From NCBI GenBank assembly GCA_947304115.1, contig CAMZAE010000007.1, forward strand, positions 1 through 64,000: DNA of 64,000 nt, written 5' to 3'. Positions 1 to 64,000 of this stretch are shown here, one piece after another (the first letter of the stretch is position 1; every line of letters begins with the position of its first letter). The position numbers were made by a program, and so were the translations under genes. This stretch comes from an uncultured Prevotellaceae bacterium. GTDB lineage: Bacteria > Bacteroidota > Bacteroidia > Bacteroidales > Bacteroidaceae. The notes under the pieces are model-generated. The model worked only from the letters and a program-made list of their open reading frames with translations, ran no database searches and had not been told where the DNA came from.

Positions 1-63
1 ATACAGCCTTTATTTCCATTCCTTTTCTCGTTATGACGTTATGACGCCCCTAATCTTTAATCC

Positions 64-1176
64 CTAATCCATTCCCGCCAGCTTAATCACCTCCTCGGCA
101 ATGATGCGTGCCGAGTCGCGCAAAGCCATCGCAGCGGCATTCTCGCCCAGTTCGTGGAGTTTTTCTGTGTCAACAACCGTCTCCAAGGCAAGCGAGATAA
201 GTTGTTCCGGAGCCTCTGCATCACGCATGAGCAATGCCGCCTGACGATTGACGAGAGCCATAGCATTGTGTGTCTGATGGTCCTCTGCCACATTGGGGCT
301 GGGCACCAGAATACTGGGCTTTCCCAACAAACAAAGTTCGCTGATGCTGCCTGCTCCTGCACGGCTGATGACAAGGTCGGCAAGGCGATAAGCCTGGTCC
401 ATGCGGCTGATGAAGTCTGTGACAACGAGGTTGGAGGGCTTGCCCTTTACGTCGAGCGTCTGCTCTATCTCCTTTTTATAATAGCTTCCTGTCTGCCAGA
501 TGAACTGCACGGACGAAGCAGCAATGCGTGAGAGGCTCCTGATGACGCTCTCATTGATTGTCCTTGCTCCAAGACTTCCTCCGACGATAAGGACGGTGGG
601 CTTTGAAGCACTCAGGCCAAAGGCGGCAGCACATTCCTCTCGTGTCAGAGTATCGTTGAGCAAGCTCTGTCGTACCGGATTGCCTGTGAGCAGAATGCGG
701 TCCTTGGGGAAGAAGCGTTCCATGCCTTCGTAGGCCACACATATCTTACGTGCCTTCTTTGCCAGCGTCTTATTGGTCAGGCCGGCAAAGCTGTTCTGCT
801 CTTGAATAAGGCAGGGGATACCTAACTCGTATGCCGCGTTGAGAGTCGCCGAGCTTGCATAACCGCCAACGCCCACTGCGACATGAGGCTTGAAGTCGCG
901 CAACGTCTGCTTCACCATACGCTTGCTACGCAGAAAGTCTATCAGGACACCTATGTTGCCTAACTTCCACAGGGGACGGAGCAAACCGCGCACAGGCAGT
1001 CCTACGATTTCGTATCCTGCAGCAGGCACACGTTGCATCTCCATCCTGCCCTCTGCACCGACGAAGAGAATCTTTACATTGGGATCAGCTTCGCGCAACG
1101 CATTAGCAATACTCACAGCAGGGAAAATATGCCCTCCCGTGCCGCCACCGCTTATTATGACTCTTAGATTATCCAT
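64..1176 (-). CDS. murG: UDP-N-acetylglucosamine--N-acetylmuramyl-(pentapeptide) pyrophosphoryl-undecaprenol N-acetylglucosamine transferase
   Basis: GGGTGGHIFPA N-terminus, ISRAGAGSISEL motif, position in the dcw cluster. Confidence 0.97.
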   Translation of the reverse strand: MDNLRVIISGGGTGGHIFPAVSIANALREADPNVKILFVGAEGRMEMQRVPAAGYEIVGLPVRGLLRPLWKLGNIGVLIDFLRSKRMVKQTLRDFKPHVAVGVGGYASSATLNAAYELGIPCLIQEQNSFAGLTNKTLAKKARKICVAYEGMERFFPKDRILLTGNPVRQSLLNDTLTREECAAAFGLSASKPTVLIVGGSLGARTINESVIRSLSRIAASSVQFIWQTGSYYKKEIEQTLDVKGKPSNLVVTDFISRMDQAYRLADLVISRAGAGSISELCLLGKPSILVPSPNVAEDHQTHNAMALVNRQAALLMRDAEAPEQLISLALETVVDTEKLHELGENAAAMALRDSARIIAEEVIKLAGMD

Positions 1177-1226
1177 AACCTTAATAATTCCTTAATCCCT
1201 AATCTTTAATCCTTAATCCCTAATCC

Positions 1227-2432
1227 CTAATCCTTCACATACTCCGGCTTTCGCCTTGCCGTATGGCTCACACTCAGTATCATGCCTATGTAGGTGCTGG
1301 TGATAAAGAGACTTGTACCGCCTCGGCTAACCAGTGGCAAGGGCTGTCCAGTCACAGGGAATGCTCCCACGGCCACTGCCATGTTCATCATGGCCTGAAC
1401 CACAATCATCAGCGCCAGCCCCATCACCAAATAAGACGGGAAGAGAGCCTTGCATTTCTGCGCGATGCGCAAAGAGCGATACATCAGCATGAGATAGAGC
1501 GCCAGCACAGCAACCGCTCCGATAATGCCGAGTTCTTCTATGATAATGGCATAGATGAAGTCGGAGAAAGCCTGTGGGATGAAGTCTCGCTGACGACTAT
1601 TGCCAGGACCTCGGCCGATGATGTTGCTCGTGGCTATTGCTACCTTGGCGTATGCCTTCTGCGGATTCTCCTGCGGCTTGTAGTCCTTGGGGTTGGCGGG
1701 ACGTTCCTGTTTGTCTGTAATGCGATGCACCCACGTCGGGACACGGTGCAGCGGGCCTTTGGACATGCTCCACTCCGTCAGTGTCTTTTCCGGGATGGCA
1801 TGAGCCACGCCGAATACCGTTCCTATGCCACCCAAGCCCAAACAGAGTGCGCCAATGAGTATTTCCTTGCGTATCTGTGCATAGAAGCAGATGCCGAACA
1901 GCGCTAATGCAATGATGAACGCGGTTGATGCATTCTCTGTAAAGATGAGGAGTATTGTGATAAAGGACGTTAGTGCCACTATCTTGAAGGCTGTCGGACT
2001 TGCTCCCTTCTCATCGCGCAGCGAAGAGAGAATGAAACAACTGAAGCCAACAAGACTCAGCTTGGCAATCTCACTGGGCTGGAAACGTATGAAGCCTATC
2101 TGTATCCAGCGGCCGGCATCGTTTGTCTTCTGACCGATGGCAAGCACGGCAATAAGCAGCAGAAGCGACACAAACATGCCTATCGTGCAGAACAGCTTGA
2201 AATAGTTGCACGGGATGAAATGCACAAGCCAAGCAATGAAGATGCCCATCAGCACGAAAGAGCCGTGCTGCATGATCGGGTCCCAATACGCACCGCTGCC
2301 AAACGTCATGCGCGAACTGGCACTATAGACCTCAATCAACGAGATGGCACAGAGGATGAGGAATACTGCCCATACGCCCAAATCGCCATGTATCAGGGTT
2401 TTGTCCTTTAACTTATTTAGTTTCATTGTCAT
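1227..2432 (-). CDS. ftsW: FtsW/RodA/SpoVE family lipid II flippase/polymerase
   Basis: Multi-TM protein with LPLVSRGGTSL signature; dcw synteny. Confidence 0.95.
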   Translation of the reverse strand: MTMKLNKLKDKTLIHGDLGVWAVFLILCAISLIEVYSASSRMTFGSGAYWDPIMQHGSFVLMGIFIAWLVHFIPCNYFKLFCTIGMFVSLLLLIAVLAIGQKTNDAGRWIQIGFIRFQPSEIAKLSLVGFSCFILSSLRDEKGASPTAFKIVALTSFITILLIFTENASTAFIIALALFGICFYAQIRKEILIGALCLGLGGIGTVFGVAHAIPEKTLTEWSMSKGPLHRVPTWVHRITDKQERPANPKDYKPQENPQKAYAKVAIATSNIIGRGPGNSRQRDFIPQAFSDFIYAIIIEELGIIGAVAVLALYLMLMYRSLRIAQKCKALFPSYLVMGLALMIVVQAMMNMAVAVGAFPVTGQPLPLVSRGGTSLFITSTYIGMILSVSHTARRKPEYVKD

Positions 2433-2463
2433 TGTCTTGTCTTTTATAGGATTGCCTATGAGT

Positions 2464-3798
2464 CTATAGGTTTCTCACTTGCTGACAGAACTGTTCGCCT
2501 CTGTCCTCCATATTCTTGAAGAGGTCGAAGCTGGCACAGCAGGGACTCAGCAGGACGGTATCGCCTGGCTTTGCCATGCGGTTGCACGCCTCCACACAAT
2601 CCTTCATGTTGTGGGTGTCAGCTACAGGAATGCCCATTCCATCGAAGAAATCGTGAAGCTTGCTGTTGTCTGCGCCAAGATAGACGAGGCCTTTGCACTT
2701 CTTCTGCACCAGTTCTTTGATGGCGTTGTAGTCATTGCCCTTGTCCTTTCCGCCAATGATGAGGATGGTGGGCGTGGTCATGCTCTCAAGGGCATACCAG
2801 CAGGCATCGACATTGGTGGCCTTCGAGTCGTTGATATACTGCACACCGCCCACGCGCGCCACCTTCTGCAGGCGGTGCTCCACGCCCTCGAAGTCGCTCA
2901 GGCTCTGACGCAGCGAGGCATCGTCGATACCGCTGATGTGGGCTGCAATGCCTGCCGCCAAACTGTTGTACATATTGTGTTTGCCTCGAAGACTCAGACT
3001 TTCCTGCTCCATGTTGAAGGGCGTGGGATACTCGATGACATACTGTCCGTCGGCAATGTAGCCTATCATGCCTTCTTTCTTGATGATGCTGAAGGGACAC
3101 ATCTTGGCCTTGATGCCATACTTCTTCAGTTCGGCTGCAATGATGGGGTCCTCATTCCAGTAGATAAAAGCGTCGTCCTCAGTCTGGTTCTGAACGATGC
3201 GCATCTTTGAATCGGTATATTTCTGCATCGAGTTCTCATAGCGGTCCAAGTGGTCGGGCGTAATGTTGAGCAGGATGGCAATGTTGGCACGGAATTCATA
3301 CATGTTGTCGAGCTGGAAGCTGCTCAGTTCGATGATGTAGTAGTCGTAGGTTGCGCCCTCGGCTATCTGGAGAGCCAGGCTGCGGCCGATGTTTCCTGCC
3401 AGGCCTGCATTGTAGCCTGCCTTGCGGAAAATGTGGTAGATAAGGCTCGTGGTTGTCGTCTTGCCGTTGGAGCCAGTGATGCAAATCATCTTGGCATCGG
3501 TGTAGCGTCCGGCAAACTCTATCTCGCTGATGATGGGAATGCCCGCATCTCTGACCTTCTGCACCATTGGTGCATCGTCGGGGATACCCGGACTCTTCAC
3601 AACCTCGCGGGCATTGAGGATGAGTTCTTCCGTATGCTTTCCCTCTTCCCAAGGCACGTCATACTCGCGGAGCACCTGCTTGTAGTTCTCCTTTATCCTG
3701 CCCATGTCACTGACGAAGACATCGAATCCCTTCACCTTTGCCAGCGCTGCGGCTCCCACGCCGCTCTCGGCGGCTCCTAATATCACTATTCTTTTCAT
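2464..3798 (-). CDS. murD: UDP-N-acetylmuramoylalanine--D-glutamate ligase
   Basis: GSNGKTTT ATP motif, LNITPDHLDRY, dcw synteny. Confidence 0.97.
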   Translation of the reverse strand: MKRIVILGAAESGVGAAALAKVKGFDVFVSDMGRIKENYKQVLREYDVPWEEGKHTEELILNAREVVKSPGIPDDAPMVQKVRDAGIPIISEIEFAGRYTDAKMICITGSNGKTTTTSLIYHIFRKAGYNAGLAGNIGRSLALQIAEGATYDYYIIELSSFQLDNMYEFRANIAILLNITPDHLDRYENSMQKYTDSKMRIVQNQTEDDAFIYWNEDPIIAAELKKYGIKAKMCPFSIIKKEGMIGYIADGQYVIEYPTPFNMEQESLSLRGKHNMYNSLAAGIAAHISGIDDASLRQSLSDFEGVEHRLQKVARVGGVQYINDSKATNVDACWYALESMTTPTILIIGGKDKGNDYNAIKELVQKKCKGLVYLGADNSKLHDFFDGMGIPVADTHNMKDCVEACNRMAKPGDTVLLSPCCASFDLFKNMEDRGEQFCQQVRNL

Positions 3799-3799
3799 C

Positions 3800-5065
3800 T
3801 TATCTTATCTTCAATGTTACGATGGCGAGGGCCGCCATGATAATGGTAACAATCCAGAAGCGGACGGTTATCTTAGACTCCAGCCAGCAGCCCTTGGGCC
3901 AGTTGATGAGCACCTTGAAGTCGGAGGGCAGTTGCCCTGGCTTGACGCGGAAGGTGTCGTGCAGCGGTGCACGTTTGACAACGCGCCACTTCTGTCCGCG
4001 CTTGTTGCCCATCTTGGCATAGTTGGTCTGCAGCAGCACGCTCAGGCTCTCCATGAAGAAGACGAAGCAAAGCAGTGGCAGGAGCAGTTCCTTGTGTATG
4101 ATTATGGCTGTCACGCCGATGATGCCGCCGATGGCAAGGCTGCCAGTGTCGCCCATGAATACCTGCGCTGGATAGGCATTGTACCAGAGGAAGCCGATGA
4201 GTGCGCCCACAAAAGCGCAGATGAAGATGACGAGTTCCTCGGAGCCTGGGATATACATTATATTAAGGTAGGCTGCCATGTGTATGTGGCTGCTGACGTA
4301 TGCCAATATGCCGAGGGCAATGCACATGATGGCGGCATTGCCTGCGCACAAACCGTCCATTCCATCGTTCAAATTCGAACCGTTGCTGACCGCCATCACA
4401 ATGAAGGTGGTGACGAAAACGAAGAATATCCAGCCTGCCGCCGTCCTGTACTTTCCCAGGAAGCGGAATATGTCGGCATAGTTGAGGTTGTTGTTCTTGA
4501 CAAAAGGAATGGTGGTAATGGTGCTCTTGACTTCTTCGCTGCGATGCGTCACGACTTGCTCAGTGCCTTGTCTTTCGTCCTGAATGTTCTCACAGATAAC
4601 GGCATCGGGACTCAGCCAGAGTGTCAGGCCAACGACCAAGCCAAGAACAGCTTGTCCGATGAGCTTGTAAATGGGGCGCAGACCGTCTTTCGTGACCTTC
4701 ATCTTGATGTAGTCGTCGGCAAAGCCCAGTGCGCCGAGCCACAGCGTGGTGAAGAGCATGAGGAGCATGTAGATGTTGCGAAGTCGTCCGAGCAACAGGC
4801 AGGGAATGAGGGTTGCTACAATAATGATGATGCCGCCCATCGTAGGCACACCTTTCTTGTCCACGCCATAGGGATCGATACTGGCGTCGCGCTGTGACTC
4901 GCTGCCGTTGTGCGTCTTCATCCACTTGACGAAGTACTGGCCGAACCACATGGAGATGAGCAGGCCCAGCACCAGCGTGAGCACCGCACGGAAAGAGATG
5001 TAGTGCCACAGATTGGCACCCGAAACTCCGAATTGGCCTAAGTATCTGAACAGGTAATATAGCAT
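3800..5065 (-). CDS. mraY: Phospho-N-acetylmuramoyl-pentapeptide transferase
   Basis: GVPTMGG, NLNDGMDGL, VFMGDTGSLA motifs. Confidence 0.97.
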   Translation of the reverse strand: MLYYLFRYLGQFGVSGANLWHYISFRAVLTLVLGLLISMWFGQYFVKWMKTHNGSESQRDASIDPYGVDKKGVPTMGGIIIIVATLIPCLLLGRLRNIYMLLMLFTTLWLGALGFADDYIKMKVTKDGLRPIYKLIGQAVLGLVVGLTLWLSPDAVICENIQDERQGTEQVVTHRSEEVKSTITTIPFVKNNNLNYADIFRFLGKYRTAAGWIFFVFVTTFIVMAVSNGSNLNDGMDGLCAGNAAIMCIALGILAYVSSHIHMAAYLNIMYIPGSEELVIFICAFVGALIGFLWYNAYPAQVFMGDTGSLAIGGIIGVTAIIIHKELLLPLLCFVFFMESLSVLLQTNYAKMGNKRGQKWRVVKRAPLHDTFRVKPGQLPSDFKVLINWPKGCWLESKITVRFWIVTIIMAALAIVTLKIR

Positions 5066-5121
5066 GTCTTTTTGATGACTTTTGTTGTTTTATTTTGTTC
5101 TCTTTTCCTTGTCTAAAATCC

Positions 5122-5209
5122 CCGCGTGCGGCGTTTGCAATCTCCGCGTGCGGCGTTGGGCATTTCCGCGTGGGGCGTTGGGCATTTCCGCAGGCGGCGT
5201 TTTCGAGTC
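5122..5209. repeat. Four tandem 22-bp units (CCGCGTGCGGCGTTgGGCATTT-like), locus A of the dispersed family
   Basis: CCGC(G/A)(T/G)G recurs at 5122, 5144, 5166 and 5188, exactly 22 bp apart; intergenic between murE and mraY. Confidence 0.9.
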
Positions 5210-5222
5210 CCCTCAGAGGGGG

Positions 5223-6674
5223 TTAAATTCCGAATGCTTCGCGTATCACTTCATGGTCGTCAAAGTGATGTTTCACGCCTTTGACAATCTGGTAATCTTC
5301 ATGCCCCTTGCCGGCCACAAGGATGACATCGCCCGGCTGCGCCATTGTGCAGGCGGTGCGGATGGCTTCCCTGCGGTCCACTATGCTGATGACGTTTCGC
5401 CTCTGGGCACTGTCGAGACCTGCCAGCATGTCGTTGATGATGTCCTGCGGCTCTTCATTTCTGGGATTGTCACTCGTAATGATGACGCGGTCGCTGTGCT
5501 TCACGGCCTCCTGTGCCATCAAGGGGCGCTTCCCCTTGTCGCGGTTGCCGCCTGCTCCGCAAACCGTCCAGCATTGGCCTTTGCCTTGCAGGACCTCGTT
5601 GATTGTCGTGAGGACATTGACCAGGGCATCGGGCGTGTGGGCGTAATCGACGATGGCCGTGACGCCTTCCTTCGAGCGGATGGCCTCAAAACGGCCGTTG
5701 ACGGGCTTCTGCGCACTGAGCAGGACGAGTGCCTGCTGCGGCTCGACACCCAGCATGACCGTTGCGCCATAGACGGCAAGCAGGTTGCTGACGTTGAAAC
5801 GCCCCACGAACTGCACGCTCACCTCCCGTCCGTCAATCTCCAGGTCCATGCCCTCGAAGCTCTCCTCCATGATGCGGGCCTTGAAGTCGGCCGCAGAGTG
5901 GAGGGAATAGGTCTTGACCTTCGCCTTGCAGTTCTGCACCATGACCATGCCGTTGCGGTCGTCGGCATTGACGATGGCGAAAGCGTCTGCCGGAAGAGCA
6001 TCGAAGAAGCCCTTCTTGGCGTCGCGGTAGTTCTCGAAGGTGCCGTGGTAGTCCAGGTGGTCGCGCGTGAGGTTGGTAAAGATGCCGCCACTGAATACCA
6101 GGCCGCCTATACGCTTCTGGCTGACGCTGTGGCTGCTGACCTCCATGAAGGCGTAAGCACAGCCTTCGTCCGCCATCTGCCCAAGCAGACGGTTCAGGGT
6201 GATGGGATCAGGCGTTGTGCATTCAGTGGGAACAGGCTCGCCGTCGATGTAGTTGCAGACGGTGCTGACGAGGCCGCACTTGTATCCGAGCTGGCGGAAG
6301 ATGCTATAGAGCACGGTGGCGATGGTCGTCTTGCCATTGGTGCCTGTCACACCGATAAGGTGCATCCGCTTGGTAGGCTCGCCGAAGAAGTGTGTTGCCA
6401 AGACACCCACAACGTCCTCTGTGTTGGGATAGACAAGATAGGTGACATCTTCTGCAATCGTTTCGGGCATCTGCTCGCACACCACGACACGGGCGCCAAG
6501 CTCTATGGCTTTGCCTATGAACGTATGCCCGTCCACCTGAGTGCCACGCATTGCGACAAAGGCTGCGTCCTTTTGGATGCGGCGGCTGTCTATTTCTATG
6601 CCTGTTACTTCTCTGTCGATGCTGCCCACCACCTTTTGCGGCTTGCAGTCTTGTATGAGTTGCTGAAGGTTCAT
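5223..6674 (-). CDS. murE: UDP-N-acetylmuramoyl-tripeptide synthetase
   Basis: [26 protein letters not shown] motifs; dcw synteny. Confidence 0.96.
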
Positions 6675-6704
6675 GGTCTTTATTTTATATAGGTCGTATA
6701 GGTC

Positions 6705-8822
6705 TTATTTTCGCTTCGGTGCTGCTGTCAGTGTTATGGTCTTCCCTTTTATGGCAGGGGAGCCTGGGGCAATGTCCTGTTTGGCAATCTGTCCGCAACC
6801 GTTGATGCGGACACGAAGGCCTCGCTGTTGCAGTGCATAGACTGCATCCTTTACGCCCATGCCTGTCACATCCGGCACCTTGTTTAAGGAAACCGTGTCT
6901 GCCTCTGTCAGGCTGAGTTGATTCTTTGCTATGCCCATGCCCTCGACGATGGCTTTGGCTTTTTCCATGCTGCCCTTTGTCGCCTCGGGAACAAAGACGG
7001 AGTTCGTGTCGGCGGCTGCAACGGCATTGCGCACAGAGTCGCGCGACATGATATATTGTGATATCTCGCTGAAGACAGGGCCGCATTGCCCACCGCCCGA
7101 AGCTGGCAGCCCCTGCTTCCTGATGCAGACGATACAACTGTATTTGGGATCGTCGCTGGGGAAGTAGCCGCAGAAGCTGACCATGTACTTGCGGCCGGCA
7201 TAGGAGCCGTTCTCGCTGAACTGTGCTGTTCCTGTCTTGCCGCTCACCTTAAAGAGTTTGCCGCCATTGCCAGCTTTCCTGCCGAGGCCGCCGCTGACAA
7301 CATGCTCCAAGCAGTACTGGATATCGCGAAGCGTGGAGGGTTTGCAGATGCGCTCCTTGATGACTTCTGTCGGGAACTCGCGCACCACCATACCGTCCTT
7401 AAGCTCTGCCTTCACAAAGCGCGGCTTCACCATCTTGCCGCCGTTGGCAATGGCGTTGTAGAACGTAAGGGTGCTGATGGGCGGAAGCATTGTGACGTAA
7501 CCGATGCTCATCCAGGGCAGGTCGGTCTTGCTCCAGTAGCGCTCCTTGCTGAGGGGATGCGGAATGCGGGGAGTGGGTGCATTGTGGAAGGGGAGGTCGA
7601 GAGGAATGCCCACACCCTCGCGAGCCAAACCATCGACATAGGCGGCAGGATTGCTACTGTATGCCTCATCAATAATCTTGCTTACCCCAATGTTGCTACT
7701 CTGCCCCAGGATGTCCTCCACCTTGAGCACACCATAGCCGCCACGATGCCAGTTATGATCCTTCATGTTCCGGCCATGCATATTGACGATGCCTGGAGCA
7801 CAATCCACCGCCTTGTCCAAAGTGATCTTCCCGTCCTCAAGTGCTACCATAATACTGCCGGTCTTGAAGGTGGAGCCGGGTTCCCAAAGGTCATAGATGG
7901 CATGGTTATCCATCTCGTAGTACTCACCGTCCTGAGCACGGGAGAGATTGACGATGGCCTTCACGTCGCCCGTCTTGACTTCCATGACAACGGCAACGCC
8001 CACCTCGCCGTTGACGGTTTCCTCCTTCAGCTTGCGGCGAAGGGTGCGGTCGGCAAAGTCCTGTATGTTGATGTCGATGGTGGTGAGCAGGTCATGCCCG
8101 TTCTCTGCCTGAGCGTCAACGACGGGGACCCTTCTGTTGCGCACCGTAATGAAGTGCTTCGAACCCGGCTTGCCGCGCAGGATGCTGTCGAAGCTCAACT
8201 CCAGTCCGCACTTGGCTTGGCTGCTCGTGTCGTTGTAAAGTTCGCCAATGGTGCGGCTGGCCAGTCCGCCGTATGGCTTGAGGCGCAGCAGCATCTCGTC
8301 TGCATGGAAGCCGCTGCGGTACATGCTCTCCCTGAGGAATGGCAACTCCTTACAAGCCCTGTATTGAACGTAGCTGGCCAGCTTCGGGTAGATGCGCCAG
8401 GAGTATTTGCCACGAGCCTTGCCCTGAAGCAGACGCTCGCGGAACCACCTTGCGTCGCGGTCGGGGAAGATTTGTGCCAGTCCGTCAACGATGCTGTCTA
8501 ACTTCTGGACGAATGTCGTGTCGCGGAACTCGCGTGTCTTCCTCTCAATGCTCGAATCAGGATCATGCACGGCAAAGTCCATGTAGAGTGCGTACTTGGG
8601 CACGGTGCCGGAGAGCACCTGGCGGTCACACGAAAGGATGTTGCCACGGTTGGCCGGTATCTTGGCCGTCTTGCTGTTGCGCCCCACCTCCTTCCAGTAG
8701 TCGCTCTCTGGCGGCAGCATCGTGTAGAGTGCTCTGCCCAGGATATACACCCCTGTCAGAAACATCAGCACAAAGATGACGATGTACCGCCTTGGACCCT
8801 TATCTTTATTGTTAGCTTGCAT
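6705..8822 (-). CDS. ftsI: Penicillin-binding protein / division transpeptidase (FtsI/PBP3-like) with C-terminal PASTA domain
   Basis: EPGSTFK, SSN, KTGTAQ catalytic motifs; VPDVTGMGVKDAVYALQQRGL PASTA-like tail. Confidence 0.94.
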   Translation of the reverse strand: MQANNKDKGPRRYIVIFVLMFLTGVYILGRALYTMLPPESDYWKEVGRNSKTAKIPANRGNILSCDRQVLSGTVPKYALYMDFAVHDPDSSIERKTREFRDTTFVQKLDSIVDGLAQIFPDRDARWFRERLLQGKARGKYSWRIYPKLASYVQYRACKELPFLRESMYRSGFHADEMLLRLKPYGGLASRTIGELYNDTSSQAKCGLELSFDSILRGKPGSKHFITVRNRRVPVVDAQAENGHDLLTTIDINIQDFADRTLRRKLKEETVNGEVGVAVVMEVKTGDVKAIVNLSRAQDGEYYEMDNHAIYDLWEPGSTFKTGSIMVALEDGKITLDKAVDCAPGIVNMHGRNMKDHNWHRGGYGVLKVEDILGQSSNIGVSKIIDEAYSSNPAAYVDGLAREGVGIPLDLPFHNAPTPRIPHPLSKERYWSKTDLPWMSIGYVTMLPPISTLTFYNAIANGGKMVKPRFVKAELKDGMVVREFPTEVIKERICKPSTLRDIQYCLEHVVSGGLGRKAGNGGKLFKVSGKTGTAQFSENGSYAGRKYMVSFCGYFPSDDPKYSCIVCIRKQGLPASGGGQCGPVFSEISQYIMSRDSVRNAVAAADTNSVFVPEATKGSMEKAKAIVEGMGIAKNQLSLTEADTVSLNKVPDVTGMGVKDAVYALQQRGLRVRINGCGQIAKQDIAPGSPAIKGKTITLTAAPKRK

Positions 8823-8834
8823 AATCTCTAATCC

Positions 8835-9311
8835 TTAATCCTTCACATTTATTGTGAACGGCGCAACCTTGCTGGGTGTCAATGTGCTGTCGCCTTGTTC
8901 ACGGAGCTTCTGCTCGAGCTGGCTCTGGCGGCAGAGTTGTGTGAGTTCGCTGACGCGGGTGATGCAGCGGTAGCGCCAGTCCTTGAGTTCTGCCTCAAGC
9001 TCCGTCTCCTTCATCATCTCCACCTGTGCCTGATAGCCGTTGGTGATGTAGAGAAAGATGCCGGCCAGGACAAGCAGCACCATCTTCCACTGGCTGAGAA
9101 ACCAGCGAGGGGCAGCATCCAGCATCTGTCGTATGCCGGCAGCCGTCATTTCGTCGGTCTCGTCTTCGTCGCCAACGAGCGAGCGCATCAGCTTCTCCTT
9201 GTCGCTGACAGGCTCTACAGGCTCTGAGGTCTCAAGGCTCTCTGAAAACTCTGGGGTTTCCGAGAGCACCTCCTGCTGTTCCTCCAGATTGTCTAATTCT
9301 ATCTCAGCCAT
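8835..9311 (-). CDS. FtsL-like small single-TM division protein
   Basis: One TM segment (WKMVLLVLAGIFLYI), located between ftsI and rsmH. Confidence 0.75.
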   Translation of the reverse strand: MAEIELDNLEEQQEVLSETPEFSESLETSEPVEPVSDKEKLMRSLVGDEDETDEMTAAGIRQMLDAAPRWFLSQWKMVLLVLAGIFLYITNGYQAQVEMMKETELEAELKDWRYRCITRVSELTQLCRQSQLEQKLREQGDSTLTPSKVAPFTINVKD

Positions 9312-9338
9312 ATCATTTTAATCCCTAATCCTTAATCC

Positions 9339-10283
9339 CTAATCCCTCTTCGCCGCTATGCGGAGCTTTGCCGAGCGGCTGCGAGGGTTGCGGCTTTGCT
9401 CTTCGGCATCGGGAGTGATGACACTGCGGTTGACGGCTTCCAATGGCGCGTTGCTGCGACCGAAGACGTCGGTCTCCACCTTTCCCTCTGCGTTGCCAGC
9501 CTTTATGATGTTCTTCACCATTCGGTCCTCGAGGGAGTGATAGGTGAGGATACTCAGGCGCCCGCCTGGTCGCAACAGCTCGGTGGCTGCGCAAAGCATT
9601 TGCCTAAGGGCAAGCATCTCGCCGTTCACCTCGATGCGTAGTGCCTGAAAGACACGTGCCAGGTCCTTTTTCTCGCGGTCATAACCCATTAAGGGCTTTA
9701 GCACTTCCGCCAGCTCCATCGTTGTGGCGATGGACTTCTGCTGACGTGCCTTGACGATTGCAGAAGCGATGCGACGGCTGTTCTTCAGTTCGCCATAGAG
9801 ATAGAGGATGTCTGAAAGCTGCTCCTCGCTGTACTCCTCCACGACGCGCTTTGCCGTGAGGCTGGCCCTTTGGTTCATCCGCATGTCGAGCGGTGCGTCG
9901 AAGCGGAAGCTGAAGCCCCGCCTTTCCTCGTCGAAGTGATGACTGCTTACGCCCAAGTCTGCCAGTATGCCGTCCACCTGCTCATGTCCATAGTAGAGCA
10001 TCCAGTTCTTCAAGAAGCGGAAGTTACTGCGGATGAAGGTGAAGTTCCCATCGCCCTCCATTATGGGGAGGGAGTCTTCCAGTTCCTTTGCATTCTTCGC
10101 GGCATCCTCGTCTTGGTCGAAGCTGTAGAGATGTCCCGTGCCTCCAAGCCGCCGGAGAATCTCTTTGCTATGGCCGCCGCCACCAAAGGTGAGGTCCGCA
10201 TATATGCCTCCGGGCTTGATGTCCAACCCGTCAACTGCCTCCTTCAGCAGCACCGGCACATGATATGTGTATTCACCTTTCAC
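9339..10283 (-). CDS. rsmH: 16S rRNA (cytosine(1402)-N(4))-methyltransferase
   Basis: HVPVLLKEAVDGL, LGVSSHHFDEERRGFSFR, LTYHSLEDRMVK motifs. Confidence 0.96.
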   Translation of the reverse strand: MKGEYTYHVPVLLKEAVDGLDIKPGGIYADLTFGGGGHSKEILRRLGGTGHLYSFDQDEDAAKNAKELEDSLPIMEGDGNFTFIRSNFRFLKNWMLYYGHEQVDGILADLGVSSHHFDEERRGFSFRFDAPLDMRMNQRASLTAKRVVEEYSEEQLSDILYLYGELKNSRRIASAIVKARQQKSIATTMELAEVLKPLMGYDREKKDLARVFQALRIEVNGEMLALRQMLCAATELLRPGGRLSILTYHSLEDRMVKNIIKAGNAEGKVETDVFGRSNAPLEAVNRSVITPDAEEQSRNPRSRSAKLRIAAKRD

Positions 10284-10287
10284 CCCT

Positions 10288-10731
10288 TCAACCTTTCATC
10301 ATGTCCTCCAAGACGCTTGCCACCTGCTCCGGATTGCTCAGAAGTCCCTCTGCCGCCTGCTTGCTCCATATCTCGATGGTGTTGTCCACTCCGATGAAGC
10401 GCACGTCGCTCTTTATGCCGGCATGTTCCAAATAGCGGCGGGGGATGAGCATACGGCCACCGCTGTCGAGCGTAATGTTCTCAGCATCGGCAGTAAAGAG
10501 ACGCAAGCCTTCGCGCTGACGGCGGTCGAAGAAGTTTGTGCGTGCCCGCACAGCATCAACCTGGGCATCCCAAACGCTCTTGGGATAGAGCACAAGACAG
10601 TTCTCGAAGATGTCGCGACGCAACACCAACCCCTCCTCTTCCTCCTTTTGAAGGATTTTTCGGAAGACGCTGGGCACGAAAACACGGCCTTTTTCGTCCG
10701 TCTTGGCATCTATGCTACCTGTAAATCTCAT
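10288..10731 (-). CDS. mraZ: Division/cell wall cluster transcriptional regulator MraZ
   Basis: AbrB-like DEKGRVFVPSVFRK and DSGGRMLIPRRYLEHA repeats; first gene of dcw. Confidence 0.92.
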   Translation of the reverse strand: MRFTGSIDAKTDEKGRVFVPSVFRKILQKEEEEGLVLRRDIFENCLVLYPKSVWDAQVDAVRARTNFFDRRQREGLRLFTADAENITLDSGGRMLIPRRYLEHAGIKSDVRFIGVDNTIEIWSKQAAEGLLSNPEQVASVLEDMMKG

Positions 10732-10763
10732 CGTCTTTTTTCCTTTTCTATAGAAAATCTGCT

Positions 10764-10794
10764 GCAAAGATACACAATTCCCCACAATTCCCCA
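10764..10794 (-). promoter_or_regulatory. mraZ promoter (-7 box TATCTTTG) abutting two MraZ-type operator repeats
   Basis: GCAAAGATA 10764-10772 plus perfect 10-bp direct repeats CAATTCCCCA at 10775 and 10785 (TGGGGAATTG x2 on the minus strand). Confidence 0.75.
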
Positions 10795-10988
10795 CACATT
10801 TCACAAACTTTTTTTATTCATACACAGCAGTATCCTGTGTATAACTTCATGCTGCGCTTGCATCAGTGTCGCTTAAAACCCTATACACAAAGGGATTTAG
10901 GCTCGTTTAAGCATCTTCACTTCTTGTGTTGAAAACTTTTTTCAGCACATTGCAAAGCAGTGGGGAACTATTACGAAACAAAAGACAA

Positions 10989-11018
10989 GCCCCGTCGCCC
11001 GATGATGAGCGACGGGGC
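10989..11018 (-). terminator. Strong GC hairpin downstream of the 11054-12493 gene
   Basis: GCCCCGTCGC...GCGACGGGGC 10-bp perfect inverted repeat. Confidence 0.7.
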
Positions 11019-11053
11019 CTGAAGATCCCGTTGTGCTGTTAAACTGCTGTTAC

Positions 11054-12493
11054 CTATTTCAGCATGACCTTTTTACTTGTTCCGTCTGAGTGACGGATGA
11101 TGTTCAAGCCACGCTGGGGAGCAGGAATGCGCTGGCCTGCGAGGTTATAGATTGCTCCCTCTTCCGTCTCCACGCTGGGAGAAACAACCGCGTCGGGATT
11201 GTCGTCGAATATCATCCGCAGCTTTGGGGCACTTGCCGTTTCGTCGCTCGGAATACGCAGATAGGCCTTGCCTGCTTCCAATGTGATGTCGTTATCAACA
11301 GGGAAGAAGCCGTCATCGCCGTCCTTGTTAGACAGCAGATAGTTATTATAGCCATCGGCGGTCTGTGCCAAGACTGTTGTTGCCGACGTGCCTACCAGCA
11401 GGTTGGCATAATAGGAGTACGACTTGCGCACAGGAACTTCGTAAGTGCCAGGTTCGCCCGCCAGCAGGAGTCCTTCGCCAGCAGGAACGTCGTTCACACG
11501 CATCATCAGCACATCACCTGTAAGCCGTTGGAAGCCCGCTGCTGTGTAAGCCTTGAGGCCATGTATGCCGCAGAAATCCAGGTCTTTCTCGCATGAGAAG
11601 GTTTCTATCAGAGAGTTCAGCGTGATGCTCACCGTTGGTTCCTTCACCTCGAATGTCGCCGTTCCATCGGCCAGCCATTGCCCCTTGTTGTCGAGCAGAA
11701 TCACATGCAGGTCGTGCATTCCGATGGAAAGGTCTTCTGCCTCTATCACGATGTCGTCGTCGGTCAGAGGGAAGGTCAAGGCGTCGTCCTTCTCGTCGTC
11801 AATCCATATCTGGCACAACAAGAGGGCATATTGCAGCTCGTTCATATAGAAATACTCTGTTTGAACGGGCGAAGCCTCGCCTGCGGCGTTGAACGTCTGA
11901 TAGTGTACGGAATGCAGGCCTATTTCCATGTGGCTGATGTCAAGATTGATAAGGCCGTTCAGTGTGGGAGCAGTCTGGGCGGTCGATTCGTCGTTGTCGA
12001 ACCAGTAGCGGGCAGTGGTGCTTTCCCTGTCGCCTTTCCAAAGGAAGAAATATGCTGTCTGCACAGGTGAAGCATCGCCTGATGCATTAAACGTATGATA
12101 GTGTATGGCATGTGCTCCATTTTCTATACAACTGATGTCGAGTTCGATGATGCCTTTTGCTGTAGGCACCGTATGTGCGGTTGTCTCGTCACTGTCATAC
12201 CAGTAGCGTGCTGTTACACCCTCTGTATCGCTTTTCTTACTTAGGAAGAAATATGTTGTGCGGACGGTACTCCATTTGTTCCTTGTGTCACGCCCTTGCA
12301 GGCGCAGAGCATGAACAGAGCCTTTCGCCAGAGAGCCGATGTCAAGCTCTATAGTCGTCTCGCCATTGGCCGAACCTGACTGTAGGGTGGACAGGTCGTT
12401 GTCGTACCAGTAGCGATAGCTATAGGCTGTCTGTCCTCTTGCCGAACTTATCAGGGCAAGAAGCATGATGAATCCTATAAATCTGAGCTTCAT
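11054..12493 (-). CDS. Secreted protein with ~55-aa RYWFDND-type repeats and C-terminal sorting tail
   Basis: Signal peptide; three RYW(Y/F)D(N/S)D modules plus a diverged fourth; YNLAGQRIPAPQRGLNIIRHSDGTSKKVMLK tail; paralog of 59908-61311. Confidence 0.75.
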   Translation of the reverse strand: MKLRFIGFIMLLALISSARGQTAYSYRYWYDNDLSTLQSGSANGETTIELDIGSLAKGSVHALRLQGRDTRNKWSTVRTTYFFLSKKSDTEGVTARYWYDSDETTAHTVPTAKGIIELDISCIENGAHAIHYHTFNASGDASPVQTAYFFLWKGDRESTTARYWFDNDESTAQTAPTLNGLINLDISHMEIGLHSVHYQTFNAAGEASPVQTEYFYMNELQYALLLCQIWIDDEKDDALTFPLTDDDIVIEAEDLSIGMHDLHVILLDNKGQWLADGTATFEVKEPTVSITLNSLIETFSCEKDLDFCGIHGLKAYTAAGFQRLTGDVLMMRVNDVPAGEGLLLAGEPGTYEVPVRKSYSYYANLLVGTSATTVLAQTADGYNNYLLSNKDGDDGFFPVDNDITLEAGKAYLRIPSDETASAPKLRMIFDDNPDAVVSPSVETEEGAIYNLAGQRIPAPQRGLNIIRHSDGTSKKVMLK

Positions 12494-12503
12494 GGCTTAC
12501 TTA

Positions 12504-13469
12504 CTATTCTACGTTAATTTTAATGTTCAGCTTGCCGTCCTTGTGGGAGCCAATCACGTCGAGCTTCTTCACCAGCGGATAGTCGGGTGTGGTGTCGTAG
12601 GGATACATGCCGCCGTAGATGCCTATCTCTGTGCCGTCAGTACCAACGTAGGTAGCAGCAGCATTATCGGTCAGATGGTAGTAACCTGTGAAATATCCAT
12701 CCATAGAATTAACAGACCATGAATCAGAGAAACCACTACTGCCTTCCTTCACTAAGCAATGACTTGTTTTGTTTGTATTATCCAAAGTGAGAGCTGCACA
12801 AATGATGGAGTTCTTGATTGACGAGTGATAAATGCTATAGACTTCCTTAGTATCATTGAATAAGACGCAATTTTGCACATCAAATTTTCCGTTATTGCCA
12901 GAATCCCCGTTATCACACCATATGTTATTTAGCACGCTATTAATACAAACCACATTGGCCCCTTTATAGGCAAAGATGCGAGAACCGATTTGGGAATGTA
13001 TAACGTTTTTTTGACAATTCTCTATAAATAATTCACCTCTTCCATTTTGGCCCATAATAAAAGAGCATTTAGAAATAACTATTTTTTCCGTTCCGTCTGT
13101 GCCTTCTATCGTTAACGTCGAACCATTTGCGTTTTGACTACTATAGCTTAATCCTTCAAAGGTCAGAGCATGAGAACTTCCTTTGGGTAGTTTAAAAGAA
13201 CTACTGGAACCTTTTATTATTGTCGTTTTGGTTATTCCCTCGCCTCTGATAGTAATGGCTTTGCTGATGTTGCAGCCATTAAAATTACCCGAAGAGAGTG
13301 TAATGACATCTCCATCTACAGCGGCTTCATGCGCCTCATTTAATGCATTTTCGCCATAGAATGCTTGGATTCCAGAGCCATGCTGCAAGGTTGCGACACG
13401 GCTGTCCTGTGCCATCGCGCCCACTCCGCAGGCGATGGCAGCGGTTAACATAAGAAATAGTTTTTTCAT
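12504..13469 (-). CDS. Secreted beta-helix-like protein, paralog of 58936-59901
   Basis: MKKLFLMLTAAIACGVGAMAQ signal peptide; repeated ITIRGEGI / ISKCSF / SIIKNSI strands; conserved ends shared with the paralog. Confidence 0.7.
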   Translation of the reverse strand: MKKLFLMLTAAIACGVGAMAQDSRVATLQHGSGIQAFYGENALNEAHEAAVDGDVITLSSGNFNGCNISKAITIRGEGITKTTIIKGSSSSFKLPKGSSHALTFEGLSYSSQNANGSTLTIEGTDGTEKIVISKCSFIMGQNGRGELFIENCQKNVIHSQIGSRIFAYKGANVVCINSVLNNIWCDNGDSGNNGKFDVQNCVLFNDTKEVYSIYHSSIKNSIICAALTLDNTNKTSHCLVKEGSSGFSDSWSVNSMDGYFTGYYHLTDNAAATYVGTDGTEIGIYGGMYPYDTTPDYPLVKKLDVIGSHKDGKLNIKINVE

Positions 13470-13833
13470 GTTAAATAAGTTTTTTGTGCCTGCAAACACC
13501 CTGAAGCTGGCAAATGATTGGTTTTGTTGGTTTTCGCAGATATACAAAAAAGGCGCAGGTGTTTTGCTTCTCAGCCTATCCTGGAGCTGTAAGCCTTCGC
13601 AATGCCCTTACCACACAGGATAGACAACGCTGTTAGCCCACGCCAGTACGAACTACATATAATAAGGTATATAGAAGCGTACCACGCAGACGTCTCGTTG
13701 TCATCTGTCTGCTGCGGTGGTAGGAATTTGCGAGATTCATAGTCCACAACGAAAGACGTTCGAAAACGTCTTTCTTATATAAGAGACCGCCCACCGCCCA
13801 TAGGTGAGCCAACCGAGCGATGCCGCAAAGTTA
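13470..13833 (-). ncRNA. Long structured 5' leader (copy 1) with promoter
   Basis: TAACTTTGC promoter (GCAAAGTTA 13825-13833), AGACGTT-TTCG-AACGTCT hairpin (13754-13771), extended similarity to 58576-58935 in inverted orientation. Confidence 0.65.
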
Positions 13834-14079
13834 CGAAAAAAAAGGATTTCGGCAAAAGCTTTTGAAGAAAAATTGTTCTTTCTTCCTGCTTTTGTTAGAA
13901 AAACACTTAATAAAAGCCACCTCGAAAGGTGGTTTTTGTTTATCTGTTGTATTTATGAATGGACGTCGTCACTTAAGCTCATAATAGTACTGTTTTGTCT
14001 TTTTCGTCGTTCTTATAGAAGGGAAGATATGTCCAGGGGACAATTATTTGAGCATCAAGTATTAAAAGCTTTTCTTTTT

Positions 14080-15315
14080 CTATACGTATTCCAGCGTCAA
14101 AAGTCTGTCTGGGGCGAAGACGGTTTGAGCCGTTGCGAGGAGGTCTTCGGGGGTGATGGCGTCGAGGCGGTCGAAGAGTTCCTGACGGGAGAGCGTTGTG
14201 CCGTAGTGGAGGTAACGCTTCGCCATGCCGATGGCAATGTTCTCGAAGTTGTCGTAGGAAATGCCTATCTGCCCCTTGAGCTGGCGACGGGCTGCATCGA
14301 GGGTGCGCTGGGACAAGGGGCCGTCCGTCAGGCGGGCCAGTTCGCGGTCCACGAGTCGGCGGCAACGCGCACGGTCTTGGGCATCGCAGCCATAGTAAAT
14401 CGTCCAGACGCCTGTGTCGGTATAAGTTGTGCAGTTGCTCTCGACGGTATAGACAAGCCCGTTCCGCTCGCGCAGGGCGAGGTTCAGGCGGCTGCTCATG
14501 GCCGGTCCGCCCAGCATGTTGCTGAGGAAATGCATGTGGAGATGGCGAGCGTCGTTGCCGCCGAAAGCCTGTGCCCCGATGACCACATGCGCCTGGTGCG
14601 TCCCCTTCTCGCGGACGATGTTAAAATCCCCCTGTGGGGCGTTGGCCAACGCCGCGTGCGGCGTTTGCAATCTCTCCACGCGGCGTTGGCCAACTCTCCA
14701 CACGGCGTTTTTCTCTGCCATGCGGACCACCTTCTCGGCCTCTATGTTGCCCAGCACGAAGAGCACCATCTTTTCGGGATGATAGAGGCGGCGGGCGAAG
14801 CGTTGCATGTCCTCGGAGCGGAAGGTGCGCAGCGTCTCGGCATCGCCCAGGATGTTGCGTCCCAGCGGATGACCGGGGAAGAGCAGGCTCTCGAATTCGT
14901 CGTAGATGAGTTCCGAGGGCTGGTCCTGATAGCTCTCTATCTCGTCGATGACAACTTCCGCCTCGCGGTTCATCTCCTCCTGGGGGTAGGTGCTGTACAA
15001 AGCGATGTCGAGCAGGAGGTCGATGCCACGGGCCACATGCTCCCTGAGACAGGTGCAGTAATAGACGGTCTCCTCTTTGCCCGTGAAGGCGTTCAGTTCG
15101 CCGCCCACGCTCTCCATGGCCGAGATGACCTGACGGGCAGAGCGCCGACTGGTCCCCTTGAACGACATATGCTCGGTGAAATGGGCCATTCCGCTCTCCT
15201 CGGGCAGTTCGTGGCGCGTCCCCGCATCAACCGCGATGCCGAGATATACCACGTCTGTCTGCCCGGGCATACAGACGATGCGAAGACCGCTGGGAAGGGT
15301 ATGAGTGCTGAACAT
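14080..15315 (-). CDS. M16 family zinc metallopeptidase
   Basis: HFTEHMSFKGT (HxxEH) motif; GKEETVYY; start at MFSTHTLPSGLRIV. Confidence 0.9.
   Translation of the reverse strand: MFSTHTLPSGLRIVCMPGQTDVVYLGIAVDAGTRHELPEESGMAHFTEHMSFKGTSRRSARQVISAMESVGGELNAFTGKEETVYYCTCLREHVARGIDLLLDIALYSTYPQEEMNREAEVVIDEIESYQDQPSELIYDEFESLLFPGHPLGRNILGDAETLRTFRSEDMQRFARRLYHPEKMVLFVLGNIEAEKVVRMAEKNAVWRVGQRRVERLQTPHAALANAPQGDFNIVREKGTHQAHVVIGAQAFGGNDARHLHMHFLSNMLGGPAMSSRLNLALRERNGLVYTVESNCTTYTDTGVWTIYYGCDAQDRARCRRLVDRELARLTDGPLSQRTLDAARRQLKGQIGISYDNFENIAIGMAKRYLHYGTTLSRQELFDRLDAITPEDLLATAQTVFAPDRLLTLEYV
14632..14711. repeat. Four tandem 22-bp units, locus B, inside the M16 peptidase ORF
   Basis: GGCGTT at 14638, 14660, 14682 and 14704, exactly 22 bp apart; array ends GGCGTTTTTC. 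Confidence 0.9.
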
Positions 15316-15383
15316 AGAGAACAAGAAAGCGGGAAGCATCCGATGCTCCCCGCCTTCCTCCATAAAATATGCGTACTATTTAT

Positions 15384-15542
15384 TTAGTTCTTGAAGAAAT
15401 CCTTAACGGCCTCGTTGGGAACCATCTGCTCGTCGAAGGAGTAAGAACCTGTCTGAGGGTTCTTCACCATCTTGATAACCTTGGTGTATGAACGGCCATC
15501 GGTTTTACCCGTCTGAAGGGTTGCGACTGTTTTCTTTGCCAT
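15384..15542 (-). CDS. DUF4295 family small protein
   Basis: 52-aa ORF MAKKTVATLQTGKTDGRSYTKVIKMVKNPQTGSYSFDEQMVPNEAVKDFFKN next to rpmG; absent from the supplied ORF track. Confidence 0.88.
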   Translation of the reverse strand: MAKKTVATLQTGKTDGRSYTKVIKMVKNPQTGSYSFDEQMVPNEAVKDFFKN

Positions 15543-15666
15543 AGCTTATTAGGTTTTGAGGTTTCAGGTCGCTTTGCTTTCAGGTTTTGAGGTCTTTTCT
15601 CTTTTGGGGGCTTCACCCTAAAGCTTATAACCTCATAACCTAACAACCTTATAACCTTGTGTTTTT

Positions 15667-15855
15667 TTACTTGATTTCCTTATGAACAGTCATCTTCTTC
15701 AAGATGGGGTTGTACTTCTTAAGCTCGAGACGCTCGGGAGTATTCTTCCTGTTCTTCGTGGTGATATAGCGAGACGTGCCCGGCAGACCGCTCTGCTTCA
15801 TCTCGGTGCATTCCAGAATCACCTGAATTCTGTTGCCTTTAACTTTCTTTGCCAT
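15667..15855 (-). CDS. rpmG: 50S ribosomal protein L33
   Basis: [18 protein letters not shown]...[21 protein letters not shown]. Confidence 0.96.
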
Positions 15856-15955
15856 AATCCTTAATTATGTTTTGAGGTTTTCAGGTCGCTTTGCTTTCAG
15901 GTTTTAAGGTGGGTGTTCCAACCTCACAACCTTATAACCTTACAACCTGTTTTCT

Positions 15956-16216
15956 TTAGCCGATTACACGAATATCCTTCCAATCACAATAACCCTGGGC
16001 CACTGCATTCTTCAGAGCAGCGTCGAGTCCTACCTTGTTGATGTAGCGCAGACCGGAAGCGCTGATGCTCAGACTAATCCAGCAGTCCTCTTCCACATAG
16101 TAGAACTTCTTGGTGAACAGGTTCACGTCAAAGCTTCTCTTCGTGCGACGCTTGGAGTGCGACACGTTGTTGCCAATCATGGCCTTCTTACCGGTAATTT
16201 GACAAATCTTAGACAT
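15956..16216 (-). CDS. rpmB: 50S ribosomal protein L28
   Basis: [27 protein letters not shown]. Confidence 0.97.
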
Positions 16217-16405
16217 TTCTAATCTTCTCTTTTTAGTCTATTCCAATAGACGACTTTTTCCAAACCGGCTGCAAAGGTACGACATTTTTTCTTTCCTCCA
16301 AGCATTTTCTGCCTTTTTTGTTATTTAATATGTGTTTTTATCCCGCCAAAACCCTAATAAGCAAAAAAACACCAAGACCAGATTCATAATCTCTAATCTT
16401 TTTTG

Positions 16406-16414
16406 TATCTTTGC
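16406..16414 (+). promoter_or_regulatory. Bacteroidetes -7 box (TATCTTTGC) upstream of the PAP2 gene
   Basis: Matches TAnnTTTG consensus ~30 bp upstream of the start codon. Confidence 0.6.
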
Positions 16415-16445
16415 AATCACTAAAAACTTTCAAATAACCTCAATT

Positions 16446-17165
16446 ATGAAAAGAAGCATCAGCATCCTCGTAATTTTGTTCGCAACAATTGTTTGCCACG
16501 CCCAGTCCAACCACTACCTCAAGAAGGAAGAGGCTCCGCTCGACACCATGTTCATGCCTGCCCCCCCTGCTTTCGGCTCGCTATTGTTTGAGCAGGACTT
16601 CCACATGTACCAGTACGGCAAGACGCTCCGCAAGACCGAGCGCGGCAAGCAGGCCATAAAAGATGCCGACACCAGCGCCGGCAACATCCTGGAAGTCTTT
16701 TCAGAGGCTTTCGGCATGACGCTCTCCCAGGAGAACACCCCGGAGATCTACAAGCTCATCGCCACGATGAAGGAAGACGCCGGAAGCTATGCCACCCGCT
16801 GCACAAAGGACTTCTACAAACGCACCCGGCCTTATGTGCTCTACAACGAACCGACCGCTGTTCCCGAAGCAGAGGAAAGCCTTCGCAACAACGGCAGCTA
16901 CGTCTCCGGACACAGCGCAACAGGCGTTGCCGTCTCCATGGTTCTGGCCTGCATCAATCCCGAAAGGCAGAGCCAGCTCTACAAACGCGGCCTCGACTAC
17001 GGCGAAAGCCGTTGGATTGTCGGCTACCATCACTACAGCGACGTCAAAGCCGGTCAGATGGTCGGTGCCCTGGTGCTTCCCGCCCTGCTGAACAATGCCG
17101 AATTTATGAAGCAGCTTGAGAAAGCGAAGAAGGAGTTCGCCCGCCTGAAAGAGCAAAAGAAATAA
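16446..17165 (+). CDS. Secreted class A acid phosphatase / PAP2 family protein
   Basis: Signal peptide; KRTRPY, GSYVSGHS, SRWIVGYHHYSD motifs. Confidence 0.9.
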   Translation: MKRSISILVILFATIVCHAQSNHYLKKEEAPLDTMFMPAPPAFGSLLFEQDFHMYQYGKTLRKTERGKQAIKDADTSAGNILEVFSEAFGMTLSQENTPEIYKLIATMKEDAGSYATRCTKDFYKRTRPYVLYNEPTAVPEAEESLRNNGSYVSGHSATGVAVSMVLACINPERQSQLYKRGLDYGESRWIVGYHHYSDVKAGQMVGALVLPALLNNAEFMKQLEKAKKEFARLKEQKK

Positions 17166-17201
17166 TGGTCAATAACCTCTCCATATAACCATATAAAATA
17201 A

Positions 17202-18443
17202 ATGAGAACAGCTTATCTGGATAACAAATGGATGCGTGCGGCAATACCCGCATTGCTGATTCATGCCTGCATCGGCAGTGTTTATTGCTGGTCGCTCCTC
17301 AAGGGTGACATTGCCACAGCCGTCGGCTGCTCTGTCAAGGAAATAGAGTTTGCCTTCTCCCTGGCTATCTTCTTCCTCGGGATGTCGGCGGCTTTCGGAG
17401 GCCGCTTCGTGGAGAAGAACGTGACGGCAGCATCGGTTGTCTCCTGTCTGTGCTTCAGCACAGGGCTGCTGCTGACCGTCCTCTCCGTCTATTCGCAGTG
17501 GGTTCCCGGCATCATGCTCAGCTACGGCTGCCTGATGGGAATAGGCCTCGGCATCGGCTATCTTGCTCCTGTCAAGACCTTGATGCTGTGGTTCAAAGAA
17601 CACAAGGGACTGGCCACCGGCATTGCCATCAGCGGATTCGGGTTGTCGAAGGTCCTGTTCTCGCCCTACATAGAATGGTGCAGCGCCAAATACGATGTCT
17701 GCACAACCCTGGTCACGATGTCCATCATAAGCATCTTCTCTATGCTGACTGCGGCTTACCTCATCAAAAAACCGTCCGACTGGGTAGAACCCGTCGTGAA
17801 ATGGAAGCTGAAAGACTATTATCAAGTCATCAAGAACGGCACCTACATGAAGATATGGCTGGTGTTCTACATCAATATCACATGCGGCCTGGCCCTCATC
17901 GCCTTTGAAAAAAACATAGCCCTCGCAGTCGGCATAGCAGCCGTCGGCCTGCTGTCTTCACTGACAGCCTTCTTCAACACAGCCGGGCGGTTCGGCTATT
18001 CCACAATGTCCGACTACACAGAGAACAAGCAGACCATCTATAAAATTCTGCTCTTTTCTTCCGTGCTTGTCATGCTCCTTGGTTTCGTGTTCGGCAGCAG
18101 CGCAATCATCGTGGTGCTCATGCTGTGTGTAATCAATGCAGGCTACGGAGGCGGCTTTTCCACACTGCCCACCCTGCTGCAGAGCAAGTTCGGAATGGAG
18201 AAGATAAGCACCATCCACGGCCTGGCCCTCAGTGCCTGGGCTTGGGCAGGACTGAGCGGCAACCAGCTCTCGAACCTCATCATCAACCAATGGCAAATGT
18301 CCTACGAGGTGCTCTACGCCGTGCTCGCCGTACTGTATTTCGTCGCATTGCTCCTCACATTCTCCATCCCGAAGAACAAAGAAGCCATCGACTACGAAGA
18401 AGAACAGCAGTCGTTCTCCAAGATAGATCCCTCGTTCATCTAA
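17202..18443 (+). CDS. MFS transporter, OFA (oxalate/formate antiporter) family-like
   Basis: 12-TM profile; GSVYCWSLLKGDIA; LMGIGLGIGYLAPVKTLMLWF. Confidence 0.85.
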   Translation: MRTAYLDNKWMRAAIPALLIHACIGSVYCWSLLKGDIATAVGCSVKEIEFAFSLAIFFLGMSAAFGGRFVEKNVTAASVVSCLCFSTGLLLTVLSVYSQWVPGIMLSYGCLMGIGLGIGYLAPVKTLMLWFKEHKGLATGIAISGFGLSKVLFSPYIEWCSAKYDVCTTLVTMSIISIFSMLTAAYLIKKPSDWVEPVVKWKLKDYYQVIKNGTYMKIWLVFYINITCGLALIAFEKNIALAVGIAAVGLLSSLTAFFNTAGRFGYSTMSDYTENKQTIYKILLFSSVLVMLLGFVFGSSAIIVVLMLCVINAGYGGGFSTLPTLLQSKFGMEKISTIHGLALSAWAWAGLSGNQLSNLIINQWQMSYEVLYAVLAVLYFVALLLTFSIPKNKEAIDYEEEQQSFSKIDPSFI

Positions 18444-18563
18444 GCCGCCGCCAGCCTCAAAGCCTGTTGATTTCCAACATTCTCGTAGGTTGCGTGGAAA
18501 GGCTCCTCCTTTGTCATCTTGTCTATCGTCAGCCGCTCGTAGTCGTAAAACCAAAATGTTTCC

Positions 18564-18915
18564 AAAGTCCGCACCTTTGGCTCGTTTCTTCTTTATCTTC
18601 ACTTTTCAACGACTCCCCTATCCTTACCTTGTATTTAATAATGTTTGGGCTATCTGGTGCGGACTTCGGGAAGATTTAACCACAACTCACCAGCTTATTT
18701 TCCTCTTGAGCACACTTGGTGCGGACTTCGGGAACTTTTTTGGGGCGTTTCACGTGTTCTGGGTGACAAACCCTTGCTAAGGAGCTACAATCTTCCCAAA
18801 GTCCGCACCTTTTGGACAAACTTGGCTTGTTGGTGCGGACTTCTGGAACTTTTTTGCCTTCTTTCTAACAAATTTACATGAAAACGGCCGCTTCAAAACT
18901 GAAAAAAGGTGCGGA
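18564..18915. repeat. Left iteron cluster: GGTGCGGACTTnnGGAAnnTTT in both orientations
   Basis: Copies at 18564-18575 (-), 18656-18677 (+), 18718-18741 (+), 18789-18809 (-), 18832-18855 (+); partial at 18908. Confidence 0.85.
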
Positions 18916-19041
18916 AACACCTGACTTGCTTTAAGAAAAATCCTTACCTTTTGGAAAAATGTTTACATTTCTAAGTTTTCCCAAACTTATACTCCGCTCT
19001 GTTTGCAACTGACTGATTATCAAGTTCTAAATTCCGCACGT

Positions 19042-19130
19042 GGAAATGACAAACGCCCCACGTGGCGTTGACCATCTCACCATTAGGAGTTGGCCATTTC
19101 CCTGTGGGGCGTTGCGTATCTCGGCGTGGA
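19042..19130. repeat. Degenerate 22-bp repeat array, locus C
   Basis: GGAAAT/GGCGTT/GGAGTT/GGCGTT at 19042, 19064, 19086 and 19108, 22 bp apart. Confidence 0.75.
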
Positions 19131-19267
19131 GGACTGGATCATGCCCTATTTCGGAGACTCAATCGTCACGTAGAGAACCCTGTATTTCCTGATTTTTTCT
19201 TTACAACATTTTTGAAAAGAAAGAAAAAACCGTCTGTTCCAACCACTCCCCCACCCTATCCTGGGGT

Positions 19268-19639
19268 TCAAACCCACTGATAGACACTGTCCTCGTACTG
19301 CTCAATGATACGCATCGACTCGGCATCGAGTCCCTGTCCCTCTTTGTAGTGCTGCTTGAGGAACTGGTGCAAAGCCGCTCTGACCACGTTCTGCTTCTCC
19401 AATTTCTGGCGGAAGGCAATGTAATCCAAGGCGTTACGGTCGTCCTCTGCCGTAAAAAAGGAGAAGCCACCAACCTTCTGTATGGTGCAAATGCGGCGTA
19501 AGGGCTTTGGTGCAGGCGTCTCCTGGACAATCTGGCTGCGAACCGCCTCGTTGGTTGCCAGAGGCCTCGGAGCGACATAATTCCGCGTTGCCTCCTCGGC
19601 TACACGACTGATATTCAATGATTTCTTCTTGATTGCCAT
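19268..19639 (-). CDS. Small basic protein downstream of parA; putative partition partner / DNA-binding protein
   Basis: Same strand and next to parA; basic N-terminus; helix-rich YIAFRQKLEKQNVVRAALHQFLKQHY C-terminus reminiscent of RHH-type adaptors. Confidence 0.5.
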   Translation of the reverse strand: MAIKKKSLNISRVAEEATRNYVAPRPLATNEAVRSQIVQETPAPKPLRRICTIQKVGGFSFFTAEDDRNALDYIAFRQKLEKQNVVRAALHQFLKQHYKEGQGLDAESMRIIEQYEDSVYQWV

Positions 19640-19723
19640 GATCTTCTATATTAAAGGTTAAAGCGTTGAAAGGTTAAACTGTTTAAGCATTGAAAAGTTG
19701 AAAACTCTGGTCTGCTGTTTACT

Positions 19724-19768
19724 AAATACCCAAATGTTTCTATATACAAGTATTCAGATATTTACATA
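19724..19768. repeat. Candidate partition site copy 1
   Basis: AAATACCCAAAT...TATTTACATA, matching 20715-20745 and 20921-20950. Confidence 0.45.
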
Positions 19769-20649
19769 CTTCTCTCCGTAATAAAGCGCTGGTAGGCAGC
19801 GTTGGCTATCTGGCCCCATCGCGCCGGTGTCCAAGTCTTCGGACGCACCTTGCGACCAATCATAAACTCGGCAACCCTCATATAGTCGTCTGCAACAGGG
19901 CTGTTGCTGGCATACTCAAAGAGAGACATTTCGTAAGCGACTGATTCTGTGCAACGTACACTTTCACGAACACTCACGGGAAAGAGCGGAGCCTTCACTT
20001 CTTCGATGTTACTATAATACTCCTTGACTTCACGGCTGATGCTACGGTTCTTGTTCCAACGCACCAGGAGATAGCCCATTATCTTGACCGGACAGCGCAG
20101 TTGCGTGTGAACCTTGTCAATATAGTCAAGCAGACGCGGCAACCCTTGCAAACTATAAATGCCCGCCTCGGTCGGAACAATGACAAAGTCGCTGGCTACC
20201 AGGGCGTTAGTGTTCATCAGCGTCTCGCCTCCAGGGGCACAGTCGATGAAGATATAATCGTACATGTCGCGTATCCTGCAACCGCTCTCAGGATCAACAA
20301 GGTCAAGGAAATCTGCCAAACGTCGCTCGCGATTATACATCAGTTGCAGTTCCGCATTGATATTACTCATGCTGTGGCTGCCTGGCACATAATCCAGACC
20401 GTCGTAGCGCGTATAAATCGGCAGGGGAAGAGACTCGCCGGGCTGTGCATCGTGGAGCCACTCGTAGATGGTGCTATCTGCCTCAAGATGAACGGTTTTA
20501 TCGACAGTGTCAGTCAGATTGCACTGCGGATCCGTGTCTACGAGCAGCACCTTCTTTCCGAGCAACCAGAGGGCAAAGCCCAAATTGACGCAGGATGTTG
20601 TCTTGGCGCAACCACCCTTGTCATGTAAAAGAGAAATAACTTGTGACAT
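19762..20649 (-). CDS. parA: ParA/Soj-family partition ATPase
   Basis: Deviant Walker A HDKGGCAKTTS, DTDPQCNLT, YIFIDCAPGGETL. Confidence 0.92.
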   Translation of the reverse strand: MSQVISLLHDKGGCAKTTSCVNLGFALWLLGKKVLLVDTDPQCNLTDTVDKTVHLEADSTIYEWLHDAQPGESLPLPIYTRYDGLDYVPGSHSMSNINAELQLMYNRERRLADFLDLVDPESGCRIRDMYDYIFIDCAPGGETLMNTNALVASDFVIVPTEAGIYSLQGLPRLLDYIDKVHTQLRCPVKIMGYLLVRWNKNRSISREVKEYYSNIEEVKAPLFPVSVRESVRCTESVAYEMSLFEYASNSPVADDYMRVAEFMIGRKVRPKTWTPARWGQIANAAYQRFITERSM

Positions 20650-20714
20650 ATAAATAAACCACTTTGTAATAAAATCTGATGCAAAGATAATGCATTTGAA
20701 AGAAAACCGCAAGA

Positions 20715-20950
20715 AAATACCCAAATACTTTCACATATTTACATATTTTTATATTATAAGATATACAACTATCTGTATATTTTCCAGCAATTAAGCACAT
20801 TTTTGAGCAAAACACACCTGAATACTCGTATATTTTACACTATTCAAATATACAGATATTATATAGTATATCTATATGTGCGTATTTGAACACTTGCACA
20901 CTTGAATGCTTATATATTTTAATACCCACATATACAAATATCTACATATT
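20715..20950. repeat. AT-rich intergenic with two more candidate partition-site copies (20715-20745, 20921-20950)
   Basis: AAATACCCAAATACTTTCACATATTTACATA and AATACCCACATATACAAATATCTACATATT. Confidence 0.45.
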
Positions 20951-20990
20951 GGAATGTACAACTACTTTGCATGTATGGAAGCGGCAAATA

Positions 20991-21366
20991 GTTCTTAAAG
21001 TCCGCACCAATGAATATGTGTTCGCAAAGTCCGCACCAAAAAGGAGGAAGTTTGCACAAAGTGTTCCGGTTATTAGCACCTAATGTTCCCGAAGTTCGCA
21101 CAAAACATAATAGGGCAGGTTGGAAATCAACGTGTTAGCCTACACCTATAATTAATATAAGACAATCAAAATTATAAATAGATGAATTTTCTACAGGATA
21201 TCGTTTATCACTTTTTCCTTTTATATAGATTATACTGTTTAGTAAGTGGCTATTTATCAATCAAATGCCTCCGATTAGGTGCGGACTTTTGGAAGATTTT
21301 GTGCGATAAAAGGGAAGTTCTTGTGAGCAGAAGATGAAGATTTGGTGCGGACTTTGAGAACTTTTC
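20991..21366. repeat. Right iteron cluster
   Basis: Copies at 20991-21008 (-), 21021-21037 (-), 21084-21101 (-, degenerate), 21278-21300 (+), 21344-21365 (+); degenerate forms near 21571 and 21667. Confidence 0.85.
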
Positions 21367-21713
21367 GCATTTTTTCCCTTCCAGGGGTTAACAAAGGCAG
21401 GCAGACACTGTATATATATAATAGAAGGGTAGGGGAGTCTAAAATGGAAGAGTGGGGTAGGGGAGTTGTGATGAACCTGGTCCTCAAAAACAGAAGAAGG
21501 CGGTTAACGCCCGTTGAACAACACGGTGAAACTGCCAGGAGCATACAGGTATTCATATAGGGGAGAATTAGGTGCGTAGTCTCGAAAAACAGAAGTGCAT
21601 ATTTTCTGGAAAAACGAGGTGAGAAAACACATATATAATAATGTGCGAGACATAATAACAAACAAAGTGCGAGAGTTTGGAACATTTTCTTATTAAAAAA
21701 TTTGTATATAAAG

Positions 21714-23207
21714 ATGGAATGGTTTAATTTTGCAGCAGAAAACGAAGAATTAGACGAAATGGCAAAGAAAAAAGGGCCGGCCATAGTCAGCACTACCAAC
21801 GAGCTGGTGCAGACATTTTCGGGCAACCGTGATTTGGATTTTATCCTCAATCCGATAAGTTATACGCAGATACGTGGCAACTTTTCATTGGTGCAGACCA
21901 ACCTGATGATTGCTATCATTGCGCAGTTGCAGGACCGCATCCGCGAGCAGCTCAGCATGGGCGAGAGCACATTCCTCTTCAAGCCGGAGGACCTGGCTGG
22001 CAACCTGCTCAACTTCGAGATTCCTCTGAAGGAGCTGGGCATCAGCCCGAAGAAGTACGACGAACTGGAGGCGGCCTGCGATGCCCTGTTGCATGTGGAT
22101 ATGTCCTACAAGCGCTATGACGAGTATGAACGTCAGACGTATATCGTGAAGCAGAACGTCTTTCACAAGATTGAGTTTCCGAAGGCGGACATCAATGCTG
22201 CAGGCGAGAAGGTGGCCTACAAGGGTGGGGTGCGAAGGAAGGGCGTCATCAAGATCTCGATGGTCGATGAGAGCGCACGCGAGATCCTGAACCTTCGCAA
22301 GGGCTATACGCGCCACCTGAAAGGTATCACCCAGCTTTGCCGCAGCCCGCGCACGCCGCGACTCTATATCTATCTGAGTGCCTGGCGCACGCGCGGCGAG
22401 TGCACCGTGAACTACATCGACCTGAAGGAGTTCTTCGGCGTCCTCACTTTCAGCAAGGACCGCAAGCGCATCACGGAGAACAGGTACGTCAAGTACGGTG
22501 CCTTTCACCGCGACGTGCTCGACCCCGTGCTCAAGGAGATGAAGAAACTCTCCGACGAGGGCAAGGTGGAGTTCTGCTTTGAGTACGAACCTGTCTATCC
22601 TCGCGGTGTCACTCGTGGCGACCCGGACAGCATCCATTTCACCCTCATCGAGGGCAAGATGGGGCAGGCGCAGCAGCACGAGAACTACTTAGGCAAGATG
22701 CGGGCCAAGCTCATCACCCGCTATTCACTTCAGCCGATGGAATGGTCGAAATTGGAGGACCTTATCTACGACGACCTCGACCTCAAGGAGGAATTGGCTC
22801 GCATCGACAAGCTCATCGAGGAGAAGCAGCCCGACAACGTCCATGCCTACGTCACCGAGGTGCTTTATCGTTGGCTTTTGGAGCATCAGAAACCCAGGCA
22901 GCCCGAGTTCGCGGAGGCCGTGGAAGTGAAAGAAGAAGAGTCCGACCGCCCGTTTGTTCAGCCCGTCTATCTGCAGAAATGGGAACTCTGGATGGAGAAG
23001 GCCCGCGAGCGTCTTGGCGAGGAGTTCTACAACAAGTACATGACTTGTGCCAGCCTCTGGTCGGTGCGCGACAAGAACGTCTTTGTCTCCGTGCCCAACA
23101 AGTTCGTCTCCGAGCAGTGGGAAGAGCATCTCAGCGAAATCATCAGCTACTTCTACAGTGCCTTCGGTGCCGACAAGAAGCTGACATACATCTTCCAGGA
23201 AGTGTGA
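21714..23207 (+). CDS. RepB-type (Rep_3 superfamily) replication initiator with a DnaA domain I-like C-terminus
   Basis: TNELVQTFSGNRDLDFILNPISYTQIRGNFSLVQTNLMIAII N-terminus; C-terminal LWMEKARERLGEEFYNKYMTCASLWSVRDKNVFVSVPNKFVSEQWEEHLSEIISYFYSAFGADKKLTYIF; adjacent iterons and parA. Confidence 0.85.
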   Translation: MEWFNFAAENEELDEMAKKKGPAIVSTTNELVQTFSGNRDLDFILNPISYTQIRGNFSLVQTNLMIAIIAQLQDRIREQLSMGESTFLFKPEDLAGNLLNFEIPLKELGISPKKYDELEAACDALLHVDMSYKRYDEYERQTYIVKQNVFHKIEFPKADINAAGEKVAYKGGVRRKGVIKISMVDESAREILNLRKGYTRHLKGITQLCRSPRTPRLYIYLSAWRTRGECTVNYIDLKEFFGVLTFSKDRKRITENRYVKYGAFHRDVLDPVLKEMKKLSDEGKVEFCFEYEPVYPRGVTRGDPDSIHFTLIEGKMGQAQQHENYLGKMRAKLITRYSLQPMEWSKLEDLIYDDLDLKEELARIDKLIEEKQPDNVHAYVTEVLYRWLLEHQKPRQPEFAEAVEVKEEESDRPFVQPVYLQKWELWMEKARERLGEEFYNKYMTCASLWSVRDKNVFVSVPNKFVSEQWEEHLSEIISYFYSAFGADKKLTYIFQEV

Positions 23208-23272
23208 TTTTTCTGGAAAAAGAAAACGGAGGGCAATCAGTTTGTCCTCCGTTTCTTATATATATGGTATGA

Positions 23273-23851
23273 TCAGAATCCGTCGGGGCCACCGAAGCCA
23301 CCGCCGCGAGGACCGCCGAAGCCTCTGCGGGCACCCTCTTCAAAGTTGTTGCGCCTCTGATTGCCGTCGTTGTTCATACGTTGGTCCTGTCCGCGCTGGC
23401 CTTGTCCGCGCTGGGGGGTGAGCACTTTCAGGATTTGTTGCGGCGTAAGCACTTCAGAGAACTTCTCGGCAAATTTCTTCTGAGTGTCCAGCCGCTTCTG
23501 CATAGTGGCGATTTGCTGTTCCTGGCGGTTGAAGTTCTCCTTGATTTTTGCTGTTGCCTCTTCTTCGCTCAGCTCTTTCTTCTCTTCGTTGAGATTGGCT
23601 TGCTGGCGTTGTCCTTGCGGTTGGTTTGTGGCGAACATCTCTTTCTGATAGTCAGAATAGATGCTCACGAAGGTCTTCTTGGCATCATCCTTCAGGTTGA
23701 AGTCCTTGGCCAGGCGCTCTGCCGACTTCTCGATGCGCTCGGCAATAGCTTTTGTGCGTTCTTCACTTCGTTCTGCATTCGTGCGCTCCTGGGCGCAAAC
23801 GGCAGTGCTGCCTACAAGAGCCAGGACTGCTGCGATAACTGTCTTTCTCAT
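23273..23851 (-). CDS. Secreted DUF4890-like / LTxxQ-type protein
   Basis: Signal peptide, long charged helices, Gly/Arg-rich tail RRGFGGPRGGGFGGPDGF. Confidence 0.55.
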   Translation of the reverse strand: MRKTVIAAVLALVGSTAVCAQERTNAERSEERTKAIAERIEKSAERLAKDFNLKDDAKKTFVSIYSDYQKEMFATNQPQGQRQQANLNEEKKELSEEEATAKIKENFNRQEQQIATMQKRLDTQKKFAEKFSEVLTPQQILKVLTPQRGQGQRGQDQRMNNDGNQRRNNFEEGARRGFGGPRGGGFGGPDGF

Positions 23852-23955
23852 TTCTTTTACGTTTTAGGGGTTTGTGTTATTGTTTTATCTGTTACACCCC
23901 TTTGACCTGTCGGGCCAACGGAAAGTTTAACGAGGCAGAGCGTCACTAACTTTTT

Positions 23956-24339
23956 TTAACTTTCTTTCGCCTCTGCCACCACCTCTATTTCCACCAGTGC
24001 GCCCTTGGGCAAGCTCTTGACGGCAACAGCGGAACGGGCAGGGAAAGGCTCTGCGAAGAACTCGGCATAGACGCTGTTCATGTCGGCAAAGTCTCCCATG
24101 TCGGCCATGAACACAGTCGTTTTCACCACGTCGCCCATCGTAAGGCCGGCCTCCTCCAGGATGGCTTTCACATTGCAGAGAGATTGGCGCGTCTGTTCCT
24201 TGATGCCGCCGTCGGCAAAAGCGCCTGTGGCAGGATCAATAGGAATCTGCCCGGAGGTATAGACGAGATTACCGACTCTAATGGCCTGGCTGTAAGGTCC
24301 GATGGCAGCAGGTGCCTTCTTCGTGCTAATCACTTTCAT
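23956..24339 (-). CDS. ridA: RidA family reactive intermediate/imine deaminase
   Basis: KAPAAIGPYSQAI, VYTSGQIPIDP, PARSAVAVKSLPKGALVEIE. Confidence 0.95.
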   Translation of the reverse strand: MKVISTKKAPAAIGPYSQAIRVGNLVYTSGQIPIDPATGAFADGGIKEQTRQSLCNVKAILEEAGLTMGDVVKTTVFMADMGDFADMNSVYAEFFAEPFPARSAVAVKSLPKGALVEIEVVAEAKES

Positions 24340-24365
24340 ATTCCCTATATTTATATTTAAGCTTT

Positions 24366-25121
24366 TTACCTGACTGTAATGTGGAAGCAGCCTTGCTTGA
24401 CTTCGTATTTGATGTAGCAGCGTCCCTGCTCACGGATGTCGCGCAGCACTTCGCTCAGCACCCATTTGAGCGTGTCGTTCTGCACCGCCCGACGCTCTGG
24501 CTCTCCTGGCGGGGAGACGGTGGAGTAGCGGTTGTAGCAGATGTCGAAAGTGGTGCCGAACCGGTGGCAGCTCTGTTCGGAAGCGTTGCCGTTACGTTGC
24601 CGCAGACGGGCCACATCCTCTTCTGTCCTCAGTACGCTCGACACAATGATGCGATGCAAGGGGATACCTTTTATATATAGGCTGTCGAGATAGCTGCGGC
24701 CGATAGTCGAAAGCAGATTGGCGGCACGCGGCACGAGGTAGGGGATGCTGTGCGTCATGCCCTTATCGATACAGTAGAGCGGGTTGGCACCCACATAGAC
24801 GAGTTCCTTCCTGCGGTGCTCCGCCTCTTTCCTGTTGCGGACGGGAGGCACGCCCCAGCGTCTGGCAGCCACAATCTGCACGTCCTGCACGTCGGGGAAG
24901 CACGCGGCATACGACGGCACGCTGCGCACGGGATGCCACTTGACGCGGCCTTCCGAAGTTCCCCCGTGCATCTCCCTTGACTCTGTTTCGGAAACCTCTG
25001 TGGCAGGCTCTTCTTCTCCATTGGGCTGTGCCATTTCGGGGAAAGCCAATCTCACCAATCCCAGCACGGCCACAACGCCTCCGCAAACGCCCAGGAAAAT
25101 CTTTTTCTTTAGTCTTCTCAT
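24366..25121 (-). CDS. DUF5715 family protein
   Basis: N-terminal TM; HSIPYLVPRAANLL...ISSVLRTEEDVARLRQRNGNASEQSCHRFGTTFDICYNRY. Confidence 0.7.
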   Translation of the reverse strand: MRRLKKKIFLGVCGGVVAVLGLVRLAFPEMAQPNGEEEPATEVSETESREMHGGTSEGRVKWHPVRSVPSYAACFPDVQDVQIVAARRWGVPPVRNRKEAEHRRKELVYVGANPLYCIDKGMTHSIPYLVPRAANLLSTIGRSYLDSLYIKGIPLHRIIVSSVLRTEEDVARLRQRNGNASEQSCHRFGTTFDICYNRYSTVSPPGEPERRAVQNDTLKWVLSEVLRDIREQGRCYIKYEVKQGCFHITVR

Positions 25122-25238
25122 AGGTTTTAGCAGCACAAAAGTACAACAAAAAAGCCAAAAGAGAAAAGCGTAAAGCGAAAAATAACAAGAAACATAAAAT
25201 ATCTTCATCCTCTAATCCCTAATCTCTAATCTTTTTCA

Positions 25239-25246
25239 TACTTTTG
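25239..25246 (+). promoter_or_regulatory. -7 box TACTTTTG
   Basis: TAnnTTTG immediately upstream of the structured leader. Confidence 0.6.
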
Positions 25247-25249
25247 CAA

Positions 25250-25584
25250 CAAGTATCGCCGGATACGTCATAAAACGACACATGCTTGGCATGATTTCCA
25301 TTCCCTGAGCGCAGGGCGGCGATATGACCTTATGGAAAACAATAACAGCATTAGCTGATTATTCGGTACATCTTGAAACCTGAGAAATTTCTAAGATAGT
25401 GTAACTGATGGTCACTAATGTCTGCACCGTTAGGTGTGGACATGACTTATCTGGTTACACGGGCAATTCTCAGGGCCTCAAGATGTAGATAAGACGGTTC
25501 ACGCCTTTTCTATGTCCTGAAGCCTCATTTGTTTTGCCTGTCAAATCCCGATAAGTCAGCGGTGCATTAAGCGAATACGCGCTA
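25250..25584 (+). ncRNA. Candidate structured leader RNA upstream of the EcoRI-family methylase
   Basis: Nested stems 25253-25260/25318-25325, 25281-25293, 25303-25316, 25368-25376/25478-25486, 25379-25386/25467-25474, 25399-25405/25454-25460, 25419-25428/25433-25442. Confidence 0.6.
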
Positions 25585-26709
25585 ATGGCTAAAGAGAATC
25601 TAAGTGCCGCAAAGTCGGCAAAGAAGGATGAGTTCTACACGCAGATGAGTGACATTGAGCGGGAGTTGCAGCACTACTGGCCGCACTTCCGCGATAAAGT
25701 CGTACTCTGCAATTGCGACGACCCCTACGAAAGCAACTTCTTCAAGTACTTTGCACTCCGCTTCAATCAGCTTGGCTTGAAGAAGCTGATATGTACTTGT
25801 TTCGATGGCTCACCTGTTCAGGGAAACGAACTTCTGCTTGACTTCGGTGACTTTACGGACGGCCCAAAGAAGATTGCCTACAAAGTCGAGATAACGGAAG
25901 TAAGGGACTTGAACGGCGACGGAGCCGTTGATTTGACAGATGTTCAGTATCTGCTGAAGAACGACAAGAATGCGATTGCCCTGCTGAAGCAACATGGTGA
26001 CTTCCGCAGCGCCGAGTGTATAGAGCTACTAAAGCAAGCAGATATTGTTGTGACCAATCCGCCTTTCTCGCTTTTTAGGGAATATTTAGGGCAGCTGATG
26101 CAGTACGAGAAGAAATTTTTGATTGTAGGTCATCAGAATGCAATTACATATAAAGAAGTATTTCCCTTGATTAAGGCTAATATGGTTTGGCTTGGATATG
26201 GTTTTAAGGGTGGAGCAGCACATTTCTTCTCTCCCTATGAAGACATCGCGACAGCTAACGACCATAAGAAAGATATGATACGTGTCTCAGGTGTTAACTG
26301 GTTTACCAATTTAGAAATACCTAAAAGAAACGAAGAGATGGATTTAGTTAATAGGTATTCTCCAGAAGAATACCCAACTTACGACAATTACGATGCAATT
26401 AATATCGACAAAACAGCTGAAATTCCTTGCGATTATGAAGGTGCGATGGGGGTACCTATTACATTCCTTGATAAGTATTGCCCTGAACAGTTCGAAATAA
26501 TTACATTAGGAATAGGAGAAGGAAACTTTACTCCCACGAAGAAATATCAGAAATTCCGCAATCCTCAGACATTAGAGCCTATCTCTGATAAACGTGACTT
26601 TTTGCTATATGTAAGAAAAACAAATGGGAAATATTTGACTTCTGAAGGGTATAGGGTAGACAAAGTATATGCAAGAATTATTATCCGCAACAAACACCCT
26701 AAAATATAA
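25585..26709 (+). CDS. EcoRI-family adenine-specific DNA methyltransferase
   Basis: SAKKDEFYTQMSDIERELQHYWPHF...NCDDPYESNFFKYFALRF; TNPPFSLFREY catalytic motif. Confidence 0.9.
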   Translation: MAKENLSAAKSAKKDEFYTQMSDIERELQHYWPHFRDKVVLCNCDDPYESNFFKYFALRFNQLGLKKLICTCFDGSPVQGNELLLDFGDFTDGPKKIAYKVEITEVRDLNGDGAVDLTDVQYLLKNDKNAIALLKQHGDFRSAECIELLKQADIVVTNPPFSLFREYLGQLMQYEKKFLIVGHQNAITYKEVFPLIKANMVWLGYGFKGGAAHFFSPYEDIATANDHKKDMIRVSGVNWFTNLEIPKRNEEMDLVNRYSPEEYPTYDNYDAINIDKTAEIPCDYEGAMGVPITFLDKYCPEQFEIITLGIGEGNFTPTKKYQKFRNPQTLEPISDKRDFLLYVRKTNGKYLTSEGYRVDKVYARIIIRNKHPKI

Positions 26710-26713
26710 CGCT

Positions 26714-27838
26714 ATGATGACAATTAAGCGAATAAAAGTAACCGTTGGTGAGATAACTAACGGCTACATTAATAACGACGAGCAAGGCGTGCGCGGCTAT
26801 GGCGGCTTGCTTGACATTCGTCCGCCCTACCAGCGCGAGTTCATCTATAACGACAAGGAACAGCAAGCCGTCATTACGACTGTGCTGGCAGGCTATCCAT
26901 TGAACGTGATGTATTGGGTGAAGCGCTCGGAAGATGCCGAATGCCCTTACGAAGTGATGGACGGTCAGCAGCGAACCCTTTCGCTCTGCGAATATGTGGC
27001 AGGCAAGTTCTCCTACGACTTCAAGAACTTCTTCAATCAGCCCGCAGACATCCAAAAGAAGATTCTCGATTATGAGCTTGACATCTACGTCTGCGAAGGA
27101 ACACCATCAGAGAAGCTTGGTTGGTTCCAGACAATCAACCTCGCGGGCAAGCCCCTCAACGACCAGGAGATAAACAACGCCATCTTTGCAGGACATTTCG
27201 TGACGGATGCCAAGAAACATTTTTCTAAATCGAACTGCGGAGCTTATCGTTTGGGCAAAGACCTCGTGAACGGCACGCCCATCCGTCAGGACTTCCTCAA
27301 GAAGGCACTTGAATGGATGGCCGACCACGAAACGAGAGGCGGACACAGGCAGACGCTTGTCGGCTATATGGGCGACCATCAGCGCGACCCCAACGCCAAC
27401 AACCTCTGGACTTACTTCCAGAATGTGCTCAACTGGGCAATAACGAACTTCGACATGAAGAAGTTCAAAAAGATTATGAAGGGCTTGGATTGGGCTTGGC
27501 TTTATGACAAGTATGGAAGCGAGACGCTCGACACCGTCGCCCTTGCCCAACGCATCTCGGCTTTGATGCGCGACAGCGAGATACAGAAGCAGTCGGGCAT
27601 CATTCCCTTTGTGCTGACAGGCGACGAGCGGCACCTTGACCTTCGTGCCTTCCCAGAAGACATCAAGCTTGCCGCTTGGGAAAGACAGAATCACATCTGT
27701 CCCCTTTGCGGCAGGGAGTTTGACTACGAATTCATGGAAGGCGACCATATCACCCCCTGGCGCGAGGGCGGACGTACCGTCATCGAGAACTGCCAGATGC
27801 TTTGCCGAGAATGTAATAGAAGGAAAGGAGCGAAGTAA
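26714..27838 (+). CDS. DUF262 (ParB-like nuclease fold) plus C-terminal HNH endonuclease
   Basis: PPYQREFIY, VMDGQQRTLSL, HICPLCGREFDYEFMEGDHITPWREGGRTVIENCQMLCRECNRRKG. Confidence 0.92.
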   Translation: MMTIKRIKVTVGEITNGYINNDEQGVRGYGGLLDIRPPYQREFIYNDKEQQAVITTVLAGYPLNVMYWVKRSEDAECPYEVMDGQQRTLSLCEYVAGKFSYDFKNFFNQPADIQKKILDYELDIYVCEGTPSEKLGWFQTINLAGKPLNDQEINNAIFAGHFVTDAKKHFSKSNCGAYRLGKDLVNGTPIRQDFLKKALEWMADHETRGGHRQTLVGYMGDHQRDPNANNLWTYFQNVLNWAITNFDMKKFKKIMKGLDWAWLYDKYGSETLDTVALAQRISALMRDSEIQKQSGIIPFVLTGDERHLDLRAFPEDIKLAAWERQNHICPLCGREFDYEFMEGDHITPWREGGRTVIENCQMLCRECNRRKGAK

Positions 27839-27840
27839 AT

Positions 27841-28155
27841 ATGGAGAGAATCCCTAAAACCAACAAAGAGTGCTATGCTCTGCTTGACAAAATGTTGAGC
27901 GAAGAGGATAAGCAAGTCATTATTGAAAAAGGGATAGAAGAGCTTCACTTTACTCTTGGCCTGTGGATTCGGAATAATTGGCTATACCCTCAAAGCCAAG
28001 AAGAAACAGAGGAACTACTGAAGAGCTTTAGTAAGGAGCCTCAGTTCTATCATCCAGACGACTGTTCTTCAATCATCTTGAATGCTTATCGGAAACACTT
28101 GAAGCGCAAAACACAAAGATGCAGGGCTAAGGTCTGTCCTGCATCTTTAGTTTAA
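27841..28155 (+). CDS. DUF6794-like small protein
   Basis: ELHFTLGLWIRNNWLYP core; starts 2 bp after the HNH gene stop. Confidence 0.55.
   Translation: MERIPKTNKECYALLDKMLSEEDKQVIIEKGIEELHFTLGLWIRNNWLYPQSQEETEELLKSFSKEPQFYHPDDCSSIILNAYRKHLKRKTQRCRAKVCPASLV
28115..28148 (+). terminator. Rho-independent-like hairpin overlapping the 3' end of the DUF6794-like ORF
   Basis: AAAGATGCAGG/CCTGCATCTTT 11-bp perfect inverted repeat. Confidence 0.65.
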
Positions 28156-28165
28156 CGAACCCCAA

Positions 28166-28513
28166 TCATATTGGCTCAACATCCTCAAGCTCTTCGACAA
28201 GTTCAATCAATGGCTTGCCGTCAATGGTAAACTGTTCTATAGCGGTATTACCGTCAGGGAAACGCTGATATTCCTCTGTGTAATGTTCATCGCAATATGC
28301 CACATGTTCTGAATTGGAGAGGAAGTGATACGGTTTCCCCTTATAAGTGAAATAAAGGTCGTATTTCAGAACCGCGAAATCGTAGAAAATAGTTTCCTCT
28401 ACCGAGTTCTTATAGCCATGATATAAGCTTCCATTTACTTCATAGTTAGGTGGATACTTGGAATTGTACCAATAGCCAGCTAAGTCTTTTTTTACATAGT
28501 CTTTGTGTGCCAT
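28166..28513 (-). CDS. Small acidic protein, candidate immunity/antitoxin
   Basis: 115 aa, acidic C-terminus VELEDVEPI, immediately downstream of a toxin-like ORF. Confidence 0.4.
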   Translation of the reverse strand: MAHKDYVKKDLAGYWYNSKYPPNYEVNGSLYHGYKNSVEETIFYDFAVLKYDLYFTYKGKPYHFLSNSEHVAYCDEHYTEEYQRFPDGNTAIEQFTIDGKPLIELVEELEDVEPI

Positions 28514-28520
28514 ATTATTC

Positions 28521-28889
28521 CTATTTAAAGTTTAAAACATCATCTATAAGTTTCTTCATGCTCTTTGTAAGCGGCTGGGCCTCAAGAGGGTGTCCATCTT
28601 TCCACGGATGGAAATGTGCTCCCAAACCATTATGGTCAGTCGTATGTATTTCAAAAATCTTTTTACCATCTGCCCCATATTTCCCTATGGCTTTCAAGCC
28701 TTTGCCTCCTTTGTTAAAGATGGCAAAAACAGAATTGGGACTATGACTTTCTTCTGGCAACTTTAAGGCTGCCTTAGGATTCTTCATCTCAAGAATCTTT
28801 ATGCCAGACTTTGTTACAAAAACAGTTTTCCATCTTCTGCCTGACTCTGAAGCTGTGGATTTACTTGCAAAACTTCCATTACCTCCCAT
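28521..28889 (-). CDS. Small polymorphic-toxin-like protein
   Basis: GSFASKSTASESGRRWKTV N-terminus and HTTDHNGLGAHFHPWKDG histidine motif; overlaps the DUF4417 ORF end. Confidence 0.45.
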   Translation of the reverse strand: MGGNGSFASKSTASESGRRWKTVFVTKSGIKILEMKNPKAALKLPEESHSPNSVFAIFNKGGKGLKAIGKYGADGKKIFEIHTTDHNGLGAHFHPWKDGHPLEAQPLTKSMKKLIDDVLNFK

Positions 28890-29604
28890 AACGCATATAG
28901 TTTAATCGTTCATTTTCAAAGAAAACACTAATTGACATATTCTCGCCAGGCATGATTGTACCGTAGCGAACAATAAGAGAAGGATGGAGAGTATTGCATG
29001 CGGCAGTATATCCTGTCATCCATAAGTACCTCGAAGCATCATGCTTCAAGATTCCTTTACAGTTGATAGCTATAACAGAATCGGTTGGCATAGAGGTCCA
29101 GCTATAACTATAGCTATCTGGCAGAGACCAAGTGACGTTTGGAATTGCATTTACATCATTTCGTTGAAGGTATGCCGTGAAAGCACTATTTGTATAGGCA
29201 CAGAAATAACGATCAACAGCAGACATCTCTACAAACTGTGACAAATCAGTACCTATTACAGAATCACACTTCTGGAAAAACTCCAAATACTTTTCCGGAT
29301 TACGCAGAACTCTAAGAAATAGGGAATCATCTATGTAGAAATGTACTGCACAATGATAATCCTTATTGGCATAGGCTTCATTGAAAGGAACCAACCTTGT
29401 AGGTGGCTCTCCACAATAAGGAGCCAGAACCGGCAAAGGGGTCGAACAGAATGTAGGCCAATTGCCATACAAATCACTATGGAAGAGTTCTTCTGGGTTA
29501 ATAGAGAACTCTTTCCGTTCTTTTTTCCTTTTACCCTTTCGGGCGGGAGATGAGGAGGTTTCTATTATGTCCTCATATCCGGGAAATAATAATCTATCTT
29601 TCAT
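28879..29604 (-). CDS. DUF4417 family protein
   Basis: YHCAVHFYIDDSLF...VIGTDLSQFVEM...NVTWSLPDSYSYSWTSMPTDSVIAINCKG. Confidence 0.75.
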   Translation of the reverse strand: MKDRLLFPGYEDIIETSSSPARKGKRKKERKEFSINPEELFHSDLYGNWPTFCSTPLPVLAPYCGEPPTRLVPFNEAYANKDYHCAVHFYIDDSLFLRVLRNPEKYLEFFQKCDSVIGTDLSQFVEMSAVDRYFCAYTNSAFTAYLQRNDVNAIPNVTWSLPDSYSYSWTSMPTDSVIAINCKGILKHDASRYLWMTGYTAACNTLHPSLIVRYGTIMPGENMSISVFFENERLNYMRYGR

Positions 29605-29688
29605 TTTGAAATAGAGTTATTATGTTAATAAATTGTAAATGTAATCCCGATATGAGAACCAAAATGTGCAACTTTAAGATTAATTACT

Positions 29689-29797
29689 TAATTTTGCAGT
29701 GGACTAAGAGATTCCCTAAATTCTGTGGCAACTCGGAATGTCTATCGGGAAACTATCCTATGAGTCCTGTGCTACCGCTAATAGTGCAGGACTTTTT
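29689..29797 (+). ncRNA. Candidate ~95-nt intergenic sRNA
   Basis: TAATTTTG -7 box (29689-29696) and AGTCCTG...CAGGACT hairpin (29763-29793) followed by TTTT; no credible ORF. Confidence 0.5.
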
Positions 29798-30156
29798 CGT
29801 TACCTTACTCTGTTATATTTCTTTCTGCATATACATGCCCTCCTTAGATTAAAATCATTATGGTATAAACAATATATGTTGTCTTCTTTTGTTGTGCAAA
29901 AGTACACATTTTATAAGAAGTGTACAAATAATCTTCTCAAAAAAACAGAACAAAAACTAAACTCTTTTTCATGCATCCGGAAATCTCCAAAAATCTCCAA
30001 AAATCCACCAAAGGTACAGATAAGCGACACCCTACCCTTTAACTATAAACCGAGATTAACCACCTTGTTCTCTACACTTCGCCTTTCCTGTTTTCTTTTC
30101 AGTCAAGAATTCAATAAGTTACCGAGATGTTTTACGCTTCGTAATGATGACTTTTG

Positions 30157-30208
30157 CACCTTTTTGAGATTTTTGACCTGTCACATCTTACACCTTTTTG
30201 AGATTTTG
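30157..30208. repeat. Direct repeat CACCTTTTTGAGATTTT, two copies 34 bp apart
   Basis: 30157-30174 and 30191-30208. Confidence 0.7.
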
Positions 30209-30286
30209 TACAAGGATGGGCAACAAATTATTGGTACAACAAAGAAAATTATGAATTAGGAGCTATGAATTATGAATTAAATGTCG

Positions 30287-30294
30287 TACTTTTG
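30287..30294 (+). promoter_or_regulatory. -7 box TACTTTTG upstream of phoH
   Basis: TAnnTTTG 18 bp upstream of the ATG. Confidence 0.55.
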
Positions 30295-30311
30295 CATTAA
30301 AATACTGGCGA

Positions 30312-31292
30312 ATGATAGAAAAGCACATTCTTATCGAGGACATCGATCCCTTGTTGCTGTATGGCGTGAACAACATCAATATGCAGATGCTGAAGGCACT
30401 CTACCCGAAGCTTCGCATCGTGGCACGCGGCAACGTCATCCACGTCATGGGCGACGAGCTTGAGATGTGCGCTTTCGAGGAAATCGTGGCGAAGCTCCAG
30501 AAGCACATCAGCAAATACAACAGCCTGACGGAAGAAGAACTCCTGCACATCACGCGGGGCGAGCGCTCCGAGCGGGAGGGGGTGGAAGGTGCGATTGTCT
30601 ATAGCGTCACGGGCAGGCCTATCTGCGCCCGCACCACCAATCAGCAGGCACTCGTCAAAGCCTATCAGGAGAACGACCTCGTCTTTGCCGTCGGGCCTGC
30701 TGGCTCAGGAAAGACCTACACCAGCATTGCCCTCGCGGTTCGTGCCCTCAAGAACAAGGAGATTCGTCGCATCGTCTTGTCGCGACCGGCAGTAGAGGCT
30801 GGCGAGAAGCTTGGCTTCCTTCCTGGCGACATGAAGGAGAAGATAGATCCCTATCTCCAGCCGCTTTATGATGCCCTGGAGGACATGATTCCCACCCAGA
30901 AGCTGCGTGAAATGATGGAGCAGAACGTTATTCAGATTGCGCCGCTGGCTTTCATGCGAGGCAGGACATTGAGCGACGCAGTCGTCATCCTCGACGAAGC
31001 TCAGAACACCACCTCTGCCCAATTGAAGATGTTCCTCACCCGCATGGGCATGAACACCAAGATGATTGTGACGGGCGACACCACGCAAATCGACCTCCCC
31101 CACAACGTCCGCTCCGGCCTTATCGAAGCCCTTGGCCTCCTCAAGGACGTGAAAGGCATCGGTTTCATCGAGCTTACAAAGAAGGACATCGTGCGCCACA
31201 AGCTCGTGACAAGGATTGTCGAGGCCTATGAGAAAAGCGTCCAAGCCTCCCCAGATGCCTCCAAAGGAGGGGAGAACCAAATCGCCAAATAA
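30312..31292 (+). CDS. phoH: PhoH family protein (ATPase)
   Basis: VGPAGSGKTYTSIALAVRAL, VEAGEKLGFLPGDMKEKIDPYLQPLYDAL, ILDEAQNTT. Confidence 0.95.
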   Translation: MIEKHILIEDIDPLLLYGVNNINMQMLKALYPKLRIVARGNVIHVMGDELEMCAFEEIVAKLQKHISKYNSLTEEELLHITRGERSEREGVEGAIVYSVTGRPICARTTNQQALVKAYQENDLVFAVGPAGSGKTYTSIALAVRALKNKEIRRIVLSRPAVEAGEKLGFLPGDMKEKIDPYLQPLYDALEDMIPTQKLREMMEQNVIQIAPLAFMRGRTLSDAVVILDEAQNTTSAQLKMFLTRMGMNTKMIVTGDTTQIDLPHNVRSGLIEALGLLKDVKGIGFIELTKKDIVRHKLVTRIVEAYEKSVQASPDASKGGENQIAK

Positions 31293-31340
31293 TACGTAAA
31301 TAAATAGTAATTCGTAAATCGTCAAATAGTAAATGATATT

Positions 31341-32288
31341 ATGAGTGCTCTAACAAGAACCGATTTCAACCTGCCAGGGCAGGTGAGTGTCTATCACGGC
31401 AAGGTGCGCGACGTCTATAACATCAACGACGACCTGATGGTGATGGTTGCTACCGACCGCATCTCGGCCTTCGATGTTATTCTGCCGAAAGGCATCCCCT
31501 TCAAGGGACAGGTGCTTAACCAAATCGCCGCTTCCTTCCTGGATGCGACGGCGGACATCGTGCCCAACTGGAAGCTCGCAACACCCGACCCGATGGTGAC
31601 TGTCGGCCTCAAGGCTGAAGGTTTCCGCGTCGAGATGATTATCCGAGGCTACCTGACTGGCTCTGCCTGGCGCGAGTACAAGGCAGGCTGCCGTGAGTTT
31701 TGCGGCGTCAAATTGCCCGATGGAATGCGGGAAAACGAGCGTTTCCCAGAACCCATCATCACCCCGACGACCAAAGCGGAGGAAGGTCACGACGAGAACA
31801 TATCTGCTGAGGAAATCGTCCGTCAGGGATTGGTCAGCAAGGAGGATTGGGAGACGATGGTGAAGTACACGAAGGCCCTCTTCCAACGCGGTACGGAGAT
31901 TGCCGCCTCGAAAGGTCTCATCCTCGTTGATACCAAGTATGAGTTTGGCAAGCGCGACGGCAAAGTCATCCTCATTGACGAGATTCATACGCCCGACAGC
32001 AGCCGTTACTTCTATGCCGACGGCTACGAGGAGAAGTTCAAGAAGGGCGAGCCGCAGAAACAACTCTCGAAGGAGTTCGTACGCCAGTGGCTTATCGAGC
32101 ACAACTTTATGAATCAGCCAGGGCAGGTAATGCCTGAAATTACCGATGAATACGCACAAAATGTTGCCGACCGCTACATAGAACTTTATGAGCACATCGT
32201 AGGGAAGAAGTTCGTGCCTGCCGATGATGAAGGCGACCTTGCGGCCCGAATAGAAAGGAACGTGACAAAGTGGCTGAAACAACAATAA
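31341..32288 (+). CDS. purC: Phosphoribosylaminoimidazolesuccinocarboxamide synthase
   Basis: [43 protein letters not shown]. Confidence 0.96.
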
Positions 32289-33007
32289 AGGGGCAAGGAG
32301 CAAGGGGCAAGGAGCGAGAAACAATACGGTCAATGTTCGACCGTATCGCACCTACCTACGACAAACTCAATCACATGCTCTCTTTGGGCATCGACCGTCG
32401 TTGGAGACGCTCTGCCGTTGATGCTTTAGGCAGGTTTAACCCGCAAAAGATTCTTGATATCGCAACGGGAACGGGCGACTTCGCTTTGCTTCTTGCCAAA
32501 CGCATCAAGCCGCAGCAAATCACGGGAGCAGATATCAGCGAAGGCATGATGGCTGTCGGGCGCGAGAAGGTCAAGGAGGCGGGCTTGCAGGACGTTATCT
32601 CTTTTCAGTGGGAAGACTGCACAAAGCTCTCCTTCCCCGACGGAATGTTCGATGCCGTCACGTCTGCCTACGGCGTGCGCAACTTCCACGACCTTGACGC
32701 GGGGCTTCGCGAGATGTATCGTGTCCTTCGTCCTGGCGGACACCTGCTCATCGTTGAACTTACGCCACCGCCCGGTTTTCCGATGAAGCAACTGTTTTGG
32801 CTTTATGCCCACGTCGTGATGCCCCTCGTCGGCCGCTTCATCAGTCACGACAACAGTGCCTACACTTACCTGCCAGCATCGATGGAAGCCTTTCCGCAGG
32901 CAGAGCAGATGGAGGGTATCCTTCGCAAGGTAGGTTTCTCCGAAGTGGAATGGAAACGCTTCACCTTTGGCATCAGCACAATGTACCTGGCAGAAAAGCA
33001 ACCATAG
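32270..33007 (+). CDS. menG: Demethylmenaquinone methyltransferase
   Basis: [40 protein letters not shown]; possible GTG start. Confidence 0.95.
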
Positions 33008-33128
33008 CTTTCGGCAAAACTCGCTGTAGGGAGATGGGCAACGCACCGTGCCACACTTTTCAAGGACACACTTCAAGAGATATTTGCAAAAAGCAGGCAG
33101 GGATGCATCATATTGGATAGATATTTCA

Positions 33129-33137
33129 TATCTTTGC
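33129..33137 (+). promoter_or_regulatory. -7 box TATCTTTGC upstream of aroE
   Basis: TAnnTTTG consensus ~32 bp upstream of the ATG. Confidence 0.55.
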
Positions 33138-33168
33138 ACTCAAAAGCGTAAAAAACAGATTATCGGCA

Positions 33169-33963
33169 ATGGATACATACGGCATCATAGGTTTCCCTTT
33201 GGGACACAGCTTCAGCAGAAGCTTCTTCACGGAGAAGTTCGCACGCGAGGGCATCGACGCGCAGTACCTTAACTTCGAGATTCCCGACGTGGCAATGCTC
33301 AAGGATGTGCTTCGGGACAATCCAGAGCTGCGAGGGCTTAACGTCACTTTGCCCCACAAGCAGGCTGTCATTCCGTTGCTCGACGAGCTGAGCGACGAGG
33401 CACGGGAGATAGGGGCGGTCAATGTGATTAAAATTTCACAATTGGACAATTTCACAATTGGACAATTGCCAGACGATAAAATCGTCAAGTTGTCAAATGG
33501 TAAAATTGTCAAATTAAAGGGTTTCAACAGCGACATCGTCGGGTTCACAGAAAGCATAAAGCCATTGTTGCTGCCACACCACAAGAAGGCTTTGGTATTA
33601 GGCACAGGCGGAGCAAGCAAGGCGATATGTGTAGGGCTTAAACGGTTGGGGTTGGAGTGGAAATACGTAAGTCGCACCCCTTGCGAAGGCATGATAACCT
33701 ACGAGGACATCACCTCGGAGACATTACAAGAATATACCGTCATTGTCAACTGCAGTCCCGTCGGGATGTTCCCAAAAGTCAACGAAGCCCCAGCCATTCC
33801 TTACGAACATCTTTCTGCAAGACACCTTCTCTTCGATTGTGTCTATAATCCAGAAGACACCCTCTTTATGCAAAAGGGTAGGGCGCAGGGTGCAAAAGTA
33901 AAAAATGGCTTGGAGATGTTGCATCTTCAAGCCATTGTCAGTTGGAAATTTTGGAACGGGTAG
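33169..33963 (+). CDS. aroE: Shikimate dehydrogenase
   Basis: GFPLGHSFSRSFF, LNVTLPHKQAVIP, GTGGASKAI. Confidence 0.95.
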   Translation: MDTYGIIGFPLGHSFSRSFFTEKFAREGIDAQYLNFEIPDVAMLKDVLRDNPELRGLNVTLPHKQAVIPLLDELSDEAREIGAVNVIKISQLDNFTIGQLPDDKIVKLSNGKIVKLKGFNSDIVGFTESIKPLLLPHHKKALVLGTGGASKAICVGLKRLGLEWKYVSRTPCEGMITYEDITSETLQEYTVIVNCSPVGMFPKVNEAPAIPYEHLSARHLLFDCVYNPEDTLFMQKGRAQGAKVKNGLEMLHLQAIVSWKFWNG

Positions 33964-33964
33964 T

Positions 33965-36049
33965 TTACCTTACCGCAACCTTTCTTCCTTTCATTATATA
34001 AATGCCCTTTGTCAATTTGCCATTGGCCATTTGACGACCGCTCAGGTCATAGACACTTCCTTCGTCAATGGGAGAGAGCTTTGGGGTGGGGCCTTCAATG
34101 CCCACAGATGTACCCTCATCTACGATATAGACATCAATGGTCGGATTGTTCAGGTTGGCATCTGCTGTGGAAAAAGATGTGGATTTCGTGTTCAAGTCGG
34201 AAACAACCAATGTCTGTTCACCACTGAACACAGCCGACTGGCCCCCTTCGGTTGTCACCGTTGCTCCCCAGCCGGCTGGGGTGTATATCCTATAGCCCGT
34301 GATGATATATTCGCCAGAAACACTGATGGTGAACGTTCTGTCCCTGGCCAGATTAAAATTTGTGGTGTTGAAGCCATTGTTGGCATTGTTGCTAATCGTT
34401 ATAATGGGAGCAGGTTCTGCAGAAACCCATTCTTTTGCGGCCCAGCCCCTGCCAACAGCCACTTCGCTGCCACCCTGATAGAAGGTTCCAGAGACACCGT
34501 TTTTATAGGTGACAGTGATTGTCTTGTCCTCTTCATCAGGTTGAGGCATCTCACCAGGCGTGAAGAGTCCCTCGATGCGCACTTCGCCGTCAATGTAGGA
34601 GGCAGGGATGGTATATTCGTGCGTTATCTTGTCGAAGGAAGAGGCGGGGATGGTGACGCTCCTGTACTGGCGGTTGTCGCGCACATACTCTGAGCCGTCT
34701 AAATTATAGCCGTGGGTAATCACAACGCCTGTGTAGGTGAAGTCAGGTGCCGGCACCATCTTGATTTTGACAGCCTGGCCGAAGGGTATGGGCGCATCGC
34801 TCAGGGCAGTGCCTTCTGGTGTCAGGACATCGCCGTTGAGCTGGTTGGCAGAGATAGACACGTTGCTCTCGTGAACATTCAGCAGCACATCTGCCACCGC
34901 ACCGCCATTGGCTGTGAGGAGGTTGTTGGCATTGTCGTTGCCGCCTGCGTCGGCACAGTCCCAGTCCACCTTGAGGCGCATACGGTAGATGCCTGGCTGT
35001 GTGCCTTCGGGAACAGTGAAAGCAGGACAGGTGATAACGCCGTTCACAACGCTGTTGCCGTTGGTCTGGGCGATGCCGTTGCTGTTGTAGCCGCTGAGGA
35101 AGGTGTAGCTCACCAGTTCGCTGCCTTCTGCGGCCCCGTTGTTTGCAATGACGGGCACGAACTGTCCGTCATTGTCCCAATCGACATAGACGTAGCCACT
35201 CATCCATGCGCCCTTGTAGGTCATCTTGACGGTGACTTCGCCGCCTGCCTTGGCAAACACCGTTGCACTTTCTGTAAGGTTGTTGTAAACGGTAGCTGTC
35301 GGTACGGTCACATCCTTCGAAAGCTCGTCAGTAGAAGTGAAGGAAAGCTTGTTGAGTGCACGGTCGGTACGGGTGGGAGTCTGATTGGAATCGAAGTTCA
35401 GCGGATAGTTGATGACCTGATAACGGGGCTTGGGGCTGTCCGAAACCTCGATGTCATCAATATAGGCAATGAAGTCGGAGGTACGCAAATGGGGCGATGC
35501 CAGGTCTGGCACAACAACAAAGCTGTGGACATCCACCGACTCATTGGTTGTGATGGGGAAGACGAGGTCGTTCCACTGCCCCTGGGTGGACAAGGAGGCC
35601 GTCACCCAGAACTGTTCGGTCTCGGGTTTCTGATATTCCCAGTCGTGGCGCTTGCCCAAACCTATCAGCATGACAACGCCTCCTTCGCCCTCTGGCTTGT
35701 TGACCAGCACATGAACATACTTTTTGCTGGTGCCCAGGCAGAAAGGCTCGTTGAGGTCAATGCGTGCGCCAAAGGTGTTGCTGCCGAAACGTGAACGCTG
35801 TACGGCCAGCACATTCTCGCTGGCGTTTGTTGCCACTCCAGGAGCGTCTTTTTCCTCCATATCGGGGTTTGCTGTCAGGGCCACGAACTTACTGCCGTCG
35901 AGGATACCCGTCCGGAAAGGCGACTGCTCCCAAGTGTCATAGACGCCAAGGTTGCGATACTCGTCCGTATTCTCGAATGTGATATGCTGTGCGAATGCCA
36001 AAGAAGGAAGCAAGGCAAACACAAAGGATAATATATGATTCGTTTTCAT
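33965..36049 (-). CDS. Large secreted protein with GEVED-like domain and C-terminal sorting tail
   Basis: Signal peptide; YVYVDWDNDGQF and GIYRMRLKVDWDCADAGGNDNANN; tail VYDLSGRQMANGKLTKGIYIMKGRKVAVR. Confidence 0.7.
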   Translation of the reverse strand: MKTNHILSFVFALLPSLAFAQHITFENTDEYRNLGVYDTWEQSPFRTGILDGSKFVALTANPDMEEKDAPGVATNASENVLAVQRSRFGSNTFGARIDLNEPFCLGTSKKYVHVLVNKPEGEGGVVMLIGLGKRHDWEYQKPETEQFWVTASLSTQGQWNDLVFPITTNESVDVHSFVVVPDLASPHLRTSDFIAYIDDIEVSDSPKPRYQVINYPLNFDSNQTPTRTDRALNKLSFTSTDELSKDVTVPTATVYNNLTESATVFAKAGGEVTVKMTYKGAWMSGYVYVDWDNDGQFVPVIANNGAAEGSELVSYTFLSGYNSNGIAQTNGNSVVNGVITCPAFTVPEGTQPGIYRMRLKVDWDCADAGGNDNANNLLTANGGAVADVLLNVHESNVSISANQLNGDVLTPEGTALSDAPIPFGQAVKIKMVPAPDFTYTGVVITHGYNLDGSEYVRDNRQYRSVTIPASSFDKITHEYTIPASYIDGEVRIEGLFTPGEMPQPDEEDKTITVTYKNGVSGTFYQGGSEVAVGRGWAAKEWVSAEPAPIITISNNANNGFNTTNFNLARDRTFTISVSGEYIITGYRIYTPAGWGATVTTEGGQSAVFSGEQTLVVSDLNTKSTSFSTADANLNNPTIDVYIVDEGTSVGIEGPTPKLSPIDEGSVYDLSGRQMANGKLTKGIYIMKGRKVAVR

Positions 36050-36088
36050 AATGGTACTCTTTAACTTTCAAATTTCAACTATCAACTC

Positions 36089-37573
36089 TCAATATACCGA
36101 CAGTGTGTGCAGCGTGGGACAGGAGCGGCTGTTCTCGATGGTAATACGCATGTAGCGCGCCTGGACGCCGCTGTATGTGCTGGTGCTGTTGTTCAGAGGC
36201 ACGATGCGCTTGTAGCCTACGGTTGTGGTCGTGGTAGCGCACTTTGTCCAAGAACTGCCGTCGAGACTGGTCTCTATGCTGAACTTGCGGATGCGCTGCC
36301 CCAGCTTGATGTACTCCATCAGCATCACGTAGTGCAACGTCTGCGTCTCTGCCCACTCCACATTGATAGTGGCCGTGTGTTCGCCGTCGTTGGTGGCCCA
36401 ATAGGTGTCCTTGTCTCCGTCTGTCAGGTTGCTGACTTCGTAGTTTCGTGCCGAGCCTGCTGTGCGTGTGGTGGATGCCGTTACGGAAGCGGCGTCGGCC
36501 ATCAAGTCTGTGCCGAGACGTTCTTGGAGCATCGTTCCTAATTGTTGAAGCACTGTCACGTCAGCCTGTGGTAACTCGCCAGCCTGGTCGGGCGGGAAGT
36601 TAAGGATGAGGGTGGCATTGCGGCCAACGGTCTCCAGGTAGATTTTGAACAGGGCCTCTGCACTCTTGGGACTCTCGCCGCTGTGCCAGAACCAGCCTTT
36701 GTCTGTGGCCTTGGCATCGCTCTCGCCGGCGCGCCACTTCCATTGGTTCTCGTTGCCGCTCTCGCCGTAGCCCATGGCCCAGTTGGTCTCGCCTGCCCAG
36801 CCAGCCTCGTTGCCGATCCAGCGGGCTTCATCGCCCACGCCCCAGATGACGCAGTTAGGGGCAATGGCATGAACCGTGTCGCGCAGGTTGGGAATGTCGT
36901 AGTAGGAAGAGGCATCGGAGATGGTGCGCTTGGTGTTGGCACCGCCGTAGTAGCCGGCATGGTCGCTGCCAGTGGCACCGTCGAACCACATCTCGAACTG
37001 GTCGCTGCCATACTTTGCAAGCTCCAGACATTGTGGCAGGAACACCTTGTTTACATAGTTGCTGGTGCCGTCGCCCCAGTAGGCACTGTTCAAGTCCCAG
37101 GGTGAGACATAAAAGCCGTACTTCATATCCAGGTCGCGAGCGGCTTCTGAGAACGCCTGTGGGATGTTGGTGTTACGTCCGTTCTCATTGCCTGCATTCA
37201 CGATGCTGTGCGTGGTCGTGGCGGTAGGCCAGAGGCAAAAACCGTCGTGATGTTTCACTACGGCAATACCGCCTTTCATGCCTGCTGCCTTGACTGCTTC
37301 GAGCCATTGGCGCGGATTAGGAACTTTGGTCGGCGCGAACTTACTTTCCGCCTCGCTGCCATTGCCCCACTCGGCATTGGTGAACGTGTTCATGCCGAAA
37401 TGGAAGAAGGCATAGAACTCCGTTTCCTGCCACAGCAGTTGGCGTTGGCTCGGCACAGGATGGACAGGAGCAGGCTCGTTGTCGGGATTCGGCAGCGTCT
37501 CATTATTGAGCTGCCCGTTGACAGCGATGCTGAACGCCAGCATCGTCATCGTAAAGAAAACATGTCTTCTCAT
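36089..37573 (-). CDS. GH29 alpha-L-fucosidase with C-terminal discoidin-like domain
   Basis: FYAFFHFGMNTFTNAEWGNG, VVKHHDGFCLWPT, DQFEMWFDGATG; F5/8-type C-terminus. Confidence 0.92.
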   Translation of the reverse strand: MRRHVFFTMTMLAFSIAVNGQLNNETLPNPDNEPAPVHPVPSQRQLLWQETEFYAFFHFGMNTFTNAEWGNGSEAESKFAPTKVPNPRQWLEAVKAAGMKGGIAVVKHHDGFCLWPTATTTHSIVNAGNENGRNTNIPQAFSEAARDLDMKYGFYVSPWDLNSAYWGDGTSNYVNKVFLPQCLELAKYGSDQFEMWFDGATGSDHAGYYGGANTKRTISDASSYYDIPNLRDTVHAIAPNCVIWGVGDEARWIGNEAGWAGETNWAMGYGESGNENQWKWRAGESDAKATDKGWFWHSGESPKSAEALFKIYLETVGRNATLILNFPPDQAGELPQADVTVLQQLGTMLQERLGTDLMADAASVTASTTRTAGSARNYEVSNLTDGDKDTYWATNDGEHTATINVEWAETQTLHYVMLMEYIKLGQRIRKFSIETSLDGSSWTKCATTTTTVGYKRIVPLNNSTSTYSGVQARYMRITIENSRSCPTLHTLSVY

Positions 37574-37701
37574 GGTAATGAATGGTTATTGAATGATTGG
37601 TTTTGTATCATCGTAAGAGGGAAACGCACGGCGGCATCCTGAGCCATTATTGGCACAGGATGCCGTCGGTATTTTGGGGCTTCCTTGTTTGACCGCTTAG
37701 C

Positions 37702-37743
37702 GTATGTATGTATGTATGTATGTATGTATGTATGTATGTATGT
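37702..37743. repeat. (GTAT)n tetranucleotide microsatellite, about 10.5 copies
   Basis: Uninterrupted gtatgtatg run. Confidence 0.97.
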
Positions 37744-37785
37744 GCGAGGCATACATAATTATTAGTTCACGCATAACTTGTCGTT

Positions 37786-39780
37786 TCATTCGCAGTCGTA
37801 GGTGTAGTCTGCCGGGCCGTCAGCCGTTGTGGGCCAGCCTGGGTTTTGATAGAGCATACTGAGTCCAAGAGACGTTTCTGTGACACCATTCGGGCTGATG
37901 CACAACAAGAATTCAGCGACGGGTACAGGCTCAAGATAGTGAGGCTTGGGGAAGTTGTACCCCGAATAGGCTGCGCTGGACGCCAATACCTGCAGTGGTC
38001 GTATATAGACAGAAAGTCCGCTTTGCGACACCACATCGGGCGAGAGTTCGCGGGTTGGGTTGGTGTAGAGCTGCTGGTTGCTTGTGCCCCAAAGGTGGAA
38101 GCCCTCTGGCTGGTAGTTACGCATCATGTCGAGTGCCCGCCAACGCTTGAGGTCATCCAGGCGCATACCTTCGGCAATGAACTCGCAACGCCTCTCGCGT
38201 CGGATATTGTACAAGGTCTTGTCTATCTCTTGCCCGTGCGACCATACAGCAAGGTCGTTTTCCTTGTCAAGTTGTGTGGCATTGATAGTCTTTGTGTAGT
38301 TTTCGTCAACACCGGCACGCCTGCGCAGCGCCTTCCAGTACTTGTCGCAATTCCCGTCCAGATTGCCGTGGCGCATATAATAGGCTTCGAGGTAGTTCAG
38401 GTAACACTCGGCAGCGCGGAGGATAGGTACAGCCGTAGTGCAGTTGTACTGTGTGCGCTGCTCGCCGCCCGGATCGTTGGCTGTGTAGTGGTTGATGTCG
38501 TAGTTGCCCACAAGCCATTTGCAGATGTCGTAGCCCGTAGTGGATTTTTCGTTTCCGGAGTTATAGATAAAGGGCTTGTTGTAGAAGGTCGTATCGTTGA
38601 CATTCTTGCCCTGCTCGGCGTCGAAGTGTGTTGTGATATAGCGTCCGGCTGCTCGCACACTGCCTGTGAGACGCAAGTCGCGCCCTTGAAACTCGGTATA
38701 TGTGTCCTTTGTATCGCCACGATAACCGCTACCGCCAGCATAGATAGGCAAGCCGTTGGTCATAAGGAAACTGTTGACCAGTGCGCGTGTGGCTCCGCAG
38801 CCCCCGCCATTCTTCAGGAAGGCAGAACAACTGTGTGTAAGGACTCCCTTCTGATAGTAACGCGCAAGGATAACCTCGCCGTCTGCGGGGAACTCAGTTT
38901 TGTAGTTGTTGAACATTGCCTGATAGTCTGCATCTAATGCCCGGCGTTCTGCCACATGTCCTGCCGCAGCGATGGCTTCGTCGAGGAAGTAGTTGACCTC
39001 TGCCTCTGCCGAGCCGCTCTCAAAAGCAAAGTCCGGCCATGTGGTTGCTCCCGGCCACTTGCTGTTTCCAGGAACGAAACAGGTGCCGGCATGATAGCGT
39101 TCCCATGATGCTTCGTAGAGTGCAACACGGGAAAGCAGGGCGTATGCAGCATCCTTACAGATACGTCCGGATTCGGGAGCTTCATCTTGCAACAAGCTGG
39201 TAGCCTCTTTGAGGTCGTTGATGATGAAGCGGGCCACCTCGTTGCGGGGATAGCGTCGGCTGATTTCGGTGAGTGCGGACTCGTCGTCGGCCTGCATGGA
39301 GGTGAGCAAAGGCACGTCGCCATAGGTGCGTAGCAAACGGAAGTATTCCCAGGCACGGAAGAAGTAGGCTTCGCCCCAGTAGTGCCGCGCCAATTCTGCT
39401 GGTGTGGCTTCATTGATAGCGGCTTCTATTTTCCCTAATGTAAAGTTGATGGCTCTCAGTCGGTTAAAGTTCCAAACAAGATTGTTGTTGCTTTGGGCCT
39501 GTGTCTTGTAGTCACCATTGTCGAGGAAGAGGGCGTAATAACTTGCGCTGCACTGGTTGTCGCTCTGGCAGTCGGCGGAATAGGTGCCGCCCCAAATGGC
39601 ATTGTTCTGTGGCAAGTATTTGTAAAGGTCGTTGACGGCCAGCTTGAAATGGTCTGCCGTATGGAAATATGCCTCTTCGTTCTTGAACGATATTGGTTCC
39701 TTGTCAAGGAAATCATTGCACGATGAGAGACCTATCGTTGCAACGACAACACATAATATAATATATAATGTATGTTTCAT
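37786..39780 (-). CDS. SusD/RagB family nutrient-binding lipoprotein
   Basis: Lipobox-like GLSSCNDFLDKEP; SusD architecture; next to SusC. Confidence 0.95.
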   Translation of the reverse strand: MKHTLYIILCVVVATIGLSSCNDFLDKEPISFKNEEAYFHTADHFKLAVNDLYKYLPQNNAIWGGTYSADCQSDNQCSASYYALFLDNGDYKTQAQSNNNLVWNFNRLRAINFTLGKIEAAINEATPAELARHYWGEAYFFRAWEYFRLLRTYGDVPLLTSMQADDESALTEISRRYPRNEVARFIINDLKEATSLLQDEAPESGRICKDAAYALLSRVALYEASWERYHAGTCFVPGNSKWPGATTWPDFAFESGSAEAEVNYFLDEAIAAAGHVAERRALDADYQAMFNNYKTEFPADGEVILARYYQKGVLTHSCSAFLKNGGGCGATRALVNSFLMTNGLPIYAGGSGYRGDTKDTYTEFQGRDLRLTGSVRAAGRYITTHFDAEQGKNVNDTTFYNKPFIYNSGNEKSTTGYDICKWLVGNYDINHYTANDPGGEQRTQYNCTTAVPILRAAECYLNYLEAYYMRHGNLDGNCDKYWKALRRRAGVDENYTKTINATQLDKENDLAVWSHGQEIDKTLYNIRRERRCEFIAEGMRLDDLKRWRALDMMRNYQPEGFHLWGTSNQQLYTNPTRELSPDVVSQSGLSVYIRPLQVLASSAAYSGYNFPKPHYLEPVPVAEFLLCISPNGVTETSLGLSMLYQNPGWPTTADGPADYTYDCE

Positions 39781-39836
39781 CTTTTTAATGAAGAATGAAG
39801 AATTTGCTACCGTATGGATACGTTTCTCTTTAACTT

Positions 39837-42800
39837 TTAGAAAGTAGCGTTGACACCCACAGAATAGGTGCGGTAGTTTGGATAAACCTTGCCGGCACCG
39901 TATCCTCCGCCATTGTCTATGCCTTCGGGGTCGAAGATACGCAGTTTTGTGAAGGTGAGCAGGTTCTCGACAGAAAGGTACAGGCGGGCATTCTTGACGT
40001 ATTTGTCCAGGCGCGTGCCCTTTGGCAGCGAGAAGCCAATCTGTACGTTCTTTAGGCGCACATAGGCTGCGTTTTGCAGATAGCGGTCAGAGGCTTGGAT
40101 GTTGTTGCGGTCTGTGCGGATGCGTCCATAGTAGGGATCGAGGTTGGCACCAAGTTCCGAACCTGCATAGCGGAAGTAATCCAAATGGTCTGTGTAGAAG
40201 TTGCGCTGCCACTCGCCAGCCATGCCATAGAATGGTGCACAGTTCTCAAAGAGGAAGTCGCGTTTCCCGACACCCTGCAGGTAGATTCGGAAATCGAACC
40301 ACTTGTAGTCGCCTTGCAAGGTCAGGGAGAAGGCATAGTGTGGTGTGGAGTTGCCAATACGCCTCATGTCGCCATGGTCGTTAAGTGTGGCACTGCCGGC
40401 ATCCACCTTGCCGTCTCCGTTGAGGTCGGCATACATCAGGTCTCCGCCGCCCCAGTTGGAGCCAATGGAACTCTGAGACACCGTCGCCAGATAATTGTTC
40501 ATCTCGTCGTCGTTCCTTGCAACACCAAGAACATGGTATCCCCAAATCTCGCCAAGCTCTTTTCCCTCGTACCAATAGTTGCCGTTGCGGAGTGTTGCAC
40601 TTTCCCCGAAGCATTGGTTTGTGGGTGTGTAGTACTTGGTGATGATGGATTTGTAGTCAGAGAGGTTTGCGGTGATGCTGTAGTTGAACTTGCCGATTCG
40701 GTCACGCCAGGAAAGTTCCACTTCCCAACCTCTGGTGCGCAGTTCTGCATTGTTTGTTCTTGGAGCCGCAGCACCATAGAGTGCAGAAAGCGACTTTGCG
40801 GGGCCAATCATATCCTTGGTGGTGCGCTCGTACCAGTCGAATGCGCCTGTCAGACGTCCGGCAAAGAGGGAAAAGTCTATACCCAGGTCTTTGTTGACGA
40901 TGGTTTCCCAAGTAAGGGATGTGGAGTAGGGGGAGTAAACCGGCAACGAAGACTGCTGCTGCCCGCCCAGTACCAAGGATGTCGTATTGACATACATCGC
41001 CTGGAAATAGGGGTAGAACGAGGAGGTGTTTTGGTTTCCCAGCGTGCCGTATGAGGCACGGAGTTTCAGGTTGTCCAAGAACTTTTCTTTTGCGCGTGCC
41101 ATGAAAGGCTCCTCGCTGATATTCCAACCGGCAGAGAAGGAGGGGAAGAATCCCCATCTTTGGTCTTTTGGGAATCGGCTGGCTCCGTCGGCGCGGAAAT
41201 TCACTTCGGCCAAATAGCGGTTTTTGTAGTCGTAGTTGGCACGTCCGAAAAAGCCCAACGAAGACCATTCGCCCTGTATGTTGGAGTCGAGGTGTTTGTA
41301 AACCATGCCCTCCAGCGTGGAAGGATAGTTGTAGTCGGCGTAGCGGTCGGTCTCTATTTTGTAGTACTCGCTTTGTTCACCCGCCAAGAAGGTGAAATTG
41401 TGTCCAGAGTTCAAATTCAGGTGGTAGTCCGTATAGATGTTGGTCTCGAAGTAGTTGACCTTTGACTTTGCCTTTTCCAAATAGGTCTCGCCACCTGCCG
41501 GACTCACGTCGAATGTGCCGGTGCTGGCTTTGACGTTGTGCTCGTTGGCCGTGATGTCGCGGAAGGCGGTCAGGTATTCCACGCGTCCCGACGGCATGTG
41601 GTAGGTCATGGGATTGAAGGTGCGCGTATAAGGATTGCGCTCGATGCGACTGTTGATTTCTGCGTGAATCTTCCAATCCTTGATTGGCTCCACGATGACA
41701 TTGAGCTGATTGTAGATCTTGTTGGTCTTGTTTTTTATGCGTCCGCCTTCCAGGATAGGTTGCATCATGGAGTCCTCGTGATATTCCCCATTGTAGGGAT
41801 TAATTAATGGAATCACGGGTGATGTGCGTCCCAGGTTGTGGAAGAACAGGTCGTCCATGACCGACGGCTTTTCGTTGCGGTCGGAGGCAAAGCGCGTGCT
41901 CCATCCCAATGTCAGGTACTTGTTGATGTGTGCCGTGATTTTTCCGGCCACGTTGTAGCGCAGATACTGCTCGTCGGCGTATTTGAAGAGTCCTGTTTGC
42001 GACATGACGTTTCCCGACACGCGGTAATCGATTGCCTTTGTGCTGCCGCTAACGCTAATGTTATGCTCGTGGCTGACGGTCTGGTTCTTCACATAGACAT
42101 CATACCAGTTTGTGTTGCCATAGCCCGCTTGGTTCTTGTACCAGGTGTCCAGTGTTTCGTAATAGCCCATACTTTCTTTGGACGTGCCGTTCTGGAAAGC
42201 CTCTATCTTGGCGAGATGTTCGGTGGTGAAGGGAGGGGTGCCACCTGAGTTCCGATACGCATCGTTGAGCATGTAGGCGTATGTGAGGCCGTTCACCGTA
42301 TTGGGTATTGAGACGGGCTGCTGGATACGCACATTGCTTGAATAGTTCACGGTGACAGGCCGTTTGTGTGCTCCCGAACCGTTCTTGGTGGTAATCAGTA
42401 TGACGCCGAAGGGTGCACGTGAGCCATAGACGGATGCTGATGCGGCATCTTTCAGGACGGAGATGTTTTCGATGTCGGCAGGGTTCAGGGTGTTGATGTC
42501 GCCCTCCATGCCGTCAATCAGTATCAGTGGCGAGGAATTGGAGTCCTCGCCCAGATTGCCCATGCCTCGGATGTTGATGTTCTTTGAGGAACCTGGTGCG
42601 CCGCCGGCATCGCTGGAGATGTTCAAGCCGGCCACCACGCCTTGAAGAGATTCTACGGCGTTGGCCGTTGGGCGGTCCTTGAGCGAGGCATCGTCAATGG
42701 TCTTGACGGCTCCCGTTGCATTGATTTTCTTCTGGGTGGCAAAGCCCACAATGACGACTTCTTCCAATACTTTGGAGTCTTCCTTGAGGAGAATCGTGAA

Positions 42801-43076
42801 GTTGGTTTTGCCATTCACGTCCACATCTTGTGTCTGACATCCGATGTATGAGACGCTCAGGTGGGCATTCCGACTGGAAAGTGTCAGGGTGAACTTGCCG
42901 TCGATATTGGTCAGTGCGCCATTGGTGGGGTTTCCTTTTTCGATGACATTGGCACCAATGGCTGGCTCGTTGTCCTCAAGGATAACCACGCCTTGCACCG
43001 TATGCTGTGCCTTCATGGCTGTCGAGAGCAACAGGCAGCCAAGGAACAGATAAAAGTGTTGTCTGAGAGAATCCAT
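39837..43076 (-). CDS. SusC/RagA family TonB-linked outer membrane protein
   Basis: Carboxypeptidase-like regulatory domain, plug domain, SVLKDAASASVYGSRAPFGVILITTK. Confidence 0.97.
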   Translation of the reverse strand: MDSLRQHFYLFLGCLLLSTAMKAQHTVQGVVILEDNEPAIGANVIEKGNPTNGALTNIDGKFTLTLSSRNAHLSVSYIGCQTQDVDVNGKTNFTILLKEDSKVLEEVVIVGFATQKKINATGAVKTIDDASLKDRPTANAVESLQGVVAGLNISSDAGGAPGSSKNINIRGMGNLGEDSNSSPLILIDGMEGDINTLNPADIENISVLKDAASASVYGSRAPFGVILITTKNGSGAHKRPVTVNYSSNVRIQQPVSIPNTVNGLTYAYMLNDAYRNSGGTPPFTTEHLAKIEAFQNGTSKESMGYYETLDTWYKNQAGYGNTNWYDVYVKNQTVSHEHNISVSGSTKAIDYRVSGNVMSQTGLFKYADEQYLRYNVAGKITAHINKYLTLGWSTRFASDRNEKPSVMDDLFFHNLGRTSPVIPLINPYNGEYHEDSMMQPILEGGRIKNKTNKIYNQLNVIVEPIKDWKIHAEINSRIERNPYTRTFNPMTYHMPSGRVEYLTAFRDITANEHNVKASTGTFDVSPAGGETYLEKAKSKVNYFETNIYTDYHLNLNSGHNFTFLAGEQSEYYKIETDRYADYNYPSTLEGMVYKHLDSNIQGEWSSLGFFGRANYDYKNRYLAEVNFRADGASRFPKDQRWGFFPSFSAGWNISEEPFMARAKEKFLDNLKLRASYGTLGNQNTSSFYPYFQAMYVNTTSLVLGGQQQSSLPVYSPYSTSLTWETIVNKDLGIDFSLFAGRLTGAFDWYERTTKDMIGPAKSLSALYGAAAPRTNNAELRTRGWEVELSWRDRIGKFNYSITANLSDYKSIITKYYTPTNQCFGESATLRNGNYWYEGKELGEIWGYHVLGVARNDDEMNNYLATVSQSSIGSNWGGGDLMYADLNGDGKVDAGSATLNDHGDMRRIGNSTPHYAFSLTLQGDYKWFDFRIYLQGVGKRDFLFENCAPFYGMAGEWQRNFYTDHLDYFRYAGSELGANLDPYYGRIRTDRNNIQASDRYLQNAAYVRLKNVQIGFSLPKGTRLDKYVKNARLYLSVENLLTFTKLRIFDPEGIDNGGGYGAGKVYPNYRTYSVGVNATF

Positions 43077-43113
43077 TAGAAAAGGATTAGAGATTAAGGA
43101 TTAGGGAATAGGG

Positions 43114-43764
43114 CTACTTGTCCTTCTCTCCGGCCTGGCCGAAGTTCAGTTGGTACATTACCGTGCTGTCGGAGGTATAGATGTACTGGGGAACCAATTC
43201 CTTGCGACTGTAATTCTTGTTGCGGAGAGTACGGAAATAGAAATAGCCGTCGCCGCCGCCCATGAGGGAGGAGCCTCCTGTACGAAGGTTGTAGTTGAAG
43301 AACCACTGTGCCTTTTCGGGAGCATACTGGGGTGCATGCCACAGCGCATTACTCTTGATATGAATGGTAAAGGTATCGGCCTTTGACTCCAGTTTGATGA
43401 GTTTCATCTTGTGAAAGACACCCTTCTTGCCTGTGAGGAATTTGACGGGCGTGGTGGTGATGATGAGGTTTCCATCATTGCCTATCACGGGAATTTTCTT
43501 CCCTTTTTCGTTCAGGACGAAGTCGCCGTTGGCATCCGTTTCAAAGGTGGTGTCTCTCCTGTCGTAGGTGTCGGTATAGGCTGTGTCATAGACTGCCTCT
43601 TCCTCCAGGACATAGCTTTGCCCGAGGGTGGAAGTCACCAGCAGAGGATCCATGGACAGCTCTGACTTGAGGTTGAAGTCGCCAGGATTCTCGACCTTCT
43701 CCTCACAGGAGAGGAAAAGGTCGAGAGTCAGACCGAGGAGGGCAAAGCCTAAGATTTTTTTCAT
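43114..43764 (-). CDS. Putative surface lipoprotein of the PUL
   Basis: Lipobox LFLSCEEKVENPGDF; between SusC and the downstream PUL gene. Confidence 0.6.
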   Translation of the reverse strand: MKKILGFALLGLTLDLFLSCEEKVENPGDFNLKSELSMDPLLVTSTLGQSYVLEEEAVYDTAYTDTYDRRDTTFETDANGDFVLNEKGKKIPVIGNDGNLIITTTPVKFLTGKKGVFHKMKLIKLESKADTFTIHIKSNALWHAPQYAPEKAQWFFNYNLRTGGSSLMGGGDGYFYFRTLRNKNYSRKELVPQYIYTSDSTVMYQLNFGQAGEKDK

Positions 43765-43789
43765 GGTTTTACCTTTTCATTCATTTATT

Positions 43790-44839
43790 TTATTTCACGA
43801 CCTTTTTGCCGTTCACGATGTTAACACCCTGTTGCATCGTGTTCTGACGTTGGCCGGCCAGGTTGTAGATTGATTGACCATTAACCATTGACCATTGACC
43901 ATTAACCGCCTTGATGCCGTCTTCTTCGTCTTCCGTTTCTTCCACAACGGGGCAGGGGCCGTAGGTCAGATGGGGAGCCCTGGCGTATGCAGGCCAGTTG
44001 GACTCATCCTTGTCGTCTGTATAGCCGTCGATGGTGTAGAACTTCAGCTCTTTGATGAAGATGGTGGATTTTGCCAGACCGCCTTGCGGCATATACATCT
44101 TCCACTTTGCGGGCATGTCCTGAGAGGTGCGGCCTGCATAAGTGTCTCCCTTGAATGTGTCCATGATATAAAAGTCCACTTCGAAGGTCAGCCAGCGGTT
44201 GGGATCGTAGATGTAGTTCTCTTCCTCGTCAAGTTCGGGGTCGCCCTCGTCGTCATAGAGGATGAATTGTGCGGAGTTGATTTTGTTTTCGGGATAGGTT
44301 ACCAAGTCGGCGTGCTTGTTGTTGTTGTCGGCATCCATGAAGTACATATTGCTGATGATGCCGTCTGTGGTTGAGATGGTGTTGCTAAAGATGTTGAGGA
44401 CAATTTTGCAACGAATCCACTGCTTGCGGGGCGTGTTGTCGGGATTGGTGAAGATGTTGATCTGCATCACGCTGTTGATGGAAGCATCGGTGGTGAAGCC
44501 CAGAACTTCCTGCGCCAGAGAGTTGGCACCGTTGATACACATCACCTTGCCGATGTTGCCGCCCAAATCCACTACGGCAGTTCCGTTCATCAGTGCTTCG
44601 ATGTCGCTTGTGGCATTGGCAGAGATGCAGCCGCCGTTTTCGAGATACTCACTGCCGCCGAGGGTATATGAGAAGGTGAAAGGCGTGTTCCATGATGTGT
44701 CGTAATGCTTGATGACCATCTTGGTGCCTACGGGCTGGTTGGCCCAGTTGTAGGCCTTCGGGGTGATGTCAGTAAGGGATTCCTGTGCCATTATGTTGGC
44801 AGAGAAAGCGATTGCCGATAAGAGTAAAAGTTTTTTCAT
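43790..44839 (-). CDS. Secreted protein with C-terminal sorting tail
   Basis: Signal peptide; IYNLAGQRQNTMQQGVNIVNGKKVVK tail. Confidence 0.65.
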   Translation of the reverse strand: MKKLLLLSAIAFSANIMAQESLTDITPKAYNWANQPVGTKMVIKHYDTSWNTPFTFSYTLGGSEYLENGGCISANATSDIEALMNGTAVVDLGGNIGKVMCINGANSLAQEVLGFTTDASINSVMQINIFTNPDNTPRKQWIRCKIVLNIFSNTISTTDGIISNMYFMDADNNNKHADLVTYPENKINSAQFILYDDEGDPELDEEENYIYDPNRWLTFEVDFYIMDTFKGDTYAGRTSQDMPAKWKMYMPQGGLAKSTIFIKELKFYTIDGYTDDKDESNWPAYARAPHLTYGPCPVVEETEDEEDGIKAVNGQWSMVNGQSIYNLAGQRQNTMQQGVNIVNGKKVVK

Positions 44840-44878
44840 AAACGTAAGTATTTAATGGTTAATAATTGTTTTGGTTTC

Positions 44879-46366
44879 TTATTTAATGAGGACTTTCTTT
44901 CCGTTGATGATGTAGAGACCTTTCTTGAGAGTTGAAAGTTGAGAGTTGAAAGTTGAAAGCTGGCGGCCGCTGAGGTCATAGACAGGACTTGCAACGTCCA
45001 TCGTTGAACTTTCAACGTCCTGGACTCCCGTTGCCTTGATAACCTCTGTGGCATCCTCCAGAGTCCACCATGCGGCATCCTTCGAGTTGCCGGATATGGC
45101 CACGATGTAATTACGCCTGGGCATTAGTGTCAGTGCGCGGCTGCCGTCGGCATACAGGATGGGAGCGGTCTCCTTGGCATAGTCGAGACAGATGCCCTTC
45201 GTGTCATCCTTCAACAGATAGAAGTAGCAGACGTCATCTGCATTGAGGGGCACGGCCTTGTTCGCATCGGGCATGTTGCCTGCGGGCACGCCATCGTAGT
45301 TGACCAGGTGGTATTTCCCGTGCACGTCAGAGGGTGCGATGCCGAACACCATGTCGAGGTTCAACTGGTCTGGCGAGCTGACTGCTGTGGTGGTGAGCTT
45401 GTTGTCGGCTCCGACAGTCATGTAGCGTGTGGCATCGGCATAGTTCTTCAGCAGATAGTACTTGTCAACCTCATAGGTTGCGGGAGCCTGCCAGATGCGC
45501 ACATACTCCACGTCCATCTCGTAGGTGAACGACGGATCGGGCGCCTCGTAGCCCCAGCCTGAGTTCTTGCCCAGGGATTGGTTGAGGATAAGCTCGAACT
45601 CCTTGTTGTAGGGGAACTGCCACTTTTCATAGTCGGGATGTGCGTCGAGGTCGAGGGATGCGTCCTTGTTGTAGCGGAACACCTGGTTGCCGTCGCAATA
45701 GAAGATGAGCGACTGCTTGTCCCAGAAGAGTGAGTAGATATGGTAGCCGGTAGAGGTCCAGGTGCTATTTGTCCATTGGTATGACTTGCCTACGGAATGT
45801 CCGTTTTGGGCGTTGGGATAGCGTGCTGCCACGTGTACCGTGCTGTGTGCCGTGCTGCTGTTGCCCACCATCTCCATGATGTCAATCTCTCCGCACTGTG
45901 GCCAGCCGTCGTTGAAGACGGGCATCATCCAGATGGCGGGGAAATTGGACTTATGAGGGTTGCACTTGGCCTTCACCTCGATGATGCCGTACTTGTAGCC
46001 CTTCTTCATGCGTATGCCGCCTGTGATGAAGCCGCTGGCAGCGCCGTTGGTTGTCCTGGCCAGCAGGCGCAGGTGTCCGTTCTCGGTCTTGTGCACCAAA
46101 GCTCGCTGCTCATCGGTTTCGGCCATGCGCTCGTTCCATTCCGAACTAGCTTTGATGCAGTAGTTCCAGTTGCGCTCCATGTTTTCGATGCTCGAGAAGT
46201 CGCCGGTGCAGTTCTGCAGCTCTTCTGCCGTCAGATTCAGGCTGGCAGAAGCGGCCTCCGGTGTCTCGGAGGAATATACCAGGCTATAGCCGTCCTTGGA
46301 AATCTGTGCGGAAAGGGAAAAACATGTCAGGAAAAGAGCAATTGCGAGGAAGTAGTGTTTTGTCAT
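44879..46366 (-). CDS. GH16 family glycoside hydrolase with sorting tail
   Basis: GEIDIMEMVG catalytic motif; IWMMPVF; tail YDLSGRQLSTFNSQLSTLKKGLYIINGKKVLIK. Confidence 0.9.
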   Translation of the reverse strand: MTKHYFLAIALFLTCFSLSAQISKDGYSLVYSSETPEAASASLNLTAEELQNCTGDFSSIENMERNWNYCIKASSEWNERMAETDEQRALVHKTENGHLRLLARTTNGAASGFITGGIRMKKGYKYGIIEVKAKCNPHKSNFPAIWMMPVFNDGWPQCGEIDIMEMVGNSSTAHSTVHVAARYPNAQNGHSVGKSYQWTNSTWTSTGYHIYSLFWDKQSLIFYCDGNQVFRYNKDASLDLDAHPDYEKWQFPYNKEFELILNQSLGKNSGWGYEAPDPSFTYEMDVEYVRIWQAPATYEVDKYYLLKNYADATRYMTVGADNKLTTTAVSSPDQLNLDMVFGIAPSDVHGKYHLVNYDGVPAGNMPDANKAVPLNADDVCYFYLLKDDTKGICLDYAKETAPILYADGSRALTLMPRRNYIVAISGNSKDAAWWTLEDATEVIKATGVQDVESSTMDVASPVYDLSGRQLSTFNSQLSTLKKGLYIINGKKVLIK

Positions 46367-46461
46367 AGTATTGATAGTTTTGTGAGGATTGATACAATCC
46401 TTTGTTTCCTGCGCAAATGTACAAAAAAAATCAATACGACAAAAGAAAAAGTAAAAAAAAC

Positions 46462-48645
46462 TTAATAATCCGAGAGGTATTTCTCATACAACTCCTTGGC
46501 GATGGCTATTTCGTCGCCTGTAGCGGTGGGGCTGAAAGTGTCGTTGGGCACTGAGGCGCCTGTGGCAAACGGCCATTCATAGTCCTTGAACCACTGCTGT
46601 GTGGTGTTGTTGTTTTCAAAGAATGCTTTCCAGCGTGGATAGTAATAGGAGGAAAGCAGTCCGTTCCACTCGCGGTTGGCATAGTCGTGAAGGCGTCCGC
46701 TTTCGCATTGCGCGTGGTCGCCCCAGGTGGTGAGCAACATACGGGCGTTTTTCTCGTAGAGATTGCTTTCTGCCGTGGTTGTGCCAAGGGCGCGGGCTGC
46801 TGCCGTCCATCGTCCCAAGCGCAACTCGGAACGGGTGCCCAGCAGACGGTCCTGGTCTAAAATCAGTTCAAGGAAGCGCTCCTTGTCGGCTTGTGCGTTG
46901 CCCGACTTGATGCGGTCAAGCACTTCTTTCCCATAGTCTGCAAGGGCTTGGCGGGCAACGTCCACGAGGTCATAGCGATAATTCTCGTTGCTGCCAAGTG
47001 CGTCGCTTTCGGACAGCATTTCGCAGAAGGCCGTGCGCAGGTCGTGGATGTCCCAATACCAGGTGGATGCAGCCCAGGTGCTGACCGTTCCTGCCGTGAG
47101 CGAGGGACGCATGAGGAACACACTCTCGGTCGTCCCCTGCTGCTGGTCGTTGGGGCACTGGTAGATGCCTGCCCCAAGCCGTGTCCATGCGGAGAGCATG
47201 GTGGCGTAGGCCTTGTCGGAAGGTCTCAGGCCGTAGCGCATCTGGACATAGTCTGCAAGCCATGTCGTGCGGGTGTAGTCGGTCGTTGTCCAAGGGAGGG
47301 CATAGAGCAGGTCGTAGAGCATCGCATTGTTCTCGATTCCCTCTGGCAGTGCGCCGATGCCCACCAGTCCATTGGCTTCCTTGTTGTCGCGTGCTGTGTA
47401 GAAGCAGTCGATGAGGCGGGCCATGCGGCCGAAGATGCCGACATTGCCGCCAAAGTTAGACACCTGTCCCCATACCCAGTTGTGGTTTTGGCCGTCGGCA
47501 GTGGTGTGTTGTCCGCTGCAGGCGGTGTCGGCATACTGGTCGCCGTGAAGGTCAAGGATGATAAGCCTGCCTTGTGGGATGTTATGTGTGACGTTGGTCG
47601 TGGGATTGCTTTGCCAATGCTGTGCCACCCAAACGGCGTCTTTGTCGTAGGTTGTCAAGGCTTCCCACATGGCTGCCACCGATTCCGAGGCACTGGTGAC
47701 ACCGCTCGGCACGCCGCCTTCGTGGAAGGGGTCGATGGCATAGAAATGTGTCTTGCAGACATCGCCGAAGAGTGTCTCGAAGGCGGCATAGTAGTTGGCA
47801 GCAAACTCCTTGAGGCGGGCCGTGTTGTTCACGAAGTATGGCCGTGTGAAGGAGCACCAAATGCCCCCGTTCACGATGTCGGAAGCAGTCCATTTTGTGA
47901 GGGTTGAGGCCTCTGCCTGTGACATGAAGTCTTTGGGAATCATGCCCACATAGCCGGGTATGACGGGCGACATGCCAAAATCCTTCATGCGTCGGAAGAT
48001 GTTGCGGGCCAGTGCCTGCTGCCTGGTGTACCAGCTTTCCGGTTGCGGTCCGCCCCATGCGGTGATGTTGTTCATAAAGAACCAGCCGTAGTAGGCACTG
48101 CCGCAGACGAAGGTGTTGACCTCGTCCAGCGTGTAGCCGTAGGTGTGCATCAAAACCTCCTTCCAGACGCACTCCATGCCGGTGATGGCCAGCGGCATGT
48201 TCACGCCATGCAGTGCCATCCAGTCTAATTCCTGTTCCCAGCGGCTCCAGTCCCAAAACGACATGGAATAGCTGTAGGTGCAGAAGTTAAGGTAGTAACG
48301 CCAATCTACGCTGGCCTGATGTGTCTCTTTGGCACAGGCGGGAAGCTTCTTGGGCAGTGTGCCTGTAGGCGAATTCCAGGAGATGTCGATGCCGGCATAG
48401 TGTTGCAGGTACCAGTTTATGCCAGCGGCAACGGCAATGTAGTCCGAGCCGCTGATTTTGACCTTCCTGCCGTTGCAGGACAGCGTGAACTGTTGGGTGT
48501 CGTCGCCGGTGAGCGTGTATGAGAACTTGGCGGCATCGCCGTTGTTGGGCAGAATGCGGCCGAGCATATCGCCAATAGGGTTGCCGGCAAGAGATGTGCC
48601 AACGGAAAGGCTGACAAACAAAAGGAACGACAGGAAGTGTTTCAT
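46462..48645 (-). CDS. GH89 alpha-N-acetylglucosaminidase (NAGLU-like)
   Basis: AAGINWYLQHYAGIDISWN, WDWSRWEQELDWMALHGVNMPLAITGMECVW, FHEGGVP. Confidence 0.93.
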   Translation of the reverse strand: MKHFLSFLLFVSLSVGTSLAGNPIGDMLGRILPNNGDAAKFSYTLTGDDTQQFTLSCNGRKVKISGSDYIAVAAGINWYLQHYAGIDISWNSPTGTLPKKLPACAKETHQASVDWRYYLNFCTYSYSMSFWDWSRWEQELDWMALHGVNMPLAITGMECVWKEVLMHTYGYTLDEVNTFVCGSAYYGWFFMNNITAWGGPQPESWYTRQQALARNIFRRMKDFGMSPVIPGYVGMIPKDFMSQAEASTLTKWTASDIVNGGIWCSFTRPYFVNNTARLKEFAANYYAAFETLFGDVCKTHFYAIDPFHEGGVPSGVTSASESVAAMWEALTTYDKDAVWVAQHWQSNPTTNVTHNIPQGRLIILDLHGDQYADTACSGQHTTADGQNHNWVWGQVSNFGGNVGIFGRMARLIDCFYTARDNKEANGLVGIGALPEGIENNAMLYDLLYALPWTTTDYTRTTWLADYVQMRYGLRPSDKAYATMLSAWTRLGAGIYQCPNDQQQGTTESVFLMRPSLTAGTVSTWAASTWYWDIHDLRTAFCEMLSESDALGSNENYRYDLVDVARQALADYGKEVLDRIKSGNAQADKERFLELILDQDRLLGTRSELRLGRWTAAARALGTTTAESNLYEKNARMLLTTWGDHAQCESGRLHDYANREWNGLLSSYYYPRWKAFFENNNTTQQWFKDYEWPFATGASVPNDTFSPTATGDEIAIAKELYEKYLSDY

Positions 48646-48756
48646 AGCGTATTGGTTGGTTAAATAAACATGAATTGCCACGAATCGCCACTTCACTGTG
48701 TGGGCAATTCGTGGCAATTGCATGTCAAGGACGAATTGTCTGTAACTTAGTCGTTT

Positions 48757-48915
48757 TTAGTCCCAGATGTCGTTCCAGGTGTCACTTTTGTTCTCCTTCA
48801 CAAGAACGACGTCATTATCTGCTCCACTCTCGTTTTTGTCGAAAGAGGTGGCAAGCATCTGAACTACTTGGGCGAGTGATACGTTTACGCCGGGTGTCTG
48901 ATATGTCTTTTTCAT
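48757..48915 (-). CDS. 52-aa small protein MKKTYQTPGVNVSLAQVVQMLATSFDKNESGADNDVVLVKENKSDTWNDIWD
   Basis: Complete ORF between GH89 and the next secreted protein; below the length cutoff of the supplied ORF track. Confidence 0.65.
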   Translation of the reverse strand: MKKTYQTPGVNVSLAQVVQMLATSFDKNESGADNDVVLVKENKSDTWNDIWD

Positions 48916-49047
48916 CTTTTGAATATATTATTCTGTAGATAGAGGGAGTTAGAGGAAGATATGCGGCTTTGCCGCGTAGATAGAGGAATCTTCATTTATC
49001 TCCTTTTATCTCCTTTTATCTTCTTCTATCTCCTTTTATCTCCTTAA

Positions 49048-51237
49048 TTAAAATAAAACCTTTTTCCCATTGGCTTTCGCCGAGCCTTGCTTCACGATGT
49101 TGATGCCCTTCTGGAGCTTGTTGATGCGCTGACCGGCAAGGTTGTAAATGTTCTCGCCCTTTAAGGGAGAGTTAGAGAGTGCCTCATTGATGCCCGTGGC
49201 ATCGTCGCTGTCGAAGCGGAAGGCCTTCACTGCGCTGCCGGTTGTTGCGGGCAGATATGCCTTGAAGCCGGGGATGGTTGAAGCGCCGTCCTTGTAGAAG
49301 CCCACGCCAGCAGAGCCTGTAGCCAGGATATAGCTGCCTTCGGGACGGTCAATGGCTGCAACGGAACCTGTAAGGGCACTGTTAATAGGATCTACGTCAT
49401 CGGTCAAGTTAAAGTCGTAGCTGCCTTCTGTGCCTTCAAGAATTTCAAGAATGACGCCTGTATTAGCAGGAATTGTCTGGCCTTCAATTGGCTCCAAATG
49501 CAAGTATTCACCCTCGTCGGTAGCAACATAAGCAGTAACACCTGTTGGGATTGTCAATGCCACAGGGCTATACAGCGTAGCATAATCAGCGGCAGAGATG
49601 CCGACGGGAAGTGCCTCAACATCCTCAAGAATGCTAAAGCTGTTTCCAAGTGCCTCGCCTGCTGTGAGGTTATAAGTACCTGCTGTAGCAGCGTTGGAGA
49701 ATTGTGCTGCTGAGTTGAAGTTGCCACTGAAGTTATAGAGCTTCGTGCCGTCGTAGTACCAGATGCTGGCACTGCCGGTAGCGTCACTGTATGTCAGGCT
49801 GCCGTTGCCCTGCAGATAGGCACTCTCTTCCTCTGCATAGAGGCGGAAGAATGGGTTGACGGTCTTCAGGGTAACGTCAACAATCATACCACCGTTATTG
49901 ATGATGTGGTTATTGCCATTTACGTTTCCTGGCTCAGCACCTTCGTTGCCGCCTGGGTCTTCGCTTGCCCAGTCTGTCTTGAAGCGCATACGATAGGTTC
50001 CTGCAGCAGGCGAGGTGAAGGCGGGAATAGCAGTGGAGAGGTTTGGATTGCCCTCGTTAACCTTCGCAACCAGTTCACCATCATCGGTAAAGTCACCATC
50101 GTTATTCAAGTCAATGTAAACGAAACCGTGCTGCCATGCACCAGCTATCGTGAAGCTTGGTTTGATGGACATGCCGACTGGCAGTACCACTGTCTTCGTG
50201 GCTGTGAGGTCCTGATAGCATTTTGTGCTGGTGTTCGTATAGATGCCATCTACTACTTGGCCGTTGAAGGATGCGCTGTTGATGTGGCGGTCGCTTCTGG
50301 TAAATGTCTGTGACTTGTCGAAGTTGATGGGCCAGCGCGTGTCCTCGCAATCAACAGTAATGGTAGCACCGCTGATGCTTACTTTGGCTGTCATGTAGCT
50401 GTACTCGCTGGGGAAGGTCACAATCACATCTTCTACCTCAACAGCTGATGCGCTTGAATACTCTGCCTGTCCGAAGGTGATTTCATCGCCCTTGATGGTC
50501 ATCGTCATGCCTTCCACTGCACCGTTCACAACGAGCGTGTAGTCAAACGAAGAAGAAACATAATGCAGTTCATACGTAGCATCTGCACCATTTATTGCAA
50601 TGCTTGTGGGCGAACCGTCAACAAGCTTCTTGCCTGCATAGACCGGGATGTCCATTGTATGACCATCCGTTACGATTTGTGTGCTTGTGAAAAGTGTCTC
50701 GTTTGTCTCATCATTAATACCTGTAACCTCAAGAATATAGAACGGGCCGTATGCGGCATAAGCTGCCCATCCATTTAGCATTCCTCCAAAACTATTAGCA
50801 TTCAGATTCCATTGTGTTCCGCTATTATTATGAATACTTATTGGATTATCGCAAGCTATCGATTTACCACCAGTATATGACCTAAATTCTATATTCTCTG
50901 CAGAAGCCAAATCTCCCCAACCAGAACCCGTGCGATATTTGCTGTCGTTGACACATTGCAAAAAATACTTGCCTGACACAGAGCCATCGGTAATTGTATA
51001 GAGTTGCACTGTGGAAAGATTAAGACTTGAATTACCCTGGGGATACGCCAACCATTTATTTGACCATGGAGATGATCCCAGGCTTGCAAAAGCCACATGG
51101 CCACCTGTTCCTGACAAAGCTTTTAATCCAGCCAAGGTAAGAGGTGTACCTGCTGTAGAGACGGTTGTTACCTCTGTAGCCCATACGCCCATCGTACTGA
51201 GCAGGGCAAACAATAAAAGTGTTAGTTTTTGTTTCAT
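49048..51237 (-). CDS. Large secreted GEVED-like protein with sorting tail
   Basis: GFVYIDLNNDGDFTDDGELVAKV, YRMRFKTDWASEDPGGNEGAEPG; YNLAGQRINKLQKGINIVKQGSAKANGKKVLF. Confidence 0.7.
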   Translation of the reverse strand: MKQKLTLLLFALLSTMGVWATEVTTVSTAGTPLTLAGLKALSGTGGHVAFASLGSSPWSNKWLAYPQGNSSLNLSTVQLYTITDGSVSGKYFLQCVNDSKYRTGSGWGDLASAENIEFRSYTGGKSIACDNPISIHNNSGTQWNLNANSFGGMLNGWAAYAAYGPFYILEVTGINDETNETLFTSTQIVTDGHTMDIPVYAGKKLVDGSPTSIAINGADATYELHYVSSSFDYTLVVNGAVEGMTMTIKGDEITFGQAEYSSASAVEVEDVIVTFPSEYSYMTAKVSISGATITVDCEDTRWPINFDKSQTFTRSDRHINSASFNGQVVDGIYTNTSTKCYQDLTATKTVVLPVGMSIKPSFTIAGAWQHGFVYIDLNNDGDFTDDGELVAKVNEGNPNLSTAIPAFTSPAAGTYRMRFKTDWASEDPGGNEGAEPGNVNGNNHIINNGGMIVDVTLKTVNPFFRLYAEEESAYLQGNGSLTYSDATGSASIWYYDGTKLYNFSGNFNSAAQFSNAATAGTYNLTAGEALGNSFSILEDVEALPVGISAADYATLYSPVALTIPTGVTAYVATDEGEYLHLEPIEGQTIPANTGVILEILEGTEGSYDFNLTDDVDPINSALTGSVAAIDRPEGSYILATGSAGVGFYKDGASTIPGFKAYLPATTGSAVKAFRFDSDDATGINEALSNSPLKGENIYNLAGQRINKLQKGINIVKQGSAKANGKKVLF

Positions 51238-51374
51238 GTTGTTTAATATAAGGTTTGTTAATTGGTTAAATGGCGCACAAAGATAAATGTTTTTCAAACA
51301 TTGCCGTTTCTTGTGGCGTTAAAACATGTTAAAGATGAGGGTTTTGTCACAAAACAAGGGCTTTTCGCGACCAA

Positions 51375-53972
51375 TCAGAAGGGATAGCCGATAGCAAAGT
51401 GGTAGGCAAGGGAGCGACCGAAGTGGGGCATGTTGTAGTAGCCTCTTTTGCCTGTGTCGTAGGGAGCATGAATGCCTATGCCGAGGTCGAAGCGTATGAC
51501 GAGGAAGTCCAGGTCGTAGCGCAGGCCGACACCTGTGCCGAGGGCAATCTGTTTGCCGAAGTCCTTGATGCGGAACTTGCCTCCCGGCTGGCTGTCGCTG
51601 TTGCGCAGGAGCCAGACGTTGCCTGCGTCGAGGAAGGCGGCGCCGCCCAGTTTGCCGACGATGGGGAAGCGGTACTCCAGGTTGGCTTCGAACTTGAGGT
51701 CGCCCATCTGGTCAACGTAAGAATACTGCGATTTCACCGGGTGATAGGAGCCTGGCCCGATGGTTCGCATACCGAAGGCACGAATGCTGTTGGCGCCGCC
51801 CACGGAGAAGAGTTCGCTGTAGGGGGCTGCCGATGCGTTGCCATAGCTGTAGATGATGCCTCCGAAGACGCGGGTGGCAAGCAGGCTTCGCTGGGTGAGC
51901 GGGAACTGCCGCGTGTATTGCACGGTGGCTTTGGCGAACTGGGCAAAGGGCACGCCCAGGAGTTTCTTGCCTTCTCTGCTGTAGGGTTTCCCGCAGATGG
52001 CATAGACGCTGGATACGATTGCCGAAGCCTCTTTGAGCGATACGGTCAGGGAGGAGGGGTGCTTTGGCGTGCCGGCCCACGAGAAGGTGTACGACATGCT
52101 GGGCACGAACTGGTCGCGCATTGAGACATAGAGCGCGGGATTGGCGTTGACGATGGCGTCGAAGCGCTCCGTGCTGTGCAGCAGTTGGTCGTAGGAAATC
52201 GTCAGAGGGGAGAACTCATGCTTGATGCGCTGTTTCCGTTGCAGCGTATAGTTCACACCTCCGCTCCACGAGACACGTCCGAAGAAGCCTGCGCGGTTCA
52301 TCCATCGTGCCTGGAGGTCGAAGGCGGTGGTGGAGACGAATCTGCGCCCCACTTTGCGCCCGATGCCGAAGAAGCGCAGACGCGGATAGGACAGCGAGCC
52401 GCTTAGCCCGTATTCGTAGGAGTTGAGCAAAGAGCTGCTGCCCTCGACATTGGCGCCTGTCTGCCACTCATACGAACCCCAGACTTTGAGCGTCAGTGTT
52501 TCTGCCGCCCGAAAAGCATTGCGCTTGGAGAAGGAGAAGCTTGCACCCGGTCCCACCTGGCCGTCTGTCTTTCCCGTCAGGTTTCCCTGGAACTCAGCGT
52601 CGTAGGGTTTGTCGAGCGTGGCGTTGACCACGATGTCGAGGGTGTCGGAGAGGGCTGCTCTCGGCACATAGTTTATCCTTACGGAGGAGAAGACGTTCAT
52701 GGCGGCGAGCCTTTCCTGCATCAGCTCTCCCAGAGACAGCCGGTAGAGGCTGCCCTGCCGGAACAGCAGCGAGCGCCAGATGGCACGTGGCCGCAGCAGG
52801 GGTTTGGTGGCAGGCCGGCTGTAACCGAAGGAGAGGCCGCCCCGCAATGTGAGGCTGTCCACAAGGTTACGGTCTCCATATTTATAGATGTTCACACGTG
52901 TATTACCTATATGATATGGCTGCATTGCCTCCTTCGGGGCGGTGGGCGAGGGCTGCACCTGCAGCTTGACCATCATCGGTGTCTGAAGCGTGTCGGCACG
53001 GAAGTTGATGTAGTCGTTGCGTTGGTAGTAGTAGCCTTCCTCGCGCAATGCGCCGACGATTCGTGTGCGCTCGGCTTCGAGGTTCACCACGCTGAAGGGA
53101 TCGCCTTTGTGGAGGAGGGAGCCATCCTCCACCTTCCAGACACTCTCTGGCTCCCTCCCTTTAAGGGAGGGCTGGGGTAGGTCCGATGTCTGGGGCAGGT
53201 CTGGGAAGCCTATGTAGGCGATGCTGTCAAGATGATAGACAGGCCCCGGATGTATGTTGTAGCGCACACGTTCCTTGAGCGTGTCGCGCGGATCGGGCAA
53301 CGTTTCGTATGACGTCTGCGCCCTGAAGTAACCGCGGCTGCGAAGCGTGTTTTTCGCCACCGTGGAGCGCAGGCGGGGGTTTACATTGCTCATCAGCACC
53401 GGCGAGGCCGCAAAGTGGTTGAACATCCAGCGTCCGAAACGGTGCTTGCTGTTGGCATAGCGGTTGTAGATGAGCAGCCTGATGGGGAAGGGGTGCGTCA
53501 CGAAGCTGCTGCCCATGAATGCGCCGTTGGGGGCATACGAGAGCACGGCCTCCACCTCTTCCTTTGCCGCAGCATAGGCCTCCAGGTCTTTCTGTGAGGC
53601 GCGTTTTATGCTGTCGCGCACGGCTTTGTCGTCCATGTCTTCTGCCTTTAGCACCGAAGCATCGCCCGAAAGCAGCCCTTCGACGGTTGTGTAGGCATCG
53701 GCCAGGGCCGTAATCACACCTTCCTGTTCCGCCTTCTTTTCTTTCGTGGGAGCTTTGTCATAGTCGATGCTCTTGATGCCGCGATAGAGCGTCTCGCCCT
53801 CCGGCAGGTTCTTCGTCAGGGAACATGCCGTGAGGAGGCATAAAAGGAGGCCCTTCAAAACGCCGCACAGGGGGATGGCCAACGCCGCACGGTGCGTTTG
53901 CCAACGCCGCACGGTGCGTTTGCCAACGCCGCACGGTGCGTTTTTCTCTTGTCCGGCACTATTGTTTTTCAT
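51375..53972 (-). CDS. BamA/TamA-family outer-membrane beta-barrel protein with POTRA-like N-terminus
   Basis: LLCLLTACSLTKNLPEGETLYRGI; surface-antigen barrel GGANSIRAFGMRTIGPGSY; precedes a TamB-like gene. Confidence 0.85.
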   Translation of the reverse strand: MKNNSAGQEKNAPCGVGKRTVRRWQTHRAALAIPLCGVLKGLLLCLLTACSLTKNLPEGETLYRGIKSIDYDKAPTKEKKAEQEGVITALADAYTTVEGLLSGDASVLKAEDMDDKAVRDSIKRASQKDLEAYAAAKEEVEAVLSYAPNGAFMGSSFVTHPFPIRLLIYNRYANSKHRFGRWMFNHFAASPVLMSNVNPRLRSTVAKNTLRSRGYFRAQTSYETLPDPRDTLKERVRYNIHPGPVYHLDSIAYIGFPDLPQTSDLPQPSLKGREPESVWKVEDGSLLHKGDPFSVVNLEAERTRIVGALREEGYYYQRNDYINFRADTLQTPMMVKLQVQPSPTAPKEAMQPYHIGNTRVNIYKYGDRNLVDSLTLRGGLSFGYSRPATKPLLRPRAIWRSLLFRQGSLYRLSLGELMQERLAAMNVFSSVRINYVPRAALSDTLDIVVNATLDKPYDAEFQGNLTGKTDGQVGPGASFSFSKRNAFRAAETLTLKVWGSYEWQTGANVEGSSSLLNSYEYGLSGSLSYPRLRFFGIGRKVGRRFVSTTAFDLQARWMNRAGFFGRVSWSGGVNYTLQRKQRIKHEFSPLTISYDQLLHSTERFDAIVNANPALYVSMRDQFVPSMSYTFSWAGTPKHPSSLTVSLKEASAIVSSVYAICGKPYSREGKKLLGVPFAQFAKATVQYTRQFPLTQRSLLATRVFGGIIYSYGNASAAPYSELFSVGGANSIRAFGMRTIGPGSYHPVKSQYSYVDQMGDLKFEANLEYRFPIVGKLGGAAFLDAGNVWLLRNSDSQPGGKFRIKDFGKQIALGTGVGLRYDLDFLVIRFDLGIGIHAPYDTGKRGYYNMPHFGRSLAYHFAIGYPF
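53859..53946. repeat. Four tandem 22-bp units, locus D, inside the 5' end of the TamA-like ORF
   Basis: AACGCCGCAC at 53859, 53881, 53903 and 53925, exactly 22 bp apart. Confidence 0.92.
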
Positions 53973-56900
53973 GTTGCTGTTCTGCCTTTAGAGGTTTCAT
54001 GTTGTTTTCCTCTTCCTTCCCTTTTTGTTTGCGGAAGATGAAGAGTTCGCCGAGCCTGTCGGCTTTCTTTCGGAGCACGATGCCGCCGCCCATCTTGGTG
54101 ACTTGCCCTTCGAGCAGGGACTCGTAGTTGCGGTCGTAGAAGAGATTGACGTAGCGCGAGGCGGTCTTGTCGAGGCGATACTCTATTGAGATGTTGTCGA
54201 TGATGGTCTGTCCGGTGTTGACGGCATCTTGTCCCGTGCTCACCTTGCCGCCTATGATAACGCTGATGCGGTTGCCCCAGAAGCGCTTGGCGAAGCTGAA
54301 GCTGTAGTCGGTGGTCGTCGTGCCTGCCTCGGAGGTGCCGCTGGCGATGCCGAAGTTGACATCGACGGTGCTGAGCGCCTTGCCTGCAATTTCGTTGATG
54401 GCGTTTTGCAGGTAGGCGTTGAGCGTGTTGGTGTAGTTGAAGCCGCCATTCGTCTCGGCATCGTCGGTGACGTACATTCCCGTGACGAGCATCGTGACAG
54501 CCACACGTCCGCGCTCTTCCGCTGTCATGGCGCTGAGCTGGTTCTGCACGGTCAGGTCTTCGGGGGCCTGCAAGGTGAACTCCAGGCCCATGTCCTCGAG
54601 CGTGCGGCTGATGGCAAGCCCGACGTCGAAGGCCACGTTGCGCGGGACGCCGTTCTCTGTGACGGTGGAGCGGACGCGCTCGCTGGCGTCGATGCTCAGG
54701 CGCGGGTTGAACATCTTGCCCTGGAACTCGACATAGCTGCCTTGCCCTATGCGGAAGTCGTTGAGCGGGATAGCCATCAGCGAGTAGCGCATGGTGCCCT
54801 TGCCGATGGTGTAGCGTCCCCAAAGCTGCATGTCGTTCTGGAGGTCGTAGGTCAAGGTCATTTCCCCTCCGCCTTGCAGGTCGATGTAGTCGTTCCCGTT
54901 GTCGCTCAGGAAGCAGTGCACTTGTGCCGTCTCTGCGATGCCGACGTTCATTTGTATGTCGATGCTCTGGCGTGCGGCATTCAGAGGTTCTGTGGGAATA
55001 GTGTCGGTGAAATCGCAGAAAGTGACGATGTCTGCCAGTTGGTCATCGACGGTGATGGGCGTGTCGGTGAGGACGCAACTGACATCGGTGCTGCCAAGCA
55101 CATCGAGCCGTCCGCGCATCTTGAGGTCGGAAAGCGTCCCCCAGAGCCGTCCGCCAAGGTTGACAAACACTTTGCCGTATGCCAGGGAGCCTTGCCGCTT
55201 GGGGGAGTTGATGAGCTGGTAGTTGTCGGCCTTCACGTTCATGTCCAGCAGCACCCGTTCCAGGTCGCTGAAATCAACGATTCCATCGAGCACAAGGGGT
55301 GTCTTGCCTGCGGCATACGCTTCGATGCGGTTAAGGTCAAGATGGCTGTTCTTGACGGTAATCGTATGGTCTTGTATGCGAAGGTTCACGTTGTAGCTGT
55401 CGGCTTTGATGTGAAGGGAGTCGGTGCGCAGTTGGCCGTTCAGGATGGGGTTGTCGGTCGGTCCGTTCATGGCGAAGTCGCCCCAGGCATAGCCCGACAT
55501 GGCAACCGGTCCTTCCGGCATGAAGGCATTGAGGAAAGCGAAGGGCACCCGTTGGAAGGTGGTCTGCCCGTCAATCGTTCCCTGTCCGTTCTTCTCCCGG
55601 TACTTGCCGTTCAGCAAGACGATTTCCTGTCCGTCCTGCGTGACGATGCCATCGACGTAGTGTGAGCCGTCGGCATTCGGGAAGTAGATGCCGTTCAGTC
55701 CGATGTTGCCGAGCGTAACGCCGTTGTATGCCATCCTCTCCACAAGCATTTCCGTCGAGACGGTCGCCGTGCTGTCGGCCTGCATATAATGCAGGTCGCC
55801 GTGCAGGAATCCGCTGATGTCCGGCATGAAGGGAATGACCTGCGTCAGTTCGCCCACATTGAAGCGCTTGATGCTGAGCGAGATGTCCTGCTGCGCCTCT
55901 TCGTTTGGCGTGGTGTAGAGCTTCAGGCCGGTGCCGTCGTCGGCCAGGAGGTTGACCAGCGCTTCGAGGTGTCCGTTGCGGGAAAGGGTGACGAAGTTGT
56001 CGGGGTTGAGTGTGAAGTGCCTGTAGGCAATGACGGGATTGAGCGGGGCGAAGTGGACGCGCATACCGTCGGCAAGCAAGTCGAGTGCCAGGCCGAAATC
56101 GACGCTCTTCTGCCCATGGGCGTCAAAGAAAAGAAGATTGGCATTGGCCCCCGTTTCCGTCAAGGCGGCGTGAAGCTGCGACATGAATGTCACAATGCGG
56201 TTCTTCGGCCCGTTGGCAACGCGGGCGTCGAGCGAGACGCCGCTCTCTTTCTGCCTGATCTGCCACTGGATGCTGTCCAGGAGGATGGCTCCGGTGTTGA
56301 GGGCGTGCATGTGGCCGGTGCCGCTCAACCCGTCGGCGGGGGAGGAGAGGAGGTGGAAAGAAAGGTCGCGGAAGCTGTATCCTGTGACATGGCGCAGGAT
56401 GTTGCAGATGGGATTCTTCTGTCCGCAATCGAGTTCCATGCGGAGGTGCGGCAAGAGCATACGCAGCGTGTCTTGCTCTATGCGCAGGCTGTCGATTTGC
56501 TGTTGCAAGACCTGGCTGAAGTTGTCAAGGCGAGTCAGCAGCGAGTCAAGCCCTTGGTCGGAAGAGACTGTGAGGTTGAGGTCGCCGGCAAGTGCCTTCA
56601 TGCGGATAAGCTCCGGCGTGAGGTCGGCGTCAACGGTAAGGTCGAGAGGATGGATGATGCTGTCGGCAGTCGTCAGCTCCATGGCCTCGATGCGGGCGGC
56701 CAGGCTGTGTGTCTGCTGGAGGTCGGAGGTGCCGTCCAGGTGCATGACCATACTGGCAGAGAGGGGCTTGTCTGCTAGGTGGAGCGCATGGAGGTCGATG
56801 TGGCTCATGTCCAGATTGAAGGCCGCAGCCTCCAGCTTGCGTTCTTTGATGGCGGCATCTACACAGCCTTGCAGGACGAGCAGGTCGTTCTGGCTGCTCG

Positions 56901-58458
56901 CCTCAAGCATGGCCTTCCCATGCTCCAGGCGGCAGTCTGCCTTGATGTTGTCGAGGTCCCATGAGGCATAGCCGAGATGGTCGATGGAAGCCCTCGCATG
57001 AAGCGTGGTGCGCGGACTGAGCATGTCCGTCCCCCGTCCCGACACATTGGCGTTGGCCGTGAGAAGGAACAGCGAGTCGTGCGGCAGGAAGTCGTGAAGC
57101 TGGAGGTTAGCAATATGTGCTTTGGCCTGATATGACATGGCCTTCAAATCGACATCGCCTGCCAGATGAGCCTTGCCGCCTTGCCCCTTGCCCCTTGCCC
57201 CTTGCGCCAGGAGCAAGGCATCGGCAGTAAGCTTCGAGGCCTCGCGCAACCGCGTGTCGGCATGGAGCACCATCTTTGGGAAGCGCACGTCGCTCAGCCT
57301 CAGATAGCGGTTGACACAGCGGAGGTCCATCGTCGTGATGTCCCACACGAGGTCTGCCCCCAAAGCGGCACTGTCGGTCAGGTTTTGCAGCGAACCATTT
57401 GTGCGGACATCAATGACAGAAGGCATTGTGACATTGCAGGTCTGCAACGAAAGTTCATCAACATTGCCCTTCGCTCTAACCTCTATGCCCAAAGGCTGCC
57501 TCGGATAGCAGGCCGCCAAGTCCTTGGGCAAATACGGTGCGGCAAAATCAAGGACATCCTCACTGCCCAAGGAGGCTTTCACTTCGGCTTGCATCTGCCC
57601 GGACGTCTTGGGCGAAAAGGCACTCCAGTCGAGGTGGACATTGCCTCCAACGGAACTGTGGGGTGTCTGAAGGTCAAGTCTTGACAAGGAAAGGCGGGTG
57701 GTGTCGAGGGACAGCTTATCTATAGCCAGCGTCACGTCGCGGAAGGTCAGGTCATTATAGCTCAGGCTGTCCACCGCAAGCTTAAAGGCTCCGACGCGGT
57801 ACGCGCCCTGTCTCAGGCTGATGTCGCCAGCGTCGAGGCTCGCTTCGCGGATGGCGGCAGCAAGCATGAAGCTCTGCAGCTCGTCCTGAATTGTGAATTG
57901 TGAATTGTGAATTATGAATTTATTCACATCTATCTGCCAGTCCACCGGCGCACTTTCCGTCGTGTCCTCTTCTGCCGCCTCGCGGAGACAGATGTCAAGC
58001 ACGCAGCCGTCGAGCGTGGCATCCGTCACGTTGACTTTTTGACCGCCGAGGTCGATGTCTTCAGCCACAAGGCGGAAGCTGCCGATGCTCCCGTCCATCG
58101 AAAGTGTCTCTATCCAGTCGGTGGTATAGATGCTGCCATCCGAGAGTTCTATGGCTTCCACACCAATGTGCAGTGTCAGCAGGCGCGTAAGGTCAAGATC
58201 TACGAGGACATCCTCCACGTCAACGACATCGGTGGGCGGCTGTGAGACATGAACCTGTCCGAGCCGCAAGTCGAGAGGAAAAGCCAGATGCACGCTGCCA
58301 ATGGACACCTCAAGCCCCGTCTCCTCCTGAAGATAAGCCGTAAGCCTGTTCACTGCCCACCTTTGCACGGGCGGCAGATAAAGGCTGGCTACAAGCATCA
58401 CAAGAAGCAATACCAGCACCAAAAGGGTTCTAAAGACAATCTTCAGCGCACGTTTCAT
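53959..58458 (-). CDS. TamB-like translocation/assembly module (DUF490)
   Basis: 1499 aa, N-terminal TM, long AsmA/TamB-like beta repeats, C-terminal LSIDASERVRSTVTENGVPRNVAFDVGLAISRTLEDMGLEFTLQAPEDLTVQNQLSAMTAEERGRVAVTML. Confidence 0.88.
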   Translation of the reverse strand: MKRALKIVFRTLLVLVLLLVMLVASLYLPPVQRWAVNRLTAYLQEETGLEVSIGSVHLAFPLDLRLGQVHVSQPPTDVVDVEDVLVDLDLTRLLTLHIGVEAIELSDGSIYTTDWIETLSMDGSIGSFRLVAEDIDLGGQKVNVTDATLDGCVLDICLREAAEEDTTESAPVDWQIDVNKFIIHNSQFTIQDELQSFMLAAAIREASLDAGDISLRQGAYRVGAFKLAVDSLSYNDLTFRDVTLAIDKLSLDTTRLSLSRLDLQTPHSSVGGNVHLDWSAFSPKTSGQMQAEVKASLGSEDVLDFAAPYLPKDLAACYPRQPLGIEVRAKGNVDELSLQTCNVTMPSVIDVRTNGSLQNLTDSAALGADLVWDITTMDLRCVNRYLRLSDVRFPKMVLHADTRLREASKLTADALLLAQGARGKGQGGKAHLAGDVDLKAMSYQAKAHIANLQLHDFLPHDSLFLLTANANVSGRGTDMLSPRTTLHARASIDHLGYASWDLDNIKADCRLEHGKAMLEASSQNDLLVLQGCVDAAIKERKLEAAAFNLDMSHIDLHALHLADKPLSASMVMHLDGTSDLQQTHSLAARIEAMELTTADSIIHPLDLTVDADLTPELIRMKALAGDLNLTVSSDQGLDSLLTRLDNFSQVLQQQIDSLRIEQDTLRMLLPHLRMELDCGQKNPICNILRHVTGYSFRDLSFHLLSSPADGLSGTGHMHALNTGAILLDSIQWQIRQKESGVSLDARVANGPKNRIVTFMSQLHAALTETGANANLLFFDAHGQKSVDFGLALDLLADGMRVHFAPLNPVIAYRHFTLNPDNFVTLSRNGHLEALVNLLADDGTGLKLYTTPNEEAQQDISLSIKRFNVGELTQVIPFMPDISGFLHGDLHYMQADSTATVSTEMLVERMAYNGVTLGNIGLNGIYFPNADGSHYVDGIVTQDGQEIVLLNGKYREKNGQGTIDGQTTFQRVPFAFLNAFMPEGPVAMSGYAWGDFAMNGPTDNPILNGQLRTDSLHIKADSYNVNLRIQDHTITVKNSHLDLNRIEAYAAGKTPLVLDGIVDFSDLERVLLDMNVKADNYQLINSPKRQGSLAYGKVFVNLGGRLWGTLSDLKMRGRLDVLGSTDVSCVLTDTPITVDDQLADIVTFCDFTDTIPTEPLNAARQSIDIQMNVGIAETAQVHCFLSDNGNDYIDLQGGGEMTLTYDLQNDMQLWGRYTIGKGTMRYSLMAIPLNDFRIGQGSYVEFQGKMFNPRLSIDASERVRSTVTENGVPRNVAFDVGLAISRTLEDMGLEFTLQAPEDLTVQNQLSAMTAEERGRVAVTMLVTGMYVTDDAETNGGFNYTNTLNAYLQNAINEIAGKALSTVDVNFGIASGTSEAGTTTTDYSFSFAKRFWGNRISVIIGGKVSTGQDAVNTGQTIIDNISIEYRLDKTASRYVNLFYDRNYESLLEGQVTKMGGGIVLRKKADRLGELFIFRKQKGKEEENNMKPLKAEQQHEKQ

Positions 58459-58575
58459 GCCTTAGCAGCACTATTCGAGTCACAAAGGTACGAAGAAAAA
58501 GTGAAAGAAACATAAAAGGGAAAAGTTATTTTTCTTTTTTCTTCAAAAGCGTTTGCATATTGTAATTATTATGTG

Positions 58576-58935
58576 TAACTTTGCAGCATCGCATCGCTGG
58601 TTCACCCATGTGGGCTGCGGGCGGTCTTATATATAAGAAAGACGTTTTCGAACGTCTGTCGTTGTGACTTGTGAACTTCGCAACTTCCAATCTCTACAAC
58701 AGACAGATGACAACGAGGCGTCTGCGTGGTGCGCATCTATATACATTATATATAGTTCGTGCTGGCGTAGGCTAACAGCGTTGTCTATCCTGTGTAGAGA
58801 GGGCAATGCGAAGGCCTACAAGTCCAGGATAGGCTGAGAAGCGAAACACCTGCGCCTTTTTTGTATATCTGCGCAAACAACAGAACATTACATTTGCCGA
58901 CTTCGGGGTGTTTGCAGGCAGAAAACTTATCAAAC
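58576..58935 (+). ncRNA. Long structured 5' leader (copy 2) with promoter
   Basis: TAACTTTGC 58576-58584; AGACGTT-TTCG-AACGTCT hairpin 58640-58657; extended similarity to copy 1. Confidence 0.65.
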
Positions 58936-59901
58936 ATGAAAAAACTATTTCTTTTGTTAACCGCAGCCATCGCCTGCGGAGTAGGCGCAATGGCACAGGA
59001 CAGCCGTGTCGCCACGTTGCAACATGGCACACACTTCCGGACATACTACGGAACAGATGCCTTTATCTCTGCACACAACGATGCCTCAGATGGCGACGTT
59101 ATCACTCTGACTGCAGGAGTGTTCAACCTATGCGATGTTACCAAAGCCCTTACTATTAGAGGAGAAGGAATGCAAAAGACTGTATTACAGAAAAGCATAC
59201 CACAATTTAAAATTCCTATGAATAATCTATATTCCCTTAGTTTGGAAGGATTAACCGTGAGTAACACCAACACAAGCGGAACGATTGCAATCGAAAGTAC
59301 TGGTGGATTTGCAACTATTACCATATCGAAGTGTGTTTTGACGGGAGGTTCGTACTACGTTAAATTTACTAATTGTAATGCAGTTGTTATGAACTCTGAA
59401 ATTAAGATAAAGACTCTTGGAAACTGCAACTCCTCTATTACTTGTATCAATAGTAAAATGACAACTTTAGAAGGTGGCACATTTGATGTGCAGAACTGCG
59501 TCATTACAGGAACGGCAAATGTCTCTAACTCCATTATCAAGAACAGCATCGTTTATGGCGTCACAACACTGAATGATACAAACGAAAGCAGCCATTGCTT
59601 GGTAAAAGAAGGCAGCAGCGGCTTTGACAACTCATGGTATGTTAAGACTGTTGCACCAGAACCCGATCCATGGGACGAAACTCCATCCACCTATGTCCTT
59701 TGGGATGAACTGTTTACGGGAAACTATCATCTGACGGCAGAAGCTTCGCAGAACTATATCGGCACAGACGGCACAGAGATAGGCATCTATGGCGGTGCAT
59801 ATCCCTACGACATCACACCTGACTATCCTCTTGTGAAGAACATTGAGGTGAAGGGCATCCATGAAAATGGCAAGCTGAGCGTAAAGATTAACGTAGAGTA
59901 A
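58936..59901 (+). CDS. Secreted beta-helix-like protein, paralog of 12504-13469
   Basis: Near-identical signal peptide and C-terminal YPYDITPDYPLVK...KLSVKINVE; variable middle. Confidence 0.7.
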   Translation: MKKLFLLLTAAIACGVGAMAQDSRVATLQHGTHFRTYYGTDAFISAHNDASDGDVITLTAGVFNLCDVTKALTIRGEGMQKTVLQKSIPQFKIPMNNLYSLSLEGLTVSNTNTSGTIAIESTGGFATITISKCVLTGGSYYVKFTNCNAVVMNSEIKIKTLGNCNSSITCINSKMTTLEGGTFDVQNCVITGTANVSNSIIKNSIVYGVTTLNDTNESSHCLVKEGSSGFDNSWYVKTVAPEPDPWDETPSTYVLWDELFTGNYHLTAEASQNYIGTDGTEIGIYGGAYPYDITPDYPLVKNIEVKGIHENGKLSVKINVE

Positions 59902-59907
59902 ACAGCC

Positions 59908-61311
59908 ATGAAACACAGATTATTATTTTTCGTCACACTCCTTGCCCTGATAGGTTCGGCAAGGGGGCAGACGTCCTATAGCTATCGCTATTGGTTCGAC
60001 GATGACGATGCGACGGTGCATACAAGTTCGGCCAGCGGCGAGACGACTATAGAGTTCGACGTCGGTTCGTTGGCAAAAGGCGCGATGCACGCCCTGCACA
60101 TACAGGCGCTCGACGCAAGGGACAAGTGGGGTGCCGTGCATACAACATACTTCTACTACACAAGGAGCAAGGCTGACAACGTCACTGCCCGCTATTGGTT
60201 CGACAACGATTCAATCACGCAGACGGCTCCCAAGACAGACGGCTGGATTGAATTCAATATCTCAGAGCTTGGTTGTGGCGTTCACGCCCTACACTTCCAG
60301 ATGTACGATGCCAGCGGAGGTGCCTCGCCTGTGCAGACAGCCTACTTCTACAAAGGGGCTAAAGGCAACAAGGCTCGCTATTGGTTCGATAACGAGACAA
60401 ACATGCGGACGACATCTGTTGTGAGCGGCACGACAGACCTTGACATCGCAGGGCTTGGTTTCGGCATTCACGCCTTGCACTACCAGTTGTTCAGTGCCAA
60501 CGGGGAAGCCTCGCCCGTACAGACACAGTACTTCGTCAAGAAGAATGACTTGGATTTCTCTTCGCTGACATGCCGTTTGTGGATTGATGAAGAGGAGGAC
60601 CTGGCAATGTCCTTCGGCCTGACAGAAGATATCATCCTTGAAGCCCAAGACCTTGCCCCAGGCACGCATGAACTGCACGTCGCCCTTCTCAATTCCGAAG
60701 GGGAGCAGTTGATAGAGAAAACTACGACCTTTGAGGTGGATGCCCTAAGGAGCATCACCATTACGCTACAAGCCCCGATAGCGACCTTCTCGAATGAGCA
60801 CGGTCTGGACTTCGGCGGCATTGAGGGCCTCAAGGCTTACACAGCTACAGGCTTCCACAAGTGGACGGGCAATGTGCTGATGAGCCGCGTGAACGACGTG
60901 CCGGCAGGCGAAGGCCTGTTGCTGATGGGCGAACCAGGAACCTATGAGGTGCCCATAGCCAGGTCGTACTCCTTCTATGCCAACCTGCTGGTTGGTACGC
61001 CAGAAGTTACCGTGCTGGCACAGACAGCCGACGGCTTCGACAACTACATGCTTTCGTTCCGCGGCGGCGAGCCGGGCTTCTTCCTTGCCGACGACGGCAG
61101 CACCCTTGCGGCGGGCAAAGCCTATCTGCGCGTGCCAGGCGAACAAGCGGCTGGCGTCAGGACGCTGCGGATAAGTTTCGACGACAATCCCGACGGCGTG
61201 GTTTCTCCCCTCGGAGAGACGGAGGGGGCCATCTACAACCTTGCCGGACAGCGTCTGAACAAACTGCAGAAGGGCATCAACATCAAGAACGGAAAGAAGG
61301 TGCTGAAATGA
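59908..61311 (+). CDS. Secreted RYWFD-repeat protein with sorting tail, paralog of 11054-12493
   Basis: Repeated RYWFD(N/D) modules; IYNLAGQRLNKLQKGINIKNGKKVLK. Confidence 0.75.
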   Translation: MKHRLLFFVTLLALIGSARGQTSYSYRYWFDDDDATVHTSSASGETTIEFDVGSLAKGAMHALHIQALDARDKWGAVHTTYFYYTRSKADNVTARYWFDNDSITQTAPKTDGWIEFNISELGCGVHALHFQMYDASGGASPVQTAYFYKGAKGNKARYWFDNETNMRTTSVVSGTTDLDIAGLGFGIHALHYQLFSANGEASPVQTQYFVKKNDLDFSSLTCRLWIDEEEDLAMSFGLTEDIILEAQDLAPGTHELHVALLNSEGEQLIEKTTTFEVDALRSITITLQAPIATFSNEHGLDFGGIEGLKAYTATGFHKWTGNVLMSRVNDVPAGEGLLLMGEPGTYEVPIARSYSFYANLLVGTPEVTVLAQTADGFDNYMLSFRGGEPGFFLADDGSTLAAGKAYLRVPGEQAAGVRTLRISFDDNPDGVVSPLGETEGAIYNLAGQRLNKLQKGINIKNGKKVLK

Positions 61312-61334
61312 AGAGATTAAGAAAATAAGAAATG

Positions 61335-61372
61335 AAGAGGCTGTGTCGATGAACGACACGGCCTCTTTTGTT
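61335..61372 (+). terminator. Rho-independent terminator of cassette copy 2
   Basis: GAGGCTGTGTCG/CGACACGGCCTC hairpin followed by a T-rich tract. Confidence 0.8.
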
Positions 61373-61429
61373 TTTTTCACCACGAATTATTAGGCAGAAT
61401 GTAATTAGTGCAATTCGTGGTTGGAGTAT

Positions 61430-62116
61430 TTAGGCATAGCCTCTTGTCGTTATCTCCTGCCACAGGCGCTCGTCTGGCACAGGGGCCTCGATGGTGAGGG
61501 GAACGTGCGAGACGGGGTGCTCCAGCGAGAGGTGCCAGGCGTGGAGGCTGATGCTACCGTCGGGATTGCTGCGGGGCGCACCGTATTTCAGGTCGCCACG
61601 AATGGGGCAGCCTATCTTGGCAAGCTGGCAGCGTATCTGATGATGACGGCCGGTGTGAAGGGTTATCTCAAGGAGGAAATAGCGGTCGCTTTGTGCCACA
61701 AGGCGATAGTCGAGCACAGCCTTCTTGCTGTTCGGCACCTCGCGGTCGTAGGCACGGGCGGTGTTCTGCTTCTCGTTGCGCGTCAGCCAATGCGTGAGCG
61801 TCCCTTCGGGCTGCGGAGGCTTGTTGGCGACGATGGCGAGGTAGGTCTTCCTAACGGCCTCGTGTTCGGCAAACATCTTGTTGAGTCGCGGCAAAGCCTT
61901 ACTCGTCTTGGCAAAAAGTACAACACCGCTCACAGGACGGTCCAACCGATGCACCACGCCAAGAAAGACGTTGCCAGACTTTTGGTACTTGTCCTTCAGG
62001 TAAGCCTTCACCATATCAGACAAAGGGACATCGCCAGTCTTGTCGCCCTGTACGATGTCCCCCGCTTTCTTTGCTACGGCAATCAAGTGATTGTCCTCGT
62101 AGAGTACTCTCATCAC
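61430..62116 (-). CDS. RluA-family pseudouridine synthase
   Basis: VHRLDRPVSGVVLFAKT; GRHHQIRCQLA. Confidence 0.93.
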   Translation of the reverse strand: MMRVLYEDNHLIAVAKKAGDIVQGDKTGDVPLSDMVKAYLKDKYQKSGNVFLGVVHRLDRPVSGVVLFAKTSKALPRLNKMFAEHEAVRKTYLAIVANKPPQPEGTLTHWLTRNEKQNTARAYDREVPNSKKAVLDYRLVAQSDRYFLLEITLHTGRHHQIRCQLAKIGCPIRGDLKYGAPRSNPDGSISLHAWHLSLEHPVSHVPLTIEAPVPDERLWQEITTRGYA

Positions 62117-62871
62117 ATGTTCATGCCGCCATCCACTTGGATGACCTGTCCACTAACGTAGCTGCTCATGTCGCTGGCAAGGAAGGTTGCCACGTTGGCA
62201 ATGTCCTCCACCTGTCCGCCGCGGCGCAGGGGTATCTTCTTCTTCCACTCCTCGCGGATTTCCTCGCTAAGCTGTGCTGTCATGGCTGTCTCGATGAAGC
62301 CGGGGGCGATGGCGTTGGCGCGGATGCCCTTCGGTCCCATTTCCTGGGCGATGCTCTTGGCAAGTGCTATCATGCCGGCTTTGGAAGCTGCATAGTTGGC
62401 CTGGCCTGCGTTGCCGTGCACGCCCACCACGCTGGCCATGTTGATGATGCTGCCTCCGCGCTGCCGCATCATTACGGGCACGCAGGCATGGGTGAAGTTG
62501 AAGGTGCTCTTCAGGTTGACATTGATGACGGCGTCCCACTGCTGCTCGGTCATGCGAAGCATGAGTCCGTCTTTTGTGATGCCTGCATTGTTGACGAGGA
62601 TGTCGATGGTGCCGAAGTCCTCCTTTATCTTCTGAACGACCTCTTCGGTGGCTGCGAAGTCGGCAGCATTGCCTGCGTATGCACGGCAGGTGACGCCGAC
62701 AGCCTCTATCTCCTTGCGAGTGGCTTCAAGGCCGGCAGCCATTTCGTCGTTGAGAACCAGGTCTGTGAATGCTATGTTTGCGCCTTCGGAGGCGAACTTG
62801 AGGGCAATCGCCTTACCGATGCCGCGTGCTGCACCCGTGATGAGTGCGGTCTTTCCTTCTAAAAGTTTCAT
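62113..62871 (-). CDS. fabG: 3-oxoacyl-[acyl-carrier-protein] reductase
   Basis: TGAARGIGKAIA, NNAGITKD, YAASKAGMIALAKS, PGFIETAMT. Confidence 0.95.
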   Translation of the reverse strand: MKLLEGKTALITGAARGIGKAIALKFASEGANIAFTDLVLNDEMAAGLEATRKEIEAVGVTCRAYAGNAADFAATEEVVQKIKEDFGTIDILVNNAGITKDGLMLRMTEQQWDAVINVNLKSTFNFTHACVPVMMRQRGGSIINMASVVGVHGNAGQANYAASKAGMIALAKSIAQEMGPKGIRANAIAPGFIETAMTAQLSEEIREEWKKKIPLRRGGQVEDIANVATFLASDMSSYVSGQVIQVDGGMNM

Positions 62872-62999
62872 ATCTTTATTTTTTTATCTGTAGTTAGAAG
62901 AAGTTAGAGAAAGACATGCCGCTTTCAGCGGCGAAGAAAGAGGATATTCTTCTCTCTTCTTCTCTCTTCATCTATCTCCTTTTTTCTCCATCTCTTACT

Positions 63000-63608
63000 T
63001 CACAGGTACTGGCTTATGTGTCTCTCCTGCCGTCCCAGTGCCTTGTGGATGAGCTTCTGCACGATGCCGCGGCTCATGCCCTGGGGCATTCCGTCTGCCA
63101 GGCGGCCATAAATATAAGGAATCTCCAGCCCTTTGATGCAGTAGTGCATGATGTCCGCGCAGAGGGGGATGCTGTCTATCTCGAAGCGTCCCTGCTGCAC
63201 ACCCTCGGCCATGATAGCGGCAAAGAGGCGCTGTTCGCTGCGGTCGAAGTTCTTGCGCACCTTCTCCACCATGATGATGTTGCGGAAGAACTCTGCGCGC
63301 AGGTTGCCATTGCGCTGCACCGCTTCCTTGATCATGTTCAGGTGTGTGTATGTCACCTCGACGAGTTTGTCCTCCGGTTCCATCTGCTGGGCGGCAACCT
63401 CGTTCATCTTCTCGTTGATGCGCTCCAGTTCCCCCTCAATGACGGCCCAATAGATTTCTTCTTTGTTCTTGAAATAGGTGTAAAGAGTGCGACGACCTTT
63501 GCCCGAGGCTTGGGCAATGTCGTTCATTGTGGTGTTGTCGAGTCCGTTCTTTGCGAACAACTGGCGTGCCACATCCACAAGTTTTATGCGTGTCTTTACT
63601 ACTGCCAT
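63000..63608 (-). CDS. TetR/AcrR family transcriptional regulator
   Basis: N-terminal HTH ARQLFAKNGLDNTTMNDIAQASGKGRRTLYTYFKNKEEI. Confidence 0.92.
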   Translation of the reverse strand: MAVVKTRIKLVDVARQLFAKNGLDNTTMNDIAQASGKGRRTLYTYFKNKEEIYWAVIEGELERINEKMNEVAAQQMEPEDKLVEVTYTHLNMIKEAVQRNGNLRAEFFRNIIMVEKVRKNFDRSEQRLFAAIMAEGVQQGRFEIDSIPLCADIMHYCIKGLEIPYIYGRLADGMPQGMSRGIVQKLIHKALGRQERHISQYL

Positions 63609-63761
63609 TTCGGTTGCAAAGATAGCACATTTTCCTTGATTTGTGCAATTTTAAGGTGTTAAAAATGCTCAAACACCCCTGTTTCGTGCAGAAAAAGACA
63701 AAAAAATGCAGCAAAAGAGAAAATTCTTCATTCTTCATTCTTCATTCTTCATTTTTTGTTG

Positions 63762-63770
63762 TACCTTTGC
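63762..63770 (+). promoter_or_regulatory. -7 box TACCTTTGC upstream of tRNA-fMet
   Basis: TAnnTTTG consensus 20 bp upstream of the tRNA. Confidence 0.6.
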
Positions 63771-63789
63771 AGCGCAAAAACAAGAACAT

Positions 63790-63862
63790 CGCGGGGTAGA
63801 GCAGTTGGTAGCTCGTCAGGCTCATAACCTGGAGGTCGCCCGTTCGAGTCGGGCTCCCGCAA
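63790..63862 (+). tRNA. Initiator tRNA-Met (anticodon CAT)
   Basis: CGCGGGGTAGAGCAG...CTCATAA...GTTCGAGTC...CTCCCGCAA; initiator-type C1/A72 mismatch; CCA not encoded. Confidence 0.95.
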
Positions 63863-64000
63863 CGAGGGTGGTAACAATCCGGAGGCATTCTTGCCCCGGG
63901 TTGTTTTTGTTTTGGCACCAAAGAGCCGTTTTGCGACACTATTGCCAAATTATATATAAAAACTCACTTTAATCATTGAAAAGTGTTTGAAAAATTGTAT

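Follow-up and report, generated by a model that had tools for sequence, protein, structure and literature searches.

We identified a plasmid-type replication initiator in an uncultured Prevotellaceae bacterium that carries a DnaA domain I at its C-terminus. Its most likely role is to fire the origin of a replicon that resembles a chromosome and is probably a second one. The gene (rep) lies within the window, by which we mean the whole stretch of 64,000 nucleotides analysed here (GenBank assembly GCA_947304115.1, contig CAMZAE010000007.1, positions 1 to 64,000), where it is accompanied by a partition gene and iterons, close to the minimum of the cumulative GC skew (Table 1). What is new is the joining of DnaA domain I to a Rep_3/RepE-like body; a C-terminal domain I on a plasmid-type initiator is already known.

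Table 1. Features of the rep locus and its surroundings, in window coordinates.
Feature	Position	Strand	Basis or remark
dcw cluster: rsmH, ftsI, murE, mraY, murD, ftsW, murG	64..10283	-	core genes on the rep replicon
Iteron cluster 1	18565..18842		five GGTGCGGACTT-core copies in both orientations; repeat search
123-aa ORF downstream of parA	19268..19639	-	no Pfam family; together with parA in 24 related loci
parA, Walker-type partition ATPase	19762..20643	-	293 aa with the ATG at 20643 as start; beside rep in 24 related loci
AT-rich stretch, candidate unwinding element	20661..20960		100-base windows of up to 76% AT
Iteron cluster 2	20998..21102	-	two exact copies, a third with AAGTTCGCAC; repeat search
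AT-richest 100-base window of the origin region, candidate unwinding element	21141..21260		79% AT
Cumulative GC-skew minimum of the window	21271		443 bases ahead of rep; flanked by iteron clusters 2 and 3
Iteron cluster 3	21278..21354	+	two copies right upstream of rep; repeat search
rep, Rep_3-type initiator with C-terminal DnaA domain I	21714..23207	+	497 aa; Rep3_N 8.3e-8, RepE54 fold
WH1 (Rep3_N), residues 51-221	21864..22376	+	Pfam
WH2 (Rep3_C), residues 254-309	22473..22640	+	weak Pfam match, 5.5e-3; RepE-like fold
Linker, residues 395-409	22896..22940	+	tether-like position; pLDDT < 50
DnaA domain I, residues 417-494	22962..23195	+	Pfam, profile-profile, AlphaFold; helix-helix-strand-strand-helix-strand

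A RepE-like initiator ending in DnaA domain I

The product of rep is a RepE-like, Rep_3-type initiator. With the whole protein as query, the Pfam match to Rep3_N exceeds its cut-off (33.2 bits vs 22.4) and that to Rep3_C falls below it (17.4 bits vs 21.1), while the full-length AlphaFold model (pLDDT 76.5) matches RepE54 of mini-F in Foldseek (E 1.2e-6, TM 0.72 on the target) and, separately, a DnaA domain I structure (4TPS). The linker ahead of the tail is modelled with low confidence and is probably flexible. No AAA+ (Bac_DnaA) domain was detected in Rep, each genome having a single Bac_DnaA that is located elsewhere.

The initial annotation had read the last ~75 residues as a DnaA domain I appended C-terminally to a winged-helix initiator of the RepB type. 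Profile, profile-profile and predicted-structure comparisons and a taxonomic survey bear this out, and we regard residues 417-494 as a genuine, confirmed DnaA domain I. In the whole protein, Pfam places DnaA_N (PF11638) at residues 423-478 (7.8e-4), equivalent to window positions 22980-23147, the first base being the same as the start proposed in the initial annotation. The tail alone matches DnaA_N at 3.2e-5 (24.0 bits, just under the curated cut-off of 24.6) and is also matched by the NCBIfam DnaA model (4.5e-6). Only two DnaA_N matches occur in the window's genome, namely dnaA on contig C4 and the Rep tail. Among homologous tails, 42 of 44 match DnaA_N at E <= 0.1 (best 1e-12), and the domain I pattern is retained at the C-terminus even where identity of the Rep body is just 36-45%. 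Aligned with hhalign, the tail profile matches the domain I of Bacteroidota DnaA over 73 columns (probability 98.5%, P 1.9e-15), and when run on 399 genomes of the family it retrieves the true DnaA in most of them (1e-6 to 1e-18). A chance or low-complexity match is excluded by the number of matching tails, the hhalign P value and this retrieval of true DnaA. The same profile scores 40-52 bits on Bacteroidota DnaA, 31 on the DnaA-like replicases of Rhodobacterales and 20 on E. coli DnaA. By sequence profile, the tail is thus most like domain I of Bacteroidota DnaA, which points to Bacteroidota DnaA as the source of the domain.

The predicted structure agrees with the sequence profiles. The AlphaFold2 model of the tail (pLDDT 94.2) has the element order H-H-E-E-H-E, and its best match in the PDB is domain I of B. 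subtilis DnaA (4TPS; TM 0.74-0.78, rmsd ~2), followed by DciA and then by domain I of E. coli and Mycoplasma DnaA. Fold, element order and the W6-type and F46-type residues are shared with the DnaA domain I structures 4TPS, 2E0G and 2JMP. Rep differs from DnaA in carrying the domain at the C-terminus instead of the N-terminus, and in having neither the AAA+ domain nor the DnaA-box-binding domain.

Conserved residues and selection

In E. coli DnaA, W6 mediates the dimerisation of domain I, and E21 and F46 contribute to DnaB binding (PMC5448010); the E. coli row of our alignment agrees with the MG1655 record except for the start codon. The W6-equivalent is aromatic in all 50 tails, P43 is likewise retained in 50 of 50, and the F46-equivalent is F or Y in 44 of 50. 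The tails lack the E21-type DnaB contact and mostly have F at this position. Bacteroidota DnaA has S there and also lacks E21, so the replacement is lineage-specific.

Values of dN/dS were ~0.08 in the tail, 0.02-0.05 in the winged helices and 0.04-0.11 in the linker, and are rough, as synonymous sites are near saturation. Judging from these values, the tail is under purifying selection. Identities of body and tail covary closely (r = 0.94, 1081 pairs). The low dN/dS of the tail and its divergence in step with the body suggest a single old fusion that has been maintained by selection.

Distribution of the fusion

Within the genus, 48 of 139 genomes encode a homologue of Rep, and 27 loci were gathered from GTDB contigs. 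Proteins combining Rep with DnaA_N occur in three genera of one family (g1, which is the window's genus, g198 and g207), and none was found among 393 genomes sampled from the order. A DnaA_N scan of 395 genomes of the class returned a second copy solely in G000 and G218. Related Reps of g4, g3 and other genera end ahead of the tail position, and no significant tail was detected in the Reps of Bacteroides plasmids, of the 568-kb replicon of P. nigrescens or of Prevotella E2-28, nor a significant DnaA_N tail in RepM or in the Reps of pBF9343 and Segatella. The tail is therefore not a general property of RepB proteins, which had been raised as a possibility that would undermine its reading as DnaA domain I. 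The C-terminus of Segatella plasmid Reps resembles domain I by eye, a resemblance that neither Pfam nor the tail profile supports. Tail-like matches on short faecal scaffolds labelled 'Bacteriophage sp.' proved to be fragments of ordinary chromosomal dnaA, and a search of PHROGs gave nothing consistent. We found no description of a Rep_3-DnaA_N fusion in the open-access literature searched.

G051, G036, G021, G105, G124 and G072 each encode two Rep-DnaA_N proteins, belonging to subgroups that are 74% and 44% identical to the Rep of the window. The rep copies at L021 (G124:C4), L026 (G072:C82) and L030 (G003:C51) contain in-frame stops or split frames and are apparently decaying copies or assembly errors. 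The long Reps of g207 (for example in G603, G724 and G542), with frames of 571 aa, match the profile only to column 453, and their tail is possibly diverged or truncated.

The putative origin region and GC skew

Downstream of parA lies a small ORF whose product is a candidate centromere-binding partner of ParA. The window holds nine exact GGTGCGGACTT iterons, where 1.1 copies would be expected over its full length with one mismatch allowed, along with degenerate ones. The iteron core GGTGCGGACTT/GGTGCGAACTT is conserved in the group of Reps that are 85% identical, and more distant groups have other repeats, as expected of Rep-specific sites. No exact DnaA box (TTATCCACA) and no cluster of such boxes at the origin was found in the window, although this consensus may not be that of the lineage; words with one mismatch to TTATCCACA are scattered across the window, including the origin region. 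The lack of a box cluster is weak evidence for independence from DnaA. The canonical parS, TGTTNCACGTGNAACA, is absent from six genomes and so gave no pointer to a main origin. Three CACGTG words occur at 18751, 19037 and 19059 in the interval from the small ORF to iteron cluster 1, the last two separated by 22 bases, and are possible partition sites. On the other side of rep, on the forward strand at 25585-27838, an EcoRI-type adenine methyltransferase (PF13651, 1e-146) is followed by a protein with GmrSD_N and HNH domains, suggesting a restriction or defence pair beside the origin. In another locus (L064, G121:C2:104441-108615), ParA is 83%, the small ORF 68% and Rep 36% identical to those of the window; the initiator was seemingly exchanged there while the partition locus was retained.

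The proximity of rep to the skew minimum in the window recurs in related genomes. In G024 the minimum falls at 109835 of a 248-kb contig with rep at 111745, the flanking 110 kb being negative and 138 kb positive; in G032 it falls at 37340 (rep at 34069), in G051:C69 at 81522 (rep, of the 44% type, at 80799) and in G121:C2 at 107586 (rep at 105940). Overall, the minimum lies 0.4-3.3 kb upstream of rep in 5 of 6 contigs, representing five species and three Rep subgroups, and the probability of a minimum so near rep under block shuffling was 0.0008, 0.002, 0.054, 0.003 and 0.001 for the five contigs. On the sixth, G036:C66, which carries a 74% relative, the skew is negative throughout and does not change at rep. 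Among the 21-kb loci, 19 of 20 have negative skew upstream of rep and 17 of 22 have positive skew downstream. Sampling of G050 for a second minimum placed none firmly; contig C16 turned weakly positive near its end, and C10 and C17 turned negative near theirs. We conclude that the rep-parA-iteron locus at the skew minimum (18565-21714) is likely a chromosome-scale origin of plasmid type.

Core genes on the Rep replicon

Plasmid-type replication and partition genes share one replicon with core genes, a linkage seen on contigs of draft genomes. In the window, no more than 10 kb separates the dcw cluster from the parA end of the locus, and the linkage of the cluster to rep is retained in G024, G032 (35 kb apart) and G050. 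On the longer contigs among those of the window, G024 and G032, ftsZ joins the cluster (rsmH-ftsI-murE-mraY-murD-murG), and gyrB is found on the rep contigs of G024 and G032. The contig of G050 carries tuf, rplKA, rpoBC, gyrB and dcw along the 187 kb that precede rep. In three relatives from g4 whose assemblies consist of two contigs, a tail-less Rep, MurE and RpoB are on one contig and dnaA is on the other. No rpoB was found in G032; G000 and G024 carry theirs on a contig other than that of rep, and linkage of rpoBC to rep was therefore seen only in G050 and the g4 genomes. In 6 of 6 genomes, dnaA is single-copy and located on a contig other than that of rep. The skew minimum, the core genes and the location of dnaA on another contig together lead us to regard the locus as the place where replication of a chromosome-like replicon, most likely a second chromosome, begins.

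How the tail may act

Based on our findings, we consider it somewhat probable that Rep, a RepE-like iteron initiator equipped with domain I, loads the helicase at its own origin. We propose that its two winged-helix domains would bind the iterons and that Rep would open the AT-rich DNA, while many tethered domain I modules, self-associating via the W6-type face, would present a docking surface like that of DnaA. This array would bring DnaB, perhaps together with DciA, which is encoded as a separate gene in the window's genome, to the opened DNA, and the replicon, probably a second chromosome, would load its helicase there largely or wholly independently of DnaA. The proposal that Rep opens the origin and domain I recruits DnaB draws on DnaA and on RK2 TrfA, the long form of which loads the helicase without DnaA in Pseudomonas (PMC4980987). 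Recruitment of the helicase is the likeliest role for a tail that keeps the W6-type and F46-type residues and has replaced E21, and we infer that it may load DnaB without DnaA, or compete with DnaA, as the initial annotation had suggested. Against helicase loading by the tail, E. coli DnaA requires domain III as well to load DnaB. Tail-less g4 Reps on a replicon with core genes further suggest that the tail is dispensable for Rep-driven replication in the family. We also put forward, tentatively, a broader reading, in which a chromosome-scale replicon bearing rpoBC, tuf, gyrB and dcw is initiated by Rep with a captured domain I and not by DnaA; the helicase would be loaded by the DnaA-derived part in the absence of DnaA itself, and the Rep replicon may be the larger one of the cell.

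The main rival to helicase recruitment is timing through pairing with DnaA. The tail would then be a coordination device that pairs with domain I of DnaA or of neighbouring Reps, or with regulators of DnaA, and that would keep the Rep replicon in time with the DnaA-driven chromosome or set it in competition with it. We regard this as possible but doubtful. The self-association face is better conserved than the full DnaB surface, and a cell with multiple replicons, with dnaA on a contig other than that of rep, needs to time them; however, the F46-type residue is likewise kept in most tails, and pairing of the tail with DnaA is itself a supposition. The two roles are compatible, as domain I performs both at once in DnaA (PMC5448010). 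It is, by comparison, very improbable that the tail belongs to the KH-like helicase-loader domains, such as that of DciA, and resembles DnaA domain I in fold only. This was suggested by the rank of DciA as second-best structural match (8a3v, E 5.8e-3), and the DciA fold is indeed akin to that of DnaA domain I. Sequence profiles largely refute it, as DciA (PF05258) matches none of the tails of which nearly all match DnaA_N, and the tail profile picks out DnaA domain I across most of the family's genomes, with Bacteroidota DnaA scoring top.

The locus itself could be read as the relic of an integrated plasmid, in which case rep, parA and the iterons would not form the origin of the chromosome that contains them and the skew would be coincidental. 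Such integration is common, the gene set is of plasmid type, the flanks beyond rep-parA differ among species, and the unchanged skew around rep in G036:C66 would be expected. We nevertheless consider a relic improbable, as the minimum lies close to rep on five contigs with low block-shuffle probabilities for each, the module is intact and under strong selection in dozens of species, and the locus is near the dcw cluster in four genomes (the window's, G024, G032 and G050).

Comparison with known systems

The body of Rep and its nearby iterons have their counterparts in RepE of mini-F and other Rep_3 (PF01051) initiators, including the Rep of pBF9343, which share the WH1-WH2 architecture. Unlike Rep, the Rep_3 initiators compared here (RepM and those of pBF9343, P. 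nigrescens, Prevotella E2-28 and Segatella) have no significant DnaA_N tail. Among replicons with essential genes, P. intermedia OMA14 has two chromosomes, the second of which encodes a Rep_3 protein (PMC4755523), and both this chromosome and the RctB system of Vibrio resemble the Rep locus in combining a Rep-type initiator, an extra replicon and essential genes. The study of OMA14 detected neither iterons nor partition genes nor a change of skew on chromosome 2 and described its origin as unknown (PMC4755523), whereas all three are present at the Rep locus. RctB, as described in PMC6090056, differs from Rep in that no DnaA domain I is detectable in it. It is an open question by what means second-chromosome initiators of plasmid type recruit the helicase, and the same source states that contact between RctB and DnaB 'has to be shown'. 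The Rep locus offers a compact, testable case in which the initiator comes with the docking module of DnaA, iterons and a partition gene lie nearby, and the origin is defined by skew.

The closest parallel to the fusion is found in Rhodobacterales plasmids, where replicases of 235 aa annotated as 'DnaA N-terminal domain-containing' carry the domain at the C-terminus and adjoin partition genes. These constitute the 'DnaA-like' replicon type and are functional replicases (PMC9025767; the type is attributed there to Petersen et al. 2011, doi 10.1093/molbev/msq310). Like Rep, these plasmid or chromid initiators combine an unrelated DNA-binding part with a C-terminal DnaA domain I and have partition genes nearby. 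Only the tail aligns with that of Rep (profile columns 402-473), the body of these alphaproteobacterial proteins being non-homologous, whereas Rep has a Rep_3/RepE-like body and iterons and belongs to Bacteroidales. DnaA domain I has thus become attached to unrelated initiators on at least two occasions, in Rhodobacterales and in Bacteroidales, each time at the C-terminus, and we argue from this repeated joining that it is a portable recruitment module. Its fusion to Rep in gut and rumen bacteria suggests how a replicon with core genes could recruit the copying machinery by itself.

Follow-up and report, generated by a model that had tools for sequence, protein, structure and literature searches.

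Two copies of a structured leader in one window

The window, a stretch of 64,000 nucleotides from an uncultured Prevotellaceae bacterium (contig CAMZAE010000007.1 of assembly GCA_947304115.1), holds two gene cassettes, each headed by a promoter and a leader of about 350 nt. On the positive strand, a Bacteroidetes-type promoter precedes copy 1 of the leader, whose transcription probably starts near position 58590. The gene behind it encodes a 321-aa secreted-type protein of the DSRVATLQHG family, for which Pfam returned no match. Copy 2 lies on the negative strand. The features, including the helices described below, are as follows.

58552-58583, +: Bacteroidetes-type promoter (TTTG at 58552-58555, 20-nt spacer, TAACTTTG at 58576-58583)
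58590-58935, +: leader RNA copy 1, from the probable transcription start to the last base before the ATG at 58936
58640-58657, +: hairpin H1 (AGACGTT-TTCG-AACGTCT), ~95% paired in the family
58640-58644 and 58719-58723, +: alternative helix P1 (AGACG/CGTCT), ~95% paired in the family
58654-58660 and 58702-58708, +: helix P2 (GTCTGTC/GACAGAT), moderate support
58666-58672 and 58818-58824, +: helix PH (GACTTGT/ACAAGTC), E = 0 against the phylogenetic null, with covariation stronger than in any other helix
58676-58682 and 58807-58813, +: helix PE (CTTCGCA/TGCGAAG), with covariation, cognate tests and compensated variants
58691-58698 and 58793-58800, +: helix PF (TCTCTACA/TGTAGAGA), hypervariable yet complementary in every member, E = 0
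58710-58715 and 58779-58784, +: helix PG (ACAACG/CGTTGT), one varying pair
58764-58771 and 58849-58856, +: helix PA (GGCGTAGG/CCTGCGCC), adjoining the U-run on its 5' side
58785-58792 and 58825-58832, +: pseudoknot helix PC (CTATCCTG/CAGGATAG), covariation E = 0
58844-58850 and 58907-58913, +: helix PD (AAACACC/GGTGTTT), whose 3' strand lies past the U-run and stops 22 nt short of the ATG
58857-58862, +: U-run, the U-rich tract after PA
58936-59901, +: downstream gene (321-aa protein)
13826-13856, -: copy 2 promoter (TAACTTTG at 13826-13833, TTTG at 13853-13856)
13470-13823, -: leader RNA copy 2, with PA, PC, PD and PF present
12504-13469, -: gene behind copy 2, its protein 49% identical to that of copy 1

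The original prediction held that the two cassettes share a strongly conserved leader, and the pair is indeed found at 58590-58935 (+) and 13470-13823 (-), with 84% identity over about 340 nt (E = 1e-102), as against just 49% for the proteins behind them. Two shared elements that it had named, the AGACGTT-UUCG-AACGTCT hairpin (58640-58657 and 13754-13771) and the block TCCAGGATAGGCTGAGAAGC(A/G)AAACACCTGCGCC (58823-58856 and 13552-13585), occur in both copies. The copy 1 leader has a folding energy of -112.5 kcal/mol (z = -6.6), a value reached by none of 200 dinucleotide shuffles; the single-sequence minimum-energy fold recovers the long-range pairing and, by its nature, cannot represent pseudoknots. 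Copy 1 is intact, whereas in copy 2 PH is degenerate (GGACTAT versus ACAGCTCC) and PE is shortened by a mismatch (13582-13592 and 13736-13746, -). These differences may mean that copy 2 is in decay or undergoing change.

The second genes of the cassettes (59908-61311, +, and 11054-12493, -) encode paralogous repeat proteins with YRYWFDDD-type repeats. Both have a weak CBM_3 match and end in a common C-terminal IYNLAGQR...KKVLK tail.

Distribution of the RNA family

A plain DNA search found matches in 12 of 61 genomes, the window's own included, where it gave six matches, two being halves of one copy. Genome surveys were carried out with a covariance model, R1, built on the 3' domain of the leader. 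With this model, the window's own genome yielded seven copies; the observation of two copies in the window was correct, but its scope had been underestimated. R1 matched 110 of the 139 genomes surveyed in the window's genus and, in the family, 123 of 201 genomes, which represent 23 of its 30 genera; in genus and family, carrier genomes contained 1 to 13 matches each. Across the order Bacteroidales, 17 of 198 sampled genomes had a match. A class-wide sample of 295 genomes contained four with an R1 match, all of them Bacteroidales. In named assemblies, a DNA pattern for the core of the RNA hit 118 or more stretches, with carriers that include Prevotella, Xylanibacter, Phocaeicola massiliensis, Parabacteroides distasonis, Paludibacteraceae and Muribaculaceae. 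Cultured carriers include P. massiliensis DSM 17679 (L124:3728) and P. distasonis (L123).

Outside Bacteroidales, the collections searched contained no match. As far as tested, the RNA is confined to this order and is present in multiple copies in many of its genomes. The leader also had no match in the phage, plasmid and viral-contig collections searched, and we do not favor an origin from such elements.

We compared the leader with Rfam 15, a check that the original prediction had proposed, and found no plausible match: no family reached its gathering score, and permissive thresholds returned unrelated families at chance level. The leader is one copy of a large RNA family of gut and rumen Bacteroidales that is not in Rfam. 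No account of the element was found in the literature covered here, which for PMC8040213 comprised the main text. The candidate motifs of Fremin and Bhatt (2021), such as HMP2_1881, a 108-bp expressed Bacteroidetes candidate near radical SAM genes, resemble the leader in being structured, intergenic and found in Bacteroidetes (PMC8040213, main text). They differ in being short pieces, and the main text describes no full element, pseudoknots or leader position (PMC8040213). A fragment of the leader RNA may be among these candidates. The long 5' UTRs of Bacteroides thetaiotaomicron are also similar, as long leader mRNAs in the same order with possible cis elements; the elements named in the portions of PMC7366714 and PMC10994844 considered here belong to known Rfam classes only.

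Covariation and fold of the leader RNA

The fold was evaluated on 197 members, comprising 57 found by the covariance model alone (the unbiased set) and others found by pattern. Part of the 197 came from a pattern that fixes the sequences of PE3' and PB; for this reason, PE was assessed with the unbiased set. In a cognate test, the pairing of a member's own two strands was compared with pairing to the strands of other members. In the unbiased set, this test supported PF, PC, PE, PA, P2 and PD (p from 4e-11 to 6e-7; 2e-7 for PD and 6e-7 for PA), and for PF the own strand beat all 20 non-cognate controls in 43 of 57 members. The significance of such tests is inflated by relatedness, which we countered with nearest-relative controls and a tree-based null. 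When controls were limited to the nearest relatives, PH, PF, PE, PC and PD were still supported (p = 4e-5 for PD); the cognate strand of PH was better than that of every near relative in 153 of 197 members.

Column-pair covariation was scored on a MAFFT alignment against null alignments that preserve the tree and the substitutions and assume an equal chance of substitution in all columns. Sixteen pairs had E < 0.05, mostly in PH, PE, PC, PF and a small hairpin, H3. An unsupervised helix scan returned PH, PF, H3 and PC with E = 0, followed by PE, P2, PT and PD. The values for PT and PD (E = 7.7 and 15) are not significant singly, and PD therefore rests on the cognate tests. Covariation, which the original prediction had proposed as a check, is strong across the 197 members.

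Compensated variants of PE include CTAGCA/TGCTAG, CTTCGAAC/GTTCGAAG and CCTGAGAA/TTCTCAGG, and compensation is complete in CUUCGAAC/GUUCGAAG (member L205) and CCUGAGAA/UUCUCAGG (member L217). Full compensation is likewise found in PF (UGUCAAAGUC/GACUUUGACA, member L199). The varying pair of PG is GC in 141 members, AU in 34, GU in 20 and another combination in 1. PA is paired in 94-100% of the family and its 5' strand is nearly invariant; the local hairpin PB (GCGUUG/CAAUGC), which was used in building the search model, is nearly invariant as well. Being close to invariant, PA and PB carry little covariation information; PB is neither supported nor refuted by it, the compensated changes falling in PG only. 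Hairpin H1 and helix P1 are inseparable by covariation because both are ~95% paired.

One element of the original prediction fell away. Its possible long-range UCGUUGU/ACAACGA helix can pair in both window copies, but in the 197 relatives the columns pair at no more than the expected rate, and two of the six pairs counted form in fewer than one-third of members. We dropped this helix for want of conservation in the family; PG, in which ACAACG pairs with CGUUGU at 58779-58784, takes its place.

From the 5' end, the strands are ordered H1 (or P1), P2 5', PH5', PE5', PF5', P2 3', PG5' and a variable hairpin, then PA5', PG3', PC5', PF3', PE3', PH3' and PC3', and finally the hub strand, the U-run, PD3', about 24 nt and the start codon. 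These comparisons show a predicted fold in which PH, PE and PF make up one long interrupted helix docking the 5' and 3' domains, PG is nested inside that helix, and PA and PC form pseudoknots across it. In the same predicted fold, PD crosses PA.

Could the similarity of the two leaders reflect only a recent duplication of the cassettes? The genes of the two cassettes are indeed paralogous and lie in matching order. Such a duplication fails to explain the conservation, given a family distributed over many genera and compensatory changes in its variable helices. The RNA, complete with covariation, is shared by 23 of the family's 30 genera and extends to further families within the order. Homologues and covariation together rule out duplication as the sole cause, and we give it practically no weight.

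Hub strand, downstream genes and proposed function

Directly 5' of the U-run lies the hub strand, with the consensus CAGACUCCCACGCC (AAACACCUGCGCC in copy 1). Strand complementarity shows three possible partners for it: PA5', a local strand PT5' (CGUGGGA) and PD3', which lies past the U-run. These choices are mutually exclusive, wholly or partly, and covariation for PA, PT and PD as exclusive alternative helices is partial. At least six U's occur within the 8 nt after PA in 52 of the 57 unbiased members. Some members have an interrupted U-run, and the divergent member L202 has none; on the basis of such sequences, termination may not be universal. With regard to a possible leader-peptide attenuator, the longest closed ATG open reading frame within the leader averages 36 aa versus 30 aa in local shuffles.

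A TAnnTTTG box stands no more than 160 nt ahead of the fold in 179 of 196 members, compared with an expectation of about 18; in 123 (2 expected), the upstream (-33) TTTG is present as well. Of 189 members that had sufficient flank and for which a gene could be called, 187 are followed by a gene on their own strand. The median distance to the ATG is 71 nt from the U-run and, in members with a strong PD, 24 nt from the end of PD3' (interquartile range, 22 to 28 nt). In B. thetaiotaomicron, according to the part of PMC7366714 that treats them, 5' UTRs are most commonly 23 nt long. The promoter consensus and a same-strand gene at a near-fixed distance point to a cis-acting leader, presumably transcribed with the gene from its own upstream promoter.

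We favor, at a probability of roughly 0.6, a cis-acting regulatory leader forming the first ~350 nt of the mRNA, an RNA switch whose hub strand would choose among exclusive partners and whose copies would govern one regulon. It is the mutual exclusion of the hub-strand partners, as predicted from their complementarity, that leads us to read the leader as a switch. Its own promoter would yield the leader as the first ~350 nt of the mRNA. Closure of PA or PT by the hub strand against the U-run would cause RNA polymerase to terminate or pause, while a core held in the other state would permit read-through and the formation of PD. In the PD state, the site of ribosome loading, some 24 nt ahead of the start codon, would stay unobstructed. 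The balance might be set by a signal, whether a small molecule, a protein or a physical cue, and the unrelated accessory and surface genes that carry the module would constitute one regulon.

The original prediction had offered two roles, a structured 5' UTR regulator or an independent sRNA. The first is strengthened by the leader's own promoter, the near-fixed gene on the same strand and a covarying tertiary fold that reaches to ~24 nt before the start codon. An sRNA gene that acts in trans and ends at the U-run, with the gene behind it incidental or reached by read-through, would likewise have its own promoter and a GC-rich helix followed at once by a U-rich tract. We consider it unlikely: the gene behind is on the same strand at a near-constant distance (187/189) and always close, and PD joins strands on either side of the U-run, leaving ~24 nt before the ATG. 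A free sRNA is argued against because the strand past the U-run belongs to the fold.

The genes behind the leader form 124 clusters, 99 of them singletons. They encode BspA-type leucine-rich repeat (LRR) proteins, the commonest kind (13 of 160 by Pfam), together with the DSRVATLQHG family, small helix-turn-helix (HTH) proteins, LytTR proteins, lipoproteins, kinases, and Abi-, FRG- and DUF2971-type proteins. Neither a single function common to these genes nor a pathway that would indicate a ligand was found among them. By a crude rule, 64% of the downstream proteins look exported versus 38% of neighboring open reading frames. The claim that the leader precedes surface proteins holds to that extent, but HTH, LytTR, kinase and Abi-type genes are found there too. 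Defense-type models (DUF2971/PDC-S31, AbiH, AbiGi, FRG, HKD+Snf2) are seen behind the leader at L182, L049 and other loci.

A leader lies directly upstream of 10 of 30 homologues of a 73-aa HTH protein, drawn from several genera across the family, and upstream of 5 of 30 homologues of the window protein (DSRVATLQHG), one of them weakly. Given the few leaders per genome, both linkages are far above chance; they are not universal. Like other cis-regulatory RNAs, the leader appears to be acquired and lost and to move from one gene to another. HTH proteins of 73 to 93 aa recur behind it across genera (L123:6635-6853, -; L086, L133, L173, L180 and L210), and this family could belong to the regulon or be a candidate for a factor acting in trans. 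At L023, L073, L099 and L169, the leader precedes small proteins that open with an SRREFFKRAAK motif, some with cysteine-rich tails; these are possibly peptide precursors and one recurring leader-linked family.

A promoter-plus-leader module that merely disperses, or a recombination block, without regulatory meaning would account for the fact that each gene family carries the leader only in part, and for two copies in one genome (C7 and C6) that are 86% identical and precede unrelated genes, one for a window-type protein and one for a PD40 protein. The compensated base changes, however, indicate selection on the fold, and the same HTH family is linked to it repeatedly across genera. No link to transposases was seen, the phage, plasmid and viral-contig searches gave no match, and no recombinase families are among the Pfam families listed for the downstream genes. 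We regard this explanation as quite improbable.

The main rival to the switch is a constitutive or self-processing leader with one fixed fold, which would stabilize the 5' end, undergo processing or self-cleavage that leaves a 23-nt UTR, or set ribosome loading. Ribozymes typically have compact folds with several pseudoknots. The leader is also found before functionally unrelated genes, and it ends ~24 nt before the start codon, which resembles the common short UTR reported in the relevant part of PMC7366714. On the other hand, a strand with three partners next to a U-run exceeds what a stabilizer needs, and no cleavage site can be named for a self-cleaving RNA. We give this rival a small but real chance.

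Among known systems, the leader is most readily compared with orphan riboswitches and large cis-regulatory leaders, with which it shares a long structured 5' UTR, a conserved core, predicted exclusive helices by a U-run, and many copies per genome before diverse envelope and regulatory genes. A comparable breadth of target genes is seen for the c-di-GMP GEMM riboswitches. Unlike the riboswitches in Rfam, which it matches in neither sequence nor structure, it has a three-piece interdomain helix with crossing helices and a partner strand past the U-run, near the start codon. Intrinsic-terminator attenuators likewise place a GC-rich helix immediately 5' of a U-rich tract, but the PA loop is ~77 nt long and pseudoknotted, some U-runs have interruptions, and PD spans the tract. 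A helix that extends past the U-run would be unusual for a pure transcription attenuator, and like the interrupted U-runs it counts against strict attenuation. Only tentatively do we suggest a Bacteroidales-wide sensory RNA class with an uncatalogued fold and a shared signal, which, by way of a hub strand with three exclusive partners, would control both transcription and translation of scattered surface, regulatory and defense-type genes that make up one regulon.

Bacteroidales dominate gut and rumen communities, and RNA regulation in them is poorly known. Here, most genomes in the genus and family to which the window belongs carry a large and highly structured RNA without an Rfam entry, and the genes behind it likely matter for the cell surface and for interaction with the host. 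If the leader does sense a signal, these genes would form a regulon open to testing, and the ligand could be sought directly. Even a constitutive role would place it with the more elaborate natural mRNA leaders on record.
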